Shown one piece after another: positions 1 to 64,000 of a stretch of DNA of 64,000 bases. Below the pieces are notes generated by a model. It worked only from the letters and a program-made list of their open reading frames with translations, searched no databases and was not told the origin of the DNA. Positions within the stretch are counted from its first letter, which is position 1, and every line of letters begins with the position of its first letter. The DNA is from Cellulomonas sp. ES6 (GTDB lineage: Bacteria; Actinomycetota; Actinomycetes; Actinomycetales; Cellulomonadaceae). The position numbers and the translations under genes are program-made. Location: NCBI RefSeq assembly GCF_030053835.1, contig NZ_CP125655.1, positions 62,001 through 126,000 on the forward strand, given 5' to 3'.

Positions 1-34
1 GCCCCGTCAGGGCGGTGGCGAGGGCGGCGGGCAC
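1..34 (-). CDS. Possible 5' end of a gene running off the left edge
   Basis: A GTG at position 34 on the minus strand opens a reading frame VPAALATALTG that leaves the window. A TACCGT hexamer (complement of 41-46) lies 6 nt upstream, the spacing of a leaderless actinobacterial transcript. The short hydrophobic start would suit a membrane or exported protein. Only 11 codons are visible, so this is a weak call. Confidence 0.2.
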   Translation of the reverse strand, partial: MPAALATALTG

Positions 35-151
35 GCGCCGACGGTAGGCGCGCGCGCCCGCATCAGTCCAACGACTGTCCGCGATGCTCCATCAGCGCGA
101 CTGATGCACGACGTGGGCCGGAGGTCCCGCTGACGCACGGGGCGGGCGGGG

Positions 152-182
152 TCTACTGTTCATACTGCATATGAACAGTAGA
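152..182. promoter_or_regulatory. Perfect 12-bp inverted repeat, probable GntR operator
   Basis: TCTACTGTTCAT (152-163) and its exact reverse complement ATGAACAGTAGA (171-182) flank a 7-nt spacer. The repeat sits directly upstream of the GntR gene and swallows the in-frame ATG at 171, which argues that ATG is operator rather than start. GntR/YtrA regulators commonly repress their own ABC-transporter operon from such sites; autorepression here is inferred. Confidence 0.7.
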
Positions 183-194
183 GGAGGTGGCTCC

Positions 195-584
195 GTGCGG
201 ATCGTGGTCTCCAACAGCGCCGACGCGCCGCTGTACGAGCAGGTCGCCGAGCAGATCAAGGTCGCGGTGCTCGCGGGCGACCTGCACGACGGCGACGCGC
301 TGCCGTCCGTCCGGGCGCTGGCCCGCGACCTGCGGATCTCCGTCATCACCACCACGCGGGCGTACGCCGAGCTCGAGGCCGCCGGCTTCATCACGACCGT
401 CCCCGGCAAGGGCGCGTACGTGCTGCCGGTGGACACCGCGCTGGTCCGCGAGCAGGTGCTGCGCCGCGTCGAGGACGCCCTCGGCGCGGCCGCCGACGCC
501 GCCCGGCTCGCGGGCGTGGACCGGGACGGCCTGGTCGAGATGCTCGACGTCGTGCTCGCCGAGGCCGAGGGGGCCCGGCGGTGA
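195..584 (+). CDS. GntR-family (YtrA-like) transcriptional regulator
   Basis: A short 129-residue regulator: an N-terminal winged helix-turn-helix (PLYEQVAEQIKVAVLAG, then LPSVRALARDLRISVITT) and a short helical C-terminus with no large effector domain. This is the architecture of the YtrA subgroup, which controls adjacent ABC transporters. I chose GTG 195 because GAGGAGG (181-187) lies 7 nt upstream; the longer ATG start at 171 is inside the palindromic operator. The stop overlaps the start of the ABC ATPase gene by 4 bases, so regulator, ATPase and permease form one operon. The ligand is unknown; relatives respond to cell-envelope stress. Confidence 0.9.
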   Translation: MRIVVSNSADAPLYEQVAEQIKVAVLAGDLHDGDALPSVRALARDLRISVITTTRAYAELEAAGFITTVPGKGAYVLPVDTALVREQVLRRVEDALGAAADAARLAGVDRDGLVEMLDVVLAEAEGARR

Positions 585-1450
585 GCGGCGACGCGGTCGT
601 GCTGGACCACGTCACGGTCCCGGTCGGCGCCTTCACCCTCCAGGACGTCAGCCTGCGCCTGCCCACCGGCTACGTCATGGGCCTCGTGGGCCCCAACGGC
701 GCGGGCAAGACGACGACGATCCGCACGCTGCTCGGCATGCTGCGTCCCGCGTCCGGCCGGGTCGAGGTGCTCGGGCGCACGCTGCCCGCGCCGGCGGCAC
801 TACGGCAGGACATCGGGGTCGTCCTCGACCGGCCGAGCCTGGTCGGGGAGTGGCGGCTGCGGGACGTGGAGCGCGCGCTGCGGCCGTTCTACGACCGCTG
901 GGACCCCACGCGGTACACCGGCCTGCTCGCCGAGTTCGAGCTCGACCCCCGGTCGCGGGTCTCCGAGCTCAGCCGCGGCATGACGATGAAGCTCCAGATC
1001 GCCGTGGCGCTGTCGCACGGCGCGCGGCTGCTCGTGCTGGACGAGCCGACCAGCGGCCTCGACCCCGTGTCGCGCGACGACCTGATCGGCATCCTCGGCG
1101 ACTACCTGGTGACGGAGGGCCGCAGCGTGCTGTTCTCCACGCACCTGACCGCGGACCTGGAGCGCATCGCCGACCACCTCACCCTGCTCGCCGGCGGCCG
1201 CGTGCTGCGGACCGGCACGAAGGAGGAGCTGATGGACGCGTACTGCCTGGTGCGGGGCGGTCCCGACGACCTGCCGCCCGACGGCCTGGTCCCGCTGCTC
1301 GGCGCCCGGCGCACCGGGGTGTGCGTGGAGGCGCTCGTGGCGGCCGACGACGTGCCGCTGCTGGGGACCGGCGTGGTGGTGGAGCGCCCGACGCTCGACC
1401 AGATCGTCGTGCACCTCGGGGCGCGCCGCCGGACGGCGGTGCCGGCGTGA
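581..1450 (+). CDS. ABC transporter ATP-binding protein
   Basis: The 289-residue ATPase subunit of a two-gene ABC exporter. It carries Walker A GPNGAGKTT (about residues 37-45), a degenerate signature (SELSRGMTMKLQ), Walker B LLVLDEPTSGLD near residue 150 and a switch histidine in STHL. The GTG start overlaps the GntR stop (GTGA) and the stop overlaps the permease start in the same way, so the three are translationally coupled. YtrB/BcrA-type ATPases drive export of peptides or lipids; nothing here fixes the substrate. Confidence 0.9.
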   Translation: MSGDAVVLDHVTVPVGAFTLQDVSLRLPTGYVMGLVGPNGAGKTTTIRTLLGMLRPASGRVEVLGRTLPAPAALRQDIGVVLDRPSLVGEWRLRDVERALRPFYDRWDPTRYTGLLAEFELDPRSRVSELSRGMTMKLQIAVALSHGARLLVLDEPTSGLDPVSRDDLIGILGDYLVTEGRSVLFSTHLTADLERIADHLTLLAGGRVLRTGTKEELMDAYCLVRGGPDDLPPDGLVPLLGARRTGVCVEALVAADDVPLLGTGVVVERPTLDQIVVHLGARRRTAVPA

Positions 1451-2163
1451 GCGCCCGGGAGGTCGGGGCCGCTCTCGGGCTGGACCTGCGGACCGTCCGG
1501 CCGTTCGCCCGCCAGCTCGTGCCGCTGGCCGGCGCGGTCGGCGTCATCGCCGTCGTCGCCGGCCGGCCGCAGGCGGTCGTGCTCGCCGGTGCGGTGTTCG
1601 CCGCCCTCGGCGCGTCCTACCCGTTCGCGATCGGCGAGCGGGACGGGCTCGACACGCTGCGCGCCGTGCTGCCCGTCGGACGGGGGACGCTGGTCGCCGG
1701 GCGCTACGCGTTCACGCTGGTGCTGTACCTCGCCGCCGCGCTGGTCGCGGTGCCGCTCGCGGTGCTGGGGGCCGAGATGCGCGACGTCGTCGTGCAGACC
1801 TCGCCGGGGGACGTCGCGACGTCCGTCGCCGTCGGGTTCGGCGTGTACGCGCTGCTCGCCGGGACGCAGCTGCCGGTCTACTACGCGCTCGGCTACACGC
1901 GCGGGCGGATGGTCGCCATCGTGCCGCTCGTCCTGCTGTGCAGCGCCGCCGGCGCGGCGGTGAGCGTGCTCGGCGACCGGCTGCCGGACCTCGACGCCTG
2001 GCTCGCGCGCTCGACGGACCGGCTCGCCCCGCTGGCCCTCGTGACGGGGGCAGCCGTGCTCGCGGCGTCGGCCGCGGTCTCGTGGCGGGCCGACCGGCGG
2101 CGCTGGGAGCGTGCCGGCGGACCCGGGGGCCGCGGACGCGGGGGAGCCGGGGGCGCGCGGTAG
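1447..2163 (+). CDS. ABC-2 type transporter permease
   Basis: A 238-residue membrane protein with about five or six hydrophobic helices (for example GAVGVIAVVAG, FTLVLYLAAALVAVPLAVLG, GVYALLAGTQLPVYYALGY, ALVTGAAVLAASAAV). The sequence YPFAIGERDGLDTLRAVLPV after the second helix is typical of small ABC-2 permeases paired with YtrA-type regulators. It overlaps the ATPase gene by 4 bases. The C-terminus is a Gly/Arg-rich cytoplasmic tail. A homodimer with two ATPase copies is the expected assembly. Substrate unknown. Confidence 0.85.
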   Translation: MSAREVGAALGLDLRTVRPFARQLVPLAGAVGVIAVVAGRPQAVVLAGAVFAALGASYPFAIGERDGLDTLRAVLPVGRGTLVAGRYAFTLVLYLAAALVAVPLAVLGAEMRDVVVQTSPGDVATSVAVGFGVYALLAGTQLPVYYALGYTRGRMVAIVPLVLLCSAAGAAVSVLGDRLPDLDAWLARSTDRLAPLALVTGAAVLAASAAVSWRADRRRWERAGGPGGRGRGGAGGAR

Positions 2164-2175
2164 CGTGGCGCCACC

Positions 2176-3060
2176 ATGCCGGACGTCGACCTGCCCCAGC
2201 TCCGCGCGCTGCTCGCCGTCGTGGACGAGGGGTCGTTCGAGGGCGCCGCGCACGCCCTGCACCTGACGCAGTCCGCGGTCAGCCAGCGGATCCGGGCGCT
2301 CGAGACCGCCGTCGGCCAGGTGCTGGTCCGCCGCACCCGGCCCGCCGGCGTGACCGAGGCCGGCGCCGTCTACCTGCGCCTGGCCCGGCAGGTGCTCGGG
2401 CTGACGGCGGAGGCGCGCGCCGCGGTGAGCGCCACCCCCGGCCCGGGGCGTCCGGTGCTGCCAGTGGCCGTGAACGCGGACTCGCTCGGCACCTGGGTGC
2501 TGCCCGCGCTCGCGCCGCTGGCCGACGAGGTGCGGTTCGAGCTGCACCGCGAGGACCAGGACCACTCGGCGGACCTGCTGCGCGACGGCGTGGTGGTCGC
2601 CGCGATCACCACGGCCGCCCGCCCGGTCCAGGGCTGCACGTCCCACCGGCTCGGCGTGCTGCGGTACCGGCCCGTGGTGGCCGCCGCGCGCGTCGTGACC
2701 GACTTCCCGGACGGCCCGACCCCCGAGGCGCTCGCCGCCGCCCCGCTGGTGGTGTTCGACCGCAAGGACGACCTGCAGGACCGCTACCTGCGCGAGCGCG
2801 GCGTCGACCCGGCCGTCCCTCCCCGCCACCACGTGCCGGCCACCGCGGACTTCGCGCTCGCGGTCCGGCTCGGGTTCGGCTGGGGTCTGCTGCCCGAGGC
2901 GGACGCCGCGGCGGGCGAGCGGGAGGGCGTGCTCGTGGACCTCGACCCGGGGCGCCACGTGGACGTGACGCTGTACTGGCAGCAGTGGACGCTGCCGACC
3001 GCCGCCCTGCGCCGCACCGGCGACGCGGTGCGCGAGGCCGCGGCGGCCGCCCTGCGCTGA
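2176..3060 (+). CDS. argP: LysR-family regulator, ArgP type
   Basis: This 294-residue protein has the N-terminal HTH LPQLRALLAVVDEGSFEGAAHALHLTQSAVSQRIRALE, close to ArgP/IciA and LysG, followed by a LysR substrate-binding domain. ArgP senses lysine and arginine and usually activates a neighbouring LysE/ArgO exporter. No exporter is present on either side here, so its target must lie elsewhere or it regulates in trans. TAGCGT (2161-2166) 9 nt before the ATG could be the -10 of a very short leader. The gene ends in a strong convergent terminator. Confidence 0.85.
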   Translation: MPDVDLPQLRALLAVVDEGSFEGAAHALHLTQSAVSQRIRALETAVGQVLVRRTRPAGVTEAGAVYLRLARQVLGLTAEARAAVSATPGPGRPVLPVAVNADSLGTWVLPALAPLADEVRFELHREDQDHSADLLRDGVVVAAITTAARPVQGCTSHRLGVLRYRPVVAAARVVTDFPDGPTPEALAAAPLVVFDRKDDLQDRYLRERGVDPAVPPRHHVPATADFALAVRLGFGWGLLPEADAAAGEREGVLVDLDPGRHVDVTLYWQQWTLPTAALRRTGDAVREAAAAALR

Positions 3061-3110
3061 CGCCGGCGGCGCGGGTGCGGCCCGTGAGCACCGCACCCGC
3101 GCCGCCGGCG
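3061..3110. terminator. Bidirectional terminator between argP and PTS EIIA
   Basis: Two perfectly complementary 20-bp arms (3061-3080 and 3091-3110) with a 10-nt loop fill the gap between convergent genes. No T-run follows, as is usual in high-GC actinobacteria. Confidence 0.8.
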
Positions 3111-3121
3111 CCACCCGCCCG

Positions 3122-3559
3122 TCAGGCCGGCTCGACCTCCGCGAGGATCCCCGCGAGGGCCTCCCGCGTCGTGGCGTCGAGCACCCGCTGCACCCGCTCC
3201 GCGTCGGTGAACACCAGCGCGATCCGGGACAGCAGCTCCAGGTGCTCCCCGCCCGCGCCCGCGATGCCGACCACCACGCGCACGGGGTTGCCGTCCCAGT
3301 CGACCGGCTGCTCGTACCGGACCAGGGAGATCGCGGACCGCCGGATGCGGCCCTTCGCCTCCTCGGTGCCGTGCGGGATGGCGAGGTGGCTGCCCATGTA
3401 CGTCGAGACGGTCCGCTCGCGGTCGAGCATCGCGTCCACGTACTCCGGCTCCACCGCGCCGGACGCCACGAGCAGGCCGCCCGCCTCGCGGATCGCCTCC
3501 TCCTTCGTGGTCGCCCGCCCCGCCGGGACGATCAGGTCGTCGCTGAGCACGGCGTTCAC
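3122..3559 (-). CDS. PTS mannitol-type EIIA component
   Basis: A 145-residue cytoplasmic phosphotransferase domain of the fructose/mannitol family. The phospho-acceptor histidine is His63 in LAIPHGT. It takes phosphate from HPr and passes it to the EIIB cysteine of the neighbouring EIICB. The GTG start at 3559 overlaps the EIICB stop (GTGA), showing coupling and excluding longer starts that would run into EIICB. It is the last gene of a minus-strand polyol operon. Confidence 0.9.
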   Translation of the reverse strand: MNAVLSDDLIVPAGRATTKEEAIREAGGLLVASGAVEPEYVDAMLDRERTVSTYMGSHLAIPHGTEEAKGRIRRSAISLVRYEQPVDWDGNPVRVVVGIAGAGGEHLELLSRIALVFTDAERVQRVLDATTREALAGILAEVEPA

Positions 3560-5169
3560 GACTGGGTCCTCTCCGCCGCCTGCGCCTCGCGCACGACGTC
3601 GTCGTAGACCGGGCTGCTGAGGAAGTTGTCCACCGAGACGTGCCGGGCGGACGGGGCGTGCCGCCGGGCCCGGTCCGTCAGCTCGCGCTGCGTGATGACC
3701 AGGTCGACGTCGTCCTCGAGCTGCGCGACGGCCCGGTTGACCACGGTGATGTCGCCGCGGCCCGCCTTCTTGAGCTTGTCGCGCAGGATGCTGGCCCCCA
3801 TCGCGGACGACCCCATGCCGGCGTCGCACGCGAACACGATCGACCGCAGCGGCCGGTCGGGGAGCGCGTCGCCGCCGACCGCGGGGGTCGCACCGGAGAC
3901 CGGCGCGGCCTGGGTGGCCAGCGCGCCGAGCGCCGAGGACGACTTGCCCTTGTTCGCCTCGGTCTGCGCGATCGCCGCCTCGAGGTCCCCGCCGCCCGCC
4001 GCGAGGTCCCGCTTGCGGGACGCCCGCAGGATCACGGCCGAGACCAGGAACGTCACGGCGAACGACAGCACCACCGACAGGACGACACCGACGTACGAGT
4101 CCCGTGGCGTCGCCGCGAGCACCGCGAGGATCGACCCCGGTGCGGCCGGCCCGCGCAGGCCCGAGCCGAACACGACGTTCGTCGCGATGCCCGTGGCGCC
4201 GCCCGCGATCGCCGCGAGGATCAGCGCCGGCTTCATGAGCACGAACGGGAAGTAGACCTCGTGGATGCCGCCGATGAACTGCACGACGGCCGCGCCCGGG
4301 GCGGACATCCGCGCCGCGCCGACGCCGAACACGGTGTACGCCATGAGGATCCCGAGGCCGGGGCCCGGGTTGGCCTCCACCAGGAACAGCAGCGACTTGC
4401 CGGACTCCACGACCTCCTGCGCGCCGAGGGGCACCAGGACGCCGTTGCCGATGGCGTTGTTGAGGAACAGCACCTTCGCCGGCTCGACGATCACCGACAT
4501 CAGCGGCAGCAGGTGGTTGTCCGCCATCCAGGAGACGATGCTCCCCAGCCAGCTCGACACCTGCGTGATGATCGGCGCGAACCCGAAGAACGCCCCGACC
4601 GCCATCGCGGCACCGAGGATGCCCGCGGAGAACATGTCGACGAGCATCTCGAAGCCCGGCTTGATCTTGCCGGCCCACAGGGAGTCGACCTTCTTCATGA
4701 CCCAGGCCGACAGCGGGCCGACCACCATGGCGCCGAGGAACATCGGCACCGTGGAGCCGGTGATCATGCCGACCGCCACGATGGACGCGACGACGCCGCC
4801 GCGCTCCTTGTAGACGATGCGGCCACCGGCGTTGGCGATGAGGATCGGCAGCAGGTAGGTCACCATCGGGCCGACGAGCCCCAGGTACTGCCGGAACGTC
4901 GTCCCGTCGTCGGCCTGCGCGAGCTGGGTGGCGGCGCCCTGCCAGCTCATCGCGTCGGCGTTCCCGAAGCCCCCGAGGATGCCGTTGGGCGTCCAGCCCA
5001 CGGCGATGAACATCGAGGTGATGAGCCCCCACGCCAGGAAGGCGGGGAGGTTCGGCATGATCATCGCGCTGAGGAACGCGCCGAACCGCTGGATGCGGAC
5101 CTGCGCCTGCTTGGCGCGCGTCGGGCTCGTGGCGCCCGGGGCGGCTGTGGTCGCGGACACGGTCGTCAC
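3556..5169 (-). CDS. mtlA: PTS mannitol-family EIICB permease
   Basis: A 537-residue membrane permease fused to its EIIB domain, comparable to MtlA without EIIA. The N-terminal two thirds is the EIIC channel with about eight membrane segments and the conserved loop GGIHEVYFPFVLMKP near residue 300. A hydrophilic linker leads to EIIB, whose phospho-cysteine lies in FACDAGMGSSAMG near residue 445. It imports and phosphorylates a polyol, probably mannitol, although the partner dehydrogenase is not MtlD, so another hexitol or pentitol is possible. EIIA follows with a 4-base overlap. Confidence 0.88.
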   Translation of the reverse strand: MTTVSATTAAPGATSPTRAKQAQVRIQRFGAFLSAMIMPNLPAFLAWGLITSMFIAVGWTPNGILGGFGNADAMSWQGAATQLAQADDGTTFRQYLGLVGPMVTYLLPILIANAGGRIVYKERGGVVASIVAVGMITGSTVPMFLGAMVVGPLSAWVMKKVDSLWAGKIKPGFEMLVDMFSAGILGAAMAVGAFFGFAPIITQVSSWLGSIVSWMADNHLLPLMSVIVEPAKVLFLNNAIGNGVLVPLGAQEVVESGKSLLFLVEANPGPGLGILMAYTVFGVGAARMSAPGAAVVQFIGGIHEVYFPFVLMKPALILAAIAGGATGIATNVVFGSGLRGPAAPGSILAVLAATPRDSYVGVVLSVVLSFAVTFLVSAVILRASRKRDLAAGGGDLEAAIAQTEANKGKSSSALGALATQAAPVSGATPAVGGDALPDRPLRSIVFACDAGMGSSAMGASILRDKLKKAGRGDITVVNRAVAQLEDDVDLVITQRELTDRARRHAPSARHVSVDNFLSSPVYDDVVREAQAAERTQS

Positions 5170-5265
5170 GCCTCCGTCTCGGTGGTCGGCCGGCCCGCGC
5201 GGGCCGGGAGGGAAAGGGTCGTCATTGACCTGCTCCTTGCTGGTCGGGTGCCGGCGCGTGGCCGG

Positions 5266-6306
5266 TCACGGCTCGATGGTGACCTTGATGCCCGCCCCGG
5301 AGCGGACCACGTCGATGCCCTCGGCCACCCGCTCGAGCGGCAGCCTGTGGGTGATGAGGTCCGCGACCGGCACGCTGCCGTCGGCGATGTGCGCCAGGGC
5401 CTGGCGGTTGTGCTCCGGGCTGGAGCCGTTCGCCCCGAACACCGCCAGCTCGCGGTAGTGCACGAGGTTCGAGTCGAACGTGATCGTGGGGCGGTCCTTG
5501 GGCAGGCCGCCGAACAGGCTGAGCCGGCCCTGCGGGGCGAGCATCTGCAGCGCCTGCTCCTGCGCGGCCCCCGAGGCGGCGGCGGTGATGACGACCGACG
5601 GGCCGCGGCCGTCCGTGGCCTCCTTGACGGCGGCGACCGGGTCGACCTCCGACGCGCAGATCGCCGCGTCCGGCTGCACGACCGCCGCCGCGAGGTCGAG
5701 GCGCTCGCGGCTGAGCTCCACGAGCAGCACCTGCTTCGCGCCCCGGGCCCGCGCCAGGCGGACGTGGAGGCAGCCGATGGGCCCGGAGCCGACGACCACG
5801 ACGACGTCGCCGTCGTGCACGTCGATGATCTCCTGGGCGTTGATCGCGCACGCGAACGGCTCGGCGACCGAGGCCTCCGCGTACGAGACGCCCTCGGGGA
5901 TCCGGTTGAGGCCGTCGACCTTGAGCACCTCGCGGGGCACGATCATGTACGGCGCGAACCCGCCGTCGAAGTCGTAGCCCATCGAGACCTGGTTCGGGCA
6001 GATCGTCATGGCGCCGGCGCGGCAGTACTCGCACTCGCCGCACGGGATGGCCGCGATGACCTGCACCCGGTCGCCGGGCGCCCAGCCCTCGACGCCGGCG
6101 CCGACCTCGACCACCTCGCCGGCGATCTCGTGGCCCATGACGCGCGGCGGGCGGATGCGCTGGTGCCCCGACGTAGAGATCTTGACGTCGGTGCCGCACA
6201 TCGACGTCGCACGGACGCGGATCTTGACCTCGCCCTCGCTCGGCGACGGCTCCGGCGCGTCCTCCAGCCGGACGTCACCGGGTGCGTAGAAGCGGAAGAC
6301 CTTCAT
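5266..6306 (-). CDS. Zinc-dependent medium-chain polyol (phosphate) dehydrogenase
   Basis: A 346-residue medium-chain dehydrogenase. Catalytic zinc ligands are Cys37 (MCGTD) and His59/Glu60 (GHE); the structural zinc site is Cys89, Cys92, Cys95 and Cys103; the NAD-binding glycine motif is VVGSGPIG. ATG 6306 has a GAGGAGAG ribosome site just upstream. Lying between a DeoR gene and a polyol PTS, it probably oxidises the imported polyol phosphate to a ketose phosphate, as arabitol-phosphate or sorbitol-type dehydrogenases do. This is not the MtlD family normally paired with MtlA. Substrate is inferred from context only. Confidence 0.85.
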   Translation of the reverse strand: MKVFRFYAPGDVRLEDAPEPSPSEGEVKIRVRATSMCGTDVKISTSGHQRIRPPRVMGHEIAGEVVEVGAGVEGWAPGDRVQVIAAIPCGECEYCRAGAMTICPNQVSMGYDFDGGFAPYMIVPREVLKVDGLNRIPEGVSYAEASVAEPFACAINAQEIIDVHDGDVVVVVGSGPIGCLHVRLARARGAKQVLLVELSRERLDLAAAVVQPDAAICASEVDPVAAVKEATDGRGPSVVITAAASGAAQEQALQMLAPQGRLSLFGGLPKDRPTITFDSNLVHYRELAVFGANGSSPEHNRQALAHIADGSVPVADLITHRLPLERVAEGIDVVRSGAGIKVTIEP

Positions 6307-6353
6307 CTCTCTCCTCGGGTTCGGGGCCGCGCGGGGCGCGTGGCCCTCGGTGG

Positions 6354-7115
6354 TCAGGCCCGCACGACGCGCGGGCCGGCTGTCTCGATCTCGTCGGCGA
6401 GCTCGGGCTCGATGCCGGAGTCGGTGACCACGGCGTCGACCGCCGCGAGCGGGGCGACGCGCGCGAGCTCCGCGCGGCCGACCTTGGTGCGGTCCGCGAG
6501 GACCACCGTGCGGGCGGACGCGGCGACGAACGCGCGTTTGACCGCGGCCTCGGCGAGGTCGGGCGTCGTGAGGCCGTCCTCGACCGTCAGGCCGTTGGTG
6601 CCGAGGAACGCGACGTCGACGCGGACGTCGGCGAGCGCGCGCACGGCCCACGTCCCGACCGCGGCCAGCGTGCGCCGCCGCACGGTCCCGCCCAGCAGGT
6701 GCAGCGTCACGGACGGCAGCGGGGCGAGCACCATCGCGACGGGCAGCGCGTGCGTGACGACGATGAGCTCGCGGTCCGGGGGCAGCAGCTCGGCGAACCG
6801 GACCGTGGTGGTGCCGGCGTCGATGAGCACGGAGCCACCGGCCGGCAGCTCGTCCAGGGCCGCCTTGGCGATCCGCTCCTTCTCGGCGGTCAGCACCTGC
6901 TCGTGCTGGGGGAGGGCGGGCTCGTAGCCCAGGCGCTCCACGGGGACGGCCCCGCCGTGGACGCGTCGCACCAGGCCCATCCGCTCGAGCGCGGTGAGGT
7001 CGCGGCGGACGGTCTCGGCGGTGACGTCGAGCTCGGCGGCGAGCTGCTGCACCTCGACCCGGCCCGCCGCGCGGGCGGTGGTCACGATGAGCTGCTGGCG
7101 TTCGGGCGGGTACAT
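6354..7115 (-). CDS. DeoR-family transcriptional regulator of the PTS operon
   Basis: A 253-residue repressor-type protein: an N-terminal DeoR HTH (ERQQLIVTTARAAGRVEVQQLAAELDVTAETVRRDL) and the DeoR sensor domain starting near VLIDAGTTTVRFAELLP, which binds phosphorylated sugars. First gene of the minus-strand operon, 47 bases upstream of the dehydrogenase. The ATG at 7115 fits the start of the HTH; the ribosome site (GAGGACAGG) is rather far upstream. It likely binds the CGGAGCCAAAC repeats in the divergent region and responds to the polyol phosphate made by the PTS. Confidence 0.88.
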   Translation of the reverse strand: MYPPERQQLIVTTARAAGRVEVQQLAAELDVTAETVRRDLTALERMGLVRRVHGGAVPVERLGYEPALPQHEQVLTAEKERIAKAALDELPAGGSVLIDAGTTTVRFAELLPPDRELIVVTHALPVAMVLAPLPSVTLHLLGGTVRRRTLAAVGTWAVRALADVRVDVAFLGTNGLTVEDGLTTPDLAEAAVKRAFVAASARTVVLADRTKVGRAELARVAPLAAVDAVVTDSGIEPELADEIETAGPRVVRA

Positions 7116-7211
7116 GACGTCGACGTCCTGTCCTCGGGGTGGGTGCGGTCGGTGCCCGCACCGCGACATCGCTGTCGCGCGAGTCACACTCTGGCAACAG
7201 CACAGGCCCGA

Positions 7212-7266
7212 AGTCAACACGAACACAGAAATCCGGAGCCAAACGGGCATACATACGGAGCCAAAC
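7212..7266. promoter_or_regulatory. Divergent control region with two direct repeats
   Basis: CGGAGCCAAAC occurs at 7234-7244 and again at 7256-7266, a 22-bp (two helical turns) period. On the minus strand these read GTTTGGCTCCG, and TGTGTTCGTGTTGA lies nearby, resembling T/G-rich DeoR-type operators. TTGACT (complement of 7212-7217) could be a -35 for the DeoR operon, without a convincing -10. Assignment to the DeoR protein is inferred. Confidence 0.45.
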
Positions 7267-7328
7267 ACAGGGCGCGACGCGACCGGACCGGGAACACGGG
7301 GGTGCCCCGCGGCGTTGTACGGGGCGGT

Positions 7329-7745
7329 ATGAAGAAGCGATACGAGGACCTCGAGCAGGACGACGGCACCGTCGTGCGCTACCAGCGCCACGACAACGGC
7401 GGCGGGCTCGTCGCCAAGGGAGCCGTCGTCGACGACAGCGCCTACGTCGCCGACACGGCGTGGGTGGACCCCGGGGCGCGCGTGGAGGCCCGCGCGCGCA
7501 TCGGCCAGCACTGCTGGGTGGAGCCCGGCGCCCGCGTGGAGGTGGCCGCGACCGTCGGCTCGCACGCCCACGTCGGCCGCGGAGCCAGCGTCGGCGCGGG
7601 ATCGACCGTCGGCACCCGCAGCGACGTCGGCGCCGAGGCGCGCCTGGAGCCCCGCGCGGTGGTCGAGCCCGAGACGCGGGTCGCGCCCGGCTCCGTCGTG
7701 CGCGGCGGCACCCCGCGGCGGCTCGACCGGCACCTGGTCGCGTAG
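7329..7745 (+). CDS. Hexapeptide-repeat (left-handed beta-helix) protein
   Basis: This 138-residue protein has a short charged N-terminus (MKKRYEDLEQDDGTVVRYQRHD) followed by about 14 hexapeptide-like rungs with V/A at every sixth position (AKGAVV DDSAYV ADTAWV DPGARV and so on). It folds predictably as a left-handed beta-helix like transferases or gamma-carbonic anhydrase relatives, but I see no catalytic signature, and it ends without the usual C-terminal helix. It is divergent from the DeoR gene across the shared control region. Function unknown. Confidence 0.75.
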   Translation: MKKRYEDLEQDDGTVVRYQRHDNGGGLVAKGAVVDDSAYVADTAWVDPGARVEARARIGQHCWVEPGARVEVAATVGSHAHVGRGASVGAGSTVGTRSDVGAEARLEPRAVVEPETRVAPGSVVRGGTPRRLDRHLVA

Positions 7746-7816
7746 CCCGCCCGCAGCAGGCGCGCACCCGCCGCACCCGCCGCGCGGCCGGCGCGGGCCC
7801 GGCCGATACTGGGGCG

Positions 7817-8908
7817 ATGCCCCGGATCGCCACGCTCGCCGCCCGCGCCGAGGACCGGTTCAACGCCGCCGTCGTGCGGGTGCTCACCCGGCGCGGGTAC
7901 CGTCCGCGCGTCGTCACCTACCCGTCCTACGGGACCACCACCCGGTCGCGGGTGCGTGCGCGCGTCCTCCTCACGCCGCCCGACGCCCCGACCCCGGGCA
8001 GCGTGGCCCGGCGTGGCTGGCGCAACCTGTTCTCCGCCGAGGTCGCCGGGGCGTCCGTCCGGGTCACCGCCGGCCCGGACGGGCCGGTCCTGCTGGAGAC
8101 GCGCTCCGACCGCGGCGGGTACGTCGACGCGTGGGTCGACCTGCGCCTCGAGCCCGGCTGGCGCACGCTGCACGTCGCGGTGGTGGACGTGGCGGCCGCC
8201 GACGCCGAGGGGGACCGCACCGACGGCGGGGCCGCCCCCGCGTCGTCCCCGCCGGTGCCCGCGCCCGTGCAGGTGGTGGACCCCGCCGCCACGCACGGCA
8301 TCGTGAGCGACATCGACGACACCGTGCTCGTGACGATGGTGCCGCGGCCCCACCTGGCGGCCTGGAACTTCCTCGTCCGGTCCGAGGCCCGGCGCAAGCC
8401 CGTCCCCGGCATGCCCGAGCTGTACGCCCGGCTCACCGCGACCCACCCGGACGCGCCGGTGTTCTACCTGTCGACGGGCGCCTGGAACACCGCCAGCGCC
8501 CTCGCGCGGTTCCTCGAGCGCGTGGGGCTGCCGCAGGGGTCGCTCCTGCTGACCGACCTGGGGCCGACCGGCACGGCGCTCCTGCGTTCCGGGCCGGCGC
8601 ACAAGGCCGCCACCCTGCGGGCGCTCGCCGAGGAGCTGCCGCACCTGCGCTGGATCCTCGTCGGGGACGACGGCCAGCACGACCCGCAGGTGTACGAGAC
8701 GTTCGCCCGGGAGCACCCGGGTCGCGTCGCGGCCATCGCGGTGCGCGAGCTGTCCCTGGGGGAGCAGGTCGCGCAGAACGGCCTGCCCGCCGTGTCGCCG
8801 GCGACCCGGCGGGCGGTCGAGGGCCTCGACGCGTCGGACGTGGCGCTGGCCCGCGGCGCCGACGGCCGCGCGCTGGCCGCCGAGCTCGCGCGGGCGGGCG
8901 TCATCTGA
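7817..8908 (+). CDS. App1-type phosphatidate phosphatase domain protein (DUF2183)
   Basis: A 363-residue protein. The N-terminal half is a beta-rich domain of unknown role; the C-terminal half is a HAD-like App1 catalytic domain with the nucleophile motif SDIDDTVL (about residue 165), FYLSTGAWN, and a late ILVGDDGQHDPQVY motif. Family members dephosphorylate phosphatidate in yeast; the bacterial substrate is not established. GATACT (7805-7810), 6 nt before the ATG, fits a leaderless promoter. It converges on guaB1. Confidence 0.82.
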   Translation: MPRIATLAARAEDRFNAAVVRVLTRRGYRPRVVTYPSYGTTTRSRVRARVLLTPPDAPTPGSVARRGWRNLFSAEVAGASVRVTAGPDGPVLLETRSDRGGYVDAWVDLRLEPGWRTLHVAVVDVAAADAEGDRTDGGAAPASSPPVPAPVQVVDPAATHGIVSDIDDTVLVTMVPRPHLAAWNFLVRSEARRKPVPGMPELYARLTATHPDAPVFYLSTGAWNTASALARFLERVGLPQGSLLLTDLGPTGTALLRSGPAHKAATLRALAEELPHLRWILVGDDGQHDPQVYETFAREHPGRVAAIAVRELSLGEQVAQNGLPAVSPATRRAVEGLDASDVALARGADGRALAAELARAGVI

Positions 8909-8916
8909 GCACGCGG

Positions 8917-8946
8917 CCGGTGCGCCGCCGGCGCCGCGCGCACCGG
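8917..8946. terminator. Terminator hairpin between App1 and guaB1
   Basis: CCGGTGCGC (8917-8925) pairs with GCGCACCGG (8938-8946) around a 12-nt loop, in the gap between convergent genes. Confidence 0.55.
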
Positions 8947-8986
8947 ACGGCCCGGACCGCGCGCGGCACCCGCACCGCCGGGCCCG

Positions 8987-10465
<1,479 letters not shown>

Positions 10466-10495
10466 CTACCCGCCGCGCCGCCGCCGGCCCCGGCG

Positions 10496-11392
10496 CTACT
10501 CCTTCACGGCGCCCGCGCTCTGGTTCATGATCCGCTTCTGGAACACGAAGAACAGCACCGCCACGGGGACCGTCATGATCGCCGCCGCCGCGAGCTTCAG
10601 CGGGTACTGCGTCCCCTGGCTGAGCTGCCCGGACGCGAGCTGGGCGACGCCCTTGGTGAGGGTGACGAGATCCGGGTCCTGCGACGCGACGATGAAGTGC
10701 GACAGCTCGTTCCACGACCCCTGGAACGACAGGATCACCAGCGTGACGACCGCCGGCCGGGCCATCGGCAGGACGACGGACCAGAACACCCGGAACGTGC
10801 CGGCGCCGTCCAGGCGGGCGGCCTCCTCGACGCTGGGCGGGATGGACTCGAAGAAGTTCTTCATGATGAAGATGCCGGCGGCGTCCGCGAGCAGCGGCAC
10901 GATGAGCCCGGCGAACGAGTTGTAGATCCCGACCTGCTTGATGACGAGGAACTTCGGGATGAGCAGCACGACGTTCGGCACCGCCATGACGGCCACGAGC
11001 CCGGCGAACACCAGGCCGCGCCCGCGGAACCGCAGCCGTGCCAGCGCGTAGCCGGCGAGCGAGTTGATGAACACCCGGCCCAGCGTCACCACGACCGTGA
11101 CGATCACGGAGTTGCGGAACCACAGCGGGAAGTCCGAGCGCAGGAACAGCCGCTCGTACGCCGCGGTGCTCCACGTCTGCGGGATCAGCGAGACGGCGTT
11201 CTGCGCGGCCTCGGCGTCCGTCTTGAACGACGTCGCGACCTGGATGAGGAACGGGTAGACGTACAGCACTGCCAGGACGACGAGCACCGCGTAGGTGAAC
11301 GACGTCGCGACCACGCGGCGGTTGCTGCGGCGGGCCCGGGGTGCCGGTGCGCCGGGGCGGGCGGGCGCGGGGAGGGCGGTGGTGGCGCTCAT
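10496..11392 (-). CDS. Carbohydrate ABC transporter permease (MalG type)
   Basis: A 298-residue inner-membrane permease with six helices and the EAA coupling loop EEAARLDGAGTFRVFWSVVLPMARPA that contacts a shared MsmK/MalK-type ATPase encoded elsewhere. The ATG at 11392 overlaps the stop of the upstream permease (ATGA). Last gene of a LacI-binding protein-permease-permease operon. The N-terminus is Ala/Pro/Arg-rich and cytoplasmic. Confidence 0.9.
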   Translation of the reverse strand: MSATTALPAPARPGAPAPRARRSNRRVVATSFTYAVLVVLAVLYVYPFLIQVATSFKTDAEAAQNAVSLIPQTWSTAAYERLFLRSDFPLWFRNSVIVTVVVTLGRVFINSLAGYALARLRFRGRGLVFAGLVAVMAVPNVVLLIPKFLVIKQVGIYNSFAGLIVPLLADAAGIFIMKNFFESIPPSVEEAARLDGAGTFRVFWSVVLPMARPAVVTLVILSFQGSWNELSHFIVASQDPDLVTLTKGVAQLASGQLSQGTQYPLKLAAAAIMTVPVAVLFFVFQKRIMNQSAGAVKE

Positions 11393-12597
11393 CGGTGGTC
11401 CCCCTCGGTGGGGCTCGCGGTCCCGGTGCCCGGGGCGCCGGCGGCCGGCGCGGTGCCGGCGGTGCCGGCGAGGGCGGCGGGTGGTGCCGCCGGGGTGCGG
11501 TAGAACCGCTTGCGCCGCGGCACGGTGTCGCGCTCCCGCAGCACGAGCCGCTGCAGCACGGTGAGCAGCACGATGATCGCGAACAGCACGAACGCGATCG
11601 CGGCGCCGCGACCCCACTGGTTGTTCTGGAACGCCGCGCTGTAGGACAGGTAGGCGGGCGTGATCGTCGTCTTGGCGGGGCCGCCCTGGGTGCCGGTGTA
11701 GATCTGGTCGAACACCTGCCACGTGCCGATCAGCCCCAGCGTCACCACCGTGAACACCGTCGGCCGCAGCATCGGGAGCGTCACCCGGCGGAACCGCTGC
11801 CAGGCGGTGGCGCCGTCCATGACGGCGGCCTCCTCGACCTCCGAGGAGATCGCCTGGAGCGCCGCGAGGAACAGCAGCATGAACGTGCCGGACGTGGTGA
11901 AGATCGCCAGCAGGATCAGCGCGGACATCGCCACGGACGGCCCGGCGAGCCACTCCCACAGCGGGATGCCGAGGAACCCGTGCTGCGCGAGGGACTCCGG
12001 CGCGGTGTCGAGGCCGGCCGCGCCCAGCAGCAGGTGCAGCACGCCGCGGGGGTCGTTGAACCAGTTCGGTCCGCTGATCGACAGCCGCGCCAGGATCGCG
12101 TTGATCGTCCCCGACGCCGAGAAGAGGAACAGCCACAGCACCGTGATCGCGACGGACGAGGTCACGGAGGGGAAGTAGAAGGCGGTGCGGAAGAACCCGC
12201 GCCCGCGCAGCGCCCGCCGGTTGACCATCGTGGCGAGGAACAGCGCGAGCGCCGTCTGCAGCGGCACGACCAGCAGCACGTAGTACGCGTTGTTGCGCAT
12301 GGCGGTGCCGAAGTCCTGCGTCGCGAGCCCGCCGCCGAGCAGCAGGCTGCGGTAGTTCTCGACCCCCACGAACGACACGTCGGACGACAGCGGGCTGCCG
12401 CGCCCGGTCCAGTCGGACATGCTGACCCACAGCGCCATCAGGACGGGGACGACGAGGAACAGCCCCAGGATGACGAGCATCGGGGCGAGGAACAGCCACC
12501 CCGACGCGGCCGCACGGCCCCGGGCTGACCCGGGGCCGTGCGGGCGACGGCGGCGGCGCACCGGCGCGGACGCCGGCGACGTGACCGCTGCGGACAT
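11389..12597 (-). CDS. Carbohydrate ABC transporter permease (MalF type)
   Basis: A 402-residue permease: an Arg-rich N-terminus, six or more helices (WLFLAPMLVILGLFLVVPVL first) and the EAA loop EEAAVMDGATAWQRFRRVTLPMLRPT. The long extracytoplasmic segment between helices (around GPNWFNDPRGVLHLLL) is longer than usual for this family. Both ends are unusual in being Pro/Ala/Gly-rich tails. It starts 2 bases after the binding-protein stop and overlaps the next permease by 4 bases. Confidence 0.9.
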   Translation of the reverse strand: MSAAVTSPASAPVRRRRRPHGPGSARGRAAASGWLFLAPMLVILGLFLVVPVLMALWVSMSDWTGRGSPLSSDVSFVGVENYRSLLLGGGLATQDFGTAMRNNAYYVLLVVPLQTALALFLATMVNRRALRGRGFFRTAFYFPSVTSSVAITVLWLFLFSASGTINAILARLSISGPNWFNDPRGVLHLLLGAAGLDTAPESLAQHGFLGIPLWEWLAGPSVAMSALILLAIFTTSGTFMLLFLAALQAISSEVEEAAVMDGATAWQRFRRVTLPMLRPTVFTVVTLGLIGTWQVFDQIYTGTQGGPAKTTITPAYLSYSAAFQNNQWGRGAAIAFVLFAIIVLLTVLQRLVLRERDTVPRRKRFYRTPAAPPAALAGTAGTAPAAGAPGTGTASPTEGDHR

Positions 12598-12599
12598 CG

Positions 12600-13868
12600 T
12601 CAGGACGCGTTCTCGTCGAGGACGGCCTGCAGGTTGGTCTGCACGGAGGCGAGGATCGCCGCCGGGTCGCCGGTCTTCAGGCTCTCGAGCTGGGCGTTGA
12701 AGTCGGTGATCACGTCGGCGGCGCCCTGGGCGTTGACGACGTTCTGCGCGAAGTCCGCCGAGTCGATGAACGCGGTCATCTCCGGGTACAGCTCCTTCCA
12801 GCCGTCGGCCGCCGACTGCACGGACGGCATGACGCCGAACGCCTCGGAGAACGCGAGCTGCTGGTCGGTGCTCGTCAGGTGCTGGACCAGGTCGACGGCG
12901 TCGGACTGGTTGTCGGAGTCCGCGGCGACGCCCCAGCAGTTGGTGAACTGCAGGGTGCCCTGGCCGGCGGGGCCGGCGGGGAGCTCGACCACGCGGTAGT
13001 CGACGTCCGGGTAGTCGTTGGTCATGGCGCCGGTGATCCAGTTGCCCTCGATCGTCATGGCGGCGGCGCCGGTGCCGAACGCCTCGCCGCCCCAGCCGGT
13101 GCCGAGGTCCGCGGCGTAGGCGGCGCTGCCGGACGCGAGGAGCTGCTGCACGTACGTCAGGCCCTCGAGGTTCTCGGAGGAGTCGACGGTCGCCTCGGTG
13201 CCGTCGGCGTTCGTCATGGTGCCGCCGGCCTGCGCGAGGAACGCGCCGACCCGGGCGTACTCGCCGGAGAACCCGAGGCCCACCTGGTCGCCGGTGGTGA
13301 GCCGGCCGGCGACGTCGGTCAGCTCGTCCCACGTCGTGGGCACGTCGTCGTCGGTGAGGCCCGCGGCCTCCCACGCGGCGGTGTTGATGATGAGCGCGAG
13401 CGTCGAGAAGTCCTTCGGCGCGCACACGAGCTGCCCGTCGGTGCTGAACTGGTCGACGAGGCTCGGGTAGAAGTCGTCGGCGTTGTCGAGCTGGTCGCCG
13501 TAGGGGTACAGCGAGCCGTTGGCGGCGTAGGTGCGGAACTGGTCGGCGCTGACGTAGAACACGTCGGCCGGGTCGCCGGAGGCGAAGCCCTGGCTGAGCT
13601 CCTGGGTGAGGTCGGACGCCACCTGGACGGTCGCCTCGACGCCGGACTGCTCGGACCAGTCGGCGACGGCGGCCTTCACGGCGTCGGTCTCGGCGTCGCC
13701 GGACGAGCCGATGAGGATGCTGAGCGGGCCGCCGCCGCCCGATGCGGTCTCCTCGTCGCCGCTGTCGTCGAACCCGGATCCGCCGCAGGCGGCCAGGGCG
13801 AGGACGCCGGCGACGCCGACGGCGGTGGACGCCAGCAGGCGCCGTCCTCGCGTGGGGGTGCTGTGCAT
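12600..13868 (-). CDS. Extracellular sugar-binding lipoprotein
   Basis: A 422-residue family 1 solute-binding protein. It has a lipoprotein signal with the lipobox LALAAC (cysteine about residue 28), then a Gly/Ser/Asp linker and a two-lobed binding fold. It delivers an oligosaccharide to the two permeases encoded just downstream. AAGGAGAG lies upstream of ATG 13868. The adjacent divergent debranching-type glycosidase suggests an alpha-glucan-derived ligand, but this is only a contextual guess. Confidence 0.88.
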   Translation of the reverse strand: MHSTPTRGRRLLASTAVGVAGVLALAACGGSGFDDSGDEETASGGGGPLSILIGSSGDAETDAVKAAVADWSEQSGVEATVQVASDLTQELSQGFASGDPADVFYVSADQFRTYAANGSLYPYGDQLDNADDFYPSLVDQFSTDGQLVCAPKDFSTLALIINTAAWEAAGLTDDDVPTTWDELTDVAGRLTTGDQVGLGFSGEYARVGAFLAQAGGTMTNADGTEATVDSSENLEGLTYVQQLLASGSAAYAADLGTGWGGEAFGTGAAAMTIEGNWITGAMTNDYPDVDYRVVELPAGPAGQGTLQFTNCWGVAADSDNQSDAVDLVQHLTSTDQQLAFSEAFGVMPSVQSAADGWKELYPEMTAFIDSADFAQNVVNAQGAADVITDFNAQLESLKTGDPAAILASVQTNLQAVLDENAS

Positions 13869-13909
13869 GAGGGTCTCTCCTTCGAGGGGGTGGTGCGGGG
13901 GCTGCGGGG

Positions 13910-14956
13910 TCAGGGGGTGTGCGGGGCGCCGGGTCCGTGGGACGAGGCGCGCTCGACGAGGTGCGGGGCGAGCAGGACCGTGCGGCTGCGCGTGCCACCG
14001 CCGCCGTCGAGCTGGTCGAGCAGCAGGTCGAGCGCGCGGTGCGCGGCCTCGGTGAGGGGCTGGGCGACGGAGGTCAGGCCGACGGCGGCCGCCACGGGCG
14101 TGTCGTCGAACCCGACGACGGCGAGCGGGGTGTCGCGCGAGCGCGCGACCGTGAGCGCGCCGAGCGCGAGCGAGTCCGAGGCGCAGACGACCGCGGTGGG
14201 GGCGGCGTCGGCGAGCACGCGCTCGGTGGCCTGCGCGCCCGCGGCGACGCCGTCCGGGACCCGCGCGCGCAGCCGGCGCAGCAGCGAGCCGTCGTGACCG
14301 GCGTCCACCATGGCCGCCGCCCAGCCGGACGCGCGGTCCTCGCCGGTGTCGGAGCCGTCGGGCCAGCCGAGGTACGCGATGCGCTCGTGCCCGAGCCGGC
14401 GCAGGTGCTCGACGGCGGCCCGGGTGCCCGCGGCGCCGTCGACGTCGACCCACGGGTGGTCGTCGTGGGCCTGGCCGGGCGCCGTCCAGGGGCGGCCGAA
14501 CGTCACGAACGGCACCTCGCGCTCGGCCAGCCAGGCGGCGCGCGCGTCGTCGCGGTGCGTGCTGGTGAGCACGAACGCGTCGAGGTCCGCCGTGTCGAGC
14601 AGCTCGCCGTACTGGGCGATCTCGCGCTCGTCGTCGGGGGCGGTGAACAGCATGACCCGGTAGCCGCGCGCCTGGGCGCTCTCGGTGAGCGCGTGCAGGA
14701 ACCGGTCGAGCACGGCGCCGTTGATGCCGTCGCGCACCGGCTCCAGCCGCAGGCCCACGACGCGGGAGCGGCCGGTGCGCAGCTGGCGTGCGGCGGCGGA
14801 CGGCCGGTAGCCGAGCTCGTCGATGGCGCTGCGCACGCGGTCGGTCGTCTCGGGCCGGACCAGGTGCGGCGCGTTGAGGACGTTCGACACGGTCTGGCGG
14901 GAGACGCCGGCGCGCTGCGCGACGCTCTCGAGCGTCGGCCTCGTCGTGCTGTCCAT
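13910..14956 (-). CDS. LacI-family transcriptional regulator
   Basis: A 348-residue LacI/GalR regulator: HTH TLESVAQRAGVSRQTVSNVLN at the N-terminus, hinge helix region SAAARQLRTG, then a periplasmic-binding-protein-like sugar domain. ATG 14956 has AAGGAG upstream; a longer start at 15061 would read through the operator palindrome and is rejected. It is the first gene of the sugar ABC operon (41-base gap to the binding protein) and probably represses both this operon and the divergent glycosidase. Confidence 0.88.
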   Translation of the reverse strand: MDSTTRPTLESVAQRAGVSRQTVSNVLNAPHLVRPETTDRVRSAIDELGYRPSAAARQLRTGRSRVVGLRLEPVRDGINGAVLDRFLHALTESAQARGYRVMLFTAPDDEREIAQYGELLDTADLDAFVLTSTHRDDARAAWLAEREVPFVTFGRPWTAPGQAHDDHPWVDVDGAAGTRAAVEHLRRLGHERIAYLGWPDGSDTGEDRASGWAAAMVDAGHDGSLLRRLRARVPDGVAAGAQATERVLADAAPTAVVCASDSLALGALTVARSRDTPLAVVGFDDTPVAAAVGLTSVAQPLTEAAHRALDLLLDQLDGGGGTRSRTVLLAPHLVERASSHGPGAPHTP

Positions 14957-14980
14957 CCTGCGCTCCTTCGCGGGCCATAT

Positions 14981-15008
14981 GATCGTTCCAAGTCGGATTG
15001 GAGCGATC
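14981..15008. promoter_or_regulatory. Inverted-repeat operator between lacI and the glycosidase gene
   Basis: GATCGTTCCAA (14981-14991) and TTGGAGCGATC (14998-15008) form 11-bp arms with one mismatch and a 6-nt spacer. Position between divergent genes and just upstream of a LacI-family gene makes it the probable LacI operator for both directions. Confidence 0.65.
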
Positions 15009-15156
15009 AAACGATGGGCTCTAGAGTTGCCAGCGGCCCCGGGCGTGTCAAGCCGGGGCACGGTGACGCAGGGTCACGATCAGGTCTCGGCACCTCCTGC
15101 GCACGACCCGGCCCACGCCCGACCCCCGCCCGACCGGACGAACGACGAGGTACTCC

Positions 15157-17223
15157 ATGGAGCTCCAGCCCCTGCTGCACGACCTGCTGGTCGCGGTGCA
15201 CGCCCCGACGCAGGCGTGGTCCGACCGGGACGGACAGATCGGCCTGGTCGGAGGACGTGGCGCCCAGGGCGTCTACCACGGCGACGTCCGGGTGGTCTCC
15301 GGCGCCCGGCTCACCGTCTCGGGCGCCGTGCCGGAGGCGGTCTCCTCGGGCGCTGACGGGCCGGGTCGGGCGCGCGCGGTGCTCCTGCCGCGGACCGTGG
15401 ACGGCCCCGGGGCGGACCCCACGGCCCGGCTGGAGCGCCTGCGCGAGGTGTCGCCGGGCGCCGTGACCGAGACGCTCACGCTGAGCTGCTCGACGCCCGC
15501 GCCCGTCGCGGCACGGCTGGAGATCGTGGTCACGCCCGACGGCACGCCGATGGACCGCATCAAGTCCGGCGCCGCCGTCACCGCGCCGCCGGCGGCCGAG
15601 CCGGTCGCGGGCGGCGTGCGCTGGCGGGCCGACGACGAGGTGACCGCCGAGCTGGTCGCGCCGGGCGCCCGCGTCGAGGTCGCCGCGGACGGCACGGTCC
15701 GCCTGGCGTGGGACGTCGAGGCGACCACCGGCGCGCCGGCGACCGTGGGCTGGACCGTCACCGTCACCGACGCGGGCGGTGTGGTGACGGCGCCGCGCCG
15801 CGCGGAGCCGGAGTGGGCCCCGCTGCACGTCGAGGCGGCCGACCGCCGCCTGCCGGCGCTGCTCGACCAGGCGCTCGGCGACCTGGCGACGCTGCGGATG
15901 TCCGCGCGCTTCGCCCCCGACGACGTGTTCCTCGCCGCCGGTGCGCCGTGGTTCTTCACGCTGTTCGGACGCGACTCGATCTGGGCCGCCCGGATGCTGC
16001 TGCCGCTCGGGACCGAGCTCGCGGCGGGCACCCTGCGCACGCTCGCCGCGCTGCAGGGCACCACGACCGCCCCGGCGACCGCCGAGCAGCCGGGCAAGAT
16101 CCTGCACGAGGTCCGGCGCGCCGAGCTGTCGATGCCCGGCGAGGGCACCGTGCTGCCCCCCGTCTACTACGGCACGGTGGACGCGACCCCGCTGTGGGTG
16201 TGCCTGCTGCACGACGCCTGGCGCTGGGGGATGCCGGACGCCGAGGTCGAGGCGCTGCTGCCCGCGCTGGAGCGGGCCCTCACCTGGATGTCGGACCACG
16301 GCGACTCCGACGGCGACGGGTTCCTCGAGTACGCGGACGAGACCGGGCACGGGCTGGCGAACCAGGGCTGGAAGGACTCGGGGGACTCCGTGCAGTGGCG
16401 CACGGGCGAGCTCGCGACCGGGCCGATCGCCCTGGCCGAGGTGCAGGGGTACGCGCACGAGGCGGCGCTGGCGGGCGCGGCGCTGCTCGACGCGTTCGGG
16501 AGGCCGGGGGCGGCCCGCTGGCGCGCCTGGGCCGCGGGGCTGGCCGACCGGTTCCGGGCGTCCTTCTGGACCGCGGACGAGCGGGGGCGCTACCCGGGCA
16601 TCGCGCTCGACGCGGACAAGCGGGTCGTCGACACGGTCACCTCGAACATCGGGCACCTGCTCGGGACCGGGATCCTCACCGCCGAGGAGGAGGCGCTGGT
16701 CGCGGCGCGGCTCACCGGGCCGGACATGGACTCCGGGTACGGGTTGCGCACCATGTCGACGGACTCCGCCGGCTACTGGCCGCTGCGCTACCACGGAGGA
16801 GCGGTGTGGCCGCACGACACGGCGATCGTCGTGCAGGGGCTCGCCCGCGCCGGGCACGCCCGCGAGGCCGCCGCGCTCGCGGAGGGCCTGCTGGCCGCCG
16901 CCCAGGGCTTCGACGACCGGCTGCCTGAGCTGTACGGCGGCGACCCGCGCGGCACCGTCCCGCAGGTCGTCCCGTACCCGGCCGCGTGCCGGCCCCAGGC
17001 GTGGTCCGCGGCCGCCGCGGTGTCCGTGCTGGGCGCCGCCCTCGGGCTGCGGCCCGACGTCCCGGGCGGGCGGCTCGACGTGCGGCCGCCCGCGCCCGCG
17101 CCGCTGGGGGCCGTGGCCGTGGAGGGGCTCCGCCTGGCCGGGCGGCCGCTCGCCGTGCGGGTCGGCGCGGACGGCCGGGCCGAGGTCGCGACCGACGCGC
17201 CGGTGGAGGTCCGCACGGCCTGA
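15157..17223 (+). CDS. Glycogen-debranching/amylo-alpha-1,6-glucosidase-like glycosidase
   Basis: A 688-residue cytoplasmic protein with an N-terminal GDE_N_bis-like beta domain (to about residue 230) and a C-terminal (alpha/alpha)6 barrel. Barrel signatures include [26 protein letters not shown] (conserved acid) and the C-terminal GGAVWPHD. Such proteins act on alpha-glucosidic linkages of oligosaccharides; the exact substrate is not readable. It is divergent from the LacI-ABC operon across the shared palindrome, so import and hydrolysis are likely co-induced. Confidence 0.78.
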
Positions 17224-17354
17224 GCCGGCGCCGGGGCCGGTCCGGCGACGGGCGCGGCGCGGGGGCGGCCCCGGGCCGCGGGGGCGTCGTATCGTGGACC
17301 CCTCGTGCCCGCGGACCCCCCTGCGCGGCACGACGGCGACGGGGCGGTGGACGG

Positions 17355-19259
17355 ATGGGACTGCTGGACCGGATCGACTCGCCCGCGGACGTGCGCGCCC
17401 TGAGCCACCCGCAGCTGCGCACGCTCAGCGCCGAGATCCGCGCGTTCCTGGTCGACCAGGTGTCGCGGACCGGCGGGCACCTCGGCCCGAACCTCGGCGT
17501 CGTCGAGCTCACGCTGGCGCTGCACCGCGTGTTCGACTCGCCGCGGGACACCCTGGTGTTCGACACCGGGCACCAGGCGTACGTCCACAAGCTGCTGACC
17601 GGCCGGCGCGACTTCGGCCGGCTGCGCCACCGCGGCGGGCTGTCGGGCTACCCGAGCCGCGCCGAGTCCGAGCACGACGTCGTCGAGAACTCGCACGCGT
17701 CCACGGCGCTGTCCTGGGCGGACGGCATCGCGCGGGCCGACGCGCTCGCCGGGCGCGACGACCGGCACGTGGTCGCGGTGATCGGCGACGGCGCCCTCAC
17801 GGGCGGCATGGCCTGGGAGGCGCTCAACAACATCGCGGACGGCACGGACCGCCGGCTCGTGGTCGTGGTGAACGACAACGGCCGCTCGTACGCGCCGACC
17901 ATCGGCGGCCTGGCCCTGCACCTGGACGCCCTGCGCACCACCCGCGGGTACGAGACCGTCCTGTCCTGGGGCAAGCGGACCCTCAAGCGCTCCGGGCCGC
18001 CCGGGCGGCTCGCGTACGACGCCCTGCACGGCCTGAAGAAGGGCATCAAGGACGTCGTCGCGCCGCAGGGCATGTTCGAGGACCTCGGCCTCAAGTACAT
18101 CGGCCCGGTCGACGGGCACGACGTCGCGGACGTCGAGTTCGCGCTCCAGCGCGCGCGGGCGTTCGGCGGCCCCGTCATCGTGCACGTCATCACGGAGAAG
18201 GGCCGCGGCTACAGCCCCGCCGAGCAGGACGTGGCGGACCGGTTCCACGCGGTCGGGCAGATCCACCCGGAGACCGGCCTGCCGGTGGCGCCGTCGCGCT
18301 TCGGCTGGACGGGCGTGTTCGCGGACGAGGTGGTGCGGATCGGGCGCCGGCGCCCCGACGTGGTCGCCCTGACCGCCGCGATGCTCAACCCGGTCGGCCT
18401 CGCGCCGTTCGCGGCCGAGTTCCCGGACCGGACGTTCGACGTGGGTATCGCCGAGCAGCACGCCGTCACGACCGCCGCGGGGATGGCCTACGCGGGCCTG
18501 CACCCCGTGGTCGCGGTGTACGCCACGTTCCTCAACCGGGCGTTCGACCAGGTGCTCATGGACGTCGCGCTGCACCGCGCCGGCGTGACGTTCGTGCTCG
18601 ACCGCGCGGGGCTCACCGGGGACGACGGCGCCAGCCACAACGGCATGTGGGACCTGGCGGTGCTCGGCGTCGTGCCGGGGCTGCGCCTGGCCGCGCCGCG
18701 CGACGGCGACACGCTGCGGGCCGCCCTGCGCGCCGCCGTGGACGTGGACGACGCCCCCACGGTCGTGCGGTACCCGAAGGGCGCGCTGCCGGACCCGCTG
18801 CCGGCGGTCGACGAGGTGGACGGGGTGGACGTGCTCGCCCGCCACGGCGGCACCGCGGACCCGGCCGTGCCGGGCGACCCGGCGTCGCGGTCCGTCCTGG
18901 TGTGCGCCGTCGGGGCGATGGCTCCCACCGCGCTCGCGCTCGGCGAGCTGCTGGCCGCCCACGGGCTGCGGGTGACCGTGGTCGACCCGCGGTGGGTCCT
19001 GCCCGTGCCGGCCGCCCTGGTCAAGCTGGTGGGGGAGCACGACCACGCGGTCACCCTGGAGGACGGCGTCCGCGAGGGCGGCATCGGCTCGGCCCTCGCG
19101 CTGCGCACCCGGGACGCCGGCATCGGCACGCCCGTGCAGGCGTTCGGCGTCCCGCGCCGGTTCCTCGAGCACGCGTCCCGCGACGAGCTCCTGACGTCCC
19201 TGCGCCTCACGGCCCCGGACATCGCGCGGGACGTCCTCGCGGCCCTCGCCACCCCCTGA
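17355..19259 (+). CDS. dxs: 1-deoxy-D-xylulose-5-phosphate synthase
   Basis: A 634-residue thiamine-diphosphate enzyme that condenses pyruvate and glyceraldehyde 3-phosphate, the first step of the MEP isoprenoid pathway. Visible motifs: [12 protein letters not shown] near the N-terminus, the ThDP-binding [15 protein letters not shown] (about residue 143), and the pyrimidine-domain [12 protein letters not shown] with catalytic Glu near 367. Length is normal. It stands alone; the 131-base gap before it contains TATCGT (17290-17295) as a weak -10. Confidence 0.95.
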
Positions 19260-19264
19260 CCGCT

Positions 19265-19280
19265 CCCCGCGCGCGCGGGG
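19265..19280. terminator. Short GC palindrome after dxs
   Basis: A perfect 16-bp palindrome (CCCCGCGC/GCGCGGGG) begins 5 bases after the dxs stop. It could act as a terminator, though it has no separate loop. Confidence 0.35.
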
Positions 19281-19325
19281 CCGGGAACGGGTGACGTGAC
19301 AGGGCCGGGTGCGTCGCGCGCGCCC

Positions 19326-19343
19326 ACGTGAGCACCGTCACGT
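19326..19343. promoter_or_regulatory. GTGA-N6-TCAC palindrome, distal site upstream of pflB
   Basis: ACGTGA (19326-19331) and TCACGT (19338-19343) are perfect inverted arms around GCACCG. GTGA-N6-TCAC is the core of CRP/FNR-family sites and also resembles Rex operators. Its centre is 76 bp upstream of the proximal copy. Confidence 0.5.
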
Positions 19344-19369
19344 CCGTGTTCCCGCTGGTCGGGCGCGGG

Positions 19370-19387
19370 TTGGGACCTCGGTCCCAA
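19370..19387. promoter_or_regulatory. GGGAC-N4-GTCCC palindrome (DosR-like box) upstream of pflB
   Basis: TTGGGAC (19370-19376) and GTCCCAA (19381-19387) are perfect arms around CTCG. The GGGAC-N4-GTCCC core equals the core of the mycobacterial DosR/DevR dormancy box, although the flanks fit less well. If TAGCGT (19409-19414) is the -10, this box is centred near -42, a usual activator position. Confidence 0.5.
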
Positions 19388-19400
19388 GACATCCCATGAC

Positions 19401-19420
19401 CTCGTGAATAGCGTCACGAG
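19401..19420. promoter_or_regulatory. GTGA-N6-TCAC palindrome overlapping the probable pflB promoter
   Basis: CTCGTGA (19401-19407) and TCACGAG (19414-19420) are perfect arms around ATAGCG. It overlaps the candidate -10 TAGCGT (19409-19414), the position expected of a repressor such as Rex (consensus TTGTGAA-N4-TTCACAA) rather than an activator. A CRP/FNR-family protein is the alternative. Confidence 0.5.
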
Positions 19421-19448
19421 TACGACGTCCTCAGCGAGGGAGCATCAC

Positions 19449-21716
19449 ATGTCCACCACCGCAGTACCCCAGTCCGGCACCGACGCCACCGCGGGTGCCT
19501 GGAGCGGTTTCGTCACCGGACCCTGGTGTGACGGGATCGATGTCCGCGACTTCATCCAGCGCAACTACACCCCGTACACGGGCGACTCGGCGTTCCTCGC
19601 CGGCCCGACGGAGCGCACCACGGGCATCTGGGCGAAGCTCAGCGCGATGTTCCCGGAGGAGCGCGCCAAGGGCGTGTACGACATCGACAACCACACCCCG
19701 TCGACCATCGTGTCCCACGCCCCGGGCTACATCGACCAGGACAACGAGCTCATCGTCGGCCTGCAGACCGACGCCCCGCTGAAGCGCGCCATGATCCCCA
19801 ACGGCGGGTGGCGCATGGTCGAGAAGTCGCTCGAGACCTACGGCTACGAGGTCGACGCCGAGGTCGCCAAGATCTTCACGACGTACCGCAAGACGCACAA
19901 CGACGGCGTGTTCGACGTCTACCCGCCGAACGTCCGCGCGGCCCGCTCCTCGCACATCATCACCGGCCTGCCGGACGCCTACGGCCGCGGCCGGATCATC
20001 GGCGACTACCGCCGCGTCGCGCTCTACGGCATCGACGCGCTGATCGAGGGCAAGCGCCTCGAGCGGCACGAGATGGACATGGAGCCGTCGGTCGAGGACA
20101 TCATCCGCGACCGCGAGGAGAACGCGGAGCAGATCCGCGCGCTCGTCGAGCTCAAGCAGATGGCCGCCTCCTACGGCTACGACATCTCCAAGCCGGCCAC
20201 CGACGCCCGCGAGGCCGTGCAGTGGCTGTACTTCGCCTACCTCGGCGCCGTGAAGGAGCAGAACGGCGCGGCCATGTCGCTGGGCCGGGTCTCGACCTTC
20301 CTCGACGTCTACATCCAGCGCGACCTCGCCTCCGGTGCGATCACCGAGGAGTTCGCGCAGGAGCTCATCGACGACTTCGTCATCAAGCTGCGCATCGTGC
20401 GGTTCCTGCGCACCCCCGAGTACGACTCGCTGTTCTCCGGCGACCCGACCTGGGTCACCGAGTCCATCGGCGGCATCGGCGAGGACGGCCGGCCGCTGGT
20501 CACCAAGTCGTCGTTCCGGTTCCTGCAGACGCTCTACAACATCGGCCCGGCCCCGGAGCCGAACCTGACCGTGCTGTGGAGCAACCGGCTGCCCGAGGGC
20601 TTCAAGAAGTTCTGCGCGCAGGTCTCGATCGACACCTCGGCGATCCAGTACGAGTCCGACGAGCTCATCCGCACCTCCTGGGGCGACGACGCGGCCATCG
20701 CGTGCTGCGTCTCCCCGATGCGGGTCGGCAAGCAGATGCAGTTCTTCGGCGCCCGCGTCAACATCGCCAAGGCGCTGCTGTACGCGATCAACGGCGGCCG
20801 CGACGAGGTCTCCGGCAAGCAGGTCGCGCCGGTCAGCGCCCCGGTCGAGGGCGACGTGCTGGACTACGACGACGTCGCGGCGAAGTACGACAAGCTGCTC
20901 GACTGGCTGGCCGAGACCTACGTCGACGCGCTCAACTGCGTGCACTACATGCACGACAAGTACGCGTACGAGCGCCTCGAGATGGCCCTGCACGACCGGA
21001 CGATCCTGCGGACCATGGCGTGCGGCATCGCCGGCCTGTCGGTCGTCGCGGACTCGCTGTCGGCCATCAAGTACGCCAAGGTCACGCCGGTGCGGGACGA
21101 GGACGGCCTGGTGACGGACTACGTCATCGAGGGCGACTACCCGAAGTACGGCAACGACGACGACCGCGCGGACGACATCGCCGTGGGCATCACCAAGGCC
21201 TTCATGGAGAAGATCCGCCACCACAAGACGTACCGGAACGCGCTGCACACCCAGTCGGTGCTGACCATCACGTCGAACGTCGTCTACGGCAAGGCCACGG
21301 GCAACACCCCCGACGGCCGCCGCGCCGGCGAGCCGTTCGCCCCGGGCGCCAACCCGATGAACGGGCGCGACTCGCACGGCATGCTCGCCTCCGCGATGTC
21401 GGTCGCGAAGCTGCCGTACTCCGAGGCGATGGACGGCATCTCGCTCACCTCGACGGTCGTGCCCTCGGGCCTCGGCCGCACCAAGGACGAGCAGGTGGCG
21501 AACCTGGTGGGCCTCATGGACGCGTACAACGTGTCCTCCGGGTACCACCTGAACGTCAACGTCCTCAACCGGGACACCCTCGAGGACGCCATGGAGCACC
21601 CCGAGAAGTACCCGCAGCTCACCATCCGGGTGTCCGGCTACGCCGTGAACTTCGTCCGGCTGACGCGCGAGCAGCAGCTCGACGTGCTGTCCCGGACGTT
21701 CCACGGCGGGCTCTGA
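19449..21716 (+). CDS. pflB: Formate C-acetyltransferase (pyruvate formate-lyase)
   Basis: This 755-residue glycyl-radical enzyme converts pyruvate and CoA to acetyl-CoA and formate without oxygen. The catalytic pair is Cys419-Cys420 ([10 protein letters not shown]) and the radical glycine is Gly730 in RVSGYAV, placed as in the E. coli enzyme. ATG 19449 follows GAGGGAG; an in-frame GTG at 19404 lies inside the promoter palindrome and is rejected. The activase gene follows after a hairpin. Three palindromes upstream suggest oxygen/redox control. The radical enzyme is oxygen-sensitive, so the host must ferment at least part of the time. Confidence 0.97.
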
Positions 21717-21726
21717 CCCCCACGCG

Positions 21727-21764
21727 GGGTGCCCGGCCGGGGGAGCAGACCCGGCCGGGCACCC
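21727..21764 (+). terminator. Hairpin between pflB and pflA
   Basis: GGGTGCCCGGCCGGG (21727-21741) pairs perfectly with 21750-21764 around an 8-nt loop. Because pflA follows on the same strand only 41 bases later without a clear promoter, this is probably a partial terminator or an mRNA 3'-protecting stem that keeps pflB message above pflA. Confidence 0.65.
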
Positions 21765-21805
21765 GCCCCGCACCACCCCGCACGACCGCACCGGAGGAGG
21801 CCGAG

Positions 21806-22735
21806 ATGACCAGCACCGTCGAGCACGAGGTCCCGGCCTGCGCGTCCGCCCCCGACGGTGGCGACGTCCGCGGCGAGGTCGGCGCCCCGGTGATCCAGCT
21901 CGGCGTGCCGGTGGTCGGCGGCTCGCACCACCGGTCCTCCGCCGGCACCGCCGGGCTCGAGGTCTCGGCCGCCGAGCGCAGCGAGAAGTTCGCGCAGATG
22001 CGCGCCGGCGAGCTCGGCTCGCTGCACTCGTGGGAGCTCGTCACCGCTGTCGACGGCCCCGGGACGCGGCTCACGACGTTCCTCGCCGGCTGCCCGCTGC
22101 GCTGCCTGTACTGCCACAACCCCGACACGATGGAGATGCGCCGCGGTGAGCCCGTGCTCGCCGAGGAGCTGCTGCGCCGCATCGCCCGGTACCGCGCGGT
22201 GTTCGAGGTCACGGGCGGCGGGCTGACGATCTCCGGCGGCGAGCCGCTCATGCAGCCGGCGTTCGTCGCCCGCATCCTGCGCGGCGCGAAGGAGCTCGGC
22301 GTCCACACGGCGATCGACACCTCCGGCTACCTCGGCGCGCACTGCACGGACGAGATGCTGGCGGACATCGACCTCGTGCTGCTGGACGTGAAGTCCGGCA
22401 TCCCCGAGACCTACAAGCGGACCACCGGCCGCGAGCTGCAGCCCACGCTCGACTTCGGCCGCCGGGTCGCGGCCAGCGGCACGGAGATCTGGGTCCGGTT
22501 CGTGCTCGTGCCCGGGCTCACCGACGCCCCGGAGAACGTGGACGCCGTGGCCGACTACGTCGCGACGCTCGACACGGTCACCCGGGTGGAGGTCCTGCCG
22601 TTCCACCAGATGGGCCGCGACAAGTGGGCGAGCCTCGGCATGGCCTACGAGCTCGAGGACACCCAGCCCCCGAGCCCCGAGCTGGTCGCCCGCGTGCGCC
22701 AGCAGTTCCGGGACCGGGGCCTCACCGTCTTCTGA
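21806..22735 (+). CDS. pflA: Pyruvate formate-lyase activating enzyme
   Basis: A radical SAM activase of 309 residues that installs the glycyl radical on PflB. The iron-sulfur cluster is held by Cys96, Cys100 and Cys103 (CPLRCLYC), with the SAM GGE motif in ISGGEPLMQP. ATG 21806 has GGAGGAGG upstream, but this gives about 64 extra N-terminal residues compared with E. coli PflA (246 aa). An in-frame ATG at 21998 would give the usual length; its ribosome site is weaker. The extension is low-complexity with no recognised domain. Confidence 0.93.
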   Translation: MTSTVEHEVPACASAPDGGDVRGEVGAPVIQLGVPVVGGSHHRSSAGTAGLEVSAAERSEKFAQMRAGELGSLHSWELVTAVDGPGTRLTTFLAGCPLRCLYCHNPDTMEMRRGEPVLAEELLRRIARYRAVFEVTGGGLTISGGEPLMQPAFVARILRGAKELGVHTAIDTSGYLGAHCTDEMLADIDLVLLDVKSGIPETYKRTTGRELQPTLDFGRRVAASGTEIWVRFVLVPGLTDAPENVDAVADYVATLDTVTRVEVLPFHQMGRDKWASLGMAYELEDTQPPSPELVARVRQQFRDRGLTVF

Positions 22736-22765
22736 GCCGCAGCTGCGGAACGGCCGGGCCCGCGC

Positions 22766-25012
22766 TCACGCCGGCGCGGACGCGACGCCCGGCGCCAGCA
22801 GCCGCCGCCCGAGCACCCGCTCGGACCACCCCTCGCGGTCCAGCCACGGGCAGATGCCGCCGAGGTGCGCCGGCCAGCCCGCACCGAGCAGCATCGCCAG
22901 GTCGACCTGCTCCGGCCCGGGGACGACGCCCTCGGCGAGCAGCAGGCCGATCTCCTCGGCCAGCCCGCGGGCGACGCGCTCCAGCACCGCGTGGCCGTCG
23001 CCGCCCCCGGCCGGGCCGAACGCGTCCTGCACGGCCGGGTCCACCTCGGGGAGCCCGGCCGGACCGGTGCGCGTGACCGTGCGGCCCTGCTCGACGAGGC
23101 GGTCGAGCCCGGGCGACAGGGGGTAGCGGTCGCCGAGCTCGTCGTGCAGCGTGACCAGCACGTGCCGCGCCACGGGCAGGCCCACGAGCTGCAGCAGCGC
23201 GAACGGGGACATCGGCAGGCCGAGCGGCCGCAGAGCGGCGTCCGCGACCTCGACGGGCGTGCCGTCCGCGACCGCGGCGAGGACGTCCGCGAGCATCCGC
23301 AGGAGCACGCGGTTGACCACGAACCCGGGCCGGTCGGTGGTCCGCACGACGGTCTTGCCGGCGCGCCGGGCGACGTCGACCGCGGTGGCGAGCGACGCGG
23401 CGTCGGACGCGCCGGCCGCGACGACCTCGACCAGCGGCATCTGCGCGACGGGGTTGAAGAAGTGCAGCCCGACGACGCGCCCGGGGTGGGCGAGCCCGTC
23501 GGCCATCGCGGTCACCGACAGCGCGGACGTGTTCGTGGCCAGCACGCAGTCCGGGCGCACCCGCTGCTCCAGCTCGGCGAACACGGCCCGCTTCACGTCG
23601 AGCACCTCGGTCACGGCCTCGACGACGAGGTCCGCGCCCGCGAGGTCCGCCAGGTCGGTGCCGACGCGGACCCGGTCGACGAGCCGGCGGCCCGCGTCCT
23701 CGTCGAGCCGGCCCCGGTCCACGGCCTGCGCCACCAGGTCCTCGACGCGCCGCCGCCCGGCCGCGGCGCGCTCGTCGTCCACCTCGCGCATCGCGACCGG
23801 CACGTCCAGCCGGGACCCGAGCAGCACGGCGAGCTGCGCCGCCATCAGGCCGGCGCCGACGATGCCGACGGACCGCACGGGACGCGGGTCGGCGCCGGGC
23901 CCGTCCGTGCGCGCGGCCCGGCGCGAGCCGGGGCCCGTGAGCTCCGCCGCGTAGAGGGCGGCGCGCGCCTGGTCGGACACCAGGAGCGCGGCGAGCGCGT
24001 CGTCCTCCGCCCGGAAGCCGGCGTCCCGGTCGCGCGCGCCCGCCCGCGCGAGCAGGTCCAGCACGTGGGCGTACGCCGGGGCGGCGCCGTGCAGCCGGGC
24101 GTCCAGCACGGCCGCGGCCCGGGCGACCGGGTCCGCCTCCCCGGGCGGCACCGGCGGGACGGCTGCGCCACGCCGGTCGGGCACCGCGTCCCCGGCGCGC
24201 AGCGTCCCCGCGGTCCACGCGAGCGCGTGGCGGTCGAACCCGTCGGCGGGCAGCACGGCGTCCACCAGCCCGGTCGCCAGCGCCTGCTCGGCGGTGGTCA
24301 GCCGGTTCCCGGCGAGCGGGCGCAGGACGGCGAGCTCGACCGCCGCGGGGAGGCCGACCAGCCGGGGGAGCAGCCAGCACCCGCCCCAGCCGGGGACGAT
24401 GCCGAGCGAGGCCTCCGGCAGGCCGAGCGACCGCACCCCCGCGGCGACGACGCGGTGGTCGCAGTGCAGCGCCAGCTCCAGCCCGCCCCCGAGCGCGTGG
24501 CCGGTGATCCACGCGACCGTGGGCACGGGCATCTCGCCGAGCAGCCGCAGGGTGGCGTGCCCGGCCGCCCCCAGCGCGTGGCCGTCCGACCGGTCGCGCA
24601 GGGTGCGGGCCACGCCGAGGTCGGCGCCCGCGACGAAGCAGCCCGGCCGGCCGGTGACCGCCACGGCGGCGACCTCGCCGCGCTCCGCCCGCCCGCGCAC
24701 GGCGACCAGCGCCTCGTGCAACGCGACGAGCCCCCGCGGGCCGAGCGTCGTCGGCCGCCGCTCGTCGGCCGCCGTGAGGGTGAGGACCGCGAGCACGCCG
24801 CCGTCGTCCGGCAGCGCCACGTCGCGCGCGTCGACCCGCAGCACGTGGTCCGCCGGCTCGGCGGGCAGCGACGCCAGCAGCTCGGCCGGCGGTGCCGCGG
24901 GGCCGGGACCGGTCGGCGCGGCCGGTGCCGCACGGCGGCCGGACGGCGCGTCGCCCCCGGCGCGTTGCGGGGCGGAGCTGGTCGTGGACGGTGCCTCGGC
25001 GGCGTGGCGCAT
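22766..25012 (-). CDS. Enoyl-CoA hydratase/3-hydroxyacyl-CoA dehydrogenase fusion (FadJ/FadB-like)
   Basis: A 748-residue multifunctional beta-oxidation enzyme. An Ala/Pro-rich N-terminal tail (about 40 residues) precedes a crotonase domain (oxyanion segment GCFVAGADLG, then GHALGGGLELALHCDHRVV, PEASLGIVPGWGG), then an NAD-binding domain (GIVGAGLMAAQLAVLL; HFFNPVAQMPLVEVV) and a C-terminal 3HCDH domain (TDRPGFVVNRVLL). No thiolase partner is adjacent. ATG 25012 follows GGGAGA; the frame opens at 25048 without a better site. Converges on pflA. Confidence 0.88.
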   Translation of the reverse strand: MRHAAEAPSTTSSAPQRAGGDAPSGRRAAPAAPTGPGPAAPPAELLASLPAEPADHVLRVDARDVALPDDGGVLAVLTLTAADERRPTTLGPRGLVALHEALVAVRGRAERGEVAAVAVTGRPGCFVAGADLGVARTLRDRSDGHALGAAGHATLRLLGEMPVPTVAWITGHALGGGLELALHCDHRVVAAGVRSLGLPEASLGIVPGWGGCWLLPRLVGLPAAVELAVLRPLAGNRLTTAEQALATGLVDAVLPADGFDRHALAWTAGTLRAGDAVPDRRGAAVPPVPPGEADPVARAAAVLDARLHGAAPAYAHVLDLLARAGARDRDAGFRAEDDALAALLVSDQARAALYAAELTGPGSRRAARTDGPGADPRPVRSVGIVGAGLMAAQLAVLLGSRLDVPVAMREVDDERAAAGRRRVEDLVAQAVDRGRLDEDAGRRLVDRVRVGTDLADLAGADLVVEAVTEVLDVKRAVFAELEQRVRPDCVLATNTSALSVTAMADGLAHPGRVVGLHFFNPVAQMPLVEVVAAGASDAASLATAVDVARRAGKTVVRTTDRPGFVVNRVLLRMLADVLAAVADGTPVEVADAALRPLGLPMSPFALLQLVGLPVARHVLVTLHDELGDRYPLSPGLDRLVEQGRTVTRTGPAGLPEVDPAVQDAFGPAGGGDGHAVLERVARGLAEEIGLLLAEGVVPGPEQVDLAMLLGAGWPAHLGGICPWLDREGWSERVLGRRLLAPGVASAPA

Positions 25013-25115
25013 GCGGTCTCCCTGGGACGTCGGTGTCCGGCGGAACACCCGCGACCCTAACCGCGCACCCCGGCGCTGTCGCGGGACGCCCGACCGCGGC
25101 GTGAGGTCGGCCGGG

Positions 25116-26366
25116 CTACGCCGGGGCGCCCTGCTCCGCGAACGCCGCGGCCAGCCGCTCGGCGAGCAGCCCGACCTGCCACGGCCGCGCCCCGCCCGCG
25201 GCCAGCCGCTCGGCGAGGTGCGCCGCGTCCGCGGGCTCGGGCGGCGTCCAGCACACCCGCCGCAGCAGGTCGGGCTGCAGCAGGTTCTCCGCGGGGACGT
25301 GGTGCGTCTCCGACAGCTCCGCGACGACCGCCCGGGCCGCGGTGAGGCGCGCGGCGGCCGCCGGGTCGCGGTCGGCCCACGCGCGGGGCGGCGGCGGGGC
25401 GTCGGTGCGCGGGCCGCGGGAGGACGGGAGCTGGTCGTCGGGCAGCGCGAGGCCGGCGTCGACGGCGCGCTGCCAGAGCGCGGCGCGCCGCCGGGTGCCC
25501 TTGCCGGAGAACGGCGGCAGCGCCACGAGCTGCGGGACCGAGCGGGGGAGCGCCTGCGCGGCGGCGACGATCGCGGCGTCGGGAAGCACGCGGCCGGGGG
25601 AGATGTCCCGCTGCCGGGCGTTCTCGTCGCGCGTCTCCCACAGCGACCGGACGACGGCCAGCCGGCGCGGGTCGCGGATCGCGTGCACCCCGGAGACCCG
25701 ACGCCACGGCTCCACGCGGGGCGCCGGCGGGGGCGCGAGCCGGACGGCCTCGAACTCCTCGGCGGCCCACTGGGCCTTGCCGGCCAGGGCGAGCCGCTCG
25801 GCCAGCACCTCGCGCAGCTCCACCAGCACCTCGACGTCGAGCGCCGCGTAGCGCAGCCACTGCTCGGGCAGGGGCCGGGTCGACCAGTCGACGGCCGAGT
25901 GCTCCTTCGCCAGGCCGAGGCCCAGCAGCTCGGCGACCACCGCCGCCAGCCCGACGCGCTCCAGGCCGAGCAGGCGCGCGCCCAGCTCGGTGTCGAACAC
26001 CCGCGAGGGACGCATGCCCTGCTCGGCGAGCGCGGGCAGGTCCTGCGAGGCCGCGTGCAGCACCCACTCGACGCCGACGAGGGCGTCCGACAGCGGGGAC
26101 AGGTCGGGCAGCGCGACCGGGTCGATCAGCGCGGTGCCGGCCCCCTCGCGCCGGAGCTGCACCAGGTAGTTGTGCTGGCCGTAGCGGTACCCGGAGGCCC
26201 GCTCGGCGTCGACCGCAACGGGGCCGGTGCCCGCGCCGAACGCCTCGACCACGCGCGCGAACGCCTCGGGCGTGTCGACGACCGCGGGGACGCCCTCGGC
26301 GGGCTCGGTCAGGGGGACCACGTCGGGCTCGGCCGGGGCGCCGGCCGGCTGGGGGACGGACTGCAT
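25116..26366 (-). CDS. rnd: Ribonuclease D (DEDD exonuclease with HRDC domain)
   Basis: A 416-residue 3'-5' exoribonuclease. DEDD residues are visible in VAVDAERASGYRY (D and E), HAASQDLPAL (D) and RYAALDVEVL (Tyr and D). An HRDC domain follows around TRDENARQRDISPGRVLPD. A less conserved helical C-terminal extension completes it. It acts on tRNA and other structured RNA ends. The LuxR gene lies 77 bases upstream on the same strand. Confidence 0.9.
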   Translation of the reverse strand: MQSVPQPAGAPAEPDVVPLTEPAEGVPAVVDTPEAFARVVEAFGAGTGPVAVDAERASGYRYGQHNYLVQLRREGAGTALIDPVALPDLSPLSDALVGVEWVLHAASQDLPALAEQGMRPSRVFDTELGARLLGLERVGLAAVVAELLGLGLAKEHSAVDWSTRPLPEQWLRYAALDVEVLVELREVLAERLALAGKAQWAAEEFEAVRLAPPPAPRVEPWRRVSGVHAIRDPRRLAVVRSLWETRDENARQRDISPGRVLPDAAIVAAAQALPRSVPQLVALPPFSGKGTRRRAALWQRAVDAGLALPDDQLPSSRGPRTDAPPPPRAWADRDPAAAARLTAARAVVAELSETHHVPAENLLQPDLLRRVCWTPPEPADAAHLAERLAAGGARPWQVGLLAERLAAAFAEQGAPA

Positions 26367-26443
26367 GGGTCAACCGTAGGCCGTCGCCGCCCCCGCCCCG
26401 CGGTACGGCACGCTGCGGGGCCGGGCGGCCTCGGGCCGTCGGG

Positions 26444-27076
26444 TCAGGACAGCAGCCCGGTCCGGATCGAGATCGCCACCAGGGCGGCGCGGTCGCCGGT
26501 CCCGAGCTTGCGGGAGATGCGCGCGAGGTGGCTCTTGACCGTCAGCGCGGACAGCCCGAGCTCCTCGCCGATGGCGCGGTTGCTGAAGCCGTCGGCCACC
26601 AGCCGCAGCACGGACAGCTCGCGGGTGGTCAGGTCGGGCCGGCTGCGGGCGAACGGCGACGGCACGGCGCCGGGTGCCGTGCCGGGCAGCCCGACGACCG
26701 CGTTCGGGTCGGTGGCGACGGCTCCCCGCAGGCCGCCGGTGAGCAGGCCGACGAGGTCGCGGCGGCCCGCGCGCCGGGCGAGCAGGATGACCCGGCCGGA
26801 GCCGCGGCGTCGCAGGTTGCGCACGAGCGCCTGCCCGTCGCCCTCCGCGAGCTCGGTGACGACGACGCACATCTGGCCGAGACCGCGCCGGCGGGGGTCC
26901 GCGCCGGGGGCGGCCGGGCGGCGGGTCTGCGGGGCGAGCGCCGCCACGCGCGAGGAGGGCGCGGCGTGGGTCGCGGGAGCGCCCGGACCGGTGCGGCCGG
27001 CGGCGGGCGCGCTCGGCGCGCCCGTCCGTTGTCTGATCGGCTCGAAGCTCACTGCTGCGCCCCCTCGACGGTCCAT
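26444..27076 (-). CDS. LuxR-type HTH transcriptional regulator
   Basis: A 210-residue protein ending in a clear LuxR HTH (LTTRELSVLRLVADGFSNRAIGEELGLSALTVKSHLARISRKLGTGDRAALVA). The N-terminal half looks like a degenerate receiver: alternating hydrophobic strands (QMCVVVTEL, GRVILLARR) but no recognisable phospho-aspartate pocket. AAGGGGG lies 7 nt upstream of ATG 27076, with a GTG one codon before it. Neighbours rnd and DUF3000 form a set I associate with Micrococcales genomes. Target unknown. Confidence 0.82.
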   Translation of the reverse strand: MDRRGGAAVSFEPIRQRTGAPSAPAAGRTGPGAPATHAAPSSRVAALAPQTRRPAAPGADPRRRGLGQMCVVVTELAEGDGQALVRNLRRRGSGRVILLARRAGRRDLVGLLTGGLRGAVATDPNAVVGLPGTAPGAVPSPFARSRPDLTTRELSVLRLVADGFSNRAIGEELGLSALTVKSHLARISRKLGTGDRAALVAISIRTGLLS

Positions 27077-27156
27077 CACTTGCCCCCTTTATCGGCCCGT
27101 CGCGCCCGTGTCTTGAGCGGAACGGGTGACATCGTGTCGTGCGCCCGGGTGCCTTG

Positions 27157-27179
27157 TCACGTGATCGGCGGTCACGTGA
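27157..27179. promoter_or_regulatory. Paired TCACGTGA octamers upstream of the LuxR gene
   Basis: The self-complementary octamer TCACGTGA occurs at 27157-27164 and 27172-27179, 15 bp centre to centre, between the DUF3000 and LuxR genes. The whole 23-bp block is itself palindromic apart from the 7-nt spacer. A dimeric regulator site is likely; the protein is unknown. Confidence 0.45.
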
Positions 27180-27213
27180 GCGGCGCGACGGCGTGTCGTG
27201 GCGCCGTGCGAGG

Positions 27214-27795
27214 TCAGTGCCGCAGGCCCAGCGACACGACGCCGTCCGGCAGCGGAGGGAGCCCCGCGACGGTGCACAGGAGCACCCCCCAGGCCCGCAG
27301 GTGCGGGGCCAGGTCGGGCTCGCGTGCCGTCCAGGAGGCCCGCAGCTCGAGCTCGCACAGCTCGGGGCGCTCGTCCAGCGCGCCGAAGGACTGCGACAGC
27401 ACCCGCGTCACGGTCCCGCCCGCGGCGTGGGCGTCGACGTCGGCCGAGGCCAGGGCGTCGGAGAACCAGCTCCACGCCACCTCGGCGAGCAGCGGGTCCT
27501 GGCCGACCTCGGGCTCGAGCGTCGCCCGCACGAGCGTCACCAGGCGGAACGCGCCCTCCCACGCCTCCTGGCCCGCCGGGTCGTGCAGCACGACGAAGCG
27601 GCCCGTGGCCAGGGCGTCGGCCTCCGGGTCGCGCCGGCTGCTGCGGACCTCCGCGACCAGCGCCGCGGTGTACGGGGCGATGCGGCTGGGCCCGGGCGCC
27701 TCCTCCAGCGAGACCTCGGGACGCAGCGTGACGCCGCGCAGCGAGCGCAGGGCGCGCAGGAACTCCGGTGGCGCGTCACGGGGGCCGGTGCTCAC
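27214..27795 (-). CDS. DUF3000 family protein
   Basis: A conserved actinobacterial protein of 193 residues with no assigned function. Visible features: PPEFLRALRSLRGVTLRPEVSLEE near the start, RIAPYTAALVAEV, and WSWFSDAL in the middle. I chose GTG 27795, which gives the length I know for the family; a GTG at 27840 would add a Pro/Arg-rich 15-residue tail. Neither has a clear ribosome site. It is divergent from gnd. Confidence 0.8.
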   Translation of the reverse strand: MSTGPRDAPPEFLRALRSLRGVTLRPEVSLEEAPGPSRIAPYTAALVAEVRSSRRDPEADALATGRFVVLHDPAGQEAWEGAFRLVTLVRATLEPEVGQDPLLAEVAWSWFSDALASADVDAHAAGGTVTRVLSQSFGALDERPELCELELRASWTAREPDLAPHLRAWGVLLCTVAGLPPLPDGVVSLGLRH

Positions 27796-27862
27796 AGCAG
27801 CCGAGCGTAGGGGCGGGCGCCCGGAGGGTGGGCGAGCCACGCCGGTCGGCCGGCGCCCGCAC

Positions 27863-27909
27863 TAGGGTGAAGGGTCCCTGGCACCGCCGCCGACCGCCTC
27901 CCGAAGGAG
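27863..27909 (+). promoter_or_regulatory. Promoter and ribosome site of gnd
   Basis: TAGGGT at 27863-27868 is a good actinobacterial -10 with no evident -35. AAGGAG at 27904-27909 lies 9 nt before the gnd ATG, so the leader is about 45 nt. Confidence 0.5.
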
Positions 27910-27918
27910 CCCCCGCGC

Positions 27919-29361
27919 ATGTCCGACGCACCTGCCGCACAGATCGGCGTCACCGGCCTGGCCGTCATGGGCCGGAACCTGGCCCGGAACCTGGCCCGGC
28001 ACGGCTACGCGGTCGCGGTGCACAACCGCTCGCAGGCCCGCACCGACTCGCTGGTCGCGGACCACGGCCACGAGGGCACGTTCGTGCCGTCGGCGACCAC
28101 CGAGGAGTTCGTCGCGTCGCTGCAGCGCCCGCGCACGATCATCGTCATGGTGAAGGCCGGCCCCGCGACCGACGCCGTCATCGACGAGCTCGTGCCCCTG
28201 CTGGACGAGGGCGACATCGTGGTCGACGCCGGCAACGCGCACTTCCCCGACACCCGCCGGCGCGAGGCCGCCCTGCGCGAGAAGGGGCTGCACTTCGTCG
28301 GGACCGGCGTGTCCGGCGGCGAGGAGGGCGCCCTGAACGGCCCGTCGATCATGCCGGGCGGCTCGCGCGAGTCGTACGCCGTGCTCGGGCCGATCCTCGA
28401 GGACATCTCCGCCAAGGTGGACGGCGTGCCGTGCTGCACGTACGTCGGACCGGACGGCGCGGGGCACTTCGTCAAGATGGTGCACAACGGCATCGAGTAC
28501 GCCGACATGCAGCTGATCGCCGAGGCGTACGACCTGCTCAAGCAGGGGCTGGGCGCGGGCGCGGCGGAGATCGCGGACATCTTCCGGACCTGGAACGAGG
28601 GCGACCTGGAGTCGTTCCTCATCGAGATCACCGCCGAGGTGCTGTCCCAGGTCGACGCGGAGACCGGGTCGGCGTTCGTGGACGTCGTGCTGGACCAGGC
28701 CGAGCAGAAGGGCACCGGCCGCTGGACGGTGCAGAACGGCCTCGACCTGGGCGTGCCGATCACCGGGATCGCCGAGGCGACCTTCGCCCGTGCGCTGTCC
28801 GGCTCCGTCCCGCAGCGCACGGCCGCCCGCGGCACGCTGCCCGCGCACGCCGAGCCGATCGCGGTGGCCGACCGGGACGCGTTCGTCGAGGACGTGCGCC
28901 TGGCGCTGTACGCGTCCAAGGTCGTCGCGTACTCCCAGGGCTTCGACCAGATCGCCGCGGCGTCCGCCGAGAACGGCTGGGACATCGACCGCGGTGCGAT
29001 GGCCCGCATCTGGCGGGGCGGCTGCATCATCCGCGCGCGGTTCCTCAACCGGATCACCGAGGCGTACGAGCGCGACGCCGACCTGCCGCTGCTGCTGGCC
29101 GACGAGTACTTCACCGGCGCGGTGGCGAACGGGGTCGCGGCGTGGCGCCGGGTCGTCGCGCAGGCCGCGCTCGCCGGCATCCCCGTGCCCGCCTTCTCGT
29201 CGTCGCTGGCGTACTACGACGGCGTGCGCGCCGAGCGGCTGCCGGCGGCGCTGATCCAGGCGCAGCGCGACTTCTTCGGTGCGCACACCTACCGGCGCAC
29301 CGACAAGGACGGCACGTTCCACACCGACTGGTCCGGCGACCGCACCGAGCAGCCCGCGTGA
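27919..29361 (+). CDS. gnd: 6-phosphogluconate dehydrogenase (decarboxylating)
   Basis: A 480-residue NADP-type enzyme of the oxidative pentose phosphate pathway that converts 6-phosphogluconate to ribulose 5-phosphate and CO2. Motifs: nucleotide-binding GVTGLAVMGRNLARNL with the NADP-type NRS after the second strand, substrate motif GTGVSGGEEGALNGPSIMPGG, catalytic Lys in FVKMVHNGIEYADMQ, and the C-terminal tail HTYRRTDKDGTFHTDW of the long form. Its stop overlaps the next gene by 4 bases. Confidence 0.96.
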   Translation: MSDAPAAQIGVTGLAVMGRNLARNLARHGYAVAVHNRSQARTDSLVADHGHEGTFVPSATTEEFVASLQRPRTIIVMVKAGPATDAVIDELVPLLDEGDIVVDAGNAHFPDTRRREAALREKGLHFVGTGVSGGEEGALNGPSIMPGGSRESYAVLGPILEDISAKVDGVPCCTYVGPDGAGHFVKMVHNGIEYADMQLIAEAYDLLKQGLGAGAAEIADIFRTWNEGDLESFLIEITAEVLSQVDAETGSAFVDVVLDQAEQKGTGRWTVQNGLDLGVPITGIAEATFARALSGSVPQRTAARGTLPAHAEPIAVADRDAFVEDVRLALYASKVVAYSQGFDQIAAASAENGWDIDRGAMARIWRGGCIIRARFLNRITEAYERDADLPLLLADEYFTGAVANGVAAWRRVVAQAALAGIPVPAFSSSLAYYDGVRAERLPAALIQAQRDFFGAHTYRRTDKDGTFHTDWSGDRTEQPA

Positions 29362-30629
29362 GCGCCGCGGTCCCCGCGCCCGGGGACGACGCGCTGCGCG
29401 ACCTGCAGCCCGTCGTCCTCGGCGCCGACATCGGCGTGTACGCGCTCGCCCGGGCGTTCCACGAGGAGTACGGGGTCCGGAGCATCGTCGTCAGCGGCGC
29501 GGCGCTCGGCCCCGTCGCGCACTCGGCGATCCTCGACAACGTCCTGGTCGCCGACGGGCACGACCCCCGCCAGCTCGTCGACGCCCTGCTGCGCGTCGCC
29601 CGCGAGCAGGCCGGGCGCCGGCTGGTGCTGCTCGCGAACTCCGACTGGCTGGTGCGCGTCGTCGTCCAGCACCGGGCAGAGCTCGAGCCGCACTACGTGG
29701 TGCCGTTCCTGTCGCAGGACCTGCTGGACCGGCTGTCGGACAAGGCGACCTTCGCCGAGGTCGCGACCTCGCTCGGTCTGGACGTGCCGCGCACGATCGT
29801 GCAGGACTTCGCGGGTGCGGACGACCCCGCGTGGGCGCCCGTGCCGGTGGACGTGCCGTACCCGCTCATCGCGAAGGCGGCGAGCAGCGCGGACTACCAG
29901 GAGGTGTCGTTCCCGGGGAAGAAGAAGGTCTTCGAGATCGGCACCCCGTCCGAGCTGGACGCGCTGTGGGACTCGCTGCGCGCCGCCGGGTTCCGGGGCC
30001 GGTTCGTGGTGCAGGAGCTCGTGCCGGGCGACGACACGCAGATGCGGTCCGTCACCGCGTACGTCGATAGCCGCGGGGAGATCACCCTGCTGTGCTCCGC
30101 GCACGTGCTGCTCGAGGAGCACACCCCGTCGGGCCTCGGGAACCCCGCCGCGATGGTGGTCAGCCGCGAGCAGGGGATGCTCGACCAGGCGGCGGCGTTC
30201 CTGCGAGGCGTCGGCTACGTCGGGTTCGCGAACTTCGACGTGAAGGTCGACCCGCGCGACGGGACGTACCGGTTCTTCGAGGTCAACCCCCGCATCGGGC
30301 GCAACAACTACTACGTGACCGCCGCCGGGGCGAACGTCGCCCGGTTCCTCGTGGAGGACCGCGTGCTGGGCCGCGCCGTCGAGCCCGTCGTCGTGGACAC
30401 CGAGGTGCTCTACTCGATCCTCCCGCACCGGCTGCTGCTGCGGTACGTGCTCGACCCGGCGCTCGCCGGGCGCGTGCGGGAGCTCATCCGGTCCCGCCGG
30501 GTGGCGCACCCGCTGCGCTACCGGGGCGACGCCGGCCCGCGCCGGCGCTGGTACGCGTTCGCGGCCGCGCTCAACCAGGTGCGCAAGTTCCGCCGGTACT
30601 ACCCGGAGGTCACCGGCACGGGGTTCTGA
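29358..30629 (+). CDS. ATP-grasp carboxylate-amine ligase (COG3919-like)
   Basis: A 423-residue predicted ligase. An N-terminal Rossmann-like domain (VVLGADIGVYALARAFHEEYGV) is followed by an ATP-grasp fold (LIAKAASSADYQEVSFPGKKKVF, VVQELVPGDDTQMRSVTAYVD) and the Mg-binding FFEVNPRIGRNNYYVTAAG. It resembles D-aspartate ligase of Enterococcus and other COG3919 proteins. Cellulomonas peptidoglycan is known to carry D-Asp or D-Glu in the cross-bridge, which this type of enzyme could add; that link is inference. GTG 29358 overlaps the gnd stop, an unexpected coupling to central metabolism. Confidence 0.75.
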   Translation: MSAAVPAPGDDALRDLQPVVLGADIGVYALARAFHEEYGVRSIVVSGAALGPVAHSAILDNVLVADGHDPRQLVDALLRVAREQAGRRLVLLANSDWLVRVVVQHRAELEPHYVVPFLSQDLLDRLSDKATFAEVATSLGLDVPRTIVQDFAGADDPAWAPVPVDVPYPLIAKAASSADYQEVSFPGKKKVFEIGTPSELDALWDSLRAAGFRGRFVVQELVPGDDTQMRSVTAYVDSRGEITLLCSAHVLLEEHTPSGLGNPAAMVVSREQGMLDQAAAFLRGVGYVGFANFDVKVDPRDGTYRFFEVNPRIGRNNYYVTAAGANVARFLVEDRVLGRAVEPVVVDTEVLYSILPHRLLLRYVLDPALAGRVRELIRSRRVAHPLRYRGDAGPRRRWYAFAAALNQVRKFRRYYPEVTGTGF

Positions 30630-30644
30630 GCCCCGACCCGGCCG

Positions 30645-30698
30645 GCACGCCCCGGTCCCGACGCTAGGCACGCCACCCGCGTCGGGGCCGGGGCGTGC
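30645..30698. terminator. Strong terminator after the ATP-grasp gene
   Basis: Arms 30645-30664 and 30679-30698 pair over 20 bp with a single G-U-type mismatch around a 14-nt loop, starting 15 bases after the stop codon. Confidence 0.75.
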
Positions 30699-31026
30699 TG
30701 CGTGCGGCCACCTCGCGCGCCGGGCCCCTCGCGCCGCGTGCCCGCTGCGCCCGGACCTGCTCCGCCCCGGACCTGCTCCGCCCGGGGCCCCGGGCCCAGG
30801 CCCGGTCCCAGGTCCGGCGCCCCACGGCGCACTACCTTGTGACTCGGTTCGCAAAGTCGTCCGGCGCCGGTACCGAACCCGTCGCGCGCGGTACGCAAGG
30901 CCGAGGGGCGGCCTACCCAAGCGCGACCGGGCGGCGCGCGAGCGCCCCGAGCGGCCCCGCGGACCCGGCAGGTTGTCCCGTGATCGCCCCGACACGGGAG
31001 TCGGGGCTCGCTGAGGAGGGCGTCGG
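30699..31026 (+). promoter_or_regulatory. Promoter region of the cai-fix cluster
   Basis: No gene seen. TTGTGA (30837-30842) and TCGCAA (30849-30854) form an imperfect TGTGA-N6-TCRCA palindrome, the CRP/FNR-family pattern, centred about 181 bp before the first gene. Two GGTAC motifs follow. GAGGAGGG (31011-31018) is the ribosome site of the MFS gene. No convincing -10/-35 pair could be assigned. The E. coli cai operon is known to need CRP and FNR, which makes the site notable. Confidence 0.4.
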
Positions 31027-32391
31027 ATGTCGCGCAGGACTATCGGCTCGGCCGACCGGGAGGTCGGGGCGGCGGGGCTCAGCCCGGCCCGTCGATGGAT
31101 CGTGCTGATCCTGGTCAGCATGGGCAGCTCCACCATCTATGCCCCGGCCTACCTGAAGAACACCTTCTACGACGCGCAGCTCGAGTCGCTGCACCTGACC
31201 AACACGCAGGTCGGGCAGCTCATGAGCGCGTACGCCTGGACCGCCGTCGCGGTCTACCTGTTCTCCGGCCTCATCGCCGACCGGGTGCGCATGCGCACGC
31301 TGTCCGCCACCGGCTTCTTCACGACCGCGGCGCTGACGTTCTGGTACGCGATGCTGCCGTCGTTCGGCGTGCTGATCGGGATCTTCATCGGCATGGGCCT
31401 GTCCACGATCCTGCTGTGGTGGGGCGTGCGGTACAAGCTCGTGCGGCTGGTCTCCACCGAGGAGGACTACTCGCGCTCGATCGGCATCAGCTACGGGTTC
31501 TACGGCGCGGCCGGCCTGCTGATCGGCGTCATCGGCACGTGGGTGCTGTCGGCATTCGCCGACGACGCGCAGGGCGCGTTCCGGACCTTCCTGCTGGTCA
31601 TCGGCGCGATGATCGCGCTGCTCGGCGTGCTGTCGCTGGTGTTCATCCCGCGGTTCGAGGGTGAGATCAGCGGCGAGGGCTCCGTGCGGGCCGTGCTCGT
31701 CGACGCCTGGCGGGCGCTGGCCAACCCGGTGGTGCTGCTGACGTCCGGCTGCCTGTTCTTCGTCTACTTCTTCTACACCTGCACGTCCTACACGGCGCCG
31801 TACATGACGGCGCTCGGCGCGGACGCCACGGTCACCAACGCGGTCTCGGTCGTGCGGACCTACGGCATCACCCTGCTCGCCGGCCCGCTGTTCGGGATGC
31901 TCGCCCACAAGGCGAAGAAGTCCTCGCTGGTGATCTGGATCGGCTCGGCGCTCGCCGCCGTCGCGTTCGGCGTCGTCGCGGCGCTGCCGGGCGAGGAGGG
32001 CAGCATCGTCGCGATCGCGGTGCTGGCGGTCGCGCTCGGGTTCATCGCCAACGGCGTGTTCGGCATCTGCTCCGGCATGCTGACCGAGGGCAAGGTGCCG
32101 CTCGCGGCGTTCGGCGCGGCCACCGGCGTGCTGTCGGTCATCGGGTTCCTGCCCGACACGTTCTCCTCGATCTGGCTCGGCTCGATCCTGGACGACGCGG
32201 AGGCCGCGGGCGACGTGACGACCGCGTACCCGACGGTGTTCCTCATCCTCGCCGCGATCGCCGTGGTGGCCGCGCTGGCCGCGCTCGCCCTGCAGCTCTA
32301 CGTGCGCTCGCACCGGGGCCGCCTGGAGGCCGCGTACGCCGCGGGCGCCGGGGACACCACGGGCGCCGCGGCGGTGGGGGCGGCGGCCTGA
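31027..32391 (+). CDS. MFS transporter, first gene of the cai-fix cluster
   Basis: A 454-residue major facilitator with about 12 helices and the loop GLIADRVRMRTLS after helix 2. It resembles the nitrate/oxalate and glycerol-phosphate type carriers with Trp-rich helix WYAMLPSFGVLIGIFIGMGLSTILLWWGVRYKLVR. As the first gene of the CoA-linked reduction operon it is the best candidate for substrate uptake or substrate/product exchange in place of the betaine antiporter CaiT. The ATG of the next gene overlaps its stop by one base. Confidence 0.85.
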   Translation: MSRRTIGSADREVGAAGLSPARRWIVLILVSMGSSTIYAPAYLKNTFYDAQLESLHLTNTQVGQLMSAYAWTAVAVYLFSGLIADRVRMRTLSATGFFTTAALTFWYAMLPSFGVLIGIFIGMGLSTILLWWGVRYKLVRLVSTEEDYSRSIGISYGFYGAAGLLIGVIGTWVLSAFADDAQGAFRTFLLVIGAMIALLGVLSLVFIPRFEGEISGEGSVRAVLVDAWRALANPVVLLTSGCLFFVYFFYTCTSYTAPYMTALGADATVTNAVSVVRTYGITLLAGPLFGMLAHKAKKSSLVIWIGSALAAVAFGVVAALPGEEGSIVAIAVLAVALGFIANGVFGICSGMLTEGKVPLAAFGAATGVLSVIGFLPDTFSSIWLGSILDDAEAAGDVTTAYPTVFLILAAIAVVAALAALALQLYVRSHRGRLEAAYAAGAGDTTGAAAVGAAA

Positions 32392-33416
32392 TGGCGGCGG
32401 TCGACGTGCTGGCGCGCCTCACCCCGGGGATGCGGGAGGTCCTGGAGATCCAGGCCGACCTCGCGGCCCGGCTGGCCCGGCCCGGGTCCGACCTGGAGGT
32501 GCTGCGGGCGAACTACGCCGCTGAGCACCGCTGGTGGAACGAGGGCGGGCCGCGGATGGCGCGCAGCACGTCGGCCGTCGTGGCCACCCCGCACGGGCCG
32601 GTGCCCGTCCGGGTGCACCACCCCGAGCCCGTCCCCGGGGACCCGGGTCCGGCCGGCACGGTCGTCTACCTGCACGGCGGCGGGTTCGTGCTCGGGGACC
32701 TGGACTCCTACGACCGCATCCTGCGCGAGCTCGCCGCGGCCGGCGGCGCGGTGGTGGTCGGCGTCGCGTACAGCCTCTCGCCGGAGGCCAAGGTGCCGCA
32801 GGCCGTCGAGGAGGCGGCGGCCGTCGTGCGGCACCTCGCGGCCCACCCCGGCGACCTGGGTGTCCCGCCCGGGCCGGTCGCCCTGGCCGGTGACTCGGCG
32901 GGCGCGTCGATCGCCCTGGCGACGGCCCTGCACCTGCGGGCCGCCGACGGGCCGCGACCGTCCGCGCTGCTGCTCTGGTACGGCCTGTACGGGCTGCGCG
33001 ACTCCGCATCGCGGCGCCTGCTGGGCGGCCCGTGGGACGGGCTCGCCCCGGAGGACCTGGCGTTCTACACCGCGGCCTACACCGCGGGCCCGGACGACCT
33101 CACCGGCCCGGCGGTCGACTGCCTCGGCGCCGACCCGGACCTGCTCGCGTCGCTGCCGCCGACCTACGTGGCCGCGACCGACCTCGACCCGCTGCTGGAC
33201 GACTCCGTGGCCCTCGCCGGGCTGCTGGAGCACCACGGCGTGCCGCACCGCCTGCACGTGCTGACCGGCGTGCTGCACGGCTTCCTGCACTGCTCCCGGA
33301 CGCTGCCCGAGGCCCGGGAGGCCCTGGCGGCGGGCGCCGCGTTCCTGCGCGCGCACCGCCTGCCCGCGCACCACCCCCTGGAGAACCGAGAGGCCCACCG
33401 ATGGATTTCCGACTGA
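32391..33416 (+). CDS. Alpha/beta-hydrolase esterase of the HSL family
   Basis: A 341-residue esterase. The oxyanion motif HGGGF is at about residues 95-99, the nucleophile Ser169 lies in GDSAGAS, and likely Asp and His of the triad are in [11 protein letters not shown] and HGFLH. Family members hydrolyse short-chain acyl esters. Within a carnitine-type operon it could release carnitine or another quaternary alcohol from short acylcarnitines; this is inference, as no esterase occurs in the enterobacterial cai operon. It overlaps caiA by 16 bases. Confidence 0.82.
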
Positions 33417-34534
33417 CCGAGGACCAGCAGCTGATGGTCCAGGCCGTCCGCGAGCTGATGGAGAGCGAGAGCTGGGAGCCGTACTTCGCGCAGTGCGACG
33501 CCGAGCACGCCTACCCGCAGCGCTGGGTCGCCGCGCTGTGCGGGCTGGGGGTCGACACGATCCTGCTGCCCGAGGAGCACGGCGGGCTCGACGCCGGCTG
33601 GACGACCGTCGCGGCGGTCTGGGAGGAGCTAGGCCGCCTGGGCGCACCCACGTACGTGCTGTACCAGCTGCCGACGCTGCGCACCGTGCTCGAGGTCGGC
33701 ACGCCCGAGCAGATCGAGCGGATCCTGTCCTACGTCGGGACCGGCAGGCAGATCTGGAACTTCGCGATGACCGAGCCGGGCGCCGGCTCCAGCTTCGCCG
33801 CGATGTCCACCACGTACACGCGTCGCGACGGCAAGGTCTACCTCAACGGCCACAAGACGTTCATCACCTCGTCCCTGGGCGTGGACCAGCTCGTGGTCAT
33901 GGCGCGCGACGCCGACGACATGGACCAGTACACCGAGTGGTTCGTCGACCTGTCGCTGCCCGGGATCACGCGCGAGCCGCTCGACAAGCTGGGCCTGCGC
34001 ATGGACTCGTGCTGCGAGATCTACTTCGACCAGGTGGAGCTGCGCGAGGAGGACCGGTTCGGCGGCGAGGGGCAGGGCTTCGCGCGGACCGTCGCGGACT
34101 TCGACCTGGAGCGGTTCCTCGTGGCGGCGTGCGACTACGGCTGGGCGCTGTGCGCGTTCGAGGACGCCGTGCGGTACGCCAACCAGCGCGAGCAGGGCGG
34201 GCAGGCGATCGGCCGCTACCAGCTCGTGCAGGACAAGATCGCCCGGATGCGCATCGCGCTCACCACCATGCGCGCGATGGTCTACGAGACCGCCTGGAAG
34301 GCCGACCACGGCCTGCTCGGCAAGGGCGACGCGTCGATGGCCAAGCTGTACTGCACGCAGGCGGCGGCGCAGGTCGTCGACGACGCGATCCAGGTGCTGG
34401 GCGGCATCGCGGTGACCGGCGCCCACCGGGTCGCCCGGTTCTACCGCGACCTGCGCGTGGAGCGGATCTCCGGGGGCACCGACGAGATGATGGTGCTCAC
34501 CGTCGCCCGCGCGGCGCTCAAGGAGTACCGGTGA
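33401..34534 (+). CDS. caiA: Crotonobetainyl-CoA reductase-like acyl-CoA dehydrogenase
   Basis: A 377-residue flavoprotein collinear with E. coli CaiA (380 aa) over its length. Shared stretches include [57 protein letters not shown] and [20 protein letters not shown]. CaiA reduces crotonobetainyl-CoA to gamma-butyrobetainyl-CoA with electrons believed to come from FixABCX, encoded further down this cluster. ATG 33401 is fixed by the conserved MDF start. Stop overlaps caiB by 4 bases. The family call is firm from recalled sequence; the exact acyl group remains to be shown. Confidence 0.9.
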
Positions 34535-35745
34535 GCGCCGCCGGGGGCGCCGTCCCCGAGTTCGGCGTGCTGTCCGGCGTGAAGGTCGTCTACGCGGCCG
34601 TCGAGATCGCCGCGCCCACGGCCGCCGCGCTGATGGCCGAGTGGGGCGCCGACGTGGTGTGGATCGAGAACACCCGCACGGGCGACTCGATGCGCGACAC
34701 CGCCTGGGTCAAGGAGATGGAGCGCCGCAACCAGCGGTCCGTCGCCCTGAACCCGTTCACCGACCAGGGCCGCGAGGTGCTGCTGGACCTGGTCGCGGAC
34801 GCCGACATCTTCATCGAGTCGTCCAAGGGACCCACGTACGCCCGGCGCGGCATCACCGACGAGCTGCTCTGGGAGCGCAACCCCGCGCTCGTCATCGTGC
34901 ACGTGTCCGGCTTCGGCCAGTACGGCGTGCCCGAGCGCGTGAACCGCGCCGCCTACGACCTCACCGTCCAGGCGTACTCCGGCTACCTCGCGCAGAACGG
35001 CACCCCCGAGCAGCCCATGGCGCCGCTGCCGTACGTGGGGGACTACTTCACGTCCGAGATGGTCACGGCGTCGGCGCTCGCGGCCCTGCACAAGGCCCGG
35101 ACCACCGGGCAGGGCGAGAGCATCGACGTGGCGATGTACGAGGTGATGCTGCGCGTCGGCGCGTACTACCTCATGGACTACCTCAACGCCGGCACCCGCT
35201 ACCCGCGCCCGGGCGCCCGGCACCCCAACCTGTGCGGCATCGGCGAGTACCGGTGCGCGGACGGGTTCATCGGGCTGTGCGTCTACGGCGTCCCGCAGAA
35301 CAAGTACCTGCTGGAGCGCATCGGCCTCGGGCACCTGTGGGGGACCGAGGACTACCCGGAGGACACCGCGGCGCTCTGGCTCGACGGGCCCGCGGCGCAG
35401 CTCATCGAGGAGCACCTCGACGCGTTCTGCCTCACCCAGAAGGCGCGGGAGCTCGAGGACGAGCTCTCGGCCGTCGGGATCGCGGCGAACGCGGTGCTGG
35501 AGTTCGACGACCTGCTGGCCGAGGAGCACGTGGCGCAGCGCGAGGCGATCGTCGACTGGCGCACGCACGACGGCGACCCCGTGCGCGGCGTCGGCATCGT
35601 GCCGAAGTTCGTCCGACACCCGGGCCGGATCTGGCGCCCCATGCCGACGCTCGGCATGGACACCGACACCGTGCTCGCCGAGGCGGGGTACGCGCCGGAG
35701 CGCATCGAGCGCCTGGCGGCCGACGGGACGATCCGGAGAGGGTGA
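34531..35745 (+). CDS. caiB: CaiB-like L-carnitine CoA-transferase (class III)
   Basis: A 404-residue family III CoA-transferase (E. coli CaiB has 405). Collinear stretches: [58 protein letters not shown] and [15 protein letters not shown]. The catalytic aspartate equals Asp171 in YVGDYF, matching Asp169 of CaiB. It moves CoA from the product thioester onto incoming carnitine or crotonobetaine so activation is only needed once. GTG 34531 overlaps the caiA stop. Confidence 0.9.
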
Positions 35746-35751
35746 ACGACG

Positions 35752-35779
35752 CGGGCCCGGGGCGTCGTCCCCGGGCCCG
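35752..35779 (+). terminator. Hairpin between caiB and caiC
   Basis: CGGGCCCGGGG (35752-35762) pairs perfectly with 35769-35779 around a 6-nt loop, within the 42-base gap. Since caiC follows on the same strand, partial termination or transcript protection is more likely than an operon end. Confidence 0.5.
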
Positions 35780-35787
35780 GCACGACC

Positions 35788-37398
35788 ATGGACACTGCAC
35801 GCGAGGAGACGCTCGGCGACCTGTGGCACGCCCAGGTGCGCCGGCGGGGCGACCACCCGTTCCTGGTGGCCGAGGACGCCGCGGGCGCGGTGCGCACGTT
35901 CGGCTACGCCGACTTCGACGCCCTCGTGGCGTCCGCGGCCGCCGCGCTGCGCCGGCTCGGGGTCGGCCCCGGGGACGCCGTGGTGCTGCACCTGCCGCTG
36001 GGCGCCGAGCTGGTGCGCCACCTGCTGGCCGTCATGGTCTCCGGCGCGGTCGCGGTGGTGCAGGACCCGGGCAGCCCGGCGCCGGAGTGCGCGCACGTGG
36101 CGCAGCGGGTCCGGGCGCGGCTCGCCGTCTGCACGCCGGAGGCGGCCGGGCGGTACGCGGGGGTGCCCGGGCTGCGGGTCGTGGGGCCGGCGGCCGCGGG
36201 CGCGGTGGGCGTCGACGCGGTGGGCGCGGCGGGCGCACCCGGGACCGGGGAGCCCCTCGGCGCCGGCGTGACCGGGAGCGACACCGCCGGGGTGGTGTTC
36301 ACGTCCGGGTCGACCGCCACCCCCAAGGGCGTCGTCCTCACCCACGCCAACCTGGTGTTCTCCGGGCGGTTCGTGCAGTGGCAGGCCGCGCTCACCCCCG
36401 CCGACCGGCTGCTGACGACCATGCCCGCCTGCCACGTGAACTTCCAGCTCAACGCGCTGCTGCCGGTGGTCGCGGCCGGCGCCACCCTGGTGGTCGTCGA
36501 GCGGTACTCGGCGCGGCGGTTCTGGCACCAGGTGCAGGCGCACCGCGCCACCGTCGTGCAGTCCATCGCGATGATCGTGCGCACCCAGCTGTGCCGGCCC
36601 GTCGAGCCGGGGGAGCGGGACCACGACGTCCGCGAGATCCTGTACTACCTGCCGCTGCCCGACGCCGAGAAGCTGGAGTACGAGCGCCGCTTCGGCGTCC
36701 GGCTGCTCAACTCGTACGGCACCAGCGAGTGCCTGGTCGGGGCGATCACGGACCCGCCCGCCGGCGAGCGGCGCTGGCCGTCCGTCGGCCGCGTCGGCCC
36801 GGGCTACGAGGCGCGCGTCGCGGGGCCGGACGGTCGCGCGCTGCCGCCCGGCGAGCCGGGGGAGATCCAGCTCCGCGGCGAGCCCGGCGTCAGCCTCATG
36901 GCGGGGTACCTCGACGACCCGGAGTCCACCGCGGCGGCGTACGACGCCGACGGCTGGATGCGCACGGGCGACCTCGGGTACGTGGACGCCGACGGCTGGT
37001 ACTACTTCCTGGACCGGCGCTCGCGGATCATCAAGCGCGGCGCGGAGAACGTCTCCCCGGCGCGCGTCGAGGCGGTGCTGCTCGCGCACCCCGGCATCGC
37101 GCAGGCCGCGGTCGTCGGCGTCCCCGACGCGGTCTACGACGAGGCGGTGCTCGCCGTCGTCGTCCCGCGGCCCGGCGTCGCGCTCACCGAGGCGGACGTC
37201 CGCGCCCACTGCGCCGCGCACCTGCCGGCACCCGCCGTCCCCGGCACCGTCCAGGTCGCGGACCGGCTGCCGCGCACCGCCAGCTACAAGGTCGCCACCG
37301 GGGCGCTGTCCGCCCGCGCGGCCGCCCGGGCCTCTGGCACCGCGGGGCGCGCCCGGGGCGCCCGGCCCGCCGAGGGCGCCCGGCCCGCCCGGTCCTGA
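35788..37398 (+). CDS. caiC: CaiC-like carnitine/crotonobetaine CoA ligase
   Basis: A 536-residue AMP-forming acyl-CoA synthetase. P-loop FTSGSTATPKGVVLTHANL (about residue 171), YGTSE in motif A5, TGDLGY, IIKRGAENVSPARVE, and the catalytic lysine in RTASYKVATG. Stretches such as RRWPSVGRVGPGYEA and VERYSARRFWHQVQAHRATVVQSI mirror E. coli CaiC. It primes the cycle by making the first CoA thioester from ATP. Two Ala/Gly-rich insertions (about 145-165 and the final 25 residues) are not in CaiC. No clear ribosome site; it may depend on coupling from caiB. Confidence 0.85.
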   Translation: MDTAREETLGDLWHAQVRRRGDHPFLVAEDAAGAVRTFGYADFDALVASAAAALRRLGVGPGDAVVLHLPLGAELVRHLLAVMVSGAVAVVQDPGSPAPECAHVAQRVRARLAVCTPEAAGRYAGVPGLRVVGPAAAGAVGVDAVGAAGAPGTGEPLGAGVTGSDTAGVVFTSGSTATPKGVVLTHANLVFSGRFVQWQAALTPADRLLTTMPACHVNFQLNALLPVVAAGATLVVVERYSARRFWHQVQAHRATVVQSIAMIVRTQLCRPVEPGERDHDVREILYYLPLPDAEKLEYERRFGVRLLNSYGTSECLVGAITDPPAGERRWPSVGRVGPGYEARVAGPDGRALPPGEPGEIQLRGEPGVSLMAGYLDDPESTAAAYDADGWMRTGDLGYVDADGWYYFLDRRSRIIKRGAENVSPARVEAVLLAHPGIAQAAVVGVPDAVYDEAVLAVVVPRPGVALTEADVRAHCAAHLPAPAVPGTVQVADRLPRTASYKVATGALSARAAARASGTAGRARGARPAEGARPARS

Positions 37399-37464
37399 CC
37401 CGCACGACCCCGCACCACCCCGTACGTCCCCGCACCACCCGCACCGATGGAGGAGCAGCACGAC

Positions 37465-38319
37465 ATGGCGATCAAGACCGAGATGGTCGGGCAGTGGTTC
37501 GGCCCGTTCGAGCGCGAGTACACCACCCGGGACCTCAGCCTGTTCGCGCTCGGGTCCGGGTGCGCCGTGGACGGCCGCACCGACCTGGAGTACGTCTACG
37601 AGAAGGGCATGAAGGTGCTGCCGACGTTCGGCGCCATGCCGATCGTCGACTCCGAGGTCACGCGCACCATCGACTACGGCTACGACTACGCCGGGTCCCT
37701 GCACTGGAGCTTCGACCTGACGTTCCACCAGCCGATCACCCGGCTCGAGGGCCGGCTGTCGACCCGCGTGCTGCTCAAGGGCCTCTACGACCGCGGCCCG
37801 GGCAAGGGCCTGCTCGCCCAGCACGTCGGCGAGACCCGCGACGAGGACGGCACGCTGCTGTTCACGAACGAGTCGTGGGACTGCCTCATCTACGACGGCG
37901 GCTGGGGCGGCCCGGCCGCGCCGAAGGACCTCGTGGAGATGCCCGACCGCCCCGCCGACATTGCCGTCGAGGAGCGCATCCCCGAGAACCAGGCGCTCAT
38001 CTACCGGCTCTCCGGGGACTACCACCCGCAGCACGTGGACTGGGAGTACGCCGCCGCGAACGGCCAGCCCCGGCCGATCCTGCACGCCGTGAGCTTCGCG
38101 GGCGTGGTCTGCCGGCACGCCATCCGCTCGCTGTTCCCGGGCGAGCCCGAGCGGCTCCGGCGGTTCAAGACCCGCATCACCGCGCCCGTGCTGCCCGGCT
38201 CGACGCTGCGCACCGAGCTGTGGCGCATGGACGAGCACCGGGCGCACTTCCGCCTGGTCGACGCCGACGACCCGACCGCCAAGCCGCACCTCAACTGGGG
38301 GGTCGTCGAGTGGAGCTGA
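37465..38319 (+). CDS. MaoC-type double hot-dog hydratase
   Basis: A 284-residue two-hot-dog enzyme of the hydratase 2 family. The C-terminal half carries YRLSGDYHPQH, matching the (R)-enoyl-CoA hydratase motif with Asp185 and His190 as the catalytic pair; the usual Asn between them is His. I chose ATG 37465, 9 nt after GGAGGAG; the ATG at 37447 overlaps that ribosome site. In this cluster it sits where the crotonase-fold CaiD would act, so it probably hydrates/dehydrates the enoyl-CoA (L-carnitinyl-CoA/crotonobetainyl-CoA or an analogue). This non-orthologous replacement is an inference. Confidence 0.8.
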   Translation: MAIKTEMVGQWFGPFEREYTTRDLSLFALGSGCAVDGRTDLEYVYEKGMKVLPTFGAMPIVDSEVTRTIDYGYDYAGSLHWSFDLTFHQPITRLEGRLSTRVLLKGLYDRGPGKGLLAQHVGETRDEDGTLLFTNESWDCLIYDGGWGGPAAPKDLVEMPDRPADIAVEERIPENQALIYRLSGDYHPQHVDWEYAAANGQPRPILHAVSFAGVVCRHAIRSLFPGEPERLRRFKTRITAPVLPGSTLRTELWRMDEHRAHFRLVDADDPTAKPHLNWGVVEWS

Positions 38320-39692
38320 GCCCCGGGCGGCAGACGGTGCTGCTCGACGACGTGGGGATGACGCCGTTCCTCAAGCGGGTGACGCTGTTCTCCGCCGGCG
38401 GGCCGTTCCTCGACGGGTACGTGCTGTCGATCATCGGGGTCGCGCTCATCCAGCTCACGCCCGCCCTGGACCTCGACGCCCGCTGGACCGCCCTCGTCGG
38501 CGTCGCGGCGCTCGTCGGGCTGTTCCTCGGCACGTCGGTCGGCGGCTACCTGACCGACCGCATCGGCCGCAAGCGGATGTTCGTGGTCGACATCATCGGC
38601 ATCGCGGTCATCTCCGCGGCGACGGCCCTGGTCGCGGAGCCCTGGCAGCTCGTCGCCATGCGGTTCGCCATCGGCGTCGTCATCGGCGCGGACTACCCGA
38701 TCGCGACGTCGCTCGTCGCCGAGTTCACGCCCCGCCGGCACCGCTCGGTCTCCATGGGGCTGATCGCCGCCGCCTGGTACCTCGGGGCCAACGCCGCCTA
38801 CCTCGTGGGGTACCTGCTGCTCGACGTCGACGGCGGCTGGCGGTGGATGCTCGCCAGCGCCGTCGTGCCCTGCCTGGTCATCCTCATCGGGCGGTGGGAC
38901 ATCCCCGAGTCGCCGCGGTGGCTGGCCCGCCGCGGCCGGGGCGAGGAGGCGCGCGCCATCGTGCACCGGGTGCTCGGCGCCGACGTGCAGCTCGAGCCCG
39001 AACCCGAGCGGACGGAGTCCTACGCCGCCCTGTTCCGCCGCGGCTACCTCGGAAAGGTGCTGTTCGTCGGGACCATCTGGCTCTGCCAGGCGGCACCGAT
39101 GTTCGCCATCTACACCTACGGGCCGCAGATCATGGGCGAGCTCGGGCTCGGCGAGCGCCAGGTCGCGACGCTCGGCGAGATCGTCATCGGCACGTTCTTC
39201 CTCGTGGGCTGCCTGCCCGCCATGCACTGGGCGAACTCGCTCGGCCGCCGCCGGCTGCTCGTCGTCAGCTTCGCGATCATGACCGCGGCGCTCGCGGTGC
39301 TCGGCGCCCTGCCGTCGCCCGCGCTGCCGGCCGTCGTCGCGTGCCTCGGGCTGTACGCGTTCTTCTCCGGCGGGCCGGGCAACCTGCAGTGGCTGTACCC
39401 GAACGAGCTGTTCCCCACGGAGATCCGCGCCTCCGCCGTGGGCGCCGCGATGGCCGTGAGCCGCATCGGCACGGTCGTGTCCACGTACGTGCTGCCGGGG
39501 TTCCTGCTCGCGCACGGGACCCGCGCCACCATGCTCGCCGGCGCCGCGATCTCCGGCCTCGGCCTCGTCGTCTCGGTGCTCGCGGCGCCCGAGACCCGCG
39601 GCCTGACCCTCACCGAGTCCGCCGCCCTGCGGCTGGGACCCCCCGGCCGCCGCCGGCCCGCCCCCGACCCCGGCGTGCCGCACCGACCGTGA
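38310..39692 (+). CDS. MFS transporter, sugar/metabolite-porter type
   Basis: A 460-residue carrier with 12 helices. Signatures: GGYLTDRIGRKRMFVVD (loop 2-3), IPESPRWLARRGR after helix 6 and PNELFPTEIRASAVG and PETRGLTLTE near the end, typical of the sugar-porter/metabolite-H+ symporter branch. GTG 38310 overlaps the MaoC stop by 10 bases; later in-frame starts (GTG 38337, ATG 38358) cannot be excluded. Position suggests import of a betaine-like substrate or export of its reduced product. Confidence 0.83.
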   Translation: MELSPGRQTVLLDDVGMTPFLKRVTLFSAGGPFLDGYVLSIIGVALIQLTPALDLDARWTALVGVAALVGLFLGTSVGGYLTDRIGRKRMFVVDIIGIAVISAATALVAEPWQLVAMRFAIGVVIGADYPIATSLVAEFTPRRHRSVSMGLIAAAWYLGANAAYLVGYLLLDVDGGWRWMLASAVVPCLVILIGRWDIPESPRWLARRGRGEEARAIVHRVLGADVQLEPEPERTESYAALFRRGYLGKVLFVGTIWLCQAAPMFAIYTYGPQIMGELGLGERQVATLGEIVIGTFFLVGCLPAMHWANSLGRRRLLVVSFAIMTAALAVLGALPSPALPAVVACLGLYAFFSGGPGNLQWLYPNELFPTEIRASAVGAAMAVSRIGTVVSTYVLPGFLLAHGTRATMLAGAAISGLGLVVSVLAAPETRGLTLTESAALRLGPPGRRRPAPDPGVPHRP

Positions 39693-39723
39693 CCCCCGCG
39701 GTCACCGACGCAAGGAGAACCAG

Positions 39724-40506
39724 ATGACCATCGTCGTGGCCTGCAAGTGGGCCCCGAACCCCCAGGACGCGTCCGTCGGACCCGACGGCGCCGTGGACTG
39801 GGGCCGCGCGAAGCCCGCGGTGTCCGAGTACGACCCGGTGGCCGTGGAGGTCGGCCGGCTGCTGGCCGACGCCACCGGCTCCGAGCTGGTCGGCGTCACG
39901 GTCGGCGGCCCCGACGTGGCGTCCGCGCTGGCCCGCAAGTCGCTGCTGTCACGCGGGCTGGACCGGCTGGTCGTGCTGGCGGACCCGGCGCTCGCCGCCG
40001 CGGGGACCACCGCGACCGGGCTCGCGCTGGCGGCGCTCGTGCGGCACGTCGGGGAGGTGGACGTGGTGCTCGCGGGCGACGCGTCCGTCGACTCCGGCGC
40101 GCAGCTCGTCCCCGCCGTGCTGGCCGGCGCGCTCGGCTGGCCCGCCCTGCTCGGCGTCGGCGCGGTCTCGGCGGTCGACGGCGGCACCGCGTCGCTGACC
40201 GTCGAGCGCGCCACCGGGACCGGCTCGGAGGACCTCGCGGTGCGCGGGCCGGTGGTGCTCGCCGTCGCGGCGGACGCCGTCGTCCCGCGCGTCCCCGGGA
40301 TGAAGGACATCCTGGCGGCGGGCAAGCGGCCGGTCGAGCAGCTCGACCTGCAGACCCTGCCCGTCGAGCTGCCGGCCGGGCCGGACGTCGTCGGCACCGC
40401 CCCGCCCGCGCTGCGGGCCCGCCGCCGCCAGGTGGTCGACGCCTCCGACGCGCCCGCCGCCGCCGCCGAGCTCGTGGCGGCGCTGCGCGCCGACGCCGTG
40501 ATCTGA
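39724..40506 (+). CDS. fixA: FixA, electron-transfer flavoprotein beta-like subunit
   Basis: A 260-residue ETF beta homologue: VACKWAPNP at the start, PAVSEYDPVAVEVGRLL, then DVVLAGDASVDSGAQLVPAVLAGALGWP. In FixABCX complexes it pairs with FixB; the complex passes electrons from NADH to quinone and to low-potential ferredoxin, or to CaiA in the cai pathway. ATG 39724 follows AAGGAGAA. It starts 31 bases after the MFS gene and 16 bases before fixB. Confidence 0.9.
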   Translation: MTIVVACKWAPNPQDASVGPDGAVDWGRAKPAVSEYDPVAVEVGRLLADATGSELVGVTVGGPDVASALARKSLLSRGLDRLVVLADPALAAAGTTATGLALAALVRHVGEVDVVLAGDASVDSGAQLVPAVLAGALGWPALLGVGAVSAVDGGTASLTVERATGTGSEDLAVRGPVVLAVAADAVVPRVPGMKDILAAGKRPVEQLDLQTLPVELPAGPDVVGTAPPALRARRRQVVDASDAPAAAAELVAALRADAVI

Positions 40507-40522
40507 CCGAGGGAGACCCATC

Positions 40523-41464
40523 GTGACCACCTACATCCTCACCGCGGGCGACGCCCGCATCGGCCGCCTGGTGGAGCTCGCCGCCGGCCCGACCACCGTC
40601 GTCGTCGTCGGCGACGGTCGGACCGCCGCCGCCGTGGCCCGCACGCCCGGCGTCGACCGGGTGCTGCATGTCGAGCCCGCTCCCGGCGCCCCCGCGGAGA
40701 CCTGCGCCGCCGCCGTGGCCGGCCTCGTCGCGGACGCCGCGCCCGCGCTCGTGCTCGCCGCGCCCCGCCCGGCGGACCGCGTGCTCGCGGGCGCCGTCGC
40801 CGCCCGCCTGGCCGCGCCCGTCCTCACCATGGTCCGGGCCGTCGAGGTCGCGGACGGCGGCGTCGAGGTGACGCGCTCGGTCTTCGGCGGCATCGCCGAG
40901 CGGACCGAGCGCGTCACGGGCCCGGCCGTCGTCGTCACCGACGGCGGCACCGCCGCGGACGGCGGCACCGGCGCGGACGGCGGCACCGCCCCCGTCGTGG
41001 ACGCCGGGGCCGTACCCGCCGACCCGGCCGTGACCGTGACCGCCACCAGGGTCGCGGAGCGCGCGGCGGTCGACCTGTCCCGCGCCCCGCGCGTGGTCGC
41101 GGCGGGCCGGGGCGTGCGGCGCCAGGAGGACCTGGCGCTCGTGGAGGGCCTCGCCGCGGCGCTCGGCGCCGAGGTGGCGTGCTCCCGGCCGCTCGCGGAG
41201 GGCGTCGGGTGGCTGCCGCACGACCGGTACGTCGGCGTGACCGGCCAGCACGTCGCGCCCGAGCTGTACGTCGCCGCCGGCGTGTCCGGGCAGCTCCAGC
41301 ACGTCGTCGGGGCCCGCGGCGCGGGCACCGTCGTCGCCATCAACACCGACCCCGGCTGCCCGTACTTCGCCGAGGCCGACTACTGCGTGGTGGGCGACCT
41401 GTACGAGGTGCTGCCGGCGCTCACCGCGGCGCTGGCGGCGCCCGGCCCGGGGGCCGCGTCGTGA
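40523..41464 (+). CDS. fixB: FixB, electron-transfer flavoprotein alpha-like subunit
   Basis: A 313-residue ETF alpha homologue. The C-terminal FAD domain is clear: RVVAAGRGVRRQEDLALVEGLAAALGAEVACSRPL, GVTGQHVAPELYVAAGVSGQLQHVVG and INTDPGCPYFAEADY. The middle holds three tandem copies of an 18-bp unit encoding DGGTxA (40940-40993), apparently a flexible linker. GTG 40523 follows GAGGGAGA. It overlaps fixC by 4 bases. Confidence 0.9.
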   Translation: MTTYILTAGDARIGRLVELAAGPTTVVVVGDGRTAAAVARTPGVDRVLHVEPAPGAPAETCAAAVAGLVADAAPALVLAAPRPADRVLAGAVAARLAAPVLTMVRAVEVADGGVEVTRSVFGGIAERTERVTGPAVVVTDGGTAADGGTGADGGTAPVVDAGAVPADPAVTVTATRVAERAAVDLSRAPRVVAAGRGVRRQEDLALVEGLAAALGAEVACSRPLAEGVGWLPHDRYVGVTGQHVAPELYVAAGVSGQLQHVVGARGAGTVVAINTDPGCPYFAEADYCVVGDLYEVLPALTAALAAPGPGAAS

Positions 41465-42756
41465 CCGCCGAGCCGGACTTCGACGTCGTCGTCGTCGGCG
41501 CGGGCATCGCGGGCTGCGTCACGGCCTACCGGCTGGCGCAGGCGGGCCGGTCGGTGGCGCTCGTCGAGCGCGGCGCGGCGCCGGGGTCCAAGAACCTGTC
41601 CGGCGGGGTGCTGTACTCGCGCGGCCTGGAGGAGGTCTTCCCGGACCTGCTGGAGCGCGCGCCGATCGAGCGCCGCATCACCCGCAACTACCTCCAGCTC
41701 CTCAACGCGGAGTCCGCGGTCGGCATCGACTACCAGGACCGCCGGCTCGCGGAGCCCGTGAACGCGGTGACCGTGCTGCGCGCCCGGTTCGACCCGTGGC
41801 TCGCCGAGCAGTGCGAGGAGGCCGGCGCCGACCTGCTGAGCGGCGTCCGCGTCGACGGGGTGCTGCGCGAGGACGGCCGCGTCGTCGGCGTCCGCGCCGG
41901 GGAGGACGAGCTGCGGGCGCACGTCGTCGTGGCCGCGGACGGGGTGAACTCGTTCCTCGCCCGGAGCGCGGGCCTGCGCGGCCGCGAGCCGCTGCACCAC
42001 CTGGCGCTCGGGGTGAAGGCCGTCGTCGCGCTGCCCGAGGAGCGGCTGCGCGAGCGGTTCCACCTGACCGGCGACGAGGGCGTCGCGTACGCCGTCGTCG
42101 GGGACTGCACGCGCGGGGTCGGCGGGGGCGGGTTCCTCTACACGAACCGCGCGTCGCTGTCCGTCGGGGTGGTGCTGCGCCTGGACGACCTGGTCGCGAA
42201 GGGCGAGGACTCCGCGGCGGTGTTCGACCACTTCCTGGCGCACCCGTTCGTGGCGCCGCTGCTCGAGGGCGGGGAGGTGGTGGAGTACGGCAGCCACCTG
42301 GTCGCCGAGGGCGGCCTGGCCATGCTCGGCGAGGTCGTCACCGACGGCATGGTCGTCGTGGGCGACGCGGCGGGGCTGACCATCAACACCGGCCTCACCG
42401 TCCGCGGGATGGACCTCGCGGTCGCGTCCGGGGTGGCGGCGGCGTCGGCGGTCGGCCGGGCCCTCGACGCGGGCGACACCTCGCGGGACGGACTGGCGGG
42501 GTACCGGCGGGAGCTCCTCGGCTCGACCGCCGGGCGCGACCTGCAGACCTACGCCAAGGCGCCGGCCTTCCTGGAGAGGGAGCGGATGTACCACGACTAC
42601 GGAGCGCTGCTGGGCGACGTCCTGCACCGCGTGTACGACCACGACCTGACGCCGCGCCGGCACCTGCTCGACGTGGCGCGTGCCGAGCTCCGGCGCTCGC
42701 CCGTGCGGGTGCGGGACCTGGTCCGCGACGGCCTGGCGGGGGTGCGGGCGCTGTGA
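41461..42756 (+). CDS. fixC: FixC, ETF-quinone oxidoreductase-like flavoprotein
   Basis: A 431-residue FAD protein (E. coli FixC has 428). Dinucleotide motif VVGAGIAGCVTAYRLAQAGRSVALVERG, then SKNLSGGVLYS, VVAADGVNSFLARSAGLR, and VVGDAAGLTINTGLTVRGMDLAVASG. The FixC/FixX pair resembles ETF-QO split into two chains and hands electrons to menaquinone. Both ends overlap neighbours by 4 bases (fixB and fixX), so the complex is made in step. Confidence 0.93.
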   Translation: MTAEPDFDVVVVGAGIAGCVTAYRLAQAGRSVALVERGAAPGSKNLSGGVLYSRGLEEVFPDLLERAPIERRITRNYLQLLNAESAVGIDYQDRRLAEPVNAVTVLRARFDPWLAEQCEEAGADLLSGVRVDGVLREDGRVVGVRAGEDELRAHVVVAADGVNSFLARSAGLRGREPLHHLALGVKAVVALPEERLRERFHLTGDEGVAYAVVGDCTRGVGGGGFLYTNRASLSVGVVLRLDDLVAKGEDSAAVFDHFLAHPFVAPLLEGGEVVEYGSHLVAEGGLAMLGEVVTDGMVVVGDAAGLTINTGLTVRGMDLAVASGVAAASAVGRALDAGDTSRDGLAGYRRELLGSTAGRDLQTYAKAPAFLERERMYHDYGALLGDVLHRVYDHDLTPRRHLLDVARAELRRSPVRVRDLVRDGLAGVRAL

Positions 42757-43040
42757 GGACGACCTCGGTCCCGGACCGTCTCGCGGCCAACAGCTACGTC
42801 ACCGACGAGGAGCAGCCGCACATCCGCGTCGACCAGGAGCTCGCGCGCCGCACCGGCTGCGGCGACCGGCTGATCGCCGTCTGCCCCGCGAAGGTCTACT
42901 CCCGCGAGGCGGACGGCACGATCGGCGTCGAGCACGCCGCGTGCCTCGAGTGCGGCGCGTGCCTCGCGGTGGCCGACCCCGGCGTCCTGGAGTGGACCTA
43001 CCCGCGCGGCGGCTTCGGCGTCGCGTTCCGGGAGGGCTGA
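42753..43040 (+). CDS. fixX: FixX, ferredoxin-like subunit
   Basis: A 95-residue iron-sulfur protein, the same length as E. coli FixX. Cluster cysteines are in VCPAKVY and CLECGACL (four in all, one 4Fe-4S cluster); the ends EEQPHIRVD and WTYPRGGFGVAFREG are highly characteristic. GTG 42753 overlaps the fixC stop. It is the last gene of the cluster. Confidence 0.95.
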   Translation: MRTTSVPDRLAANSYVTDEEQPHIRVDQELARRTGCGDRLIAVCPAKVYSREADGTIGVEHAACLECGACLAVADPGVLEWTYPRGGFGVAFREG

Positions 43041-43044
43041 GCAG

Positions 43045-43084
43045 CCGGGGCGGGGCGTCTCGTCGCGGGGACGCCCCGCCCCGG
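43045..43084. terminator. Bidirectional terminator after fixX
   Basis: CCGGGGCGGGGCGTC (43045-43059) pairs perfectly with 43070-43084 around a 10-nt loop, between the convergent fixX and LuxR genes. Confidence 0.8.
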
Positions 43085-43092
43085 CCGGGGGC

Positions 43093-45672
43093 TCAGCGCT
43101 GCGCGCAGGTGAGCCAGGTGCGCGCGGCCCGCGCGAGCCCCTCCCGGGAGTTCACACCGACCTTCCGGCACGCGGACAGGATGTGGTGCTCGACCGTCCG
43201 GGCGCTCAGCACCATCCGGGTCGCGATCTCGGGCGAGGACAGGCCCCGCGCCACCAGCACCGCGACCTCGCGCTCCCGCGACGTCAGCCGCACCGCCCGG
43301 TCGAACGGCAGGAACAGCCCGCACAGGTCGCGCCCGCGCAGCCCGCCCTGGCTCCACGCGGTGTCCGCCCGCTCGATGGCCGCGGCCGGCTGCCCGTCGG
43401 CGAGCAGCCGCACCGCCCGGGCCACGGCGGCGCGGACCGCGAACTGCCGCAGGCCCGCGCGCCGGAGCTCCGGCTCGAGCGCGGCGAGGCGCTCCGGGTC
43501 GCCCGACGCGACGGCGGTGGCGAACCCCGCGAGGTGCGTGAGCAGCGGCGCGTCGCTGCGCGAGGCGGCCTCCGCGAGGTGGGCGGCGCGCGCCGGGTCG
43601 GGGCGCCGCTCCACCGCCGCGACCCCCGCCACGACGCCCGCGGGCAGGTACCCCGCGTCGAGCCGCTCGACGGCCACCTGCCAGATCCGGTCCGCCGTCC
43701 CGGCCGCGACGGCCGGGTCGTCCTCGTCCTGGATCAGCGGGGCGACGAGGTCGCTGGACTGGTACGGGTGCGGCCCGCGGCGTGCCGGGACCGAGCGCGC
43801 CTGCACCGCCAGCGACTCCGCGAACTCCCGGTGCCCCTGCCAGGTCGCGGCCTCCGCCGCGAGGGCGATCAGGCCCGTGACGAGCTGCGGCTCCTGCGGG
43901 CACGCGGTGCTGAGCGCCAGGGCGTCGCAGGTCAGGGCGTCGAGCTCCATCGCACGCCCCTGCACCGCGAGCGCGAGACCCGCGACCGAGGCGTGCGCCA
44001 GCAGCGAGACGGGGTCCAGCTCCTGCCGCGCGCGCTCGACGCCGGCCAGCGCGGTCGCGGCGGCGGCGGAGACGTCGCACGTGTAGAGCAGCGCCAGGCC
44101 GCGGGCGGTGCCGGCGATCCACCGGGCCCGCGGGTCGCGCGGCTCGGGCCCGTCCAGCAGCTCCAGCGCCTCCCGGGCGCGTCCCGCGGCCACGAGCGTC
44201 TCGGCCCGCACGGCGCGCGCGAGCCCGTCCGAGGGAGCGGGCGCCCGGACCGCGGCGGTCGCGGCCGCCACGACCGGCGCCGGCCCGGCGTCCGGGGACA
44301 CCGGGGAGCCGCTCGTCAGCGCCAGGTGGTCGAGCACGGCGCCCAGCGCCGGCCCGTGCTCGGGCAGGTCGGCGCCGTGCTCCGCGACCACCAGGGCGGC
44401 CGCGGCGGGGGAGCCGGACTCGCGTCCCCGGTAGACGGCGTGGGTGGCCAGGAACGCCGCGCGCTCGTCCGGGTTGCCCCGGTCGGCGCGGGTGCGCTCC
44501 AGCACGTGCTCGACCTGGTGCGGGCGGGCGTGGGTGAGCAGCATCGCCTCCAGCAGCTCCGCGCCGGCCGCGGCGTCCGGGTCGGCCTCCCAGCGGCGGC
44601 GCGCGTCGCGGCGGCGCTGCTCCCAGCGCTGCGCGATCAGCCGGCGGGCCAGCGGCGCGGCGGTCCGCACGCCGGCGGGGGCCGGGTCCTCGCCCTGGAG
44701 CTCCTCGGCGACGCGCGCCCGCACCAGCAGGCCGCGCGTCGTGGCGCTCTCCTGCACCAGGTAGTCGGCGAGCAGCGGCGGGAACACCCCGACCAGCGCG
44801 TGCTCGCCGTCGGAGGCCACCTGCACCAGGCCGGACTCCTCGAGCCGCACGAGCGCGGCGGTGCCCGCGAGCCGGCCCGCCGCGGCCAGCGACACCGTCC
44901 CGGCGAACGCCAGCACCGTCAGCGCGTCGCGCAGGTCGTCGTCGAGGTCGGCGAGGAACGGCTCGACGGTCTGCGCCAGCGACGTGGTCCACAGGTCGCC
45001 CCGGGCCACCCAGAGGCCGTCGCGCACGACGAGGCGGTTCTCGCGCCGGGCGGTGTCCACCAGCGCCTGCACCAGGCCGGGCAGCCCGCCCGTGGCCGCG
45101 GCGACGCGCGCCACCGCGGCGGGCTCCACGCCCCGGCCGAGCATCGTGTGCAGCAGCTGGTGCACGCCGGCGAACGACAGCGGGTCGACGGTGACGCGGG
45201 CCGCGGGCTGCAGGCCGTCCGCGAGCAGCGCCGCCGCGGTGCCGCCGCCCCGGCCGCACGCGATGACGACGCGGGTGCCCAGTCGCGCCCGGGCCGCGAG
45301 CACCGCGCCGACCGTGCCGCTGTCCAGGTCGTCCGCGTCGTCGACCAGCAGCACCGCACCGGGTGCGGCGAGCAGCTGCTCCAGCGACTCCACCGCGGCG
45401 CTGAGCACCCGCAGCTGCTGGGGTGCGCTCGGCAGCGCGACGCCGGCCACGGCGAGGGCGCCGAGCGTGCGGTCCCGCAGGGCGCGCACGCCGCGCAGCC
45501 GGACCGTGCCGACCCCGAGCGTCGCGAGCCGGTCGGCCACCTGGTCGAGCACGCACGAGCGTCCCGCCGCGCGCATCCCGACCACCTGGACGTGCGTCCC
45601 GTCCTGCAGGTAGCCGACGATGCGGGACACGGTGTCCGGGTGAAGCACGACGTCGTCTCTCACGCCCGTCAC
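43093..45672 (-). CDS. Large LuxR-family ATPase-type regulator
   Basis: An 859-residue LAL/MalT-like regulator: a nucleotide-binding region at the N-terminus, a long helical TPR-like middle, and a C-terminal LuxR HTH (LTSREREVAVLVARGLSSPEIATRMVLSARTVEHH). Walker B is AVLLVDDADDL, but the Walker A is GMRAAGRS (residues 32-39) with Arg38 where Lys is expected, so ATP hydrolysis may be altered. GTG 45672 is tentative; GTG 45663 is an alternative. Convergent to fixX, it is a candidate regulator of the cai-fix cluster, though adjacency is the only evidence. Confidence 0.8.
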   Translation of the reverse strand: MTGVRDDVVLHPDTVSRIVGYLQDGTHVQVVGMRAAGRSCVLDQVADRLATLGVGTVRLRGVRALRDRTLGALAVAGVALPSAPQQLRVLSAAVESLEQLLAAPGAVLLVDDADDLDSGTVGAVLAARARLGTRVVIACGRGGGTAAALLADGLQPAARVTVDPLSFAGVHQLLHTMLGRGVEPAAVARVAAATGGLPGLVQALVDTARRENRLVVRDGLWVARGDLWTTSLAQTVEPFLADLDDDLRDALTVLAFAGTVSLAAAGRLAGTAALVRLEESGLVQVASDGEHALVGVFPPLLADYLVQESATTRGLLVRARVAEELQGEDPAPAGVRTAAPLARRLIAQRWEQRRRDARRRWEADPDAAAGAELLEAMLLTHARPHQVEHVLERTRADRGNPDERAAFLATHAVYRGRESGSPAAAALVVAEHGADLPEHGPALGAVLDHLALTSGSPVSPDAGPAPVVAAATAAVRAPAPSDGLARAVRAETLVAAGRAREALELLDGPEPRDPRARWIAGTARGLALLYTCDVSAAAATALAGVERARQELDPVSLLAHASVAGLALAVQGRAMELDALTCDALALSTACPQEPQLVTGLIALAAEAATWQGHREFAESLAVQARSVPARRGPHPYQSSDLVAPLIQDEDDPAVAAGTADRIWQVAVERLDAGYLPAGVVAGVAAVERRPDPARAAHLAEAASRSDAPLLTHLAGFATAVASGDPERLAALEPELRRAGLRQFAVRAAVARAVRLLADGQPAAAIERADTAWSQGGLRGRDLCGLFLPFDRAVRLTSREREVAVLVARGLSSPEIATRMVLSARTVEHHILSACRKVGVNSREGLARAARTWLTCAQR

Positions 45673-45684
45673 GCTAGTGACGGG
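45665..45684. promoter_or_regulatory. Perfect 20-bp inverted repeat over the LuxR start
   Basis: CCCGTCAC (45665-45672) and GTGACGGG (45677-45684) are exact arms around GCTA, covering the start codon of the regulator. A binding site here would block transcription or initiation, so autoregulation is plausible. Confidence 0.5.
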
Positions 45685-45690
45685 GGAGCG

Positions 45691-45716
45691 CCCCGGACCG
45701 TGTCCAAGGTCCGGGG
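45691..45716 (-). terminator. Hairpin downstream of the UspA-like gene
   Basis: CCCCGGAC (45691-45698) pairs with GTCCGGGG (45709-45716) around a 10-nt loop, in the 77-base gap between two minus-strand genes. Confidence 0.5.
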
Positions 45717-45749
45717 CACCGGTCGCGTGCGGGTGCTGCGGGCGGGGTC

Positions 45750-46235
45750 TCAGCCCAGCTCGGACGTCCCCGAGTACAGGTGCAGCACCGGCACGTGCAG
45801 CTCGTCGCGCGCCCGGGAGGCCCAGTCGCGGTGGAACGTGTCCTCCAGCGCGTGCGGGTAGGTCACGACGACGACCTCGCGGGCGCCCTCCGACGCCACA
45901 GCGGAGCGCAGGGCGGGCAGCGGGTCGTCGTCGACGACGGTGCCCGTGGCGGTCACGCCGGCCGCCGCGAAGGCCGCGAGGCTGTCGGCGAGCTGCTCGG
46001 CGGCGTCCGCCGTCGCCTCCGCCGGCTGCGGCTCGCGACCGAGCACGGTGTCGAGCGCCTCGCGGAGCTCGCCGAGGCTGAGCTGGTCCACGAGGGACAC
46101 GAGCACGTTCCGCTCGGTGTCGGCCGGCACGAGCACGCGGTACGCCAGCGTCTCGCCGTCGTGGAGCGAGAGGATGTGGGCGACGTCCGCCGAGGCCAGG
46201 GTGTCCTCCGTGAGGACGAGGATGGTGTCGGTCAC
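45750..46235 (-). CDS. UspA-like small alpha/beta protein
   Basis: A 161-residue protein of alternating strands and helices (ILVLTEDTL, YRVLVPADTERNVLVSLVDQLS, VTATGTVVDDDPLPALRSAV, EVVVVTYPH, VPVLHLY), the order of a universal stress protein fold. The UspA ATP-binding G-x2-G-x9-G(S/T) motif is not seen. It is conserved in related actinobacteria as far as I recall but has no assigned function. GTG start. The next upstream gene ends 10 bases away, so they may be co-transcribed. Confidence 0.6.
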   Translation of the reverse strand: MTDTILVLTEDTLASADVAHILSLHDGETLAYRVLVPADTERNVLVSLVDQLSLGELREALDTVLGREPQPAEATADAAEQLADSLAAFAAAGVTATGTVVDDDPLPALRSAVASEGAREVVVVTYPHALEDTFHRDWASRARDELHVPVLHLYSGTSELG

Positions 46236-46245
46236 GCCGTCGAGA

Positions 46246-47034
46246 CTATCGCCGCGCGAGCGTCCAGCGCCCGAGCAGCATCCCGTCGTGGTGCAGCAGG
46301 TGCTCGGGGCGGGCGGCGAGCGGGCCGACCCAGTCCGGCCCCTGTACGGCGCGCAGCGCGGGACCCGCGACCACGAGCGGGCTCGTCGTCAGGCAGAGCT
46401 CGTCCACCAGGCCGGCGCGCACCAGGTCCGTCAGCAGCCGCGGGCCGCCCTCCGCGAGGACGCGCGTGAGGCCGTGCCCGGCGAGGGCCGCGAGCGCTGC
46501 GGCCAGGTCGACGTGGTCGTCGCCCGCGACGAGCACGCGCTCCGGCCCGAGCTCGTCGCGCAGGGCGTCCAGGCGCGGGCACGCCGCCGAGGTCACGACG
46601 TACGGCGGCGGGTCCGTGCCCCGCAGGCCCTCCGGGAGCACGCCGGACGCCGACACCACCGCCAGCGCCAGGGCCGGGTCCTGGCCCCGGGCCGCCCGCG
46701 CCGCGCGCAGGTCCGCGGGCACGGACAGCGGCGTGTACCCCTCCGCGCGCGCCGTGCCGGCACCGACCAGCACCACGTCCGCGACCGCCCGCATCACCCG
46801 GAACACGCGCCAGTCGGCGGGGCCGTTGATGCTCCGCGACCGCCCGTCGGGCCCCTGCGCGGCGCCGTCCAGCGTCGCGATCATGTTCGCCCGCACCGCC
46901 GCCGGGCGCCCGTCCCGGGGGTCGGGGTGGGCGTACAGGGCGTGCAGCTCCGGCTCGTCGCCGCCGGGCGCGAGCACCGCGCCGGCGCAGTCGAGCGGCA
47001 GCAGCACGTCCAGGGGCGGAAGCTCGCGAGGCAT
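46246..47034 (-). CDS. RibD C-terminal-type pyrimidine reductase family protein
   Basis: A 262-residue reductase of the RibD C-terminal/dihydrofolate-reductase-like fold: RANMIATLDGAAQGPDGRSRSINGPADWRVFRVMRAVADVVLVGAGTARAEGY and VLAEGGPRLLTDLVRAGLVDELCLTTSPLV are diagnostic. It lacks the N-terminal deaminase domain of full RibD and is not in a rib operon, so it may be an accessory NADPH reductase of flavin-like intermediates. ATG 47034 is in good context. Minus strand, followed by the UspA-like gene. Confidence 0.82.
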   Translation of the reverse strand: MPRELPPLDVLLPLDCAGAVLAPGGDEPELHALYAHPDPRDGRPAAVRANMIATLDGAAQGPDGRSRSINGPADWRVFRVMRAVADVVLVGAGTARAEGYTPLSVPADLRAARAARGQDPALALAVVSASGVLPEGLRGTDPPPYVVTSAACPRLDALRDELGPERVLVAGDDHVDLAAALAALAGHGLTRVLAEGGPRLLTDLVRAGLVDELCLTTSPLVVAGPALRAVQGPDWVGPLAARPEHLLHHDGMLLGRWTLARR

Positions 47035-47393
47035 GCCGGCCAGGCTAGCGGGGCCGCCCCGCCCGGCCACCGCGCCCGGCGCCCGTCCGGCCCGCGTGCC
47101 CCTGTGTGGACGCCGCCCGCCCCGCCCCCGAGCCCCCCGCGGGCGCATGCTCGCCGAGAGGCCAGGACACGCCGGGCGTCGCGCGAGATCCCGGGCGTGT
47201 CCTGGCCTCTCGGCGTAAGGGGGGCCGGGCGGTGCGGGCGGGCCCGGGCGGTGCGGGAGGGCCGGGAGGGGCGAGCTGGCCGGGCGGGGCGGGCGTGGGC
47301 CGGGGCCGCGTGAGCCGGGCGTGGCCCCGGCCCGCGTGCGGCCCGCGGGCGCGGTCTCGCCGCGCGCCGGGTCCCGGCTTAGGCTGTGCGGCC
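47035..47393. other. Intergenic region with a long perfect inverted repeat
   Basis: No gene is supported in this divergent gap. It holds a 22-bp perfect inverted repeat (47152-47173/47194-47215), then a G-rich stretch, and TAGGCT (47380-47385), a -10 placed 8 nt before the zapE GTG, consistent with leaderless transcription. Confidence 0.6.
47152..47215. repeat. 22-bp perfect inverted repeat
   Basis: Arms 47152-47173 and 47194-47215 are exact complements (start CGCCGAGAGGCC) with a 20-nt spacer. It lies between divergent genes, so it is not in the normal place for a terminator. A dispersed palindromic repeat or an RNA-level element are possible. Confidence 0.6.
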
Positions 47394-48449
47394 GTGACCT
47401 CCACCCCCGCCACGCCGACCACCGCGAGCCTGGCCGACCGCCGACCCGAGGTGGCACCCGACCGGCTGCTCGCGGAGCGCGTCCCGCCGCGGCACTTCGC
47501 GCACGAGTCGTTCGACACCTACCGGCCCGACGCGCGCTACCCGAGCCAGCAGGCGGCGCTCGACCGGCTGCGCGAGGTCGCGGGGACGCTCGCCGGCGGC
47601 GACGGCGGCGGGGGCCTGCTGCGCCGGCTGCGGCGCCGTCCCGCGGCCGTGCCCGCGGTGTACCTGGACGGCGGGTTCGGCGTCGGCAAGACGCACCTGC
47701 TGGCGTCGCTGGCCACCGCCGTCGGCTCGGAGGCCTCGGCCTACGGCACGTTCGTCGAGTACACGAACCTGGTCGGCGCCCTCGGGTTCCGGCCGACCGT
47801 CGACGCCCTCGCGACCCGGCGCCTGGTGTGCATCGACGAGTTCGAGCTCGACGACCCCGGCGACACGGTGCTCATGTCCCGGCTGCTGCGCGAGCTCACC
47901 GACCGCGGGGTGGCGCTGGCGGCCACGTCGAACACCCTGCCGGAGTCGCTGGGCGAGGGCCGGTTCGCCGCCGACGACTTCCTGCGGGAGATCCAGGACC
48001 TGGCCGGGCGGTTCGAGGTGCTGCGCATCGACGGGCAGGACTACCGGCAGCGCGCGGTCGTCACGGACGCCCCGGGGCTGGACGACGCGGCGGTGCGGGA
48101 CGCGGTCGCCGGGGCGCCGGCCGCGACGCTCGACGACTTCGGGTCGCTGCTGCGGCACCTGGCCACCGTGCACCCGTCCCGGTACGGGGCGCTGCTGGAC
48201 GGTGTGGACCTGGTGGGCCTGACGGGCGTCGGGCCGGTGCCGGACCAGGACGTGGCCCTGCGCCTGGTGGTGCTGGTGGACCGGCTGTACGACCGCGACG
48301 TCCCGGTGCTGCTGGGCGGCGCGGGGGAGTCGGCGCTGTTCACCGGGCAGATGCTCGCGGGCGGGTACCGCAAGAAGTACTTCCGCGCGCTGTCCCGCCT
48401 GGGCGCCCTGGCGGAGCGCGGCCGCGAGGAGGCCGCGGCCCGCGCGTAG
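47394..48449 (+). CDS. zapE: ZapE/AFG1-family ATPase
   Basis: A 351-residue AAA-type ATPase of the AFG1/ZapE family. Walker A GGFGVGKTHLL, Walker B LVCIDEFELDD, sensor-like AATSNTLPESLGEGRF, and the late conserved GGYRKKYFRALSRL-type ending. ZapE acts with the division ring in E. coli; mitochondrial AFG1 assists protein quality control. The actinobacterial role is less clear. Probably leaderless from TAGGCT. A Gly/Arg-rich insert precedes Walker A. Confidence 0.88.
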   Translation: MTSTPATPTTASLADRRPEVAPDRLLAERVPPRHFAHESFDTYRPDARYPSQQAALDRLREVAGTLAGGDGGGGLLRRLRRRPAAVPAVYLDGGFGVGKTHLLASLATAVGSEASAYGTFVEYTNLVGALGFRPTVDALATRRLVCIDEFELDDPGDTVLMSRLLRELTDRGVALAATSNTLPESLGEGRFAADDFLREIQDLAGRFEVLRIDGQDYRQRAVVTDAPGLDDAAVRDAVAGAPAATLDDFGSLLRHLATVHPSRYGALLDGVDLVGLTGVGPVPDQDVALRLVVLVDRLYDRDVPVLLGGAGESALFTGQMLAGGYRKKYFRALSRLGALAERGREEAAARA

Positions 48450-48468
48450 CCCGGACCCCCGGGCCGGG

Positions 48469-50325
48469 TCAGGCCAGGACGGCCACCGAGCGCGGGCCCA
48501 CGACGACCTGGGCGGTGCCGTCCGGGGCGGGGGACAGCAGCCGGGCCGTCGCCCATGTCGCGAGGACGCGCAGGTCCGCGCGGTCGGTGCCCAGGGGGAC
48601 GACGCGCTCAGTGCCCGCGAGGTTCACCACCACCCGGGCGCCCCCGCGGTGCAGGACGAGCCAGTCGCCCCAGGGGCCGTCGGCGCCACCGGGTGCGTCC
48701 GCGCCCTCCGGCGCCCACGTGAGGTCCGTCGCGGCGCGGTCGCCCGACCCCAGGTCCGGGACCTCCCGCCGCAGCTCCACCAGCCGCCGGTACCAGTCGA
48801 GCATCCGCGCGTGGCCGGGCAGCGCCGGCTCGTCCCAGTCGAGGCGGCTGGCCTCGACGCCCGCGGGGTCCTGCGGGTCGGGCACGCGGAACGTCTCCTC
48901 GTCCCGGCCGTACATCGCGGCCCAGCCGTGGCCGCCGAACTCCCGGGCGCGGCCCTCGCGGACGGCCTGGGCGAGCTCGGGCTCCGGGTGGTCGGTCATG
49001 TAGAGCCAGGGCGTGCGCGCGCCCCACTCCTCGCCCATGAACAGCATCGGCGTGAACGGGGACAGCAGCACGAGCGCGGCCTCGGCGGCGAGGGCGCCGT
49101 CGTCCAGCGCGGCGGACGGCCGGTCGCCGAGCGCGCGGTTGCCGACCTGGTCGTGGTCCTGCCCGAACACGACGAACCGGTGCCCGTCGACGTCCGGCGG
49201 CACCGGGCGCCCCCAGTCGCGCTCCCGGAAGGTCGAGTACGTCCCGTCGTGGACGAACACGTCGCGCAGCGCCTTGCGGAGCGTCGCGGGCGACCCGAAG
49301 TCGACGTAGTACCCGTGACGCTCGCCGGTCAGGAGCGCGTGCAGCGCGTGGTGCACGTCGTCGGCCCACTGCGCGGTCATGCCCCAGCCGCCGTCCGCCG
49401 TGGGCGTCACGGACACGGGGTCGTTGAGGTCGACCTCGGCGATCAGCGACAGCGGCCGGCCCACCTCCGCGGCCAGCGCGGCGACCTCGTCGGACAGGTC
49501 CGCGAGCACGTGCCGCGGGGACTCGTCGACGAGGGCGTGCACGGCGTCGAGCCGCAGGGCGTCCACGTGGAAGTCCCGCAGCCACCGCAGCGCGCTGTCG
49601 AGGATCCAGCGGCGCACCTCGCCGGCGTCGTCCCCGTCGAGGTTCACGGCGGCGCCCCAGGGCGTGTGGTGCGCCTCGGTGAAGTACGGGCCGAACTCGC
49701 CGAGGTAGTTGCCGGACGGCCCCAGGTGGTTGTGGACGACGTCGAGGCAGACAGCCACGCCCGCGGCGTGCGCGGCGTCGACGAAGCGCTGCAGCGCGGC
49801 GGGCCCGCCGTAGGGCTCGTGCACCCCGTACAGCCCGACGCCGTCGTAGCCCCAGCCGTGCACGCCGTTGAACGGCGCGACCGGCAGCAGCTCGACGACC
49901 TGCACGCCGAGCCCCGCCAGGTGCTCCAGCCGGGCGGCGGCCGCGTCGAGCGTGCCCTCCGGCGTGAAGGTCCCCACGTGCAGCTCGTAGAGCACGGCGC
50001 CGCGCACGTCGAGCCCGGCCCAGCCGGCGTCGGACCAGTCGTGGCGCGTCGCGTCGAACACCCGGCTGGGCCCGTGGACGCCGTGCGGCTGCCAGGGGCT
50101 GCGGGGGTCGGGGCGCGGGTCCCCGCCGTCGAGCACGAAGGCGTAGTCGGTGCCGTGCGGCAGGTCCCGGTCGGGGGTCCACCAGCCGTCCGCGCCGCGG
50201 GTGAGGGGCACGGTCTCCGCGCCGCCGTCGTCCGCGGCGGGCAGGTGCAGCGCCACGCTGCCGGCGTGCGGCGCCCAGACGGCGCCAGCGGGCCGCGGGG
50301 AGGGTGCCGGGGTGGTCGCGCTCAC
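48469..50325 (-). CDS. treZ: Malto-oligosyltrehalose trehalohydrolase
   Basis: A 618-residue GH13 enzyme that cuts trehalose from maltooligosyl-trehalose. An N-terminal beta domain (VWAPHAGSVALHLP) leads into the barrel: LDVVHNHLGPSGNYL, DALRLDAVHAL (nucleophile Asp), LIAEVDLND (acid Glu) and VVFGQDHDQVGNR. GTG 50325 overlaps the treY stop (GTGA). Last gene of glgX-treY-treZ; together they turn glycogen into trehalose, a compatible solute. Confidence 0.93.
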   Translation of the reverse strand: MSATTPAPSPRPAGAVWAPHAGSVALHLPAADDGGAETVPLTRGADGWWTPDRDLPHGTDYAFVLDGGDPRPDPRSPWQPHGVHGPSRVFDATRHDWSDAGWAGLDVRGAVLYELHVGTFTPEGTLDAAAARLEHLAGLGVQVVELLPVAPFNGVHGWGYDGVGLYGVHEPYGGPAALQRFVDAAHAAGVAVCLDVVHNHLGPSGNYLGEFGPYFTEAHHTPWGAAVNLDGDDAGEVRRWILDSALRWLRDFHVDALRLDAVHALVDESPRHVLADLSDEVAALAAEVGRPLSLIAEVDLNDPVSVTPTADGGWGMTAQWADDVHHALHALLTGERHGYYVDFGSPATLRKALRDVFVHDGTYSTFRERDWGRPVPPDVDGHRFVVFGQDHDQVGNRALGDRPSAALDDGALAAEAALVLLSPFTPMLFMGEEWGARTPWLYMTDHPEPELAQAVREGRAREFGGHGWAAMYGRDEETFRVPDPQDPAGVEASRLDWDEPALPGHARMLDWYRRLVELRREVPDLGSGDRAATDLTWAPEGADAPGGADGPWGDWLVLHRGGARVVVNLAGTERVVPLGTDRADLRVLATWATARLLSPAPDGTAQVVVGPRSVAVLA

Positions 50326-52853
50326 GCGTCCGTCCTCCTCACGAGCAGGGCGACCGGCATCCGGTCGAGCAGGCCGGCGAGCTGCTGCACCCCGCCGGGC
50401 ACGCTGCGGTCGGCGAGCACGTCGTGCCACTCGCCCTCGGGCAGCGCCACGGTGTGGTCGTCCCAGCCGCCGAGCCGGTCGACCGTCGCGGCCAGGCGCG
50501 TCGCGAGCACCGCGACCCGCGGCTCCCCGTCGGCGGTGCGCGCGTAGGTCAGCACGTGGCCGGACGAGTGGGCGAGCGGCACGAGGCCCGCGCCCGGCCC
50601 CACGAAGGCCTCCGGCACGTCCCGGCGCAGCCGCAGCGCGCGCGAGGTCACCAGCAGCTTCTCGTCCGCGAGGTCGCGCGCGCCGGCACCCTCGTCCAGC
50701 CGGGCGAGCCGCGCGGCGAGCGCCTCGGCGTCGACGGGCCGCCGGTTGTCCGGGTCGACGAGGGCCACCGCGGGGACCTCGGTGCCCTGGTACACGTCGG
50801 CGACACCGGGCAGCGTGAGCTGCACGAGCTTCTGCCCGAGCGTCGCCGCGCGGACGGCGGTCCGGGTGCGGTGCTCCCACTCGGCGAACAGCCCGGCGAC
50901 GCGGTCGTCGGCCAGCGCCTGCGACGCGGCGTCCAGCACGGCCCGCTCGTACGCCTCGTCGGGCGCGGTCCAGGAGGTGCGGTCCTTCGCCTCCCGCACC
51001 GCCTTCGTGAGGTACTCCGCCAGCCGGTCGCCGGCGAGGGGCCCGTCCGCGGTCCACGTGCCGGCGAGCGTCTGCCAGAGCAGGTTCTCCGTGCGGCCGT
51101 CCAGCAGGGACGACCGGTACGGCGCGGACGCGGCGCGCAGCCGTCCCACCAGGTCCGCCCACTCGACCGGCAGCTCGGACAGCACCCCCAGGCGGGCGCG
51201 CACGTCCTCGCTGCGCTTGGTGTCGTGCGTCGACAGGGTCGTCATCCCCAGCGGCGTCTGCTGCTGGGCGCGGGCGGCCCACGCGAGCAGCTCGGTGGGC
51301 GACAGGGCGAACCGGTCCGGCTCGCCCCCGACCTCCGTGAGCGAGACCAGGTGCGTCCAGCGGTAGAACGCGGTGTCCTCGACGCCCTTGGCCATGACGG
51401 CGCCGCAGGTCTGCTGGAACCGCACGACCAGCTCGTCCCGGCGCGGGTCGCGCGTCCGGCCGGCGCTGCCGACCTCGCGCCCGAGCAGCAGGTCCACGAG
51501 CACGTCCATGGTCGCGGCGCGCTCGGGGGAGAGCCGGTCGCGGGCGGTGCGCGCGGCGTGCTCGAGCACCTCGACGTCCGCCGGGTGCGGCGTCCGGCCC
51601 GGCACCACGTAGGCCCGGTACCGGTCCATCGCGACCAGCAGCTCCACCAGGCAGTCGTGCAGGGACCGCCAGGTGTGGTCCCGCAGCCGCAGGTCGTCGC
51701 GGCAGACCTCCGCCGCGAGCTCGGTCAGGCGGTACACCTCGGCGTACAGGGCCCGGTCGACGATCTGCCGCTTGGCGGTGTCGACGATCTCGGGCAGCGC
51801 GTCGGACGTGTCGCCGGAGAGCCGGTGCAGCAGGGCGCCCAGGCGCGCGCCGCCGCCCGGGTCGACGAACGTCTGCTGGATGCGCCACAGCGCCTCGTAG
51901 CCGGTGGTGCCGGCCGTCGACCAGTCCGCGGGCAGCTCCTCCTCGCCCTGCAGGATCTTCTCGACGACGACCCACGCGCCGCCGGACCGCTCCCGCAGCC
52001 GGTCCAGGTAGCCGCCGGGGTCCGCGAGGCCGTCCGGGTGGTCGATCCGCAGCCCGTCGACGACGCCCTCGTCGAGCAGGCGCAGCACCAGGGCGTGCGT
52101 GGCGTCGAACACGTCGGGGTCCTCGACGCGGACGGCCGCGAGCGTGCCGACGTCGAAGAACCGGCGGTAGTTCAGCTCCTCGTCGGCCACCCGCCAGTAC
52201 GCGAGCCGGTAGTGCTGCCGCTCGAGCAGCTCGGCCAGCGGCAGCGCCTCGGTGCCCGGGCGGACCGGGAACACGTGGTCGTAGTAGCGCAGCACCGGCT
52301 GCGGCTCCTCGCCGTGCCCCGGGACGACCTCGTGCTCGAGCCGCAGCTCGCCGGACGCCAGCACGGCGCCGATCCGGTCGCCGAGCACGGGCATGAGCAC
52401 GTCGCCCTCGCCCGCGGACCAGTCCACGTCGAACCAGGACGCGTACGGCGACGCGGGTCCCTCGGCGAGCACCGACCACAGCGCGCGGTTGTGCCACGCC
52501 GGGGTGGGGACGGCCATGTGGTTCGGGACGATGTCGAGCACGAGCCCCAGGCCCGCGGCGTGGGCCGCGTCCGCGAGGCGGCGCAGCCCGTCCTCACCGC
52601 CGAGGACGGGGGAGACGGTGTCGTGGTCGACGACGTCGTAGCCGTGGGTGGAGCCGGGTGCGGCGGTCAGCACCGGCGACAGGTACACGTGCGTCACCCC
52701 GAGGTCGGCGAGGTACGGCACGCGGGCCGCGACGTCGTCGAACGTGAGGTCGGCCCCCAGCTGGACGCGGTACGTCGACGTCGGGACGGGCCGGTCCGGT
52801 GCCGGCAGCCGGCGCGACGGGGTGCGGGCCTCGGGGCCGCGGTCGACGGTCAC
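50322..52853 (-). CDS. treY: Malto-oligosyltrehalose synthase
   Basis: An 843-residue GH13 enzyme that isomerises the reducing-end alpha-1,4 bond of maltodextrins to alpha-1,1. Motifs: STYRVQLGADLTFDDVAARVPYLADLGVTHVYLSPVL at the start, LVLDIVPNHMAV, DGLRIDHPDGLADP (nucleophile) and VEKIL (acid), and LSTHDTKRSEDVRARL late. GTG 52853 overlaps the glgX stop and its own stop overlaps treZ, giving a fully coupled operon. Confidence 0.93.
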   Translation of the reverse strand: MTVDRGPEARTPSRRLPAPDRPVPTSTYRVQLGADLTFDDVAARVPYLADLGVTHVYLSPVLTAAPGSTHGYDVVDHDTVSPVLGGEDGLRRLADAAHAAGLGLVLDIVPNHMAVPTPAWHNRALWSVLAEGPASPYASWFDVDWSAGEGDVLMPVLGDRIGAVLASGELRLEHEVVPGHGEEPQPVLRYYDHVFPVRPGTEALPLAELLERQHYRLAYWRVADEELNYRRFFDVGTLAAVRVEDPDVFDATHALVLRLLDEGVVDGLRIDHPDGLADPGGYLDRLRERSGGAWVVVEKILQGEEELPADWSTAGTTGYEALWRIQQTFVDPGGGARLGALLHRLSGDTSDALPEIVDTAKRQIVDRALYAEVYRLTELAAEVCRDDLRLRDHTWRSLHDCLVELLVAMDRYRAYVVPGRTPHPADVEVLEHAARTARDRLSPERAATMDVLVDLLLGREVGSAGRTRDPRRDELVVRFQQTCGAVMAKGVEDTAFYRWTHLVSLTEVGGEPDRFALSPTELLAWAARAQQQTPLGMTTLSTHDTKRSEDVRARLGVLSELPVEWADLVGRLRAASAPYRSSLLDGRTENLLWQTLAGTWTADGPLAGDRLAEYLTKAVREAKDRTSWTAPDEAYERAVLDAASQALADDRVAGLFAEWEHRTRTAVRAATLGQKLVQLTLPGVADVYQGTEVPAVALVDPDNRRPVDAEALAARLARLDEGAGARDLADEKLLVTSRALRLRRDVPEAFVGPGAGLVPLAHSSGHVLTYARTADGEPRVAVLATRLAATVDRLGGWDDHTVALPEGEWHDVLADRSVPGGVQQLAGLLDRMPVALLVRRTDA

Positions 52854-55075
52854 GCGCCACCGCCCGTCCGCGTCGCCGGCGGGCCGTCCTCCTGCGGGGT
52901 CGGCGGTTGCGCGCCGGCCGGGAGCGTCGTCGTCGCCGGCGCCTGCGTCACGGGGTCCACCGCCTGCACCGGGGGGCGCACGAGCACGACCGTGGAGCGG
53001 TGCTCGAGGCGCACGTCGACCCCGGCCGCGAGCTCGTCGCCGGGTGTGAGCTGGTGGTCGGTGTCGAGCGCCACGGTCCACGTCTCGCCGTAGTCGGCGC
53101 CCGGGAGGGTGAACGTCGTCGGCTCGGGCTGGGCGTTGAACAGGACCAGGAACGAGTCGTCGACGATCTCCTCGCCGCGCAGGTCCGGCTCCGCGATGGC
53201 GTCGCCGTTGAGGAACACCATCACCGACCGCGCGAGGGCCTCCTGCCACTGCGCGTCGGACATGTGCTCCCCGGCGGGCGTGAACCACGCGATGTCCCGC
53301 AGGTCCGACTCCCCGCCGCGCTCGGGCGCCCCGGCGAAGAACCGGCGCCGGCGGAACACGGGGTGGTCGCGGCGCAGGTGCACGACGCGGCGGGCGAACT
53401 CCAGCAGCGTCGTGCGGCGCTCGTCGAGGTCCCAGTCCACCCACGACAGCTCGTCGTCCTGGCAGTACACGTTGTTGTTGCCCTGCTGGGTGCGGCCCAG
53501 CTCGTCGCCGTGCGCGATCATCGGCACGCCCTGGGACAGCAGCAGGGTGGTGAGGAAGTTGCGCTGCTGCCGGCCCCGCAGGTCGAGCACCTCGGGGTCG
53601 TCCGTGGGGCCCTCGACGCCGCAGTTCCAGGACCGGTTGTGGCTCTCGCCGTCGCGGTTGCCCTCGCCGTTGGCGTCGTTGTGCTTCTCGTTGTACGACA
53701 CGAGGTCGGCGAGCGTGAAGCCGTCGTGCGCGGTGACGAAGTTGACGCTCGCGATCGGCCGGCGGCCGGAGTGCTCGTACAGGTCCGCGGAGCCGGACAG
53801 CCGGCTGGCGAACTCGGCCAGCGTCGACGGCTCCCCGCGCCAGAAGTCCCGCACGGTGTCGCGGTACTGCCCGTTCCACTCCGACCACAGCGGGGGGAAC
53901 CCGCCGACCTGGTAGCCGCCGTCCCCGAGGTCCCACGGCTCCGCGATGAGCTTGACCTGGGAGATGATCGGGTCCTGCTGCACGATGTCGAAGAACGCGC
54001 TCAGCCGGTCGACCTCGTGGAACTGCCGGGCCAGCGTCGCCGCGAGGTCGAACCGGAACCCGTCGACGTGCATGTCCTGCACCCAGTAGCGCAGCGAGTC
54101 CATGATCAGCTGCAGCACGTGCGGCGAGCGCATGAGCAGCGAGTTGCCGGTGCCCGTCGTGTCGAAGTAGTGCGCCTTGTCCTCGTCCACCAGCCGGTAG
54201 TACGACGCGTTGTCGATCCCGCGGAACGACAGGGTGGGGCCCAGGTGGTTGCCCTCGGCGGTGTGGTTGTAGACGACGTCGAGGATGACCTCGATGTCGG
54301 CGGCGTGGAGCTCCTTGACCATCGCCTTGAACTCCTGCACCTGCTGCCCGGTGCTGCCGAACGCGGCGTACCCGTTGTGCGGCGCGAAGAACCCGATCGT
54401 GTTGTAGCCCCAGTAGTTCGACAGCCCGCGCTCCTGCAGCGCCGGGTCGTTGACGAACTGGTGCACCGGCATGAGCTCGACCGCGGTGACGCCCAGCGAC
54501 GTCAGGTGCTCGATGACGGCCGGGTGCGCGAGGGCGGAGTACGTGCCGCGCATCTCCTCCGGCACCGCGGGGTGCAGCCGGGTCAGGCCCTTGACGTGCG
54601 CCTCGTAGATGACCGAGTCGTGGTACTCGTGCTGCGGCGGGCGGTCGTGGCCCCAGTCGAAGTAGGGGTTCACGACCACGGACGTCATGGTGTGTCCGGC
54701 GGAGTCGTCGGTGTTCCGCTCGTCCTCGGCGCCGAACGTGTACGAGTACAGCGACGGGTCGCCGGTGATCTGCCCGTCGATGGCCTTCGCGTACGGGTCG
54801 AGCAGCAGCTTGGACGGGTCGCAGCGGTGGCCCTGCGCGGGGTCGTAGGGCCCGTGCACGCGGTAGCCGTAGCGCTGCCCGGGCTGGAGCGCCGGGACGT
54901 AGCCGTGCCAGACGAACGCGTCGACCTCGGGCAGGTCCACCCGGGTCTCGTTGCCGGAGTCGTCGAACAGGCACAGCTCCACCCGCTCGGCGACGCCCGA
55001 GAACAGCGCGAAGTTGGTGCCGCTGCCGTCGTACGTGGCGCCCAGCGGGTAGGGGCGTCCGGGCCAGATCCTCAT
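52850..55075 (-). CDS. glgX: Glycogen debranching enzyme GlgX
   Basis: A 741-residue GH13 isoamylase-type enzyme that hydrolyses alpha-1,6 branches of glycogen. N-terminal CBM48 domain (YPLGATYDGSGTNFALFS), barrel motifs LDVVYNHTAEGNHLGP, GFRFDLAATLARQ (nucleophile Asp), LIAEPWDLGDGGYQVG (acid Glu) and NFVTAHDGFTLADLVSYN. AAGGA upstream supports ATG 55075. It starts the trehalose operon, supplying linear glucans to TreY. The C-terminal 40 residues are a Pro/Thr-rich tail. Confidence 0.95.
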   Translation of the reverse strand: MRIWPGRPYPLGATYDGSGTNFALFSGVAERVELCLFDDSGNETRVDLPEVDAFVWHGYVPALQPGQRYGYRVHGPYDPAQGHRCDPSKLLLDPYAKAIDGQITGDPSLYSYTFGAEDERNTDDSAGHTMTSVVVNPYFDWGHDRPPQHEYHDSVIYEAHVKGLTRLHPAVPEEMRGTYSALAHPAVIEHLTSLGVTAVELMPVHQFVNDPALQERGLSNYWGYNTIGFFAPHNGYAAFGSTGQQVQEFKAMVKELHAADIEVILDVVYNHTAEGNHLGPTLSFRGIDNASYYRLVDEDKAHYFDTTGTGNSLLMRSPHVLQLIMDSLRYWVQDMHVDGFRFDLAATLARQFHEVDRLSAFFDIVQQDPIISQVKLIAEPWDLGDGGYQVGGFPPLWSEWNGQYRDTVRDFWRGEPSTLAEFASRLSGSADLYEHSGRRPIASVNFVTAHDGFTLADLVSYNEKHNDANGEGNRDGESHNRSWNCGVEGPTDDPEVLDLRGRQQRNFLTTLLLSQGVPMIAHGDELGRTQQGNNNVYCQDDELSWVDWDLDERRTTLLEFARRVVHLRRDHPVFRRRRFFAGAPERGGESDLRDIAWFTPAGEHMSDAQWQEALARSVMVFLNGDAIAEPDLRGEEIVDDSFLVLFNAQPEPTTFTLPGADYGETWTVALDTDHQLTPGDELAAGVDVRLEHRSTVVLVRPPVQAVDPVTQAPATTTLPAGAQPPTPQEDGPPATRTGGGA

Positions 55076-55378
55076 GCGTGGTCGTCCTTCGGCAGGTGGT
55101 GGCGCTGGGCCGGAGGGCCCAGGAGCACAGCGTGCCAGCCGAACCCCCGGGTCCGCAGGACGAACAGGGCCGCCGGGGACGGCCGCGGCCGCGGGGGGAG
55201 CGGCTCGCGGCGCCGGCGCGGGCCGACGCGACCCGGGCGCGGCGCGCCCCGGACGGCTCCCGCGGCAGCCGATCGGGGGACCGCGGGCCGGCCCGGGGCC
55301 CGGGTTCACCCGGTCCACGGGCTCCGTTCACCCCGACGGACTATCGCAAATCGGGCAAAACGGACGCATGCTCGACCC
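55076..55378. promoter_or_regulatory. Divergent intergenic region between glgX and a small gene
   Basis: No gene seen. GTTCACCC occurs twice (55304-55311 and 55326-55333), a 22-bp period, close to the small gene on the plus strand and could be a regulator site. No convincing -10/-35 was identified for either direction. Confidence 0.35.
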
Positions 55379-55588
55379 ATGGCGGACGAGGACGAGGCGC
55401 GCGTGGTCATCACCAACGCGGACATCGCGGCGGCAAAGCGCGACTGGCAGCTCGCCCGCAGCCGCGGTGACCTCCCCGTGCGCATCGACGCCGCCTACGA
55501 CCTGTACCGCCGCCTCGTCTCCGCCCAGGCCCAGCAGATCGCCGACACGTTCCGGGAGACGGGGCGGCTGCGCGCCGACCAGGGCTGA
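55379..55588 (+). CDS. Small conserved hypothetical protein
   Basis: A 69-residue acidic-to-basic helical protein: MADEDEARVVITNADIAAAKRDW followed by ARSRGDLPVRIDAAYDLYRRLVSAQAQQIADTF. Codon use and reading frame match the neighbourhood, and the sequence looks like a single helical hairpin. Not a family I can name. It reads towards the nicotinamidase gene with a hairpin between. Overlapping longer frames on this strand are shadows. Confidence 0.6.
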   Translation: MADEDEARVVITNADIAAAKRDWQLARSRGDLPVRIDAAYDLYRRLVSAQAQQIADTFRETGRLRADQG

Positions 55589-55624
55589 CCCGGGGCGCGC
55601 GGGGAGCAGCCGGCCCGCCCCGGG
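55589..55624. terminator. Hairpin between the small gene and the nicotinamidase gene
   Basis: CCCGGGGCG (55589-55597) pairs with CGCCCCGGG (55616-55624), directly after the stop codon and between convergent genes. Confidence 0.6.
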
Positions 55625-55663
55625 TCCTGCGCGCCGGACGGGGGCGCCCGGCGGCCGGGTCGG

Positions 55664-56257
55664 CTACCGCGCCGCGGAGGTCGTCAGCGCGACACCCCGC
55701 CCGGCGAGCCGGGTGAGCGCGTCGATGGTCGTCCGGACGCCCACGCCCGCGGTCAGGTCCGTCAGCACGCGCACGTCGAGGCCCGCCGCGAGGGCGTCGA
55801 GCGCCGTGGCCGCCACGCAGTGGTCCGTGGCGAGGCCGACGACGTCGACCCCGTCGACGCCGCGGGCGCGCAGGACGTCGGCCAGCCCGGCGTCCTCGCC
55901 CTGCACCTGGCCCTCGAAGCCCGAGTAGTCCTGCCGCCCCTGGCCCTTGCGCACGTGCAGCACCCCCTCGGGCAGGCGCAGGGCGGGGTGGTACGCCGCG
56001 CCGGCCGTCCCGCGGACGCAGTGCTCCGGCCAGGTGGTCACGTAGTCCGGGTCCGCGGCGACGGCGAAGTGGCCGGCGTTCGAGTCGGGCAGCGGCTCGT
56101 GCCAGTCCGCCGTGGCGACCACGACGTCGTAGGACCCCGCGGCGCGGTCGAGGAACGCCGTCACCCCGTGGGCCACGTCCGCACCGCCGGCGACCGCCAG
56201 GGCCCCGCCCTCGCAGAAGTCGTTCTGCACGTCCACCACGATCAGCGCCCGGCCCAC
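55664..56257 (-). CDS. pncA: Isochorismatase-family nicotinamidase
   Basis: A 197-residue hydrolase. The catalytic triad is visible as Asp in IVVDVQNDF, Lys in VRKGQG and Cys in LATDHCVAAT; metal ligands are likely in TADWHEPLPDSNAGHF. It deamidates nicotinamide to nicotinate for NAD salvage. The overall arrangement (VTTWPEHCVRGTAGAAYHP) is typical of PncA rather than isochorismatase. GTG start; the PrmC-like gene lies 61 bases upstream on the same strand. Confidence 0.87.
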   Translation of the reverse strand: MGRALIVVDVQNDFCEGGALAVAGGADVAHGVTAFLDRAAGSYDVVVATADWHEPLPDSNAGHFAVAADPDYVTTWPEHCVRGTAGAAYHPALRLPEGVLHVRKGQGRQDYSGFEGQVQGEDAGLADVLRARGVDGVDVVGLATDHCVAATALDALAAGLDVRVLTDLTAGVGVRTTIDALTRLAGRGVALTTSAAR

Positions 56258-56318
56258 GGCACCCTCCCCTCGGCGGCACGCCCGGTGCGCGCCGCGCCCC
56301 CCACTGTAGGAGGGCGGC

Positions 56319-57113
56319 TCACCGGGGGAGCCGGGCGACCACCACCGTCCCGTCCACGTCGTCGTCGTGCTCGACGCGGGCGCGCAGGCCGTGCGCCTCG
56401 CACGCGGCGGACGTCGCGGCGGCCTGGACCGTGCTGGTCTCGATCAGCAGGTGCCCACCGGGCGCCAGCCAGCCCGCGGCCGCGGCCGCCACGCGCCGGT
56501 GCAGGTCCACGCCGTCCGCCCCGCCGTCCAGCGCGACCAGCGGCTCGTGCTCGCGCGCCTCCGGCGGCATGTGCGCGATCTCGGCGGTCGGCACGTACGG
56601 CGCGTTCGCCGTCATCACGTCCACCCGCCCGCGCAGGCCGGCCGGCAGGGGTGCGTCGAGGTCGCCCTGCACCACGGTCCCCACGCCGTCCAGGTTCGTG
56701 CGGGCGCACGCGACCGCCGCCGGGTCGACGTCCGCCGCCCAGAGGTGCGTCCCGGGGTGCGCCCGGGCGACGGCGAGCCCGACCGCCCCCGTGCCGCAGC
56801 ACAGGTCCACGACCGTCGGGTGCGGCGTGCCGGCCAGCAGCCGCACCGCGCGCCGCACCAGCGCCTGCGTGCGGGCGCGCGGCACGAAAACCCCCGGCGC
56901 GACGGCGACCCGCAGACCGGCGAACCCCGCCCAGCCCACCACCTGCTCGAGGGGCTCGCCCGCCGCCCGCCGTCCGACCAGCACCTCCAGCGCCGCGCGG
57001 TCCGGCGCCTCGGCGCACAGCAGCGCGGCCTCGTCCTCGGCCCAGACGCACCCAGCCGCCCGGAGCCGCGCGACGACGGCCGCGAGCTCGGTCGGGGTGG
57101 GGGCCGGGGTCAC
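56319..57113 (-). CDS. PrmC/HemK-like N5-glutamine methyltransferase
   Basis: A 264-residue SAM-dependent methyltransferase with an N-terminal helical domain (VARLRAAGCVWAEDEAALLC), the PrmC-like GVFVPRARTQALVRRAV, SAM motif VVDLCCGTGAVGLAVA and the substrate motif TANAPYVP. PrmC itself has NPPY; here it is NAPY, as in the paralogous group annotated as putative protein N5-glutamine methyltransferase. Substrate is therefore uncertain. GTG start at 57113. Confidence 0.82.
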   Translation of the reverse strand: MTPAPTPTELAAVVARLRAAGCVWAEDEAALLCAEAPDRAALEVLVGRRAAGEPLEQVVGWAGFAGLRVAVAPGVFVPRARTQALVRRAVRLLAGTPHPTVVDLCCGTGAVGLAVARAHPGTHLWAADVDPAAVACARTNLDGVGTVVQGDLDAPLPAGLRGRVDVMTANAPYVPTAEIAHMPPEAREHEPLVALDGGADGVDLHRRVAAAAAGWLAPGGHLLIETSTVQAAATSAACEAHGLRARVEHDDDVDGTVVVARLPR

Positions 57114-57230
57114 GGGTGCCGAATCTACGCCCCGCGCCGCGCGCCGCCGCCGCTCAGGTCGGCGCCGCCACGGCCGATCAGCAGGACGGATGGCGGCAGG
57201 GCGAGCAGTCACCGAGCGGGAGGGATCCGC

Positions 57231-58256
57231 GTGCCGGAACGGGTCGTGCGGCTGGCCGAGGAGGTCGGGCGCGTCACGGGGGAGAAGCTGCAGGGCATCG
57301 AGCAGGTGGCCCGCAGCACCAAGATGCTGGCGCTGAACGCGCTGATCGAGTCCGCGCGGGCGGGGGACCACGGCGCGGGCTTCGCCGTCGTCGCGCGGGA
57401 GGTCAGCGAGGTCGCGGACCGCGCACGCGCGCTGTCCGAGGAGCTCTCCGGCGAGCTGCGTCCCCGCATCGACGAGCTCACGGAGCTCGGCCACGCCCTG
57501 GTCGGCCGGGTGCGCGGGCAGCGGCTGGCGGACCTCGCGCTCAACGCCATCGAGATCGTGGACCGCAACCTCTACGAGCGGTCGTGCGACGTCCGCTGGT
57601 GGGCGACCGACGCCGCCGTGGTCGACGCGCTCGCGACCGGCGACCCGGCGGCGGCGCACCACGCGGGCGAGCGTCTCGCCGTCATCCTGCGCGCGTACAC
57701 GGTGTACCTGGACCTGTGGCTCGCGGACGCGGACGGCCGGGTCGTGGCGAGCGCGAGCGCGGGCGCGGGCTCCGGTGGTGCGGGCGCGCGGGCGGTCGGG
57801 ACGGACGTGTCGGACCGGCCGTGGTTCCGCGCGGCCATGGCGACGCGCGACGGCGACGACTACGCCGCGCTCGACGTCGCCCGCGAGCCCGGCCTGGACG
57901 CGCTGACCGCCACCTACGCCACCGCCGTGCGCGAGGGCGGACGGGCCGACGGGCGCCCGCTCGGGGCGCTCGGGGTGTTCTTCGACTGGGAGCGCCAGGC
58001 GCAGGCCGTGGTCGACGGCGTCCGCCTCGCGCCCGGGGAGCGGGAGTCCACGCGCGTGCTGCTGCTGGACCGCTCGGGGCTGGTGCTCGCCGCGTCGGAC
58101 CGGCGCGGCGTGCTGGCCGAGCGGGTGGTGCTGCGCACCGGGCAGGACGCGACCGGGTCGTACACCGACGAGGGCCGGACCATCGGGTTCGCGGCGTCCC
58201 CGGGGTACGAGACGTACGCCGGCCTGGGGTGGTACGGCGCGCTCGTGCAGGGCTGA
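57231..58256 (+). CDS. Soluble chemoreceptor-like protein with reversed domain order
   Basis: A 341-residue protein. The N-terminus (to about residue 75) matches the cytoplasmic signalling hairpin of methyl-accepting chemotaxis proteins (TKMLALNALIESARAGDHGAGFAVVAREVSEVADRAR), followed by a linker and a C-terminal Cache-like sensor (VYLDLWLADADGRVVAS, GTDVSDRPWFRAAMA, GALGVFFDWERQAQAVVDG). No signal peptide or membrane helix is seen, so it is cytosolic and in the reverse of the usual sensor-then-signal order. GGGAGGG supports GTG 57231. No che genes nearby. May be a redox or metabolite sensor. Confidence 0.75.
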   Translation: MPERVVRLAEEVGRVTGEKLQGIEQVARSTKMLALNALIESARAGDHGAGFAVVAREVSEVADRARALSEELSGELRPRIDELTELGHALVGRVRGQRLADLALNAIEIVDRNLYERSCDVRWWATDAAVVDALATGDPAAAHHAGERLAVILRAYTVYLDLWLADADGRVVASASAGAGSGGAGARAVGTDVSDRPWFRAAMATRDGDDYAALDVAREPGLDALTATYATAVREGGRADGRPLGALGVFFDWERQAQAVVDGVRLAPGERESTRVLLLDRSGLVLAASDRRGVLAERVVLRTGQDATGSYTDEGRTIGFAASPGYETYAGLGWYGALVQG

Positions 58257-58308
58257 CGCCGGCCGGCCGTGCCGGAGGTGGGACAGCCGCCGGTACGCTG
58301 GCCCGGCG

Positions 58309-58382
58309 GCCCCGATAGCCCAACCGGCAGAGGCGTTCGGCTCAAACCCGATCCAGTGTGGGTTCGAATCCCACTCGGGGCA
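58309..58382 (+). tRNA. tRNA-like gene with Leu (CAA) anticodon, no long variable arm
   Basis: A 74-nt cloverleaf: acceptor GCCCCGA/TCGGGGC (7 bp), D-stem GCC/GGC with a GG loop, anticodon stem of four pairs plus a T-T mismatch, loop CTCAAAC giving anticodon CAA (codon UUG), variable loop of only 5 nt (CCAGT), T-stem GTGGG/CCCAC with TTCGAAT, and discriminator A. A normal bacterial tRNA-Leu has a long variable arm, so either this is an atypical leucine tRNA or its charging differs. CCA is not encoded. It marks the left edge of an AT-richer island. Confidence 0.8.
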
Positions 58383-58726
58383 CTGCCACTGCCGCGAACC
58401 GCCCTGCGGCAACCATCGACCTCGAGTCGTGCGCACACAAACTGGTGAGGGAGCGCCAGCAGGCCCCTGCCGGCACGCGCTCGGGGCCAGAGACGTAGCC
58501 CAAGGGCTGCGGAACACCGGCGCTGAGTGCGCTGCCCCCAAGTTGACCGTGCGATGGCTCCGCAGAGCGAACTGCCAATGGCCCCAACGGCCGCGAGAAC
58601 CGCCTGTCCGATCGTCCGAGCACGCCTTAGCCGGGACTCGTGAGGGAACTCAGGTCGCCGGGTCGGCGATCAACTTTGCCATCCAGCACGGCAACGCGCC
58701 CTTGCGAGACGCGCGAGGGGATGGAG
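58383..58726. other. Gene-free stretch downstream of the tRNA
   Basis: Base composition drops visibly compared with the preceding genes. Open frames here (such as 58429-58788 plus) have no family-like features. No second copy of the tRNA 3' end was spotted. It may be remnant integrated DNA. Confidence 0.5.
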
Positions 58727-59353
58727 TTACCCCAGTTCCGATCCCAGTCGAGACAGCAGCAGCTCTCCGCCTTGGCGCCAGTCGCTGAACCGAGCCCCGG
58801 CCAGATCGCGATTATAGGGCTGATCAAAGATCACCACGTCGCTGCCTGCTTTCCTGAGTGCTCGAATCATTGACGGCGAGTCTTCCACGTAGACAGTTGC
58901 CTCGATGCTGTCTTTCAGGCCCGTCATGCACAACGACATGTAGGGAATGTCCTGACGCTCGAGCCAGTCGGCAGTGTCACGCACGATCACGCGATGCAGC
59001 CCTGATAGAAATAGGCGATGACTGACGATGCGCACATGAACATCGGCGCTCGAAAGACTCCAGAGCGCCTCGCTCACTCCCGCGTAGGCCGGAACCCGGG
59101 CGTAGAGCCCATCTTCGACCGCTTCGCGGTGATACTTCAGATACTCATCAACTGACGAGAAAGGCCACCCAGCAGCGACCAGGTTGTAGGCCGTTGGCTC
59201 AGGAAAGCTCGACTCGGGGAGATTCATCCGCGCACTGCAGAACTCGCGGAATGCGCTGGTGTAGTCCGCGCATACTCCATCAATATCAAGACCAAGCACT
59301 CGATACCCCAGTGCTCCAACGCGCTGATGAAGGTAGCTTTCAGGCACGTGCAT
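58727..59353 (-). CDS. HAD-superfamily 5'-nucleotidase-like protein
   Basis: A 208-residue HAD hydrolase. The nucleophile motif LGLDIDGVCADYTSAFREF at the start, VRIVSHRLF (motif II region), LCMTGLKDSIEATVYVEDSP and DLAGARFSDWRQGG fit the 5'(3')-deoxyribonucleotidase-like group. ATG 59353 follows GAGAGGAG and overlaps the upstream gene by 14 bases, so the two are coupled. Codon use is clearly less GC-rich than in neighbours, consistent with transfer. Substrate unknown. Confidence 0.7.
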   Translation of the reverse strand: MHVPESYLHQRVGALGYRVLGLDIDGVCADYTSAFREFCSARMNLPESSFPEPTAYNLVAAGWPFSSVDEYLKYHREAVEDGLYARVPAYAGVSEALWSLSSADVHVRIVSHRLFLSGLHRVIVRDTADWLERQDIPYMSLCMTGLKDSIEATVYVEDSPSMIRALRKAGSDVVIFDQPYNRDLAGARFSDWRQGGELLLSRLGSELG

Positions 59354-60986
59354 GCCGTAACTCCTCTCGATAATGCCGAGCCAGTTCTTCAACTGCAGCG
59401 ATCGGCAAGCCTTCGAACAGGGCACTTTCGGTTGCGGCGAGTCCTGCCGCGCGCAACTCGCCCTGAGGCAGGCGCTCAACGAGGCCGTCGAATTTGCGTA
59501 GCAGCCGCTTCTCGACTCTGCCAGGAGACGCTGCGACCCATGCGAAGGTCGCCCACGCGGCGAGCAAGCTTGACGCTAGCAGGCAACCCAGTTGGACCCA
59601 ATGGGCTAGGTTGGTGACAGACTGAGGGGTCCACGAGTGAAATGTCCATGAGGCGAGGGAAAGCGCGAAGAATAAAGCTGAGGCCAGAATGATGCCGCGC
59701 GGCGCGGCCGAGACCTTGCGCTCGACGTCGTGGTACTGGACGACGACCAAAGTCGCGGCGGCCAGGCTCAGCGCGAGAGCCACGATCGCGGCGGCGGTCG
59801 TATCCCGCAGGGGTCCGAGGTGCTCGGCTACCTCCGAAGCTGGACCACCTGAAGCGTAAGCGAGATCAATGATCTGTTTACCCGTGAAGAACAAGAGTGC
59901 CTGAGTGGCGAAGTTTGCAATTGCTGCAGAGAGACTAAACGAGAGTGCTCCCTGCCGAGTTGGCATGACCGTTACTCTCATCCGCGTAAAGGCTGCCGCA
60001 GTGGTCTCTCTACGACTGGTGAAAACATGCACTCGATGGGCTGCAATTGCTGGAGTGTGGGCGAAAGGGTTCCCTGTGACTCCGGGCGCCTTGATCACGC
60101 GAAGTTCGCTGACTTGGACGCCGGGCGTCGTTTCAATCTCGAGGTGCGTGCTCGTTGCCGCCGCGCTTGCAATACCCAGTTGCCAGGCTTCGGAGTGTCT
60201 CAAGAACTCAAAGTGCCGCTTCAAGGGCTGAACGCGTGACGCATATGACACCTTGAGTAGCATTCGGGCACTAGCGACATCGCCGTCCACCTCGACCGCG
60301 AACACGTAATCCTCACTCATCGCTGCGAGCAGCGAGGCGAGCATTGTGAGGTCGGGCGACGGAGAGTCCTTCAGGAGTGTTCGCAACCACATAACCAATT
60401 GCTGAACGTTCTGGTCGCCCGGGAGGCACTTGACATCACCGGAGTCACTATCGTCAGCGGATCGCTTGGCAATTTCCATAAAAGCAGTGCGTCTCGCTCG
60501 CTCGCTGCTCTGTATTTCGCCAGGGTTGGCAACCCGGCTGAAGATCACATCGCGTAGCGCGGGGGTAAAGTCGGACGGCGGCCCCAGCCGGCGAACTAGG
60601 TAACTCATGGCTTCGAGGACTAGTTCACCATTCTGCCCGAGAGAGAGGACGGGTACGGCTCGCCCCGTAGCATCTGAGACGTCAAGGTCAACGAGCGTTC
60701 CTTTGCGCATGAATCCGAGTGGAACGACGACACGCGCTGCGCTTTTTTGTGCTCCGTTTTCCGTGAGTTCGTCCGGATGTATGTGCAGTGACATTGGTAG
60801 GGTGACATCGAAGCTCACTTGCCGCCGCGTCTCGCCGTCCGCACGCATCGTCACCGTCTCCACGCGGCGGTGGATCCAGGAGGGGTCTGCCAAGAGGCCG
60901 AGCGTTCTTGCTCCTACTGATAGAGGTGCCGAATCGGACCCGCGTTTGGCGCGAGACGGTATGAGCATCTTCTGCCAGTTCGTCAC
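59340..60986 (-). CDS. Hypothetical protein with C-terminal membrane domain
   Basis: A 548-residue protein I do not recognise. The first 340 residues are soluble, mixed alpha/beta and mildly charged; four hydrophobic segments follow (SFSLSAAIANFATQALLFF, AAIVALALSLAAATLVVV, GIILASALFFALSLASW, WVQLGCLLASSLLAAWATFAW) and the last 60 residues are cytoplasmic helices. The coding DNA is AT-richer than all neighbouring genes. It precedes and overlaps the HAD gene, so the two likely act together. A membrane sensor or effector role is possible but not shown. Confidence 0.6.
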   Translation of the reverse strand: MTNWQKMLIPSRAKRGSDSAPLSVGARTLGLLADPSWIHRRVETVTMRADGETRRQVSFDVTLPMSLHIHPDELTENGAQKSAARVVVPLGFMRKGTLVDLDVSDATGRAVPVLSLGQNGELVLEAMSYLVRRLGPPSDFTPALRDVIFSRVANPGEIQSSERARRTAFMEIAKRSADDSDSGDVKCLPGDQNVQQLVMWLRTLLKDSPSPDLTMLASLLAAMSEDYVFAVEVDGDVASARMLLKVSYASRVQPLKRHFEFLRHSEAWQLGIASAAATSTHLEIETTPGVQVSELRVIKAPGVTGNPFAHTPAIAAHRVHVFTSRRETTAAAFTRMRVTVMPTRQGALSFSLSAAIANFATQALLFFTGKQIIDLAYASGGPASEVAEHLGPLRDTTAAAIVALALSLAAATLVVVQYHDVERKVSAAPRGIILASALFFALSLASWTFHSWTPQSVTNLAHWVQLGCLLASSLLAAWATFAWVAASPGRVEKRLLRKFDGLVERLPQGELRAAGLAATESALFEGLPIAAVEELARHYREELRHARA

Positions 60987-61354
60987 GGGAACACTCTAGT
61001 CGGAGCGTGATCCGAGCGGCACGGTGGCCGGTCGGCTGCTTTAAGTACCCGTCGCAGGTAGGCGGCTGTGCTCGAGCTCGGGTGAGGAGAGTTGGCAGGG
61101 ATGGGGCGCGGGATAGCCGCGTGGCATGTCGCGTCATTGCGTAGCGTGTCGGTCGCGACGCCATGTTCAGGGCGAGAGATCGCTCATGTGGGCGCATGTC
61201 GTGCAGGCTTGACGAGGCGCGCTCGCCCCCGGGGTGCACTTCGCCAGGGACAGGCTCCGCGAACCGGGACGAACCCGACCGGACGGTCGGCGTGCCGAGG
61301 TTCACAGGGGCGTTCCGGGCGGCCGGGCCGCACGTGGTCCTAGAATCTGATCCC
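60987..61354 (+). promoter_or_regulatory. Intergenic region with a leaderless pdtaR promoter
   Basis: No gene seen. TAGAAT (61341-61346) lies 8 nt before the pdtaR GTG, the spacing of a leaderless -10. The left part keeps the AT-richer composition of the island and turns GC-rich by about 61200; this is the island's apparent right edge. No tRNA fragment or clear att repeat noticed. Confidence 0.55.
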
Positions 61355-62059
61355 GTGAGCACCCAGGACGCGACGCCGACCACGCCGGACGGCAGCGAGC
61401 AGCAGGCCGGCAGCACCCCCCTCGACCTCGACATCCCGCAGGCCCGCGCGGCCGAGAAGGCCCCGGAGGTCGCCGCGAAGCCGGCCCGCCGCGCGGTCGT
61501 CGCGGAGGACGAGGCCCTCATCCGCATGGACGTCGTCGAGACGCTGCGCGAGGCGGGCTTCGACGTGGTCGGTGAGGCCGGGGACGGCGAGCAGGCCGTG
61601 GCCCTCGCCACGGAGCTCAAGCCCGACGTCGTGGTCATGGACGTCAAGATGCCGGTGCTCGACGGGATCTCCGCGGCCGAGCGCATCGCGAAGGCCCACC
61701 TCGCGCCGGTCGTGCTGCTCACCGCGTTCTCGCAGACCGAGCTCGTCGAGCGGGCGCGCGACGCCGGCGCGATGGCGTACGTGGTGAAGCCGTTCAGCCC
61801 GGCGGACCTGCTGCCGGCGGTCGAGATCGCGATCTCCCGCTACGCGCAGATCTCCGCGCTGGAGTCCGAGGTGGCCGACCTGGCCGAGCGCTTCGAGACC
61901 CGCAAGCGCGTGGACCGCGCCAAGGGCCTGCTCATGACGAAGATGGGCCTGACGGAGCCGGAGTCGTTCCGCTGGATCCAGAAGACCTCGATGGACCGCC
62001 GCCTCACGATGCGCGAGGTCGCCGACGCGGTCATCGAGCAGGTCGGCGGCGGCGCCTGA
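61355..62059 (+). CDS. pdtaR: ANTAR-domain response regulator PdtaR
   Basis: A 234-residue regulator: 45-residue flexible N-terminus, a receiver domain (VVAEDEALIRMDVVETLREAGF, phospho-Asp in DVVVMDVKMPVLDG, Lys in AYVVKPFSP) and a C-terminal ANTAR RNA-binding domain (DRAKGLLMTKMGLTEPESFRWIQKTSMDRRLTMREVADAVI). PdtaR works with the sensor kinase PdtaS as an RNA-binding antiterminator controlling, in mycobacteria, nitric oxide/copper and other responses. PdtaS is not in the window. The long N-terminus beyond the receiver is unusual. Confidence 0.92.
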   Translation: MSTQDATPTTPDGSEQQAGSTPLDLDIPQARAAEKAPEVAAKPARRAVVAEDEALIRMDVVETLREAGFDVVGEAGDGEQAVALATELKPDVVVMDVKMPVLDGISAAERIAKAHLAPVVLLTAFSQTELVERARDAGAMAYVVKPFSPADLLPAVEIAISRYAQISALESEVADLAERFETRKRVDRAKGLLMTKMGLTEPESFRWIQKTSMDRRLTMREVADAVIEQVGGGA

Positions 62060-62084
62060 CGCCCCACCCCGCCCGGTTGCTCCC

Positions 62085-62122
62085 CGAGGCCCGGTCCGTC
62101 CGTCGTGGCGGACCGGGCCTCG
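62085..62122 (+). terminator. Terminator after pdtaR
   Basis: CGAGGCCCGGTCCG (62085-62098) pairs perfectly with 62109-62122 around a 10-nt loop, 25 bases after the stop. Confidence 0.75.
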
Positions 62123-62150
62123 GCGCGTCCGGGCGGAGCGCGGCCCACGA

Positions 62151-62211
62151 ACCGCTCGTTGGTCACGAATCGGCAACAACCACTCGTTGAGACACAGCCG
62201 ACACATGTCGG
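62151..62211 (+). promoter_or_regulatory. Repeats upstream of the livK-type gene
   Basis: ACCRCTCGTTG occurs at 62151-62161 and 62179-62189, and CCGACA-CA-TGTCGG (62198-62211) is a perfect palindrome. Probable regulator sites for the binding-protein gene that starts about 80 bases downstream; the regulator is not known. Confidence 0.35.
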
Positions 62212-62292
62212 ACACATGCGGCCCCTACGTTCACGGCCACAGCACCGGCCGGGGCTCCCGGCCGGCAGTACTCACCGACAGGGGTACCACGC

Positions 62293-63555
62293 ATGATTCG
62301 TACGACACACGCCGTCCAGGCGGCGGCCCTCGCCGGCGCCGTCGCGCTGGTGCTCACCGCGTGCTCCAGCTCCGACGACGGCGGGTCCGGCGACGACGAG
62401 ACGGCCGGCGGTGACGGCAGCCCGCTGATCGTCGGCACGCTCCTCCCGCAGACCGGCACCCTGGCGTACCTCGGCCCGCCGGAGGTCGCCGGCGTCGACC
62501 TGGCGATCAAGGAGATCAACGAGGCGGGCGGCGTCCTGGGTCAGGACGTCGAGGTCACGCACGCGGACTCCTCGGACGCCGACCACGCCGAGGTCGCGAC
62601 CCAGTCGGTGACCGACCTGCTCTCGCAGGACGTGCAGGTCATCATCGGTGCGGCGTCCTCGTCCGTCACGCTCAACGTGATCGACGACATCACGGGCGCC
62701 GAGGTCGTGCAGATCTCGCCGGCGAACACCGCGACGTCGCTGTCCGGCTACTCGGACTTCTACTTCCGCACCGCCCCGCCGGACACGGTCCAGGGCTCGG
62801 CGCTCGGCAACCTCATCACCGGTGACGGGCACTCCAACATCGGCATCCTGGTGTTCAACGACGACTACGGCACCTCGCTGCGCGACGTCGTCAAGGAGAC
62901 CGTCGAGGCCACGGGCGCGACCGTCGTCTACGGCAACCCGGGCGAGGAGTTCGACCCGGCCGCGAGCAGCTTCGCGACCGACGTCACGGCGCTCATGGCC
63001 ACCAACCCCGACGCGGTCGTGGTGCTGGCGTTCGAGCAGACCAAGCAGATCATCCCCGAGCTCGCCGCCGCCGGCGTCGACCCGTCGACGATCTACATGG
63101 TGGACGGCAACACGGCGGACTACTCGGCGGACTTCGAGCCGGGCACGCTCGAGGGCGCCCAGGGCACCATCCCCGGCGCGTTCCCGAGCGACGAGTTCCA
63201 GGCGCGCCTCAAGGAGGTCGACGCGAACCTCACCGACTACGCCTACGGCCCCGAGTCGTACGACGCGACGATCCTGGCGGCCCTCGCGGCGGTCAAGGGC
63301 GGCGCCACCGACGGCCCGACGATCCAGGCGAACCTGGCGGCGGTCTCCGGCGCGGACGGCGGCGAGGAGTGCTCCACGTTCGCGGACTGCGTCGAGCTCC
63401 TGGACGGCGGCAGCGACATCCACTACGTCGGCCAGGCGGGCACCGGCCCGTTCAACGCGGACAACGACCCCTCGTCGGCGTTCATCGGCGTCTACAAGTA
63501 CGGGGCCGACAACAAGAACGTCTGGGTGAAGGCGGTCGAGGGCTCCGTCGAGTGA
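62293..63555 (+). CDS. livK: Branched-chain amino acid ABC substrate-binding lipoprotein (LivK type)
   Basis: A 420-residue family 4/5-like binding protein. Lipobox VLTACS with the acylated Cys at residue 24, then an acidic Gly/Ser linker and the Leu/Ile/Val-binding fold (LIVGTLLPQTGTLAYLGPPEVAGVDLAIKEINEAGGVLG; IIGAASSSVTLNV; ILVFNDDYGTSL). It would deliver amino acids or amides to LivHMGF. No permease or ATPase genes follow; the next gene is unrelated and a strong terminator separates them. Confidence 0.88.
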   Translation: MIRTTHAVQAAALAGAVALVLTACSSSDDGGSGDDETAGGDGSPLIVGTLLPQTGTLAYLGPPEVAGVDLAIKEINEAGGVLGQDVEVTHADSSDADHAEVATQSVTDLLSQDVQVIIGAASSSVTLNVIDDITGAEVVQISPANTATSLSGYSDFYFRTAPPDTVQGSALGNLITGDGHSNIGILVFNDDYGTSLRDVVKETVEATGATVVYGNPGEEFDPAASSFATDVTALMATNPDAVVVLAFEQTKQIIPELAAAGVDPSTIYMVDGNTADYSADFEPGTLEGAQGTIPGAFPSDEFQARLKEVDANLTDYAYGPESYDATILAALAAVKGGATDGPTIQANLAAVSGADGGEECSTFADCVELLDGGSDIHYVGQAGTGPFNADNDPSSAFIGVYKYGADNKNVWVKAVEGSVE

Positions 63556-63592
63556 CGCGAGCCTGACCGGCGGCAGCCGGCACAGCACCACC

Positions 63593-63629
63593 CCGGGGCC
63601 CGGGACGCCACGCGCGTCCCGGGCCCCGG
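63593..63629 (+). terminator. Terminator after the livK-type gene
   Basis: Arms 63593-63608 and 63614-63629 are perfectly complementary over 16 bp with a 5-nt loop, 38 bases after the stop. Confidence 0.8.
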
Positions 63630-63729
63630 CGCGTGCCCCGGAGGGCTTCCACGGGCGCGGTGGGGCGGCGTACGGTCGGCCGGGCACGGGCCGCGCGGCC
63701 CGGCGCACCGTCCGCGAGGGGGACCAACG

Positions 63730-64000
63730 ATGTGCCGGAACATCACGACGCTGCGGGGGCTGGAGCCGGCCGCGACGCCCGAGGAGGTCGAGGCCGCCGC
63801 GCGGCAGTTCGTCCGCAAGGTCACGGGCGTCCAGGCCACCAGCGCGGCGACCCACGAGCCCGTCGAGCGGGCCGTCGCGGAGGTGGCGGCGATCGTCACG
63901 CGGCTGCTCGCCGAGCTCCCGGACCGGCGGCGCCCGCCGGCCACCGTGCCGCCGCTGCGGCGCCCGGAGGTGCGGGCACGCCTCGGGATGGAGCCGTTCG
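63730..64000 (+). CDS. DUF2277 family protein (3' end cut by window)
   Basis: Ninety codons are visible from ATG 63730 to the edge without a stop. The start MCRNITTLRGLEPAATPEEVEAAARQFVRKVTG and the following VERAVAEVAAIVTRLL are characteristic of DUF2277, a small family of unknown function of about 80-100 residues, so the gene should end just beyond the window. Confidence 0.8.
   Translation, partial: MCRNITTLRGLEPAATPEEVEAAARQFVRKVTGVQATSAATHEPVERAVAEVAAIVTRLLAELPDRRRPPATVPPLRRPEVRARLGMEPF

Follow-up and report, generated by a model that had tools for sequence, protein, structure and literature searches.

A caiABC-fixABCX gene cluster of the Propionibacterium freudenreichii type in Cellulomonas sp. 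ES6 and its predicted role in the use of carnitine compounds

Gene content and layout

The window, a 64-kb stretch of the genome of Cellulomonas sp. ES6, contains a cluster of 11 genes at positions 31027-43040, all on the + strand. The cluster is real; a chance origin is excluded because the gene set recurs in other genomes. Its genes and two associated features are as follows.

30838..30853, + strand: CRP-like site TGTGA-N6-TCGCA, 189 bases upstream of MFS1
31027..32391, + strand: MFS1 transporter (PF07690)
32391..33416, + strand: Aes-like alpha/beta-hydrolase (PF07859; NF007547 321.5 bits, cut-off 389 not reached)
33401..34534, + strand: CaiA, crotonobetainyl-CoA reductase (NF002885 652.6 bits, cut-off 540; tree)
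34531..35745, + strand: CaiB, CoA-transferase (NF002914 647.7 bits, cut-off 413)
35788..37398, + strand: CaiC-like betaine:CoA ligase (NF005947 503 bits, cut-off 651 not reached)
37447..38319, + strand: MaoC/hydratase-2 protein (PF01575 and PF22622; motif GDYHPQH)
38358..39692, + strand: MFS2, YaaU orthologue (57% identity to E. coli YaaU)
39724..40506, + strand: FixA, ETF beta (PF01012; tree)
40523..41464, + strand: FixB, ETF alpha (NCBIfam ETF-alpha models 179-183 bits, below cut-offs)
41461..42756, + strand: FixC, ETF-quinone oxidoreductase type (NF007450 408.7 bits, cut-off 466 not reached; tree)
42753..43040, + strand: FixX, ferredoxin-like, 5 Cys (T. maritima EtfX 7koe_D, E 2e-19)
43093..45672, - strand: LuxR-family regulator of 859 aa, convergent (PF00196)

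The overlaps of 4 to 16 bases claimed for many junctions in the sequence-only reading were found in part: five of the ten junctions overlap (by 1, 16, 4, 4 and 4 bases), and the remaining five leave about 16-66 bases between the genes, the exact length varying with the start chosen. Judged by homologues, 37465 is a likelier start for the MaoC gene than 37447, and an upstream start at 38337 is possible for MFS2. The GTG start of CaiB at 34531 agrees with E. coli CaiB; the piece from 34567 served as query in the CaiB searches.

The CRP-like site is the sole match in the 64 kb, where 0.12 were expected; at least one match occurred in 9 of 100 shuffles. Of 28 upstream regions compared, four (those of the window, L007, L113 and L116) match the site at 9 or more of its 10 positions. 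The LuxR-family gene, overlooked in the earlier reading, also lies beside the cluster in L007, L008, L009, L010, L113 and L114, and is probably linked to it. This gene and the CRP-like site may be controls of the cluster. A pyruvate formate-lyase gene, also present within the window, is in keeping with anaerobic growth.

The CaiABC enzymes and the MaoC protein

The presence of CaiA, CaiB and CaiC homologues in a one-strand cluster was confirmed, with identities to the E. coli K-12 proteins of 62% (CaiA, residues 1-377), 47% (CaiB, residues 2-390) and 37% (CaiC, residues 1-508). CaiA and CaiB passed their curated NCBIfam cut-offs; CaiC did not, yet the CaiC model was still its best family, 196 bits above the next (307). 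The window CaiA fell within the CaiA clade of its tree (28 rows, support 100/100), with YdiO outside. Among solved structures, E. coli CaiB was the best match to CaiB at 396 bits, the next enzyme scoring 104. Placement outside CaiABC, which had been named as evidence against the reading, was seen neither for CaiA (tree) nor for CaiB (family score). The protein P0236 was rejected as a true CaiC-MaoC fusion, as the letters between its domains appear frameshifted by eye.

With the E. coli proteins as queries, no match to CaiT, CaiD or CaiE was found among the 11 cluster products. This absence, the score of CaiC under its cut-off and the broad families to which the esterase and MFS2 belong would suit enzymes of the CaiABC type that have shifted in specificity and, in the manner of caffeate reduction, act on another enoyl-CoA, for example one from an unsaturated aliphatic or aryl acid that the esterase releases. 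This alternative is rather unlikely, however: CaiA and CaiB passed carnitine-specific cut-offs, CarC of caffeate reduction resembles CaiA only moderately (152.9 bits), as do many other proteins, close relatives of the window CaiB and MaoC adjoin a true CaiT, and a collinear cluster in P. freudenreichii has a carnitine phenotype. Such relatives occur in Neobacillus (L012), where CaiB and MaoC are 65% and 73% identical to those of the window and CaiT lies alongside (734.6 bits, cut-off 541).

Two transporters, an esterase and a hydratase had also been claimed. All are present; what was missed is their identity, as a YaaU orthologue, a probable acylcarnitine esterase and a MaoC/hydratase-2 protein. 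The hydratase was rejected as a CaiD-type crotonase on its PF01575 and PF22622 domains, and the own genome contained no CaiD-grade crotonase, the best match being partial at 61 bits. Like the eukaryotic and bacterial hydratase-2 proteins 1s9c, 3khp and P. capsici MaoC, the window MaoC has two hot-dog domains by Pfam and the catalytic Asp and His. Tested against the motif YRLSGDxNxLHID and the catalytic Asp, His and Gly of hydratase 2, it keeps Asp191 and His196, with His193 in place of Asn and Ala214 in place of the catalytic Gly; the family motif is GDxH[PQ]QH, against GDxNxLH in hydratase 2. In 29 of 38 sequences compared, Ala takes the place of the catalytic Gly; a Gly-to-Ala mutant of another MaoC lost activity.

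Within Cellulomonadaceae the cluster was found in 12 of 200 sampled genomes, and MaoC in the same 12 as CaiA; among 396 genomes of the phylum, MaoC was found in 7 of the 8 that bear CaiA. For wider comparison a table of 75 cai loci was used, comprising 63 of the 80 loci of a first set (dropped for a distant CaiB or a truncated locus: L066, L068 and L071-L085) together with 12 of 16 stretches from a second (three own-genome stretches and L125, a copy of L020, were dropped). The CaiA-positive genome G492 lies outside the long-stretch set, and the Propionibacteriaceae stretches outside the 75-locus table. Both MaoC and CaiD are missing from 4 of the 75 loci. In several phyla the MaoC family with this changed motif occurs alongside CaiD or in its stead. 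Its members come from Actinomycetota, Bacillota, Pseudomonadota and Campylobacterota, and names in the database add sulphate reducers and Sporomusa. Part of the family is at present labelled as bile-acid-intermediate hydratase. CaiD and MaoC adjoin in Shewanella and Ferrimonas.

MaoC is proposed as the carnitinyl-CoA dehydratase of the cluster, standing in for CaiD. Hydratase-2 enzymes normally give the configuration opposite to that of crotonases; the arrangement in L-carnitine is of the crotonase type. For that reason MaoC may act on the D- or on the L-enantiomer of carnitine. More tentatively, these proteins might form an unnamed, dedicated carnitinyl-CoA dehydratase family unrelated to CaiD, which either acts on D-carnitine or has had its face of attack reversed by the active-site changes (His for Asn, Ala for Gly). 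If MaoC acts on D-carnitine, Shewanella and Ferrimonas could interconvert the carnitine enantiomers.

Electron supply and transport

The FixABCX set is complete, as had been stated, with identities to E. coli K-12 of 35% (FixA), 42% (FixB), 42% (FixC) and 40% (FixX); all four are below the curated cut-offs. In the tree, FixA is closer to a second, Ydi-like set of its own genome than to E. coli FixA, and FixC is 43% identical to E. coli YdiS. FixA is missing from 10 of the 75 cai loci.

Bifurcating FixABCX complexes (group 2) were defined by two [4Fe-4S] clusters in FixX and the motifs GxxSPTxV, RxGV and RPxFGG. That the window complex is of this kind, coupling crotonobetaine or quinone reduction to ferredoxin reduction, is the least probable of the alternatives considered. 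In its favour, no subunit is lacking, FixX aligns with T. maritima EtfX along the length of the protein, and FixB keeps the Arg and FGG of RPxFGG (RSVFGG). Against it, the bifurcating complex of T. maritima has an EtfX with two [4Fe-4S] clusters and 8 Cys in the alignment, whereas the window FixX has 5 Cys, enough for one iron-sulphur cluster. FixX has 4 or 5 Cys in all 64 entries from cai loci (one genome counted twice), and GxxSPTxV and RxGV were not found in the window FixA. The absence of motifs alone is weak evidence, the same motifs being likewise not found in the paralogous set L127 (8 Cys). A quinol-linked electron supply appears likelier than a bifurcating one, because the Cys of FixX suit a single cluster and none of the bifurcation motifs is present unchanged.

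Operation in the oxidative direction, from gamma-butyrobetaine over crotonobetaine to carnitine with electrons passing through FixABCX to the quinone pool as in beta-oxidation, is very unlikely, though each reaction could in principle run either way and FixC resembles ETF-quinone oxidoreductases in type (its PF21162 match is weak). The cai/fix set is run reductively in E. coli, whose anaerobic carnitine reduction requires fixA and fixB according to the title of a 2002 reference, and putative gamma-butyrobetaine is higher, not lower, in P. freudenreichii strains that carry the cluster.

All 75 cai loci have either MFS1 (28) or CaiT (47), none having both or neither, and MFS1 is proposed as a substitute for CaiT. 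As the division runs along phylum lines, common descent could be enough to account for it. Solved structures gave no useful relative of MFS1, the single match having an E value of 0.008. MFS2 was rejected as the substitute: it corresponds to YaaU, whose gene follows fixX in E. coli, and YaaU, present in 68 of the 75 loci, is also found beside CaiT. A BCCT gene just before the window was rejected as a hidden CaiT at 28% identity, and no BCCT protein of the own genome was closer to CaiT than this. The Aes-like hydrolase, 45% identical to E. coli Aes, is a probable acylcarnitine esterase; hydrolysis of acylcarnitines, if it occurs, would give Aes a physiological function.

Proposed role and comparison with known systems

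The cluster very probably lets the cell use carnitine compounds when oxygen is low. We infer the reactions in this organism, the roles of MaoC, MFS1 and the esterase, the electron donor and direction, and control by LuxR- and CRP-family proteins. MFS1 would take in carnitine or acylcarnitine and probably release gamma-butyrobetaine, and the esterase would convert acylcarnitines to free carnitine. CaiC would prime the pathway with CoA, which CaiB would pass from product to substrate. MaoC would dehydrate carnitinyl-CoA to crotonobetainyl-CoA, and CaiA would reduce this to gamma-butyrobetainyl-CoA, with electrons most likely from menaquinol through FixCX and FixAB. Crotonobetaine would thus be a quinol-linked electron acceptor.

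CoA-linked carnitine or crotonobetaine reduction with electrons delivered by FixABCX to CaiA, as put forward in the sequence-only reading, remains the best reading on the CaiA and CaiB scores, the CaiA tree, and the collinearity with P. freudenreichii and its phenotype; novelty of cai and fix together in an actinobacterium is not supported, the combination having already been published (PMC7650540, PMC11007987). Evidence against the carnitine reading includes the scores of CaiC, the esterase, FixA, FixB, FixC and FixX below curated cut-offs, the loci that lack FixA or both MaoC and CaiD, the departures of the MaoC active site, and ordinary hydratase-2 stereochemistry, which would not suit L-carnitine.

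Gamma-butyrobetaine is a trimethylamine precursor. In its accessible portion, one paper (PMC11857547) describes a screen for gamma-butyrobetaine makers with six models (CaiT, CaiA, CaiB, CaiC, CaiD and CaiE), and that portion names no Propionibacterium, Schaalia or Slackia. A screen requiring CaiT and CaiD would be expected to miss clusters of the MFS1/MaoC type. Vague parts of a known cluster become testable claims: MFS1, not the YaaU-like MFS2, for CaiT; MaoC for CaiD; and an Aes-like hydrolase acting on acylcarnitines.

No paper on caiA and carnitine in Cellulomonas was found in the literature. In the cheese bacterium P. freudenreichii the carnitine cluster has the order MFS, alpha/beta-hydrolase, caiABC, enoyl-CoA hydratase, MFS, fixABCX, and its carriers show acylcarnitine depletion with more carnitine and putative gamma-butyrobetaine, a strain association (PMC11007987). 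The P. freudenreichii locus L139 is collinear gene for gene with the window cluster, with identities of 67% (CaiA), 62% (CaiB), 47% (CaiC), 70% (MaoC) and 68% (FixX), and the carnitine reading is well supported because of this collinearity with a cluster of published carnitine association. Gene content and order are alike, and caiD and caiT are missing in both. P. freudenreichii belongs to another family, its enzymes are 47-70% identical to those of the window, and the carnitine phenotype is that of P. freudenreichii; the esterase and MFS2 matches appear broken or shortened in L139, whereas both are whole in the window. The carnitine reading is not new, and the window cluster is a further member of the P. 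freudenreichii type.

E. coli caiTABCDE and fixABCX-yaaU (L086, L087) have CaiA, CaiB, CaiC, FixA, FixB, FixC, FixX and YaaU in common with the window. In E. coli, cai and fix already lie side by side as divergent operons, whereas in the window they share one strand. Compared with caiTABCDE, the window has MFS1 for CaiT and MaoC for CaiD, lacks CaiE and adds the esterase. The E. coli ydiFO-ydiQRST-fadK locus (L106) likewise combines an acyl-CoA dehydrogenase, a FixABCX-like set and a ligase; the window CaiA is 44% identical to its YdiO, which branches outside the CaiA clade, as against 62% to E. coli CaiA.

Gene cluster and its layouts

The cai-fix gene cluster of the sequence-only reading was confirmed in the window as 11 genes:

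31027-43040, + strand, MFS1 (first transporter), Aes-like esterase, CaiA, CaiB, CaiC-like ligase, MaoC protein, MFS2 (inner transporter), FixA, FixB, FixC and FixX

The genome is one contig of 4.12 Mb, and the window comprises its bases 62001-126000. Five of the ten junctions are overlaps of 1, 16, 4, 4 and 4 bases and the remaining five are gaps of about 16-66 bases, so that a single predicted transcript is plausible.

The CaiA and CaiB homologues seen in the sequence passed the NCBI curated cut-offs (652.6 vs 540 and 647.7 vs 413, respectively). The CaiC homologue has CaiC as its best family match (503; second-best family 307) but stays below the curated cut-off of 651. A tree of 39 dehydrogenases places the window and E. 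coli CaiA in one 28-member clade with support of 100/100, outside which lie E. coli YdiO and the YdiO-like protein of the same genome as the window. The solved structure nearest to the window CaiB is by far E. coli CaiB (396 bits; next enzyme 104).

A CaiB scan provided 80 named loci, in which gene order was determined by tblastn; with stretches from further genomes, 75 loci were tabulated. Type A, the layout of the window, is caiA-caiB-caiC-maoC-yaaU-fixABCX; type B is caiA-caiB-fixAB-caiC-maoC-yaaU-fixCX (C. citrea L020, L116, L118, L014, L135, L138, L140). Both occur in the window's genus on separate branches of the CaiA tree, which suggests separate acquisition. In some cai loci, e.g. L009 and L016, fix genes were not found nearby. 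In Actinomycetaceae clusters a metallo-beta-lactamase-like gene and an opposite-strand TetR-like gene, both named by eye, lie between yaaU and fixA:

L015, 15176-16473; L011, 15404-17400

Proposed dehydratase, carriers and esterase

The hydratase of the sequence-only reading is present as a MaoC double hot-dog protein, not a crotonase. Its part in the carnitine pathway is indicated most strongly by its distribution over genomes, which follows CaiA: in a family sample of 200 genomes both proteins were found in the identical 12, and in a phylum sample of 396 genomes CaiA was found in 8 and the MaoC protein in 7 of these and nowhere else, at the thresholds used. The tabulated loci contained MaoC alone (30), CaiD alone (30), both (11) or neither (4, among them Slackia L016, with a 39-40% crotonase nearby, and L043, a short contig). 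CaiT accompanies MaoC without CaiD in Neobacillus, Enterobacillus, a Halarcobacter MAG and Endozoicomonas. Genome-wide searches of 22 genomes found a CaiD orthologue (85-90%) in three, exactly those with caiD in the locus, only crotonases of ≤40% in six, and no crotonase at 1e-20 in 13; the genome of the window gave three partial matches (best 61 bits).

The published hydratase-2 motif is GDxNxLH. Among the 120 MaoC homologues listed, of 1187 found, 115 have GDxHxxH, three have GDxFKVH and two lack the stretch. Asp191, His196 and Trp199 are invariant in 38 aligned members and His193 is present in 35; at position 214, where other hydratases have their catalytic Gly, 29 have Ala and 9 have Gly. 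Mutants of P. capsici MaoC in the Asp, the His and this same Gly are reported to have lost activity to varying extent (PMC3823801), which speaks for an altered active site in the family. Several orthologues among P0121-P0240 are publicly named 3-alpha,7-alpha,12-alpha-trihydroxy-5-beta-cholest-24-enoyl-CoA hydratase, after a bile-acid intermediate; the name is contradicted by the context and is probably a misannotation.

By the configuration rules, L-carnitine is labelled R, yet is spatially arranged like the S-3-hydroxyacyl product of a crotonase, so that a hydratase 2 with the usual stereochemistry would act on D-carnitine. E. coli CaiD itself has been linked to carnitine racemase activity (PMC2131755), which counts against a second enzyme being needed.

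Every tabulated locus encodes either MFS1 (28) or CaiT (47), never both. YaaU, to whose E. coli form MFS2 is 57% identical, is present in 68 of the 75 and accompanies either carrier; in E. coli, yaaU follows fixX. MFS1 is favored over the inner transporter as the CaiT substitute, with descent and function not separable in this split because the 28 loci with MFS1 all come from actinobacteria. With E. coli Aes the esterase shares 45% identity; Aes-like genes occur in 25 of 28 MFS1 loci vs 12 of 47 CaiT loci. A BCCT transporter directly before the window (L126 of the same genome, 4772-6052; PF02028, 616.9 bits) was rejected as CaiT, to which it is only 28% identical. Acylcarnitines are possible substrates of Aes, orthologues of which (63-68% to the E. 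coli protein) adjoin yaaU-fix-cai in Edwardsiella, Limnobaculum and Leminorella:

L026, L027, L028, L031, L032 and L036, about bases 540-700

Likely electron supply and candidate controls

With a FixC of the quinone-oxidoreductase type, electrons would pass from menaquinol through FixCX and FixAB to CaiA. The window FixX has 5 Cys; among the FixX sequences of cai loci, all 64 entries (one genome appears twice) have 4 or 5. The bifurcating EtfX of T. maritima, described as binding two clusters (PMC10734219), has 8 Cys in its match to the window FixX. Two bifurcating-group motifs are absent from the window FixA and FixB and one is altered; they were also not found in a paralogous set of the same genome whose FixX has 8 Cys, which makes the number of Cys the stronger argument. 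This third set, possibly of the bifurcating type, includes two distant acyl-CoA dehydrogenases, a type III CoA-transferase and FixC-, FixX-, FadK-, FixA- and FixB-like genes. The second, Ydi-like set consists of a YdiO-like dehydrogenase and FixA, FixB, FixC and FixX paralogues (60-69% to those of the window):

L112, 7120-11656 (C1:1951000-1970000), second Fix set
L127, 5283-14026 (C1:1409000-1425000), third Fix set

The window FixA clusters with FixA of the second set (99/98), apart from FixA of E. coli and of the other actinobacterial layout, and the Cai and electron-carrier parts thus seem to differ in history. The FixC tree was built without the second FixC of this genome.

Candidate controls are a LuxR-family gene and a CRP-like site. 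The former (43093-45672, 859 residues) is convergent with the cluster and also adjoins it in six relatives; in four of these it is the only tested flanking gene that is shared. No match was found beside the remaining loci. The latter, 189 bases upstream of the first gene, is conserved in two close relatives, and one type B locus has it in perfect form; in all, only 4 of 28 upstream regions show it. A similar CRP-type pattern found a site in the E. coli caiT-fixA intergenic region.

Elsewhere the window encodes a pyruvate formate-lyase with a glycine-radical domain, which fits an anaerobic side of host life:

19404-21716, + strand, pyruvate formate-lyase (PF02901, 725.6 bits; PF01228)

The GC content dips to 0.64-0.65 at 58001-62000, near a tRNA-Leu at 58309; the genes tested there (NT5C nucleotidase, ANTAR response regulator, binding protein) appear ordinary.

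Comparison with known clusters

The carnitine function originally proposed for the cluster is very probably right. No paper on caiA, carnitine and Cellulomonas was found in the literature search. P. freudenreichii and P. acnes are reported to carry caiABC and fixABCX and may convert L-carnitine to gamma-butyrobetaine as a terminal acceptor (PMC7650540). In yogurts made with 44 isolates, an MFS gene and the adjacent alpha/beta-hydrolase were linked to depleted acylcarnitines, more carnitine and more putative gamma-butyrobetaine; these genes are described as clustered with caiABC, an MFS, an enoyl-CoA hydratase and fixABCX, without caiD and caiT, gaps which the inner MFS and the hydratase might fill (PMC11007987). 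The P. freudenreichii cluster (L139) is collinear with that of the window, and its hydratase is a MaoC protein with GDYHPQH, 70% identical to the window protein; the esterase and MFS2 matches in that genome appear broken or shortened. The window cluster is therefore a further member of a kind already described. Its points of interest are the MaoC protein, with the enantiomer on which it would act, the MFS1 carrier and the esterase.
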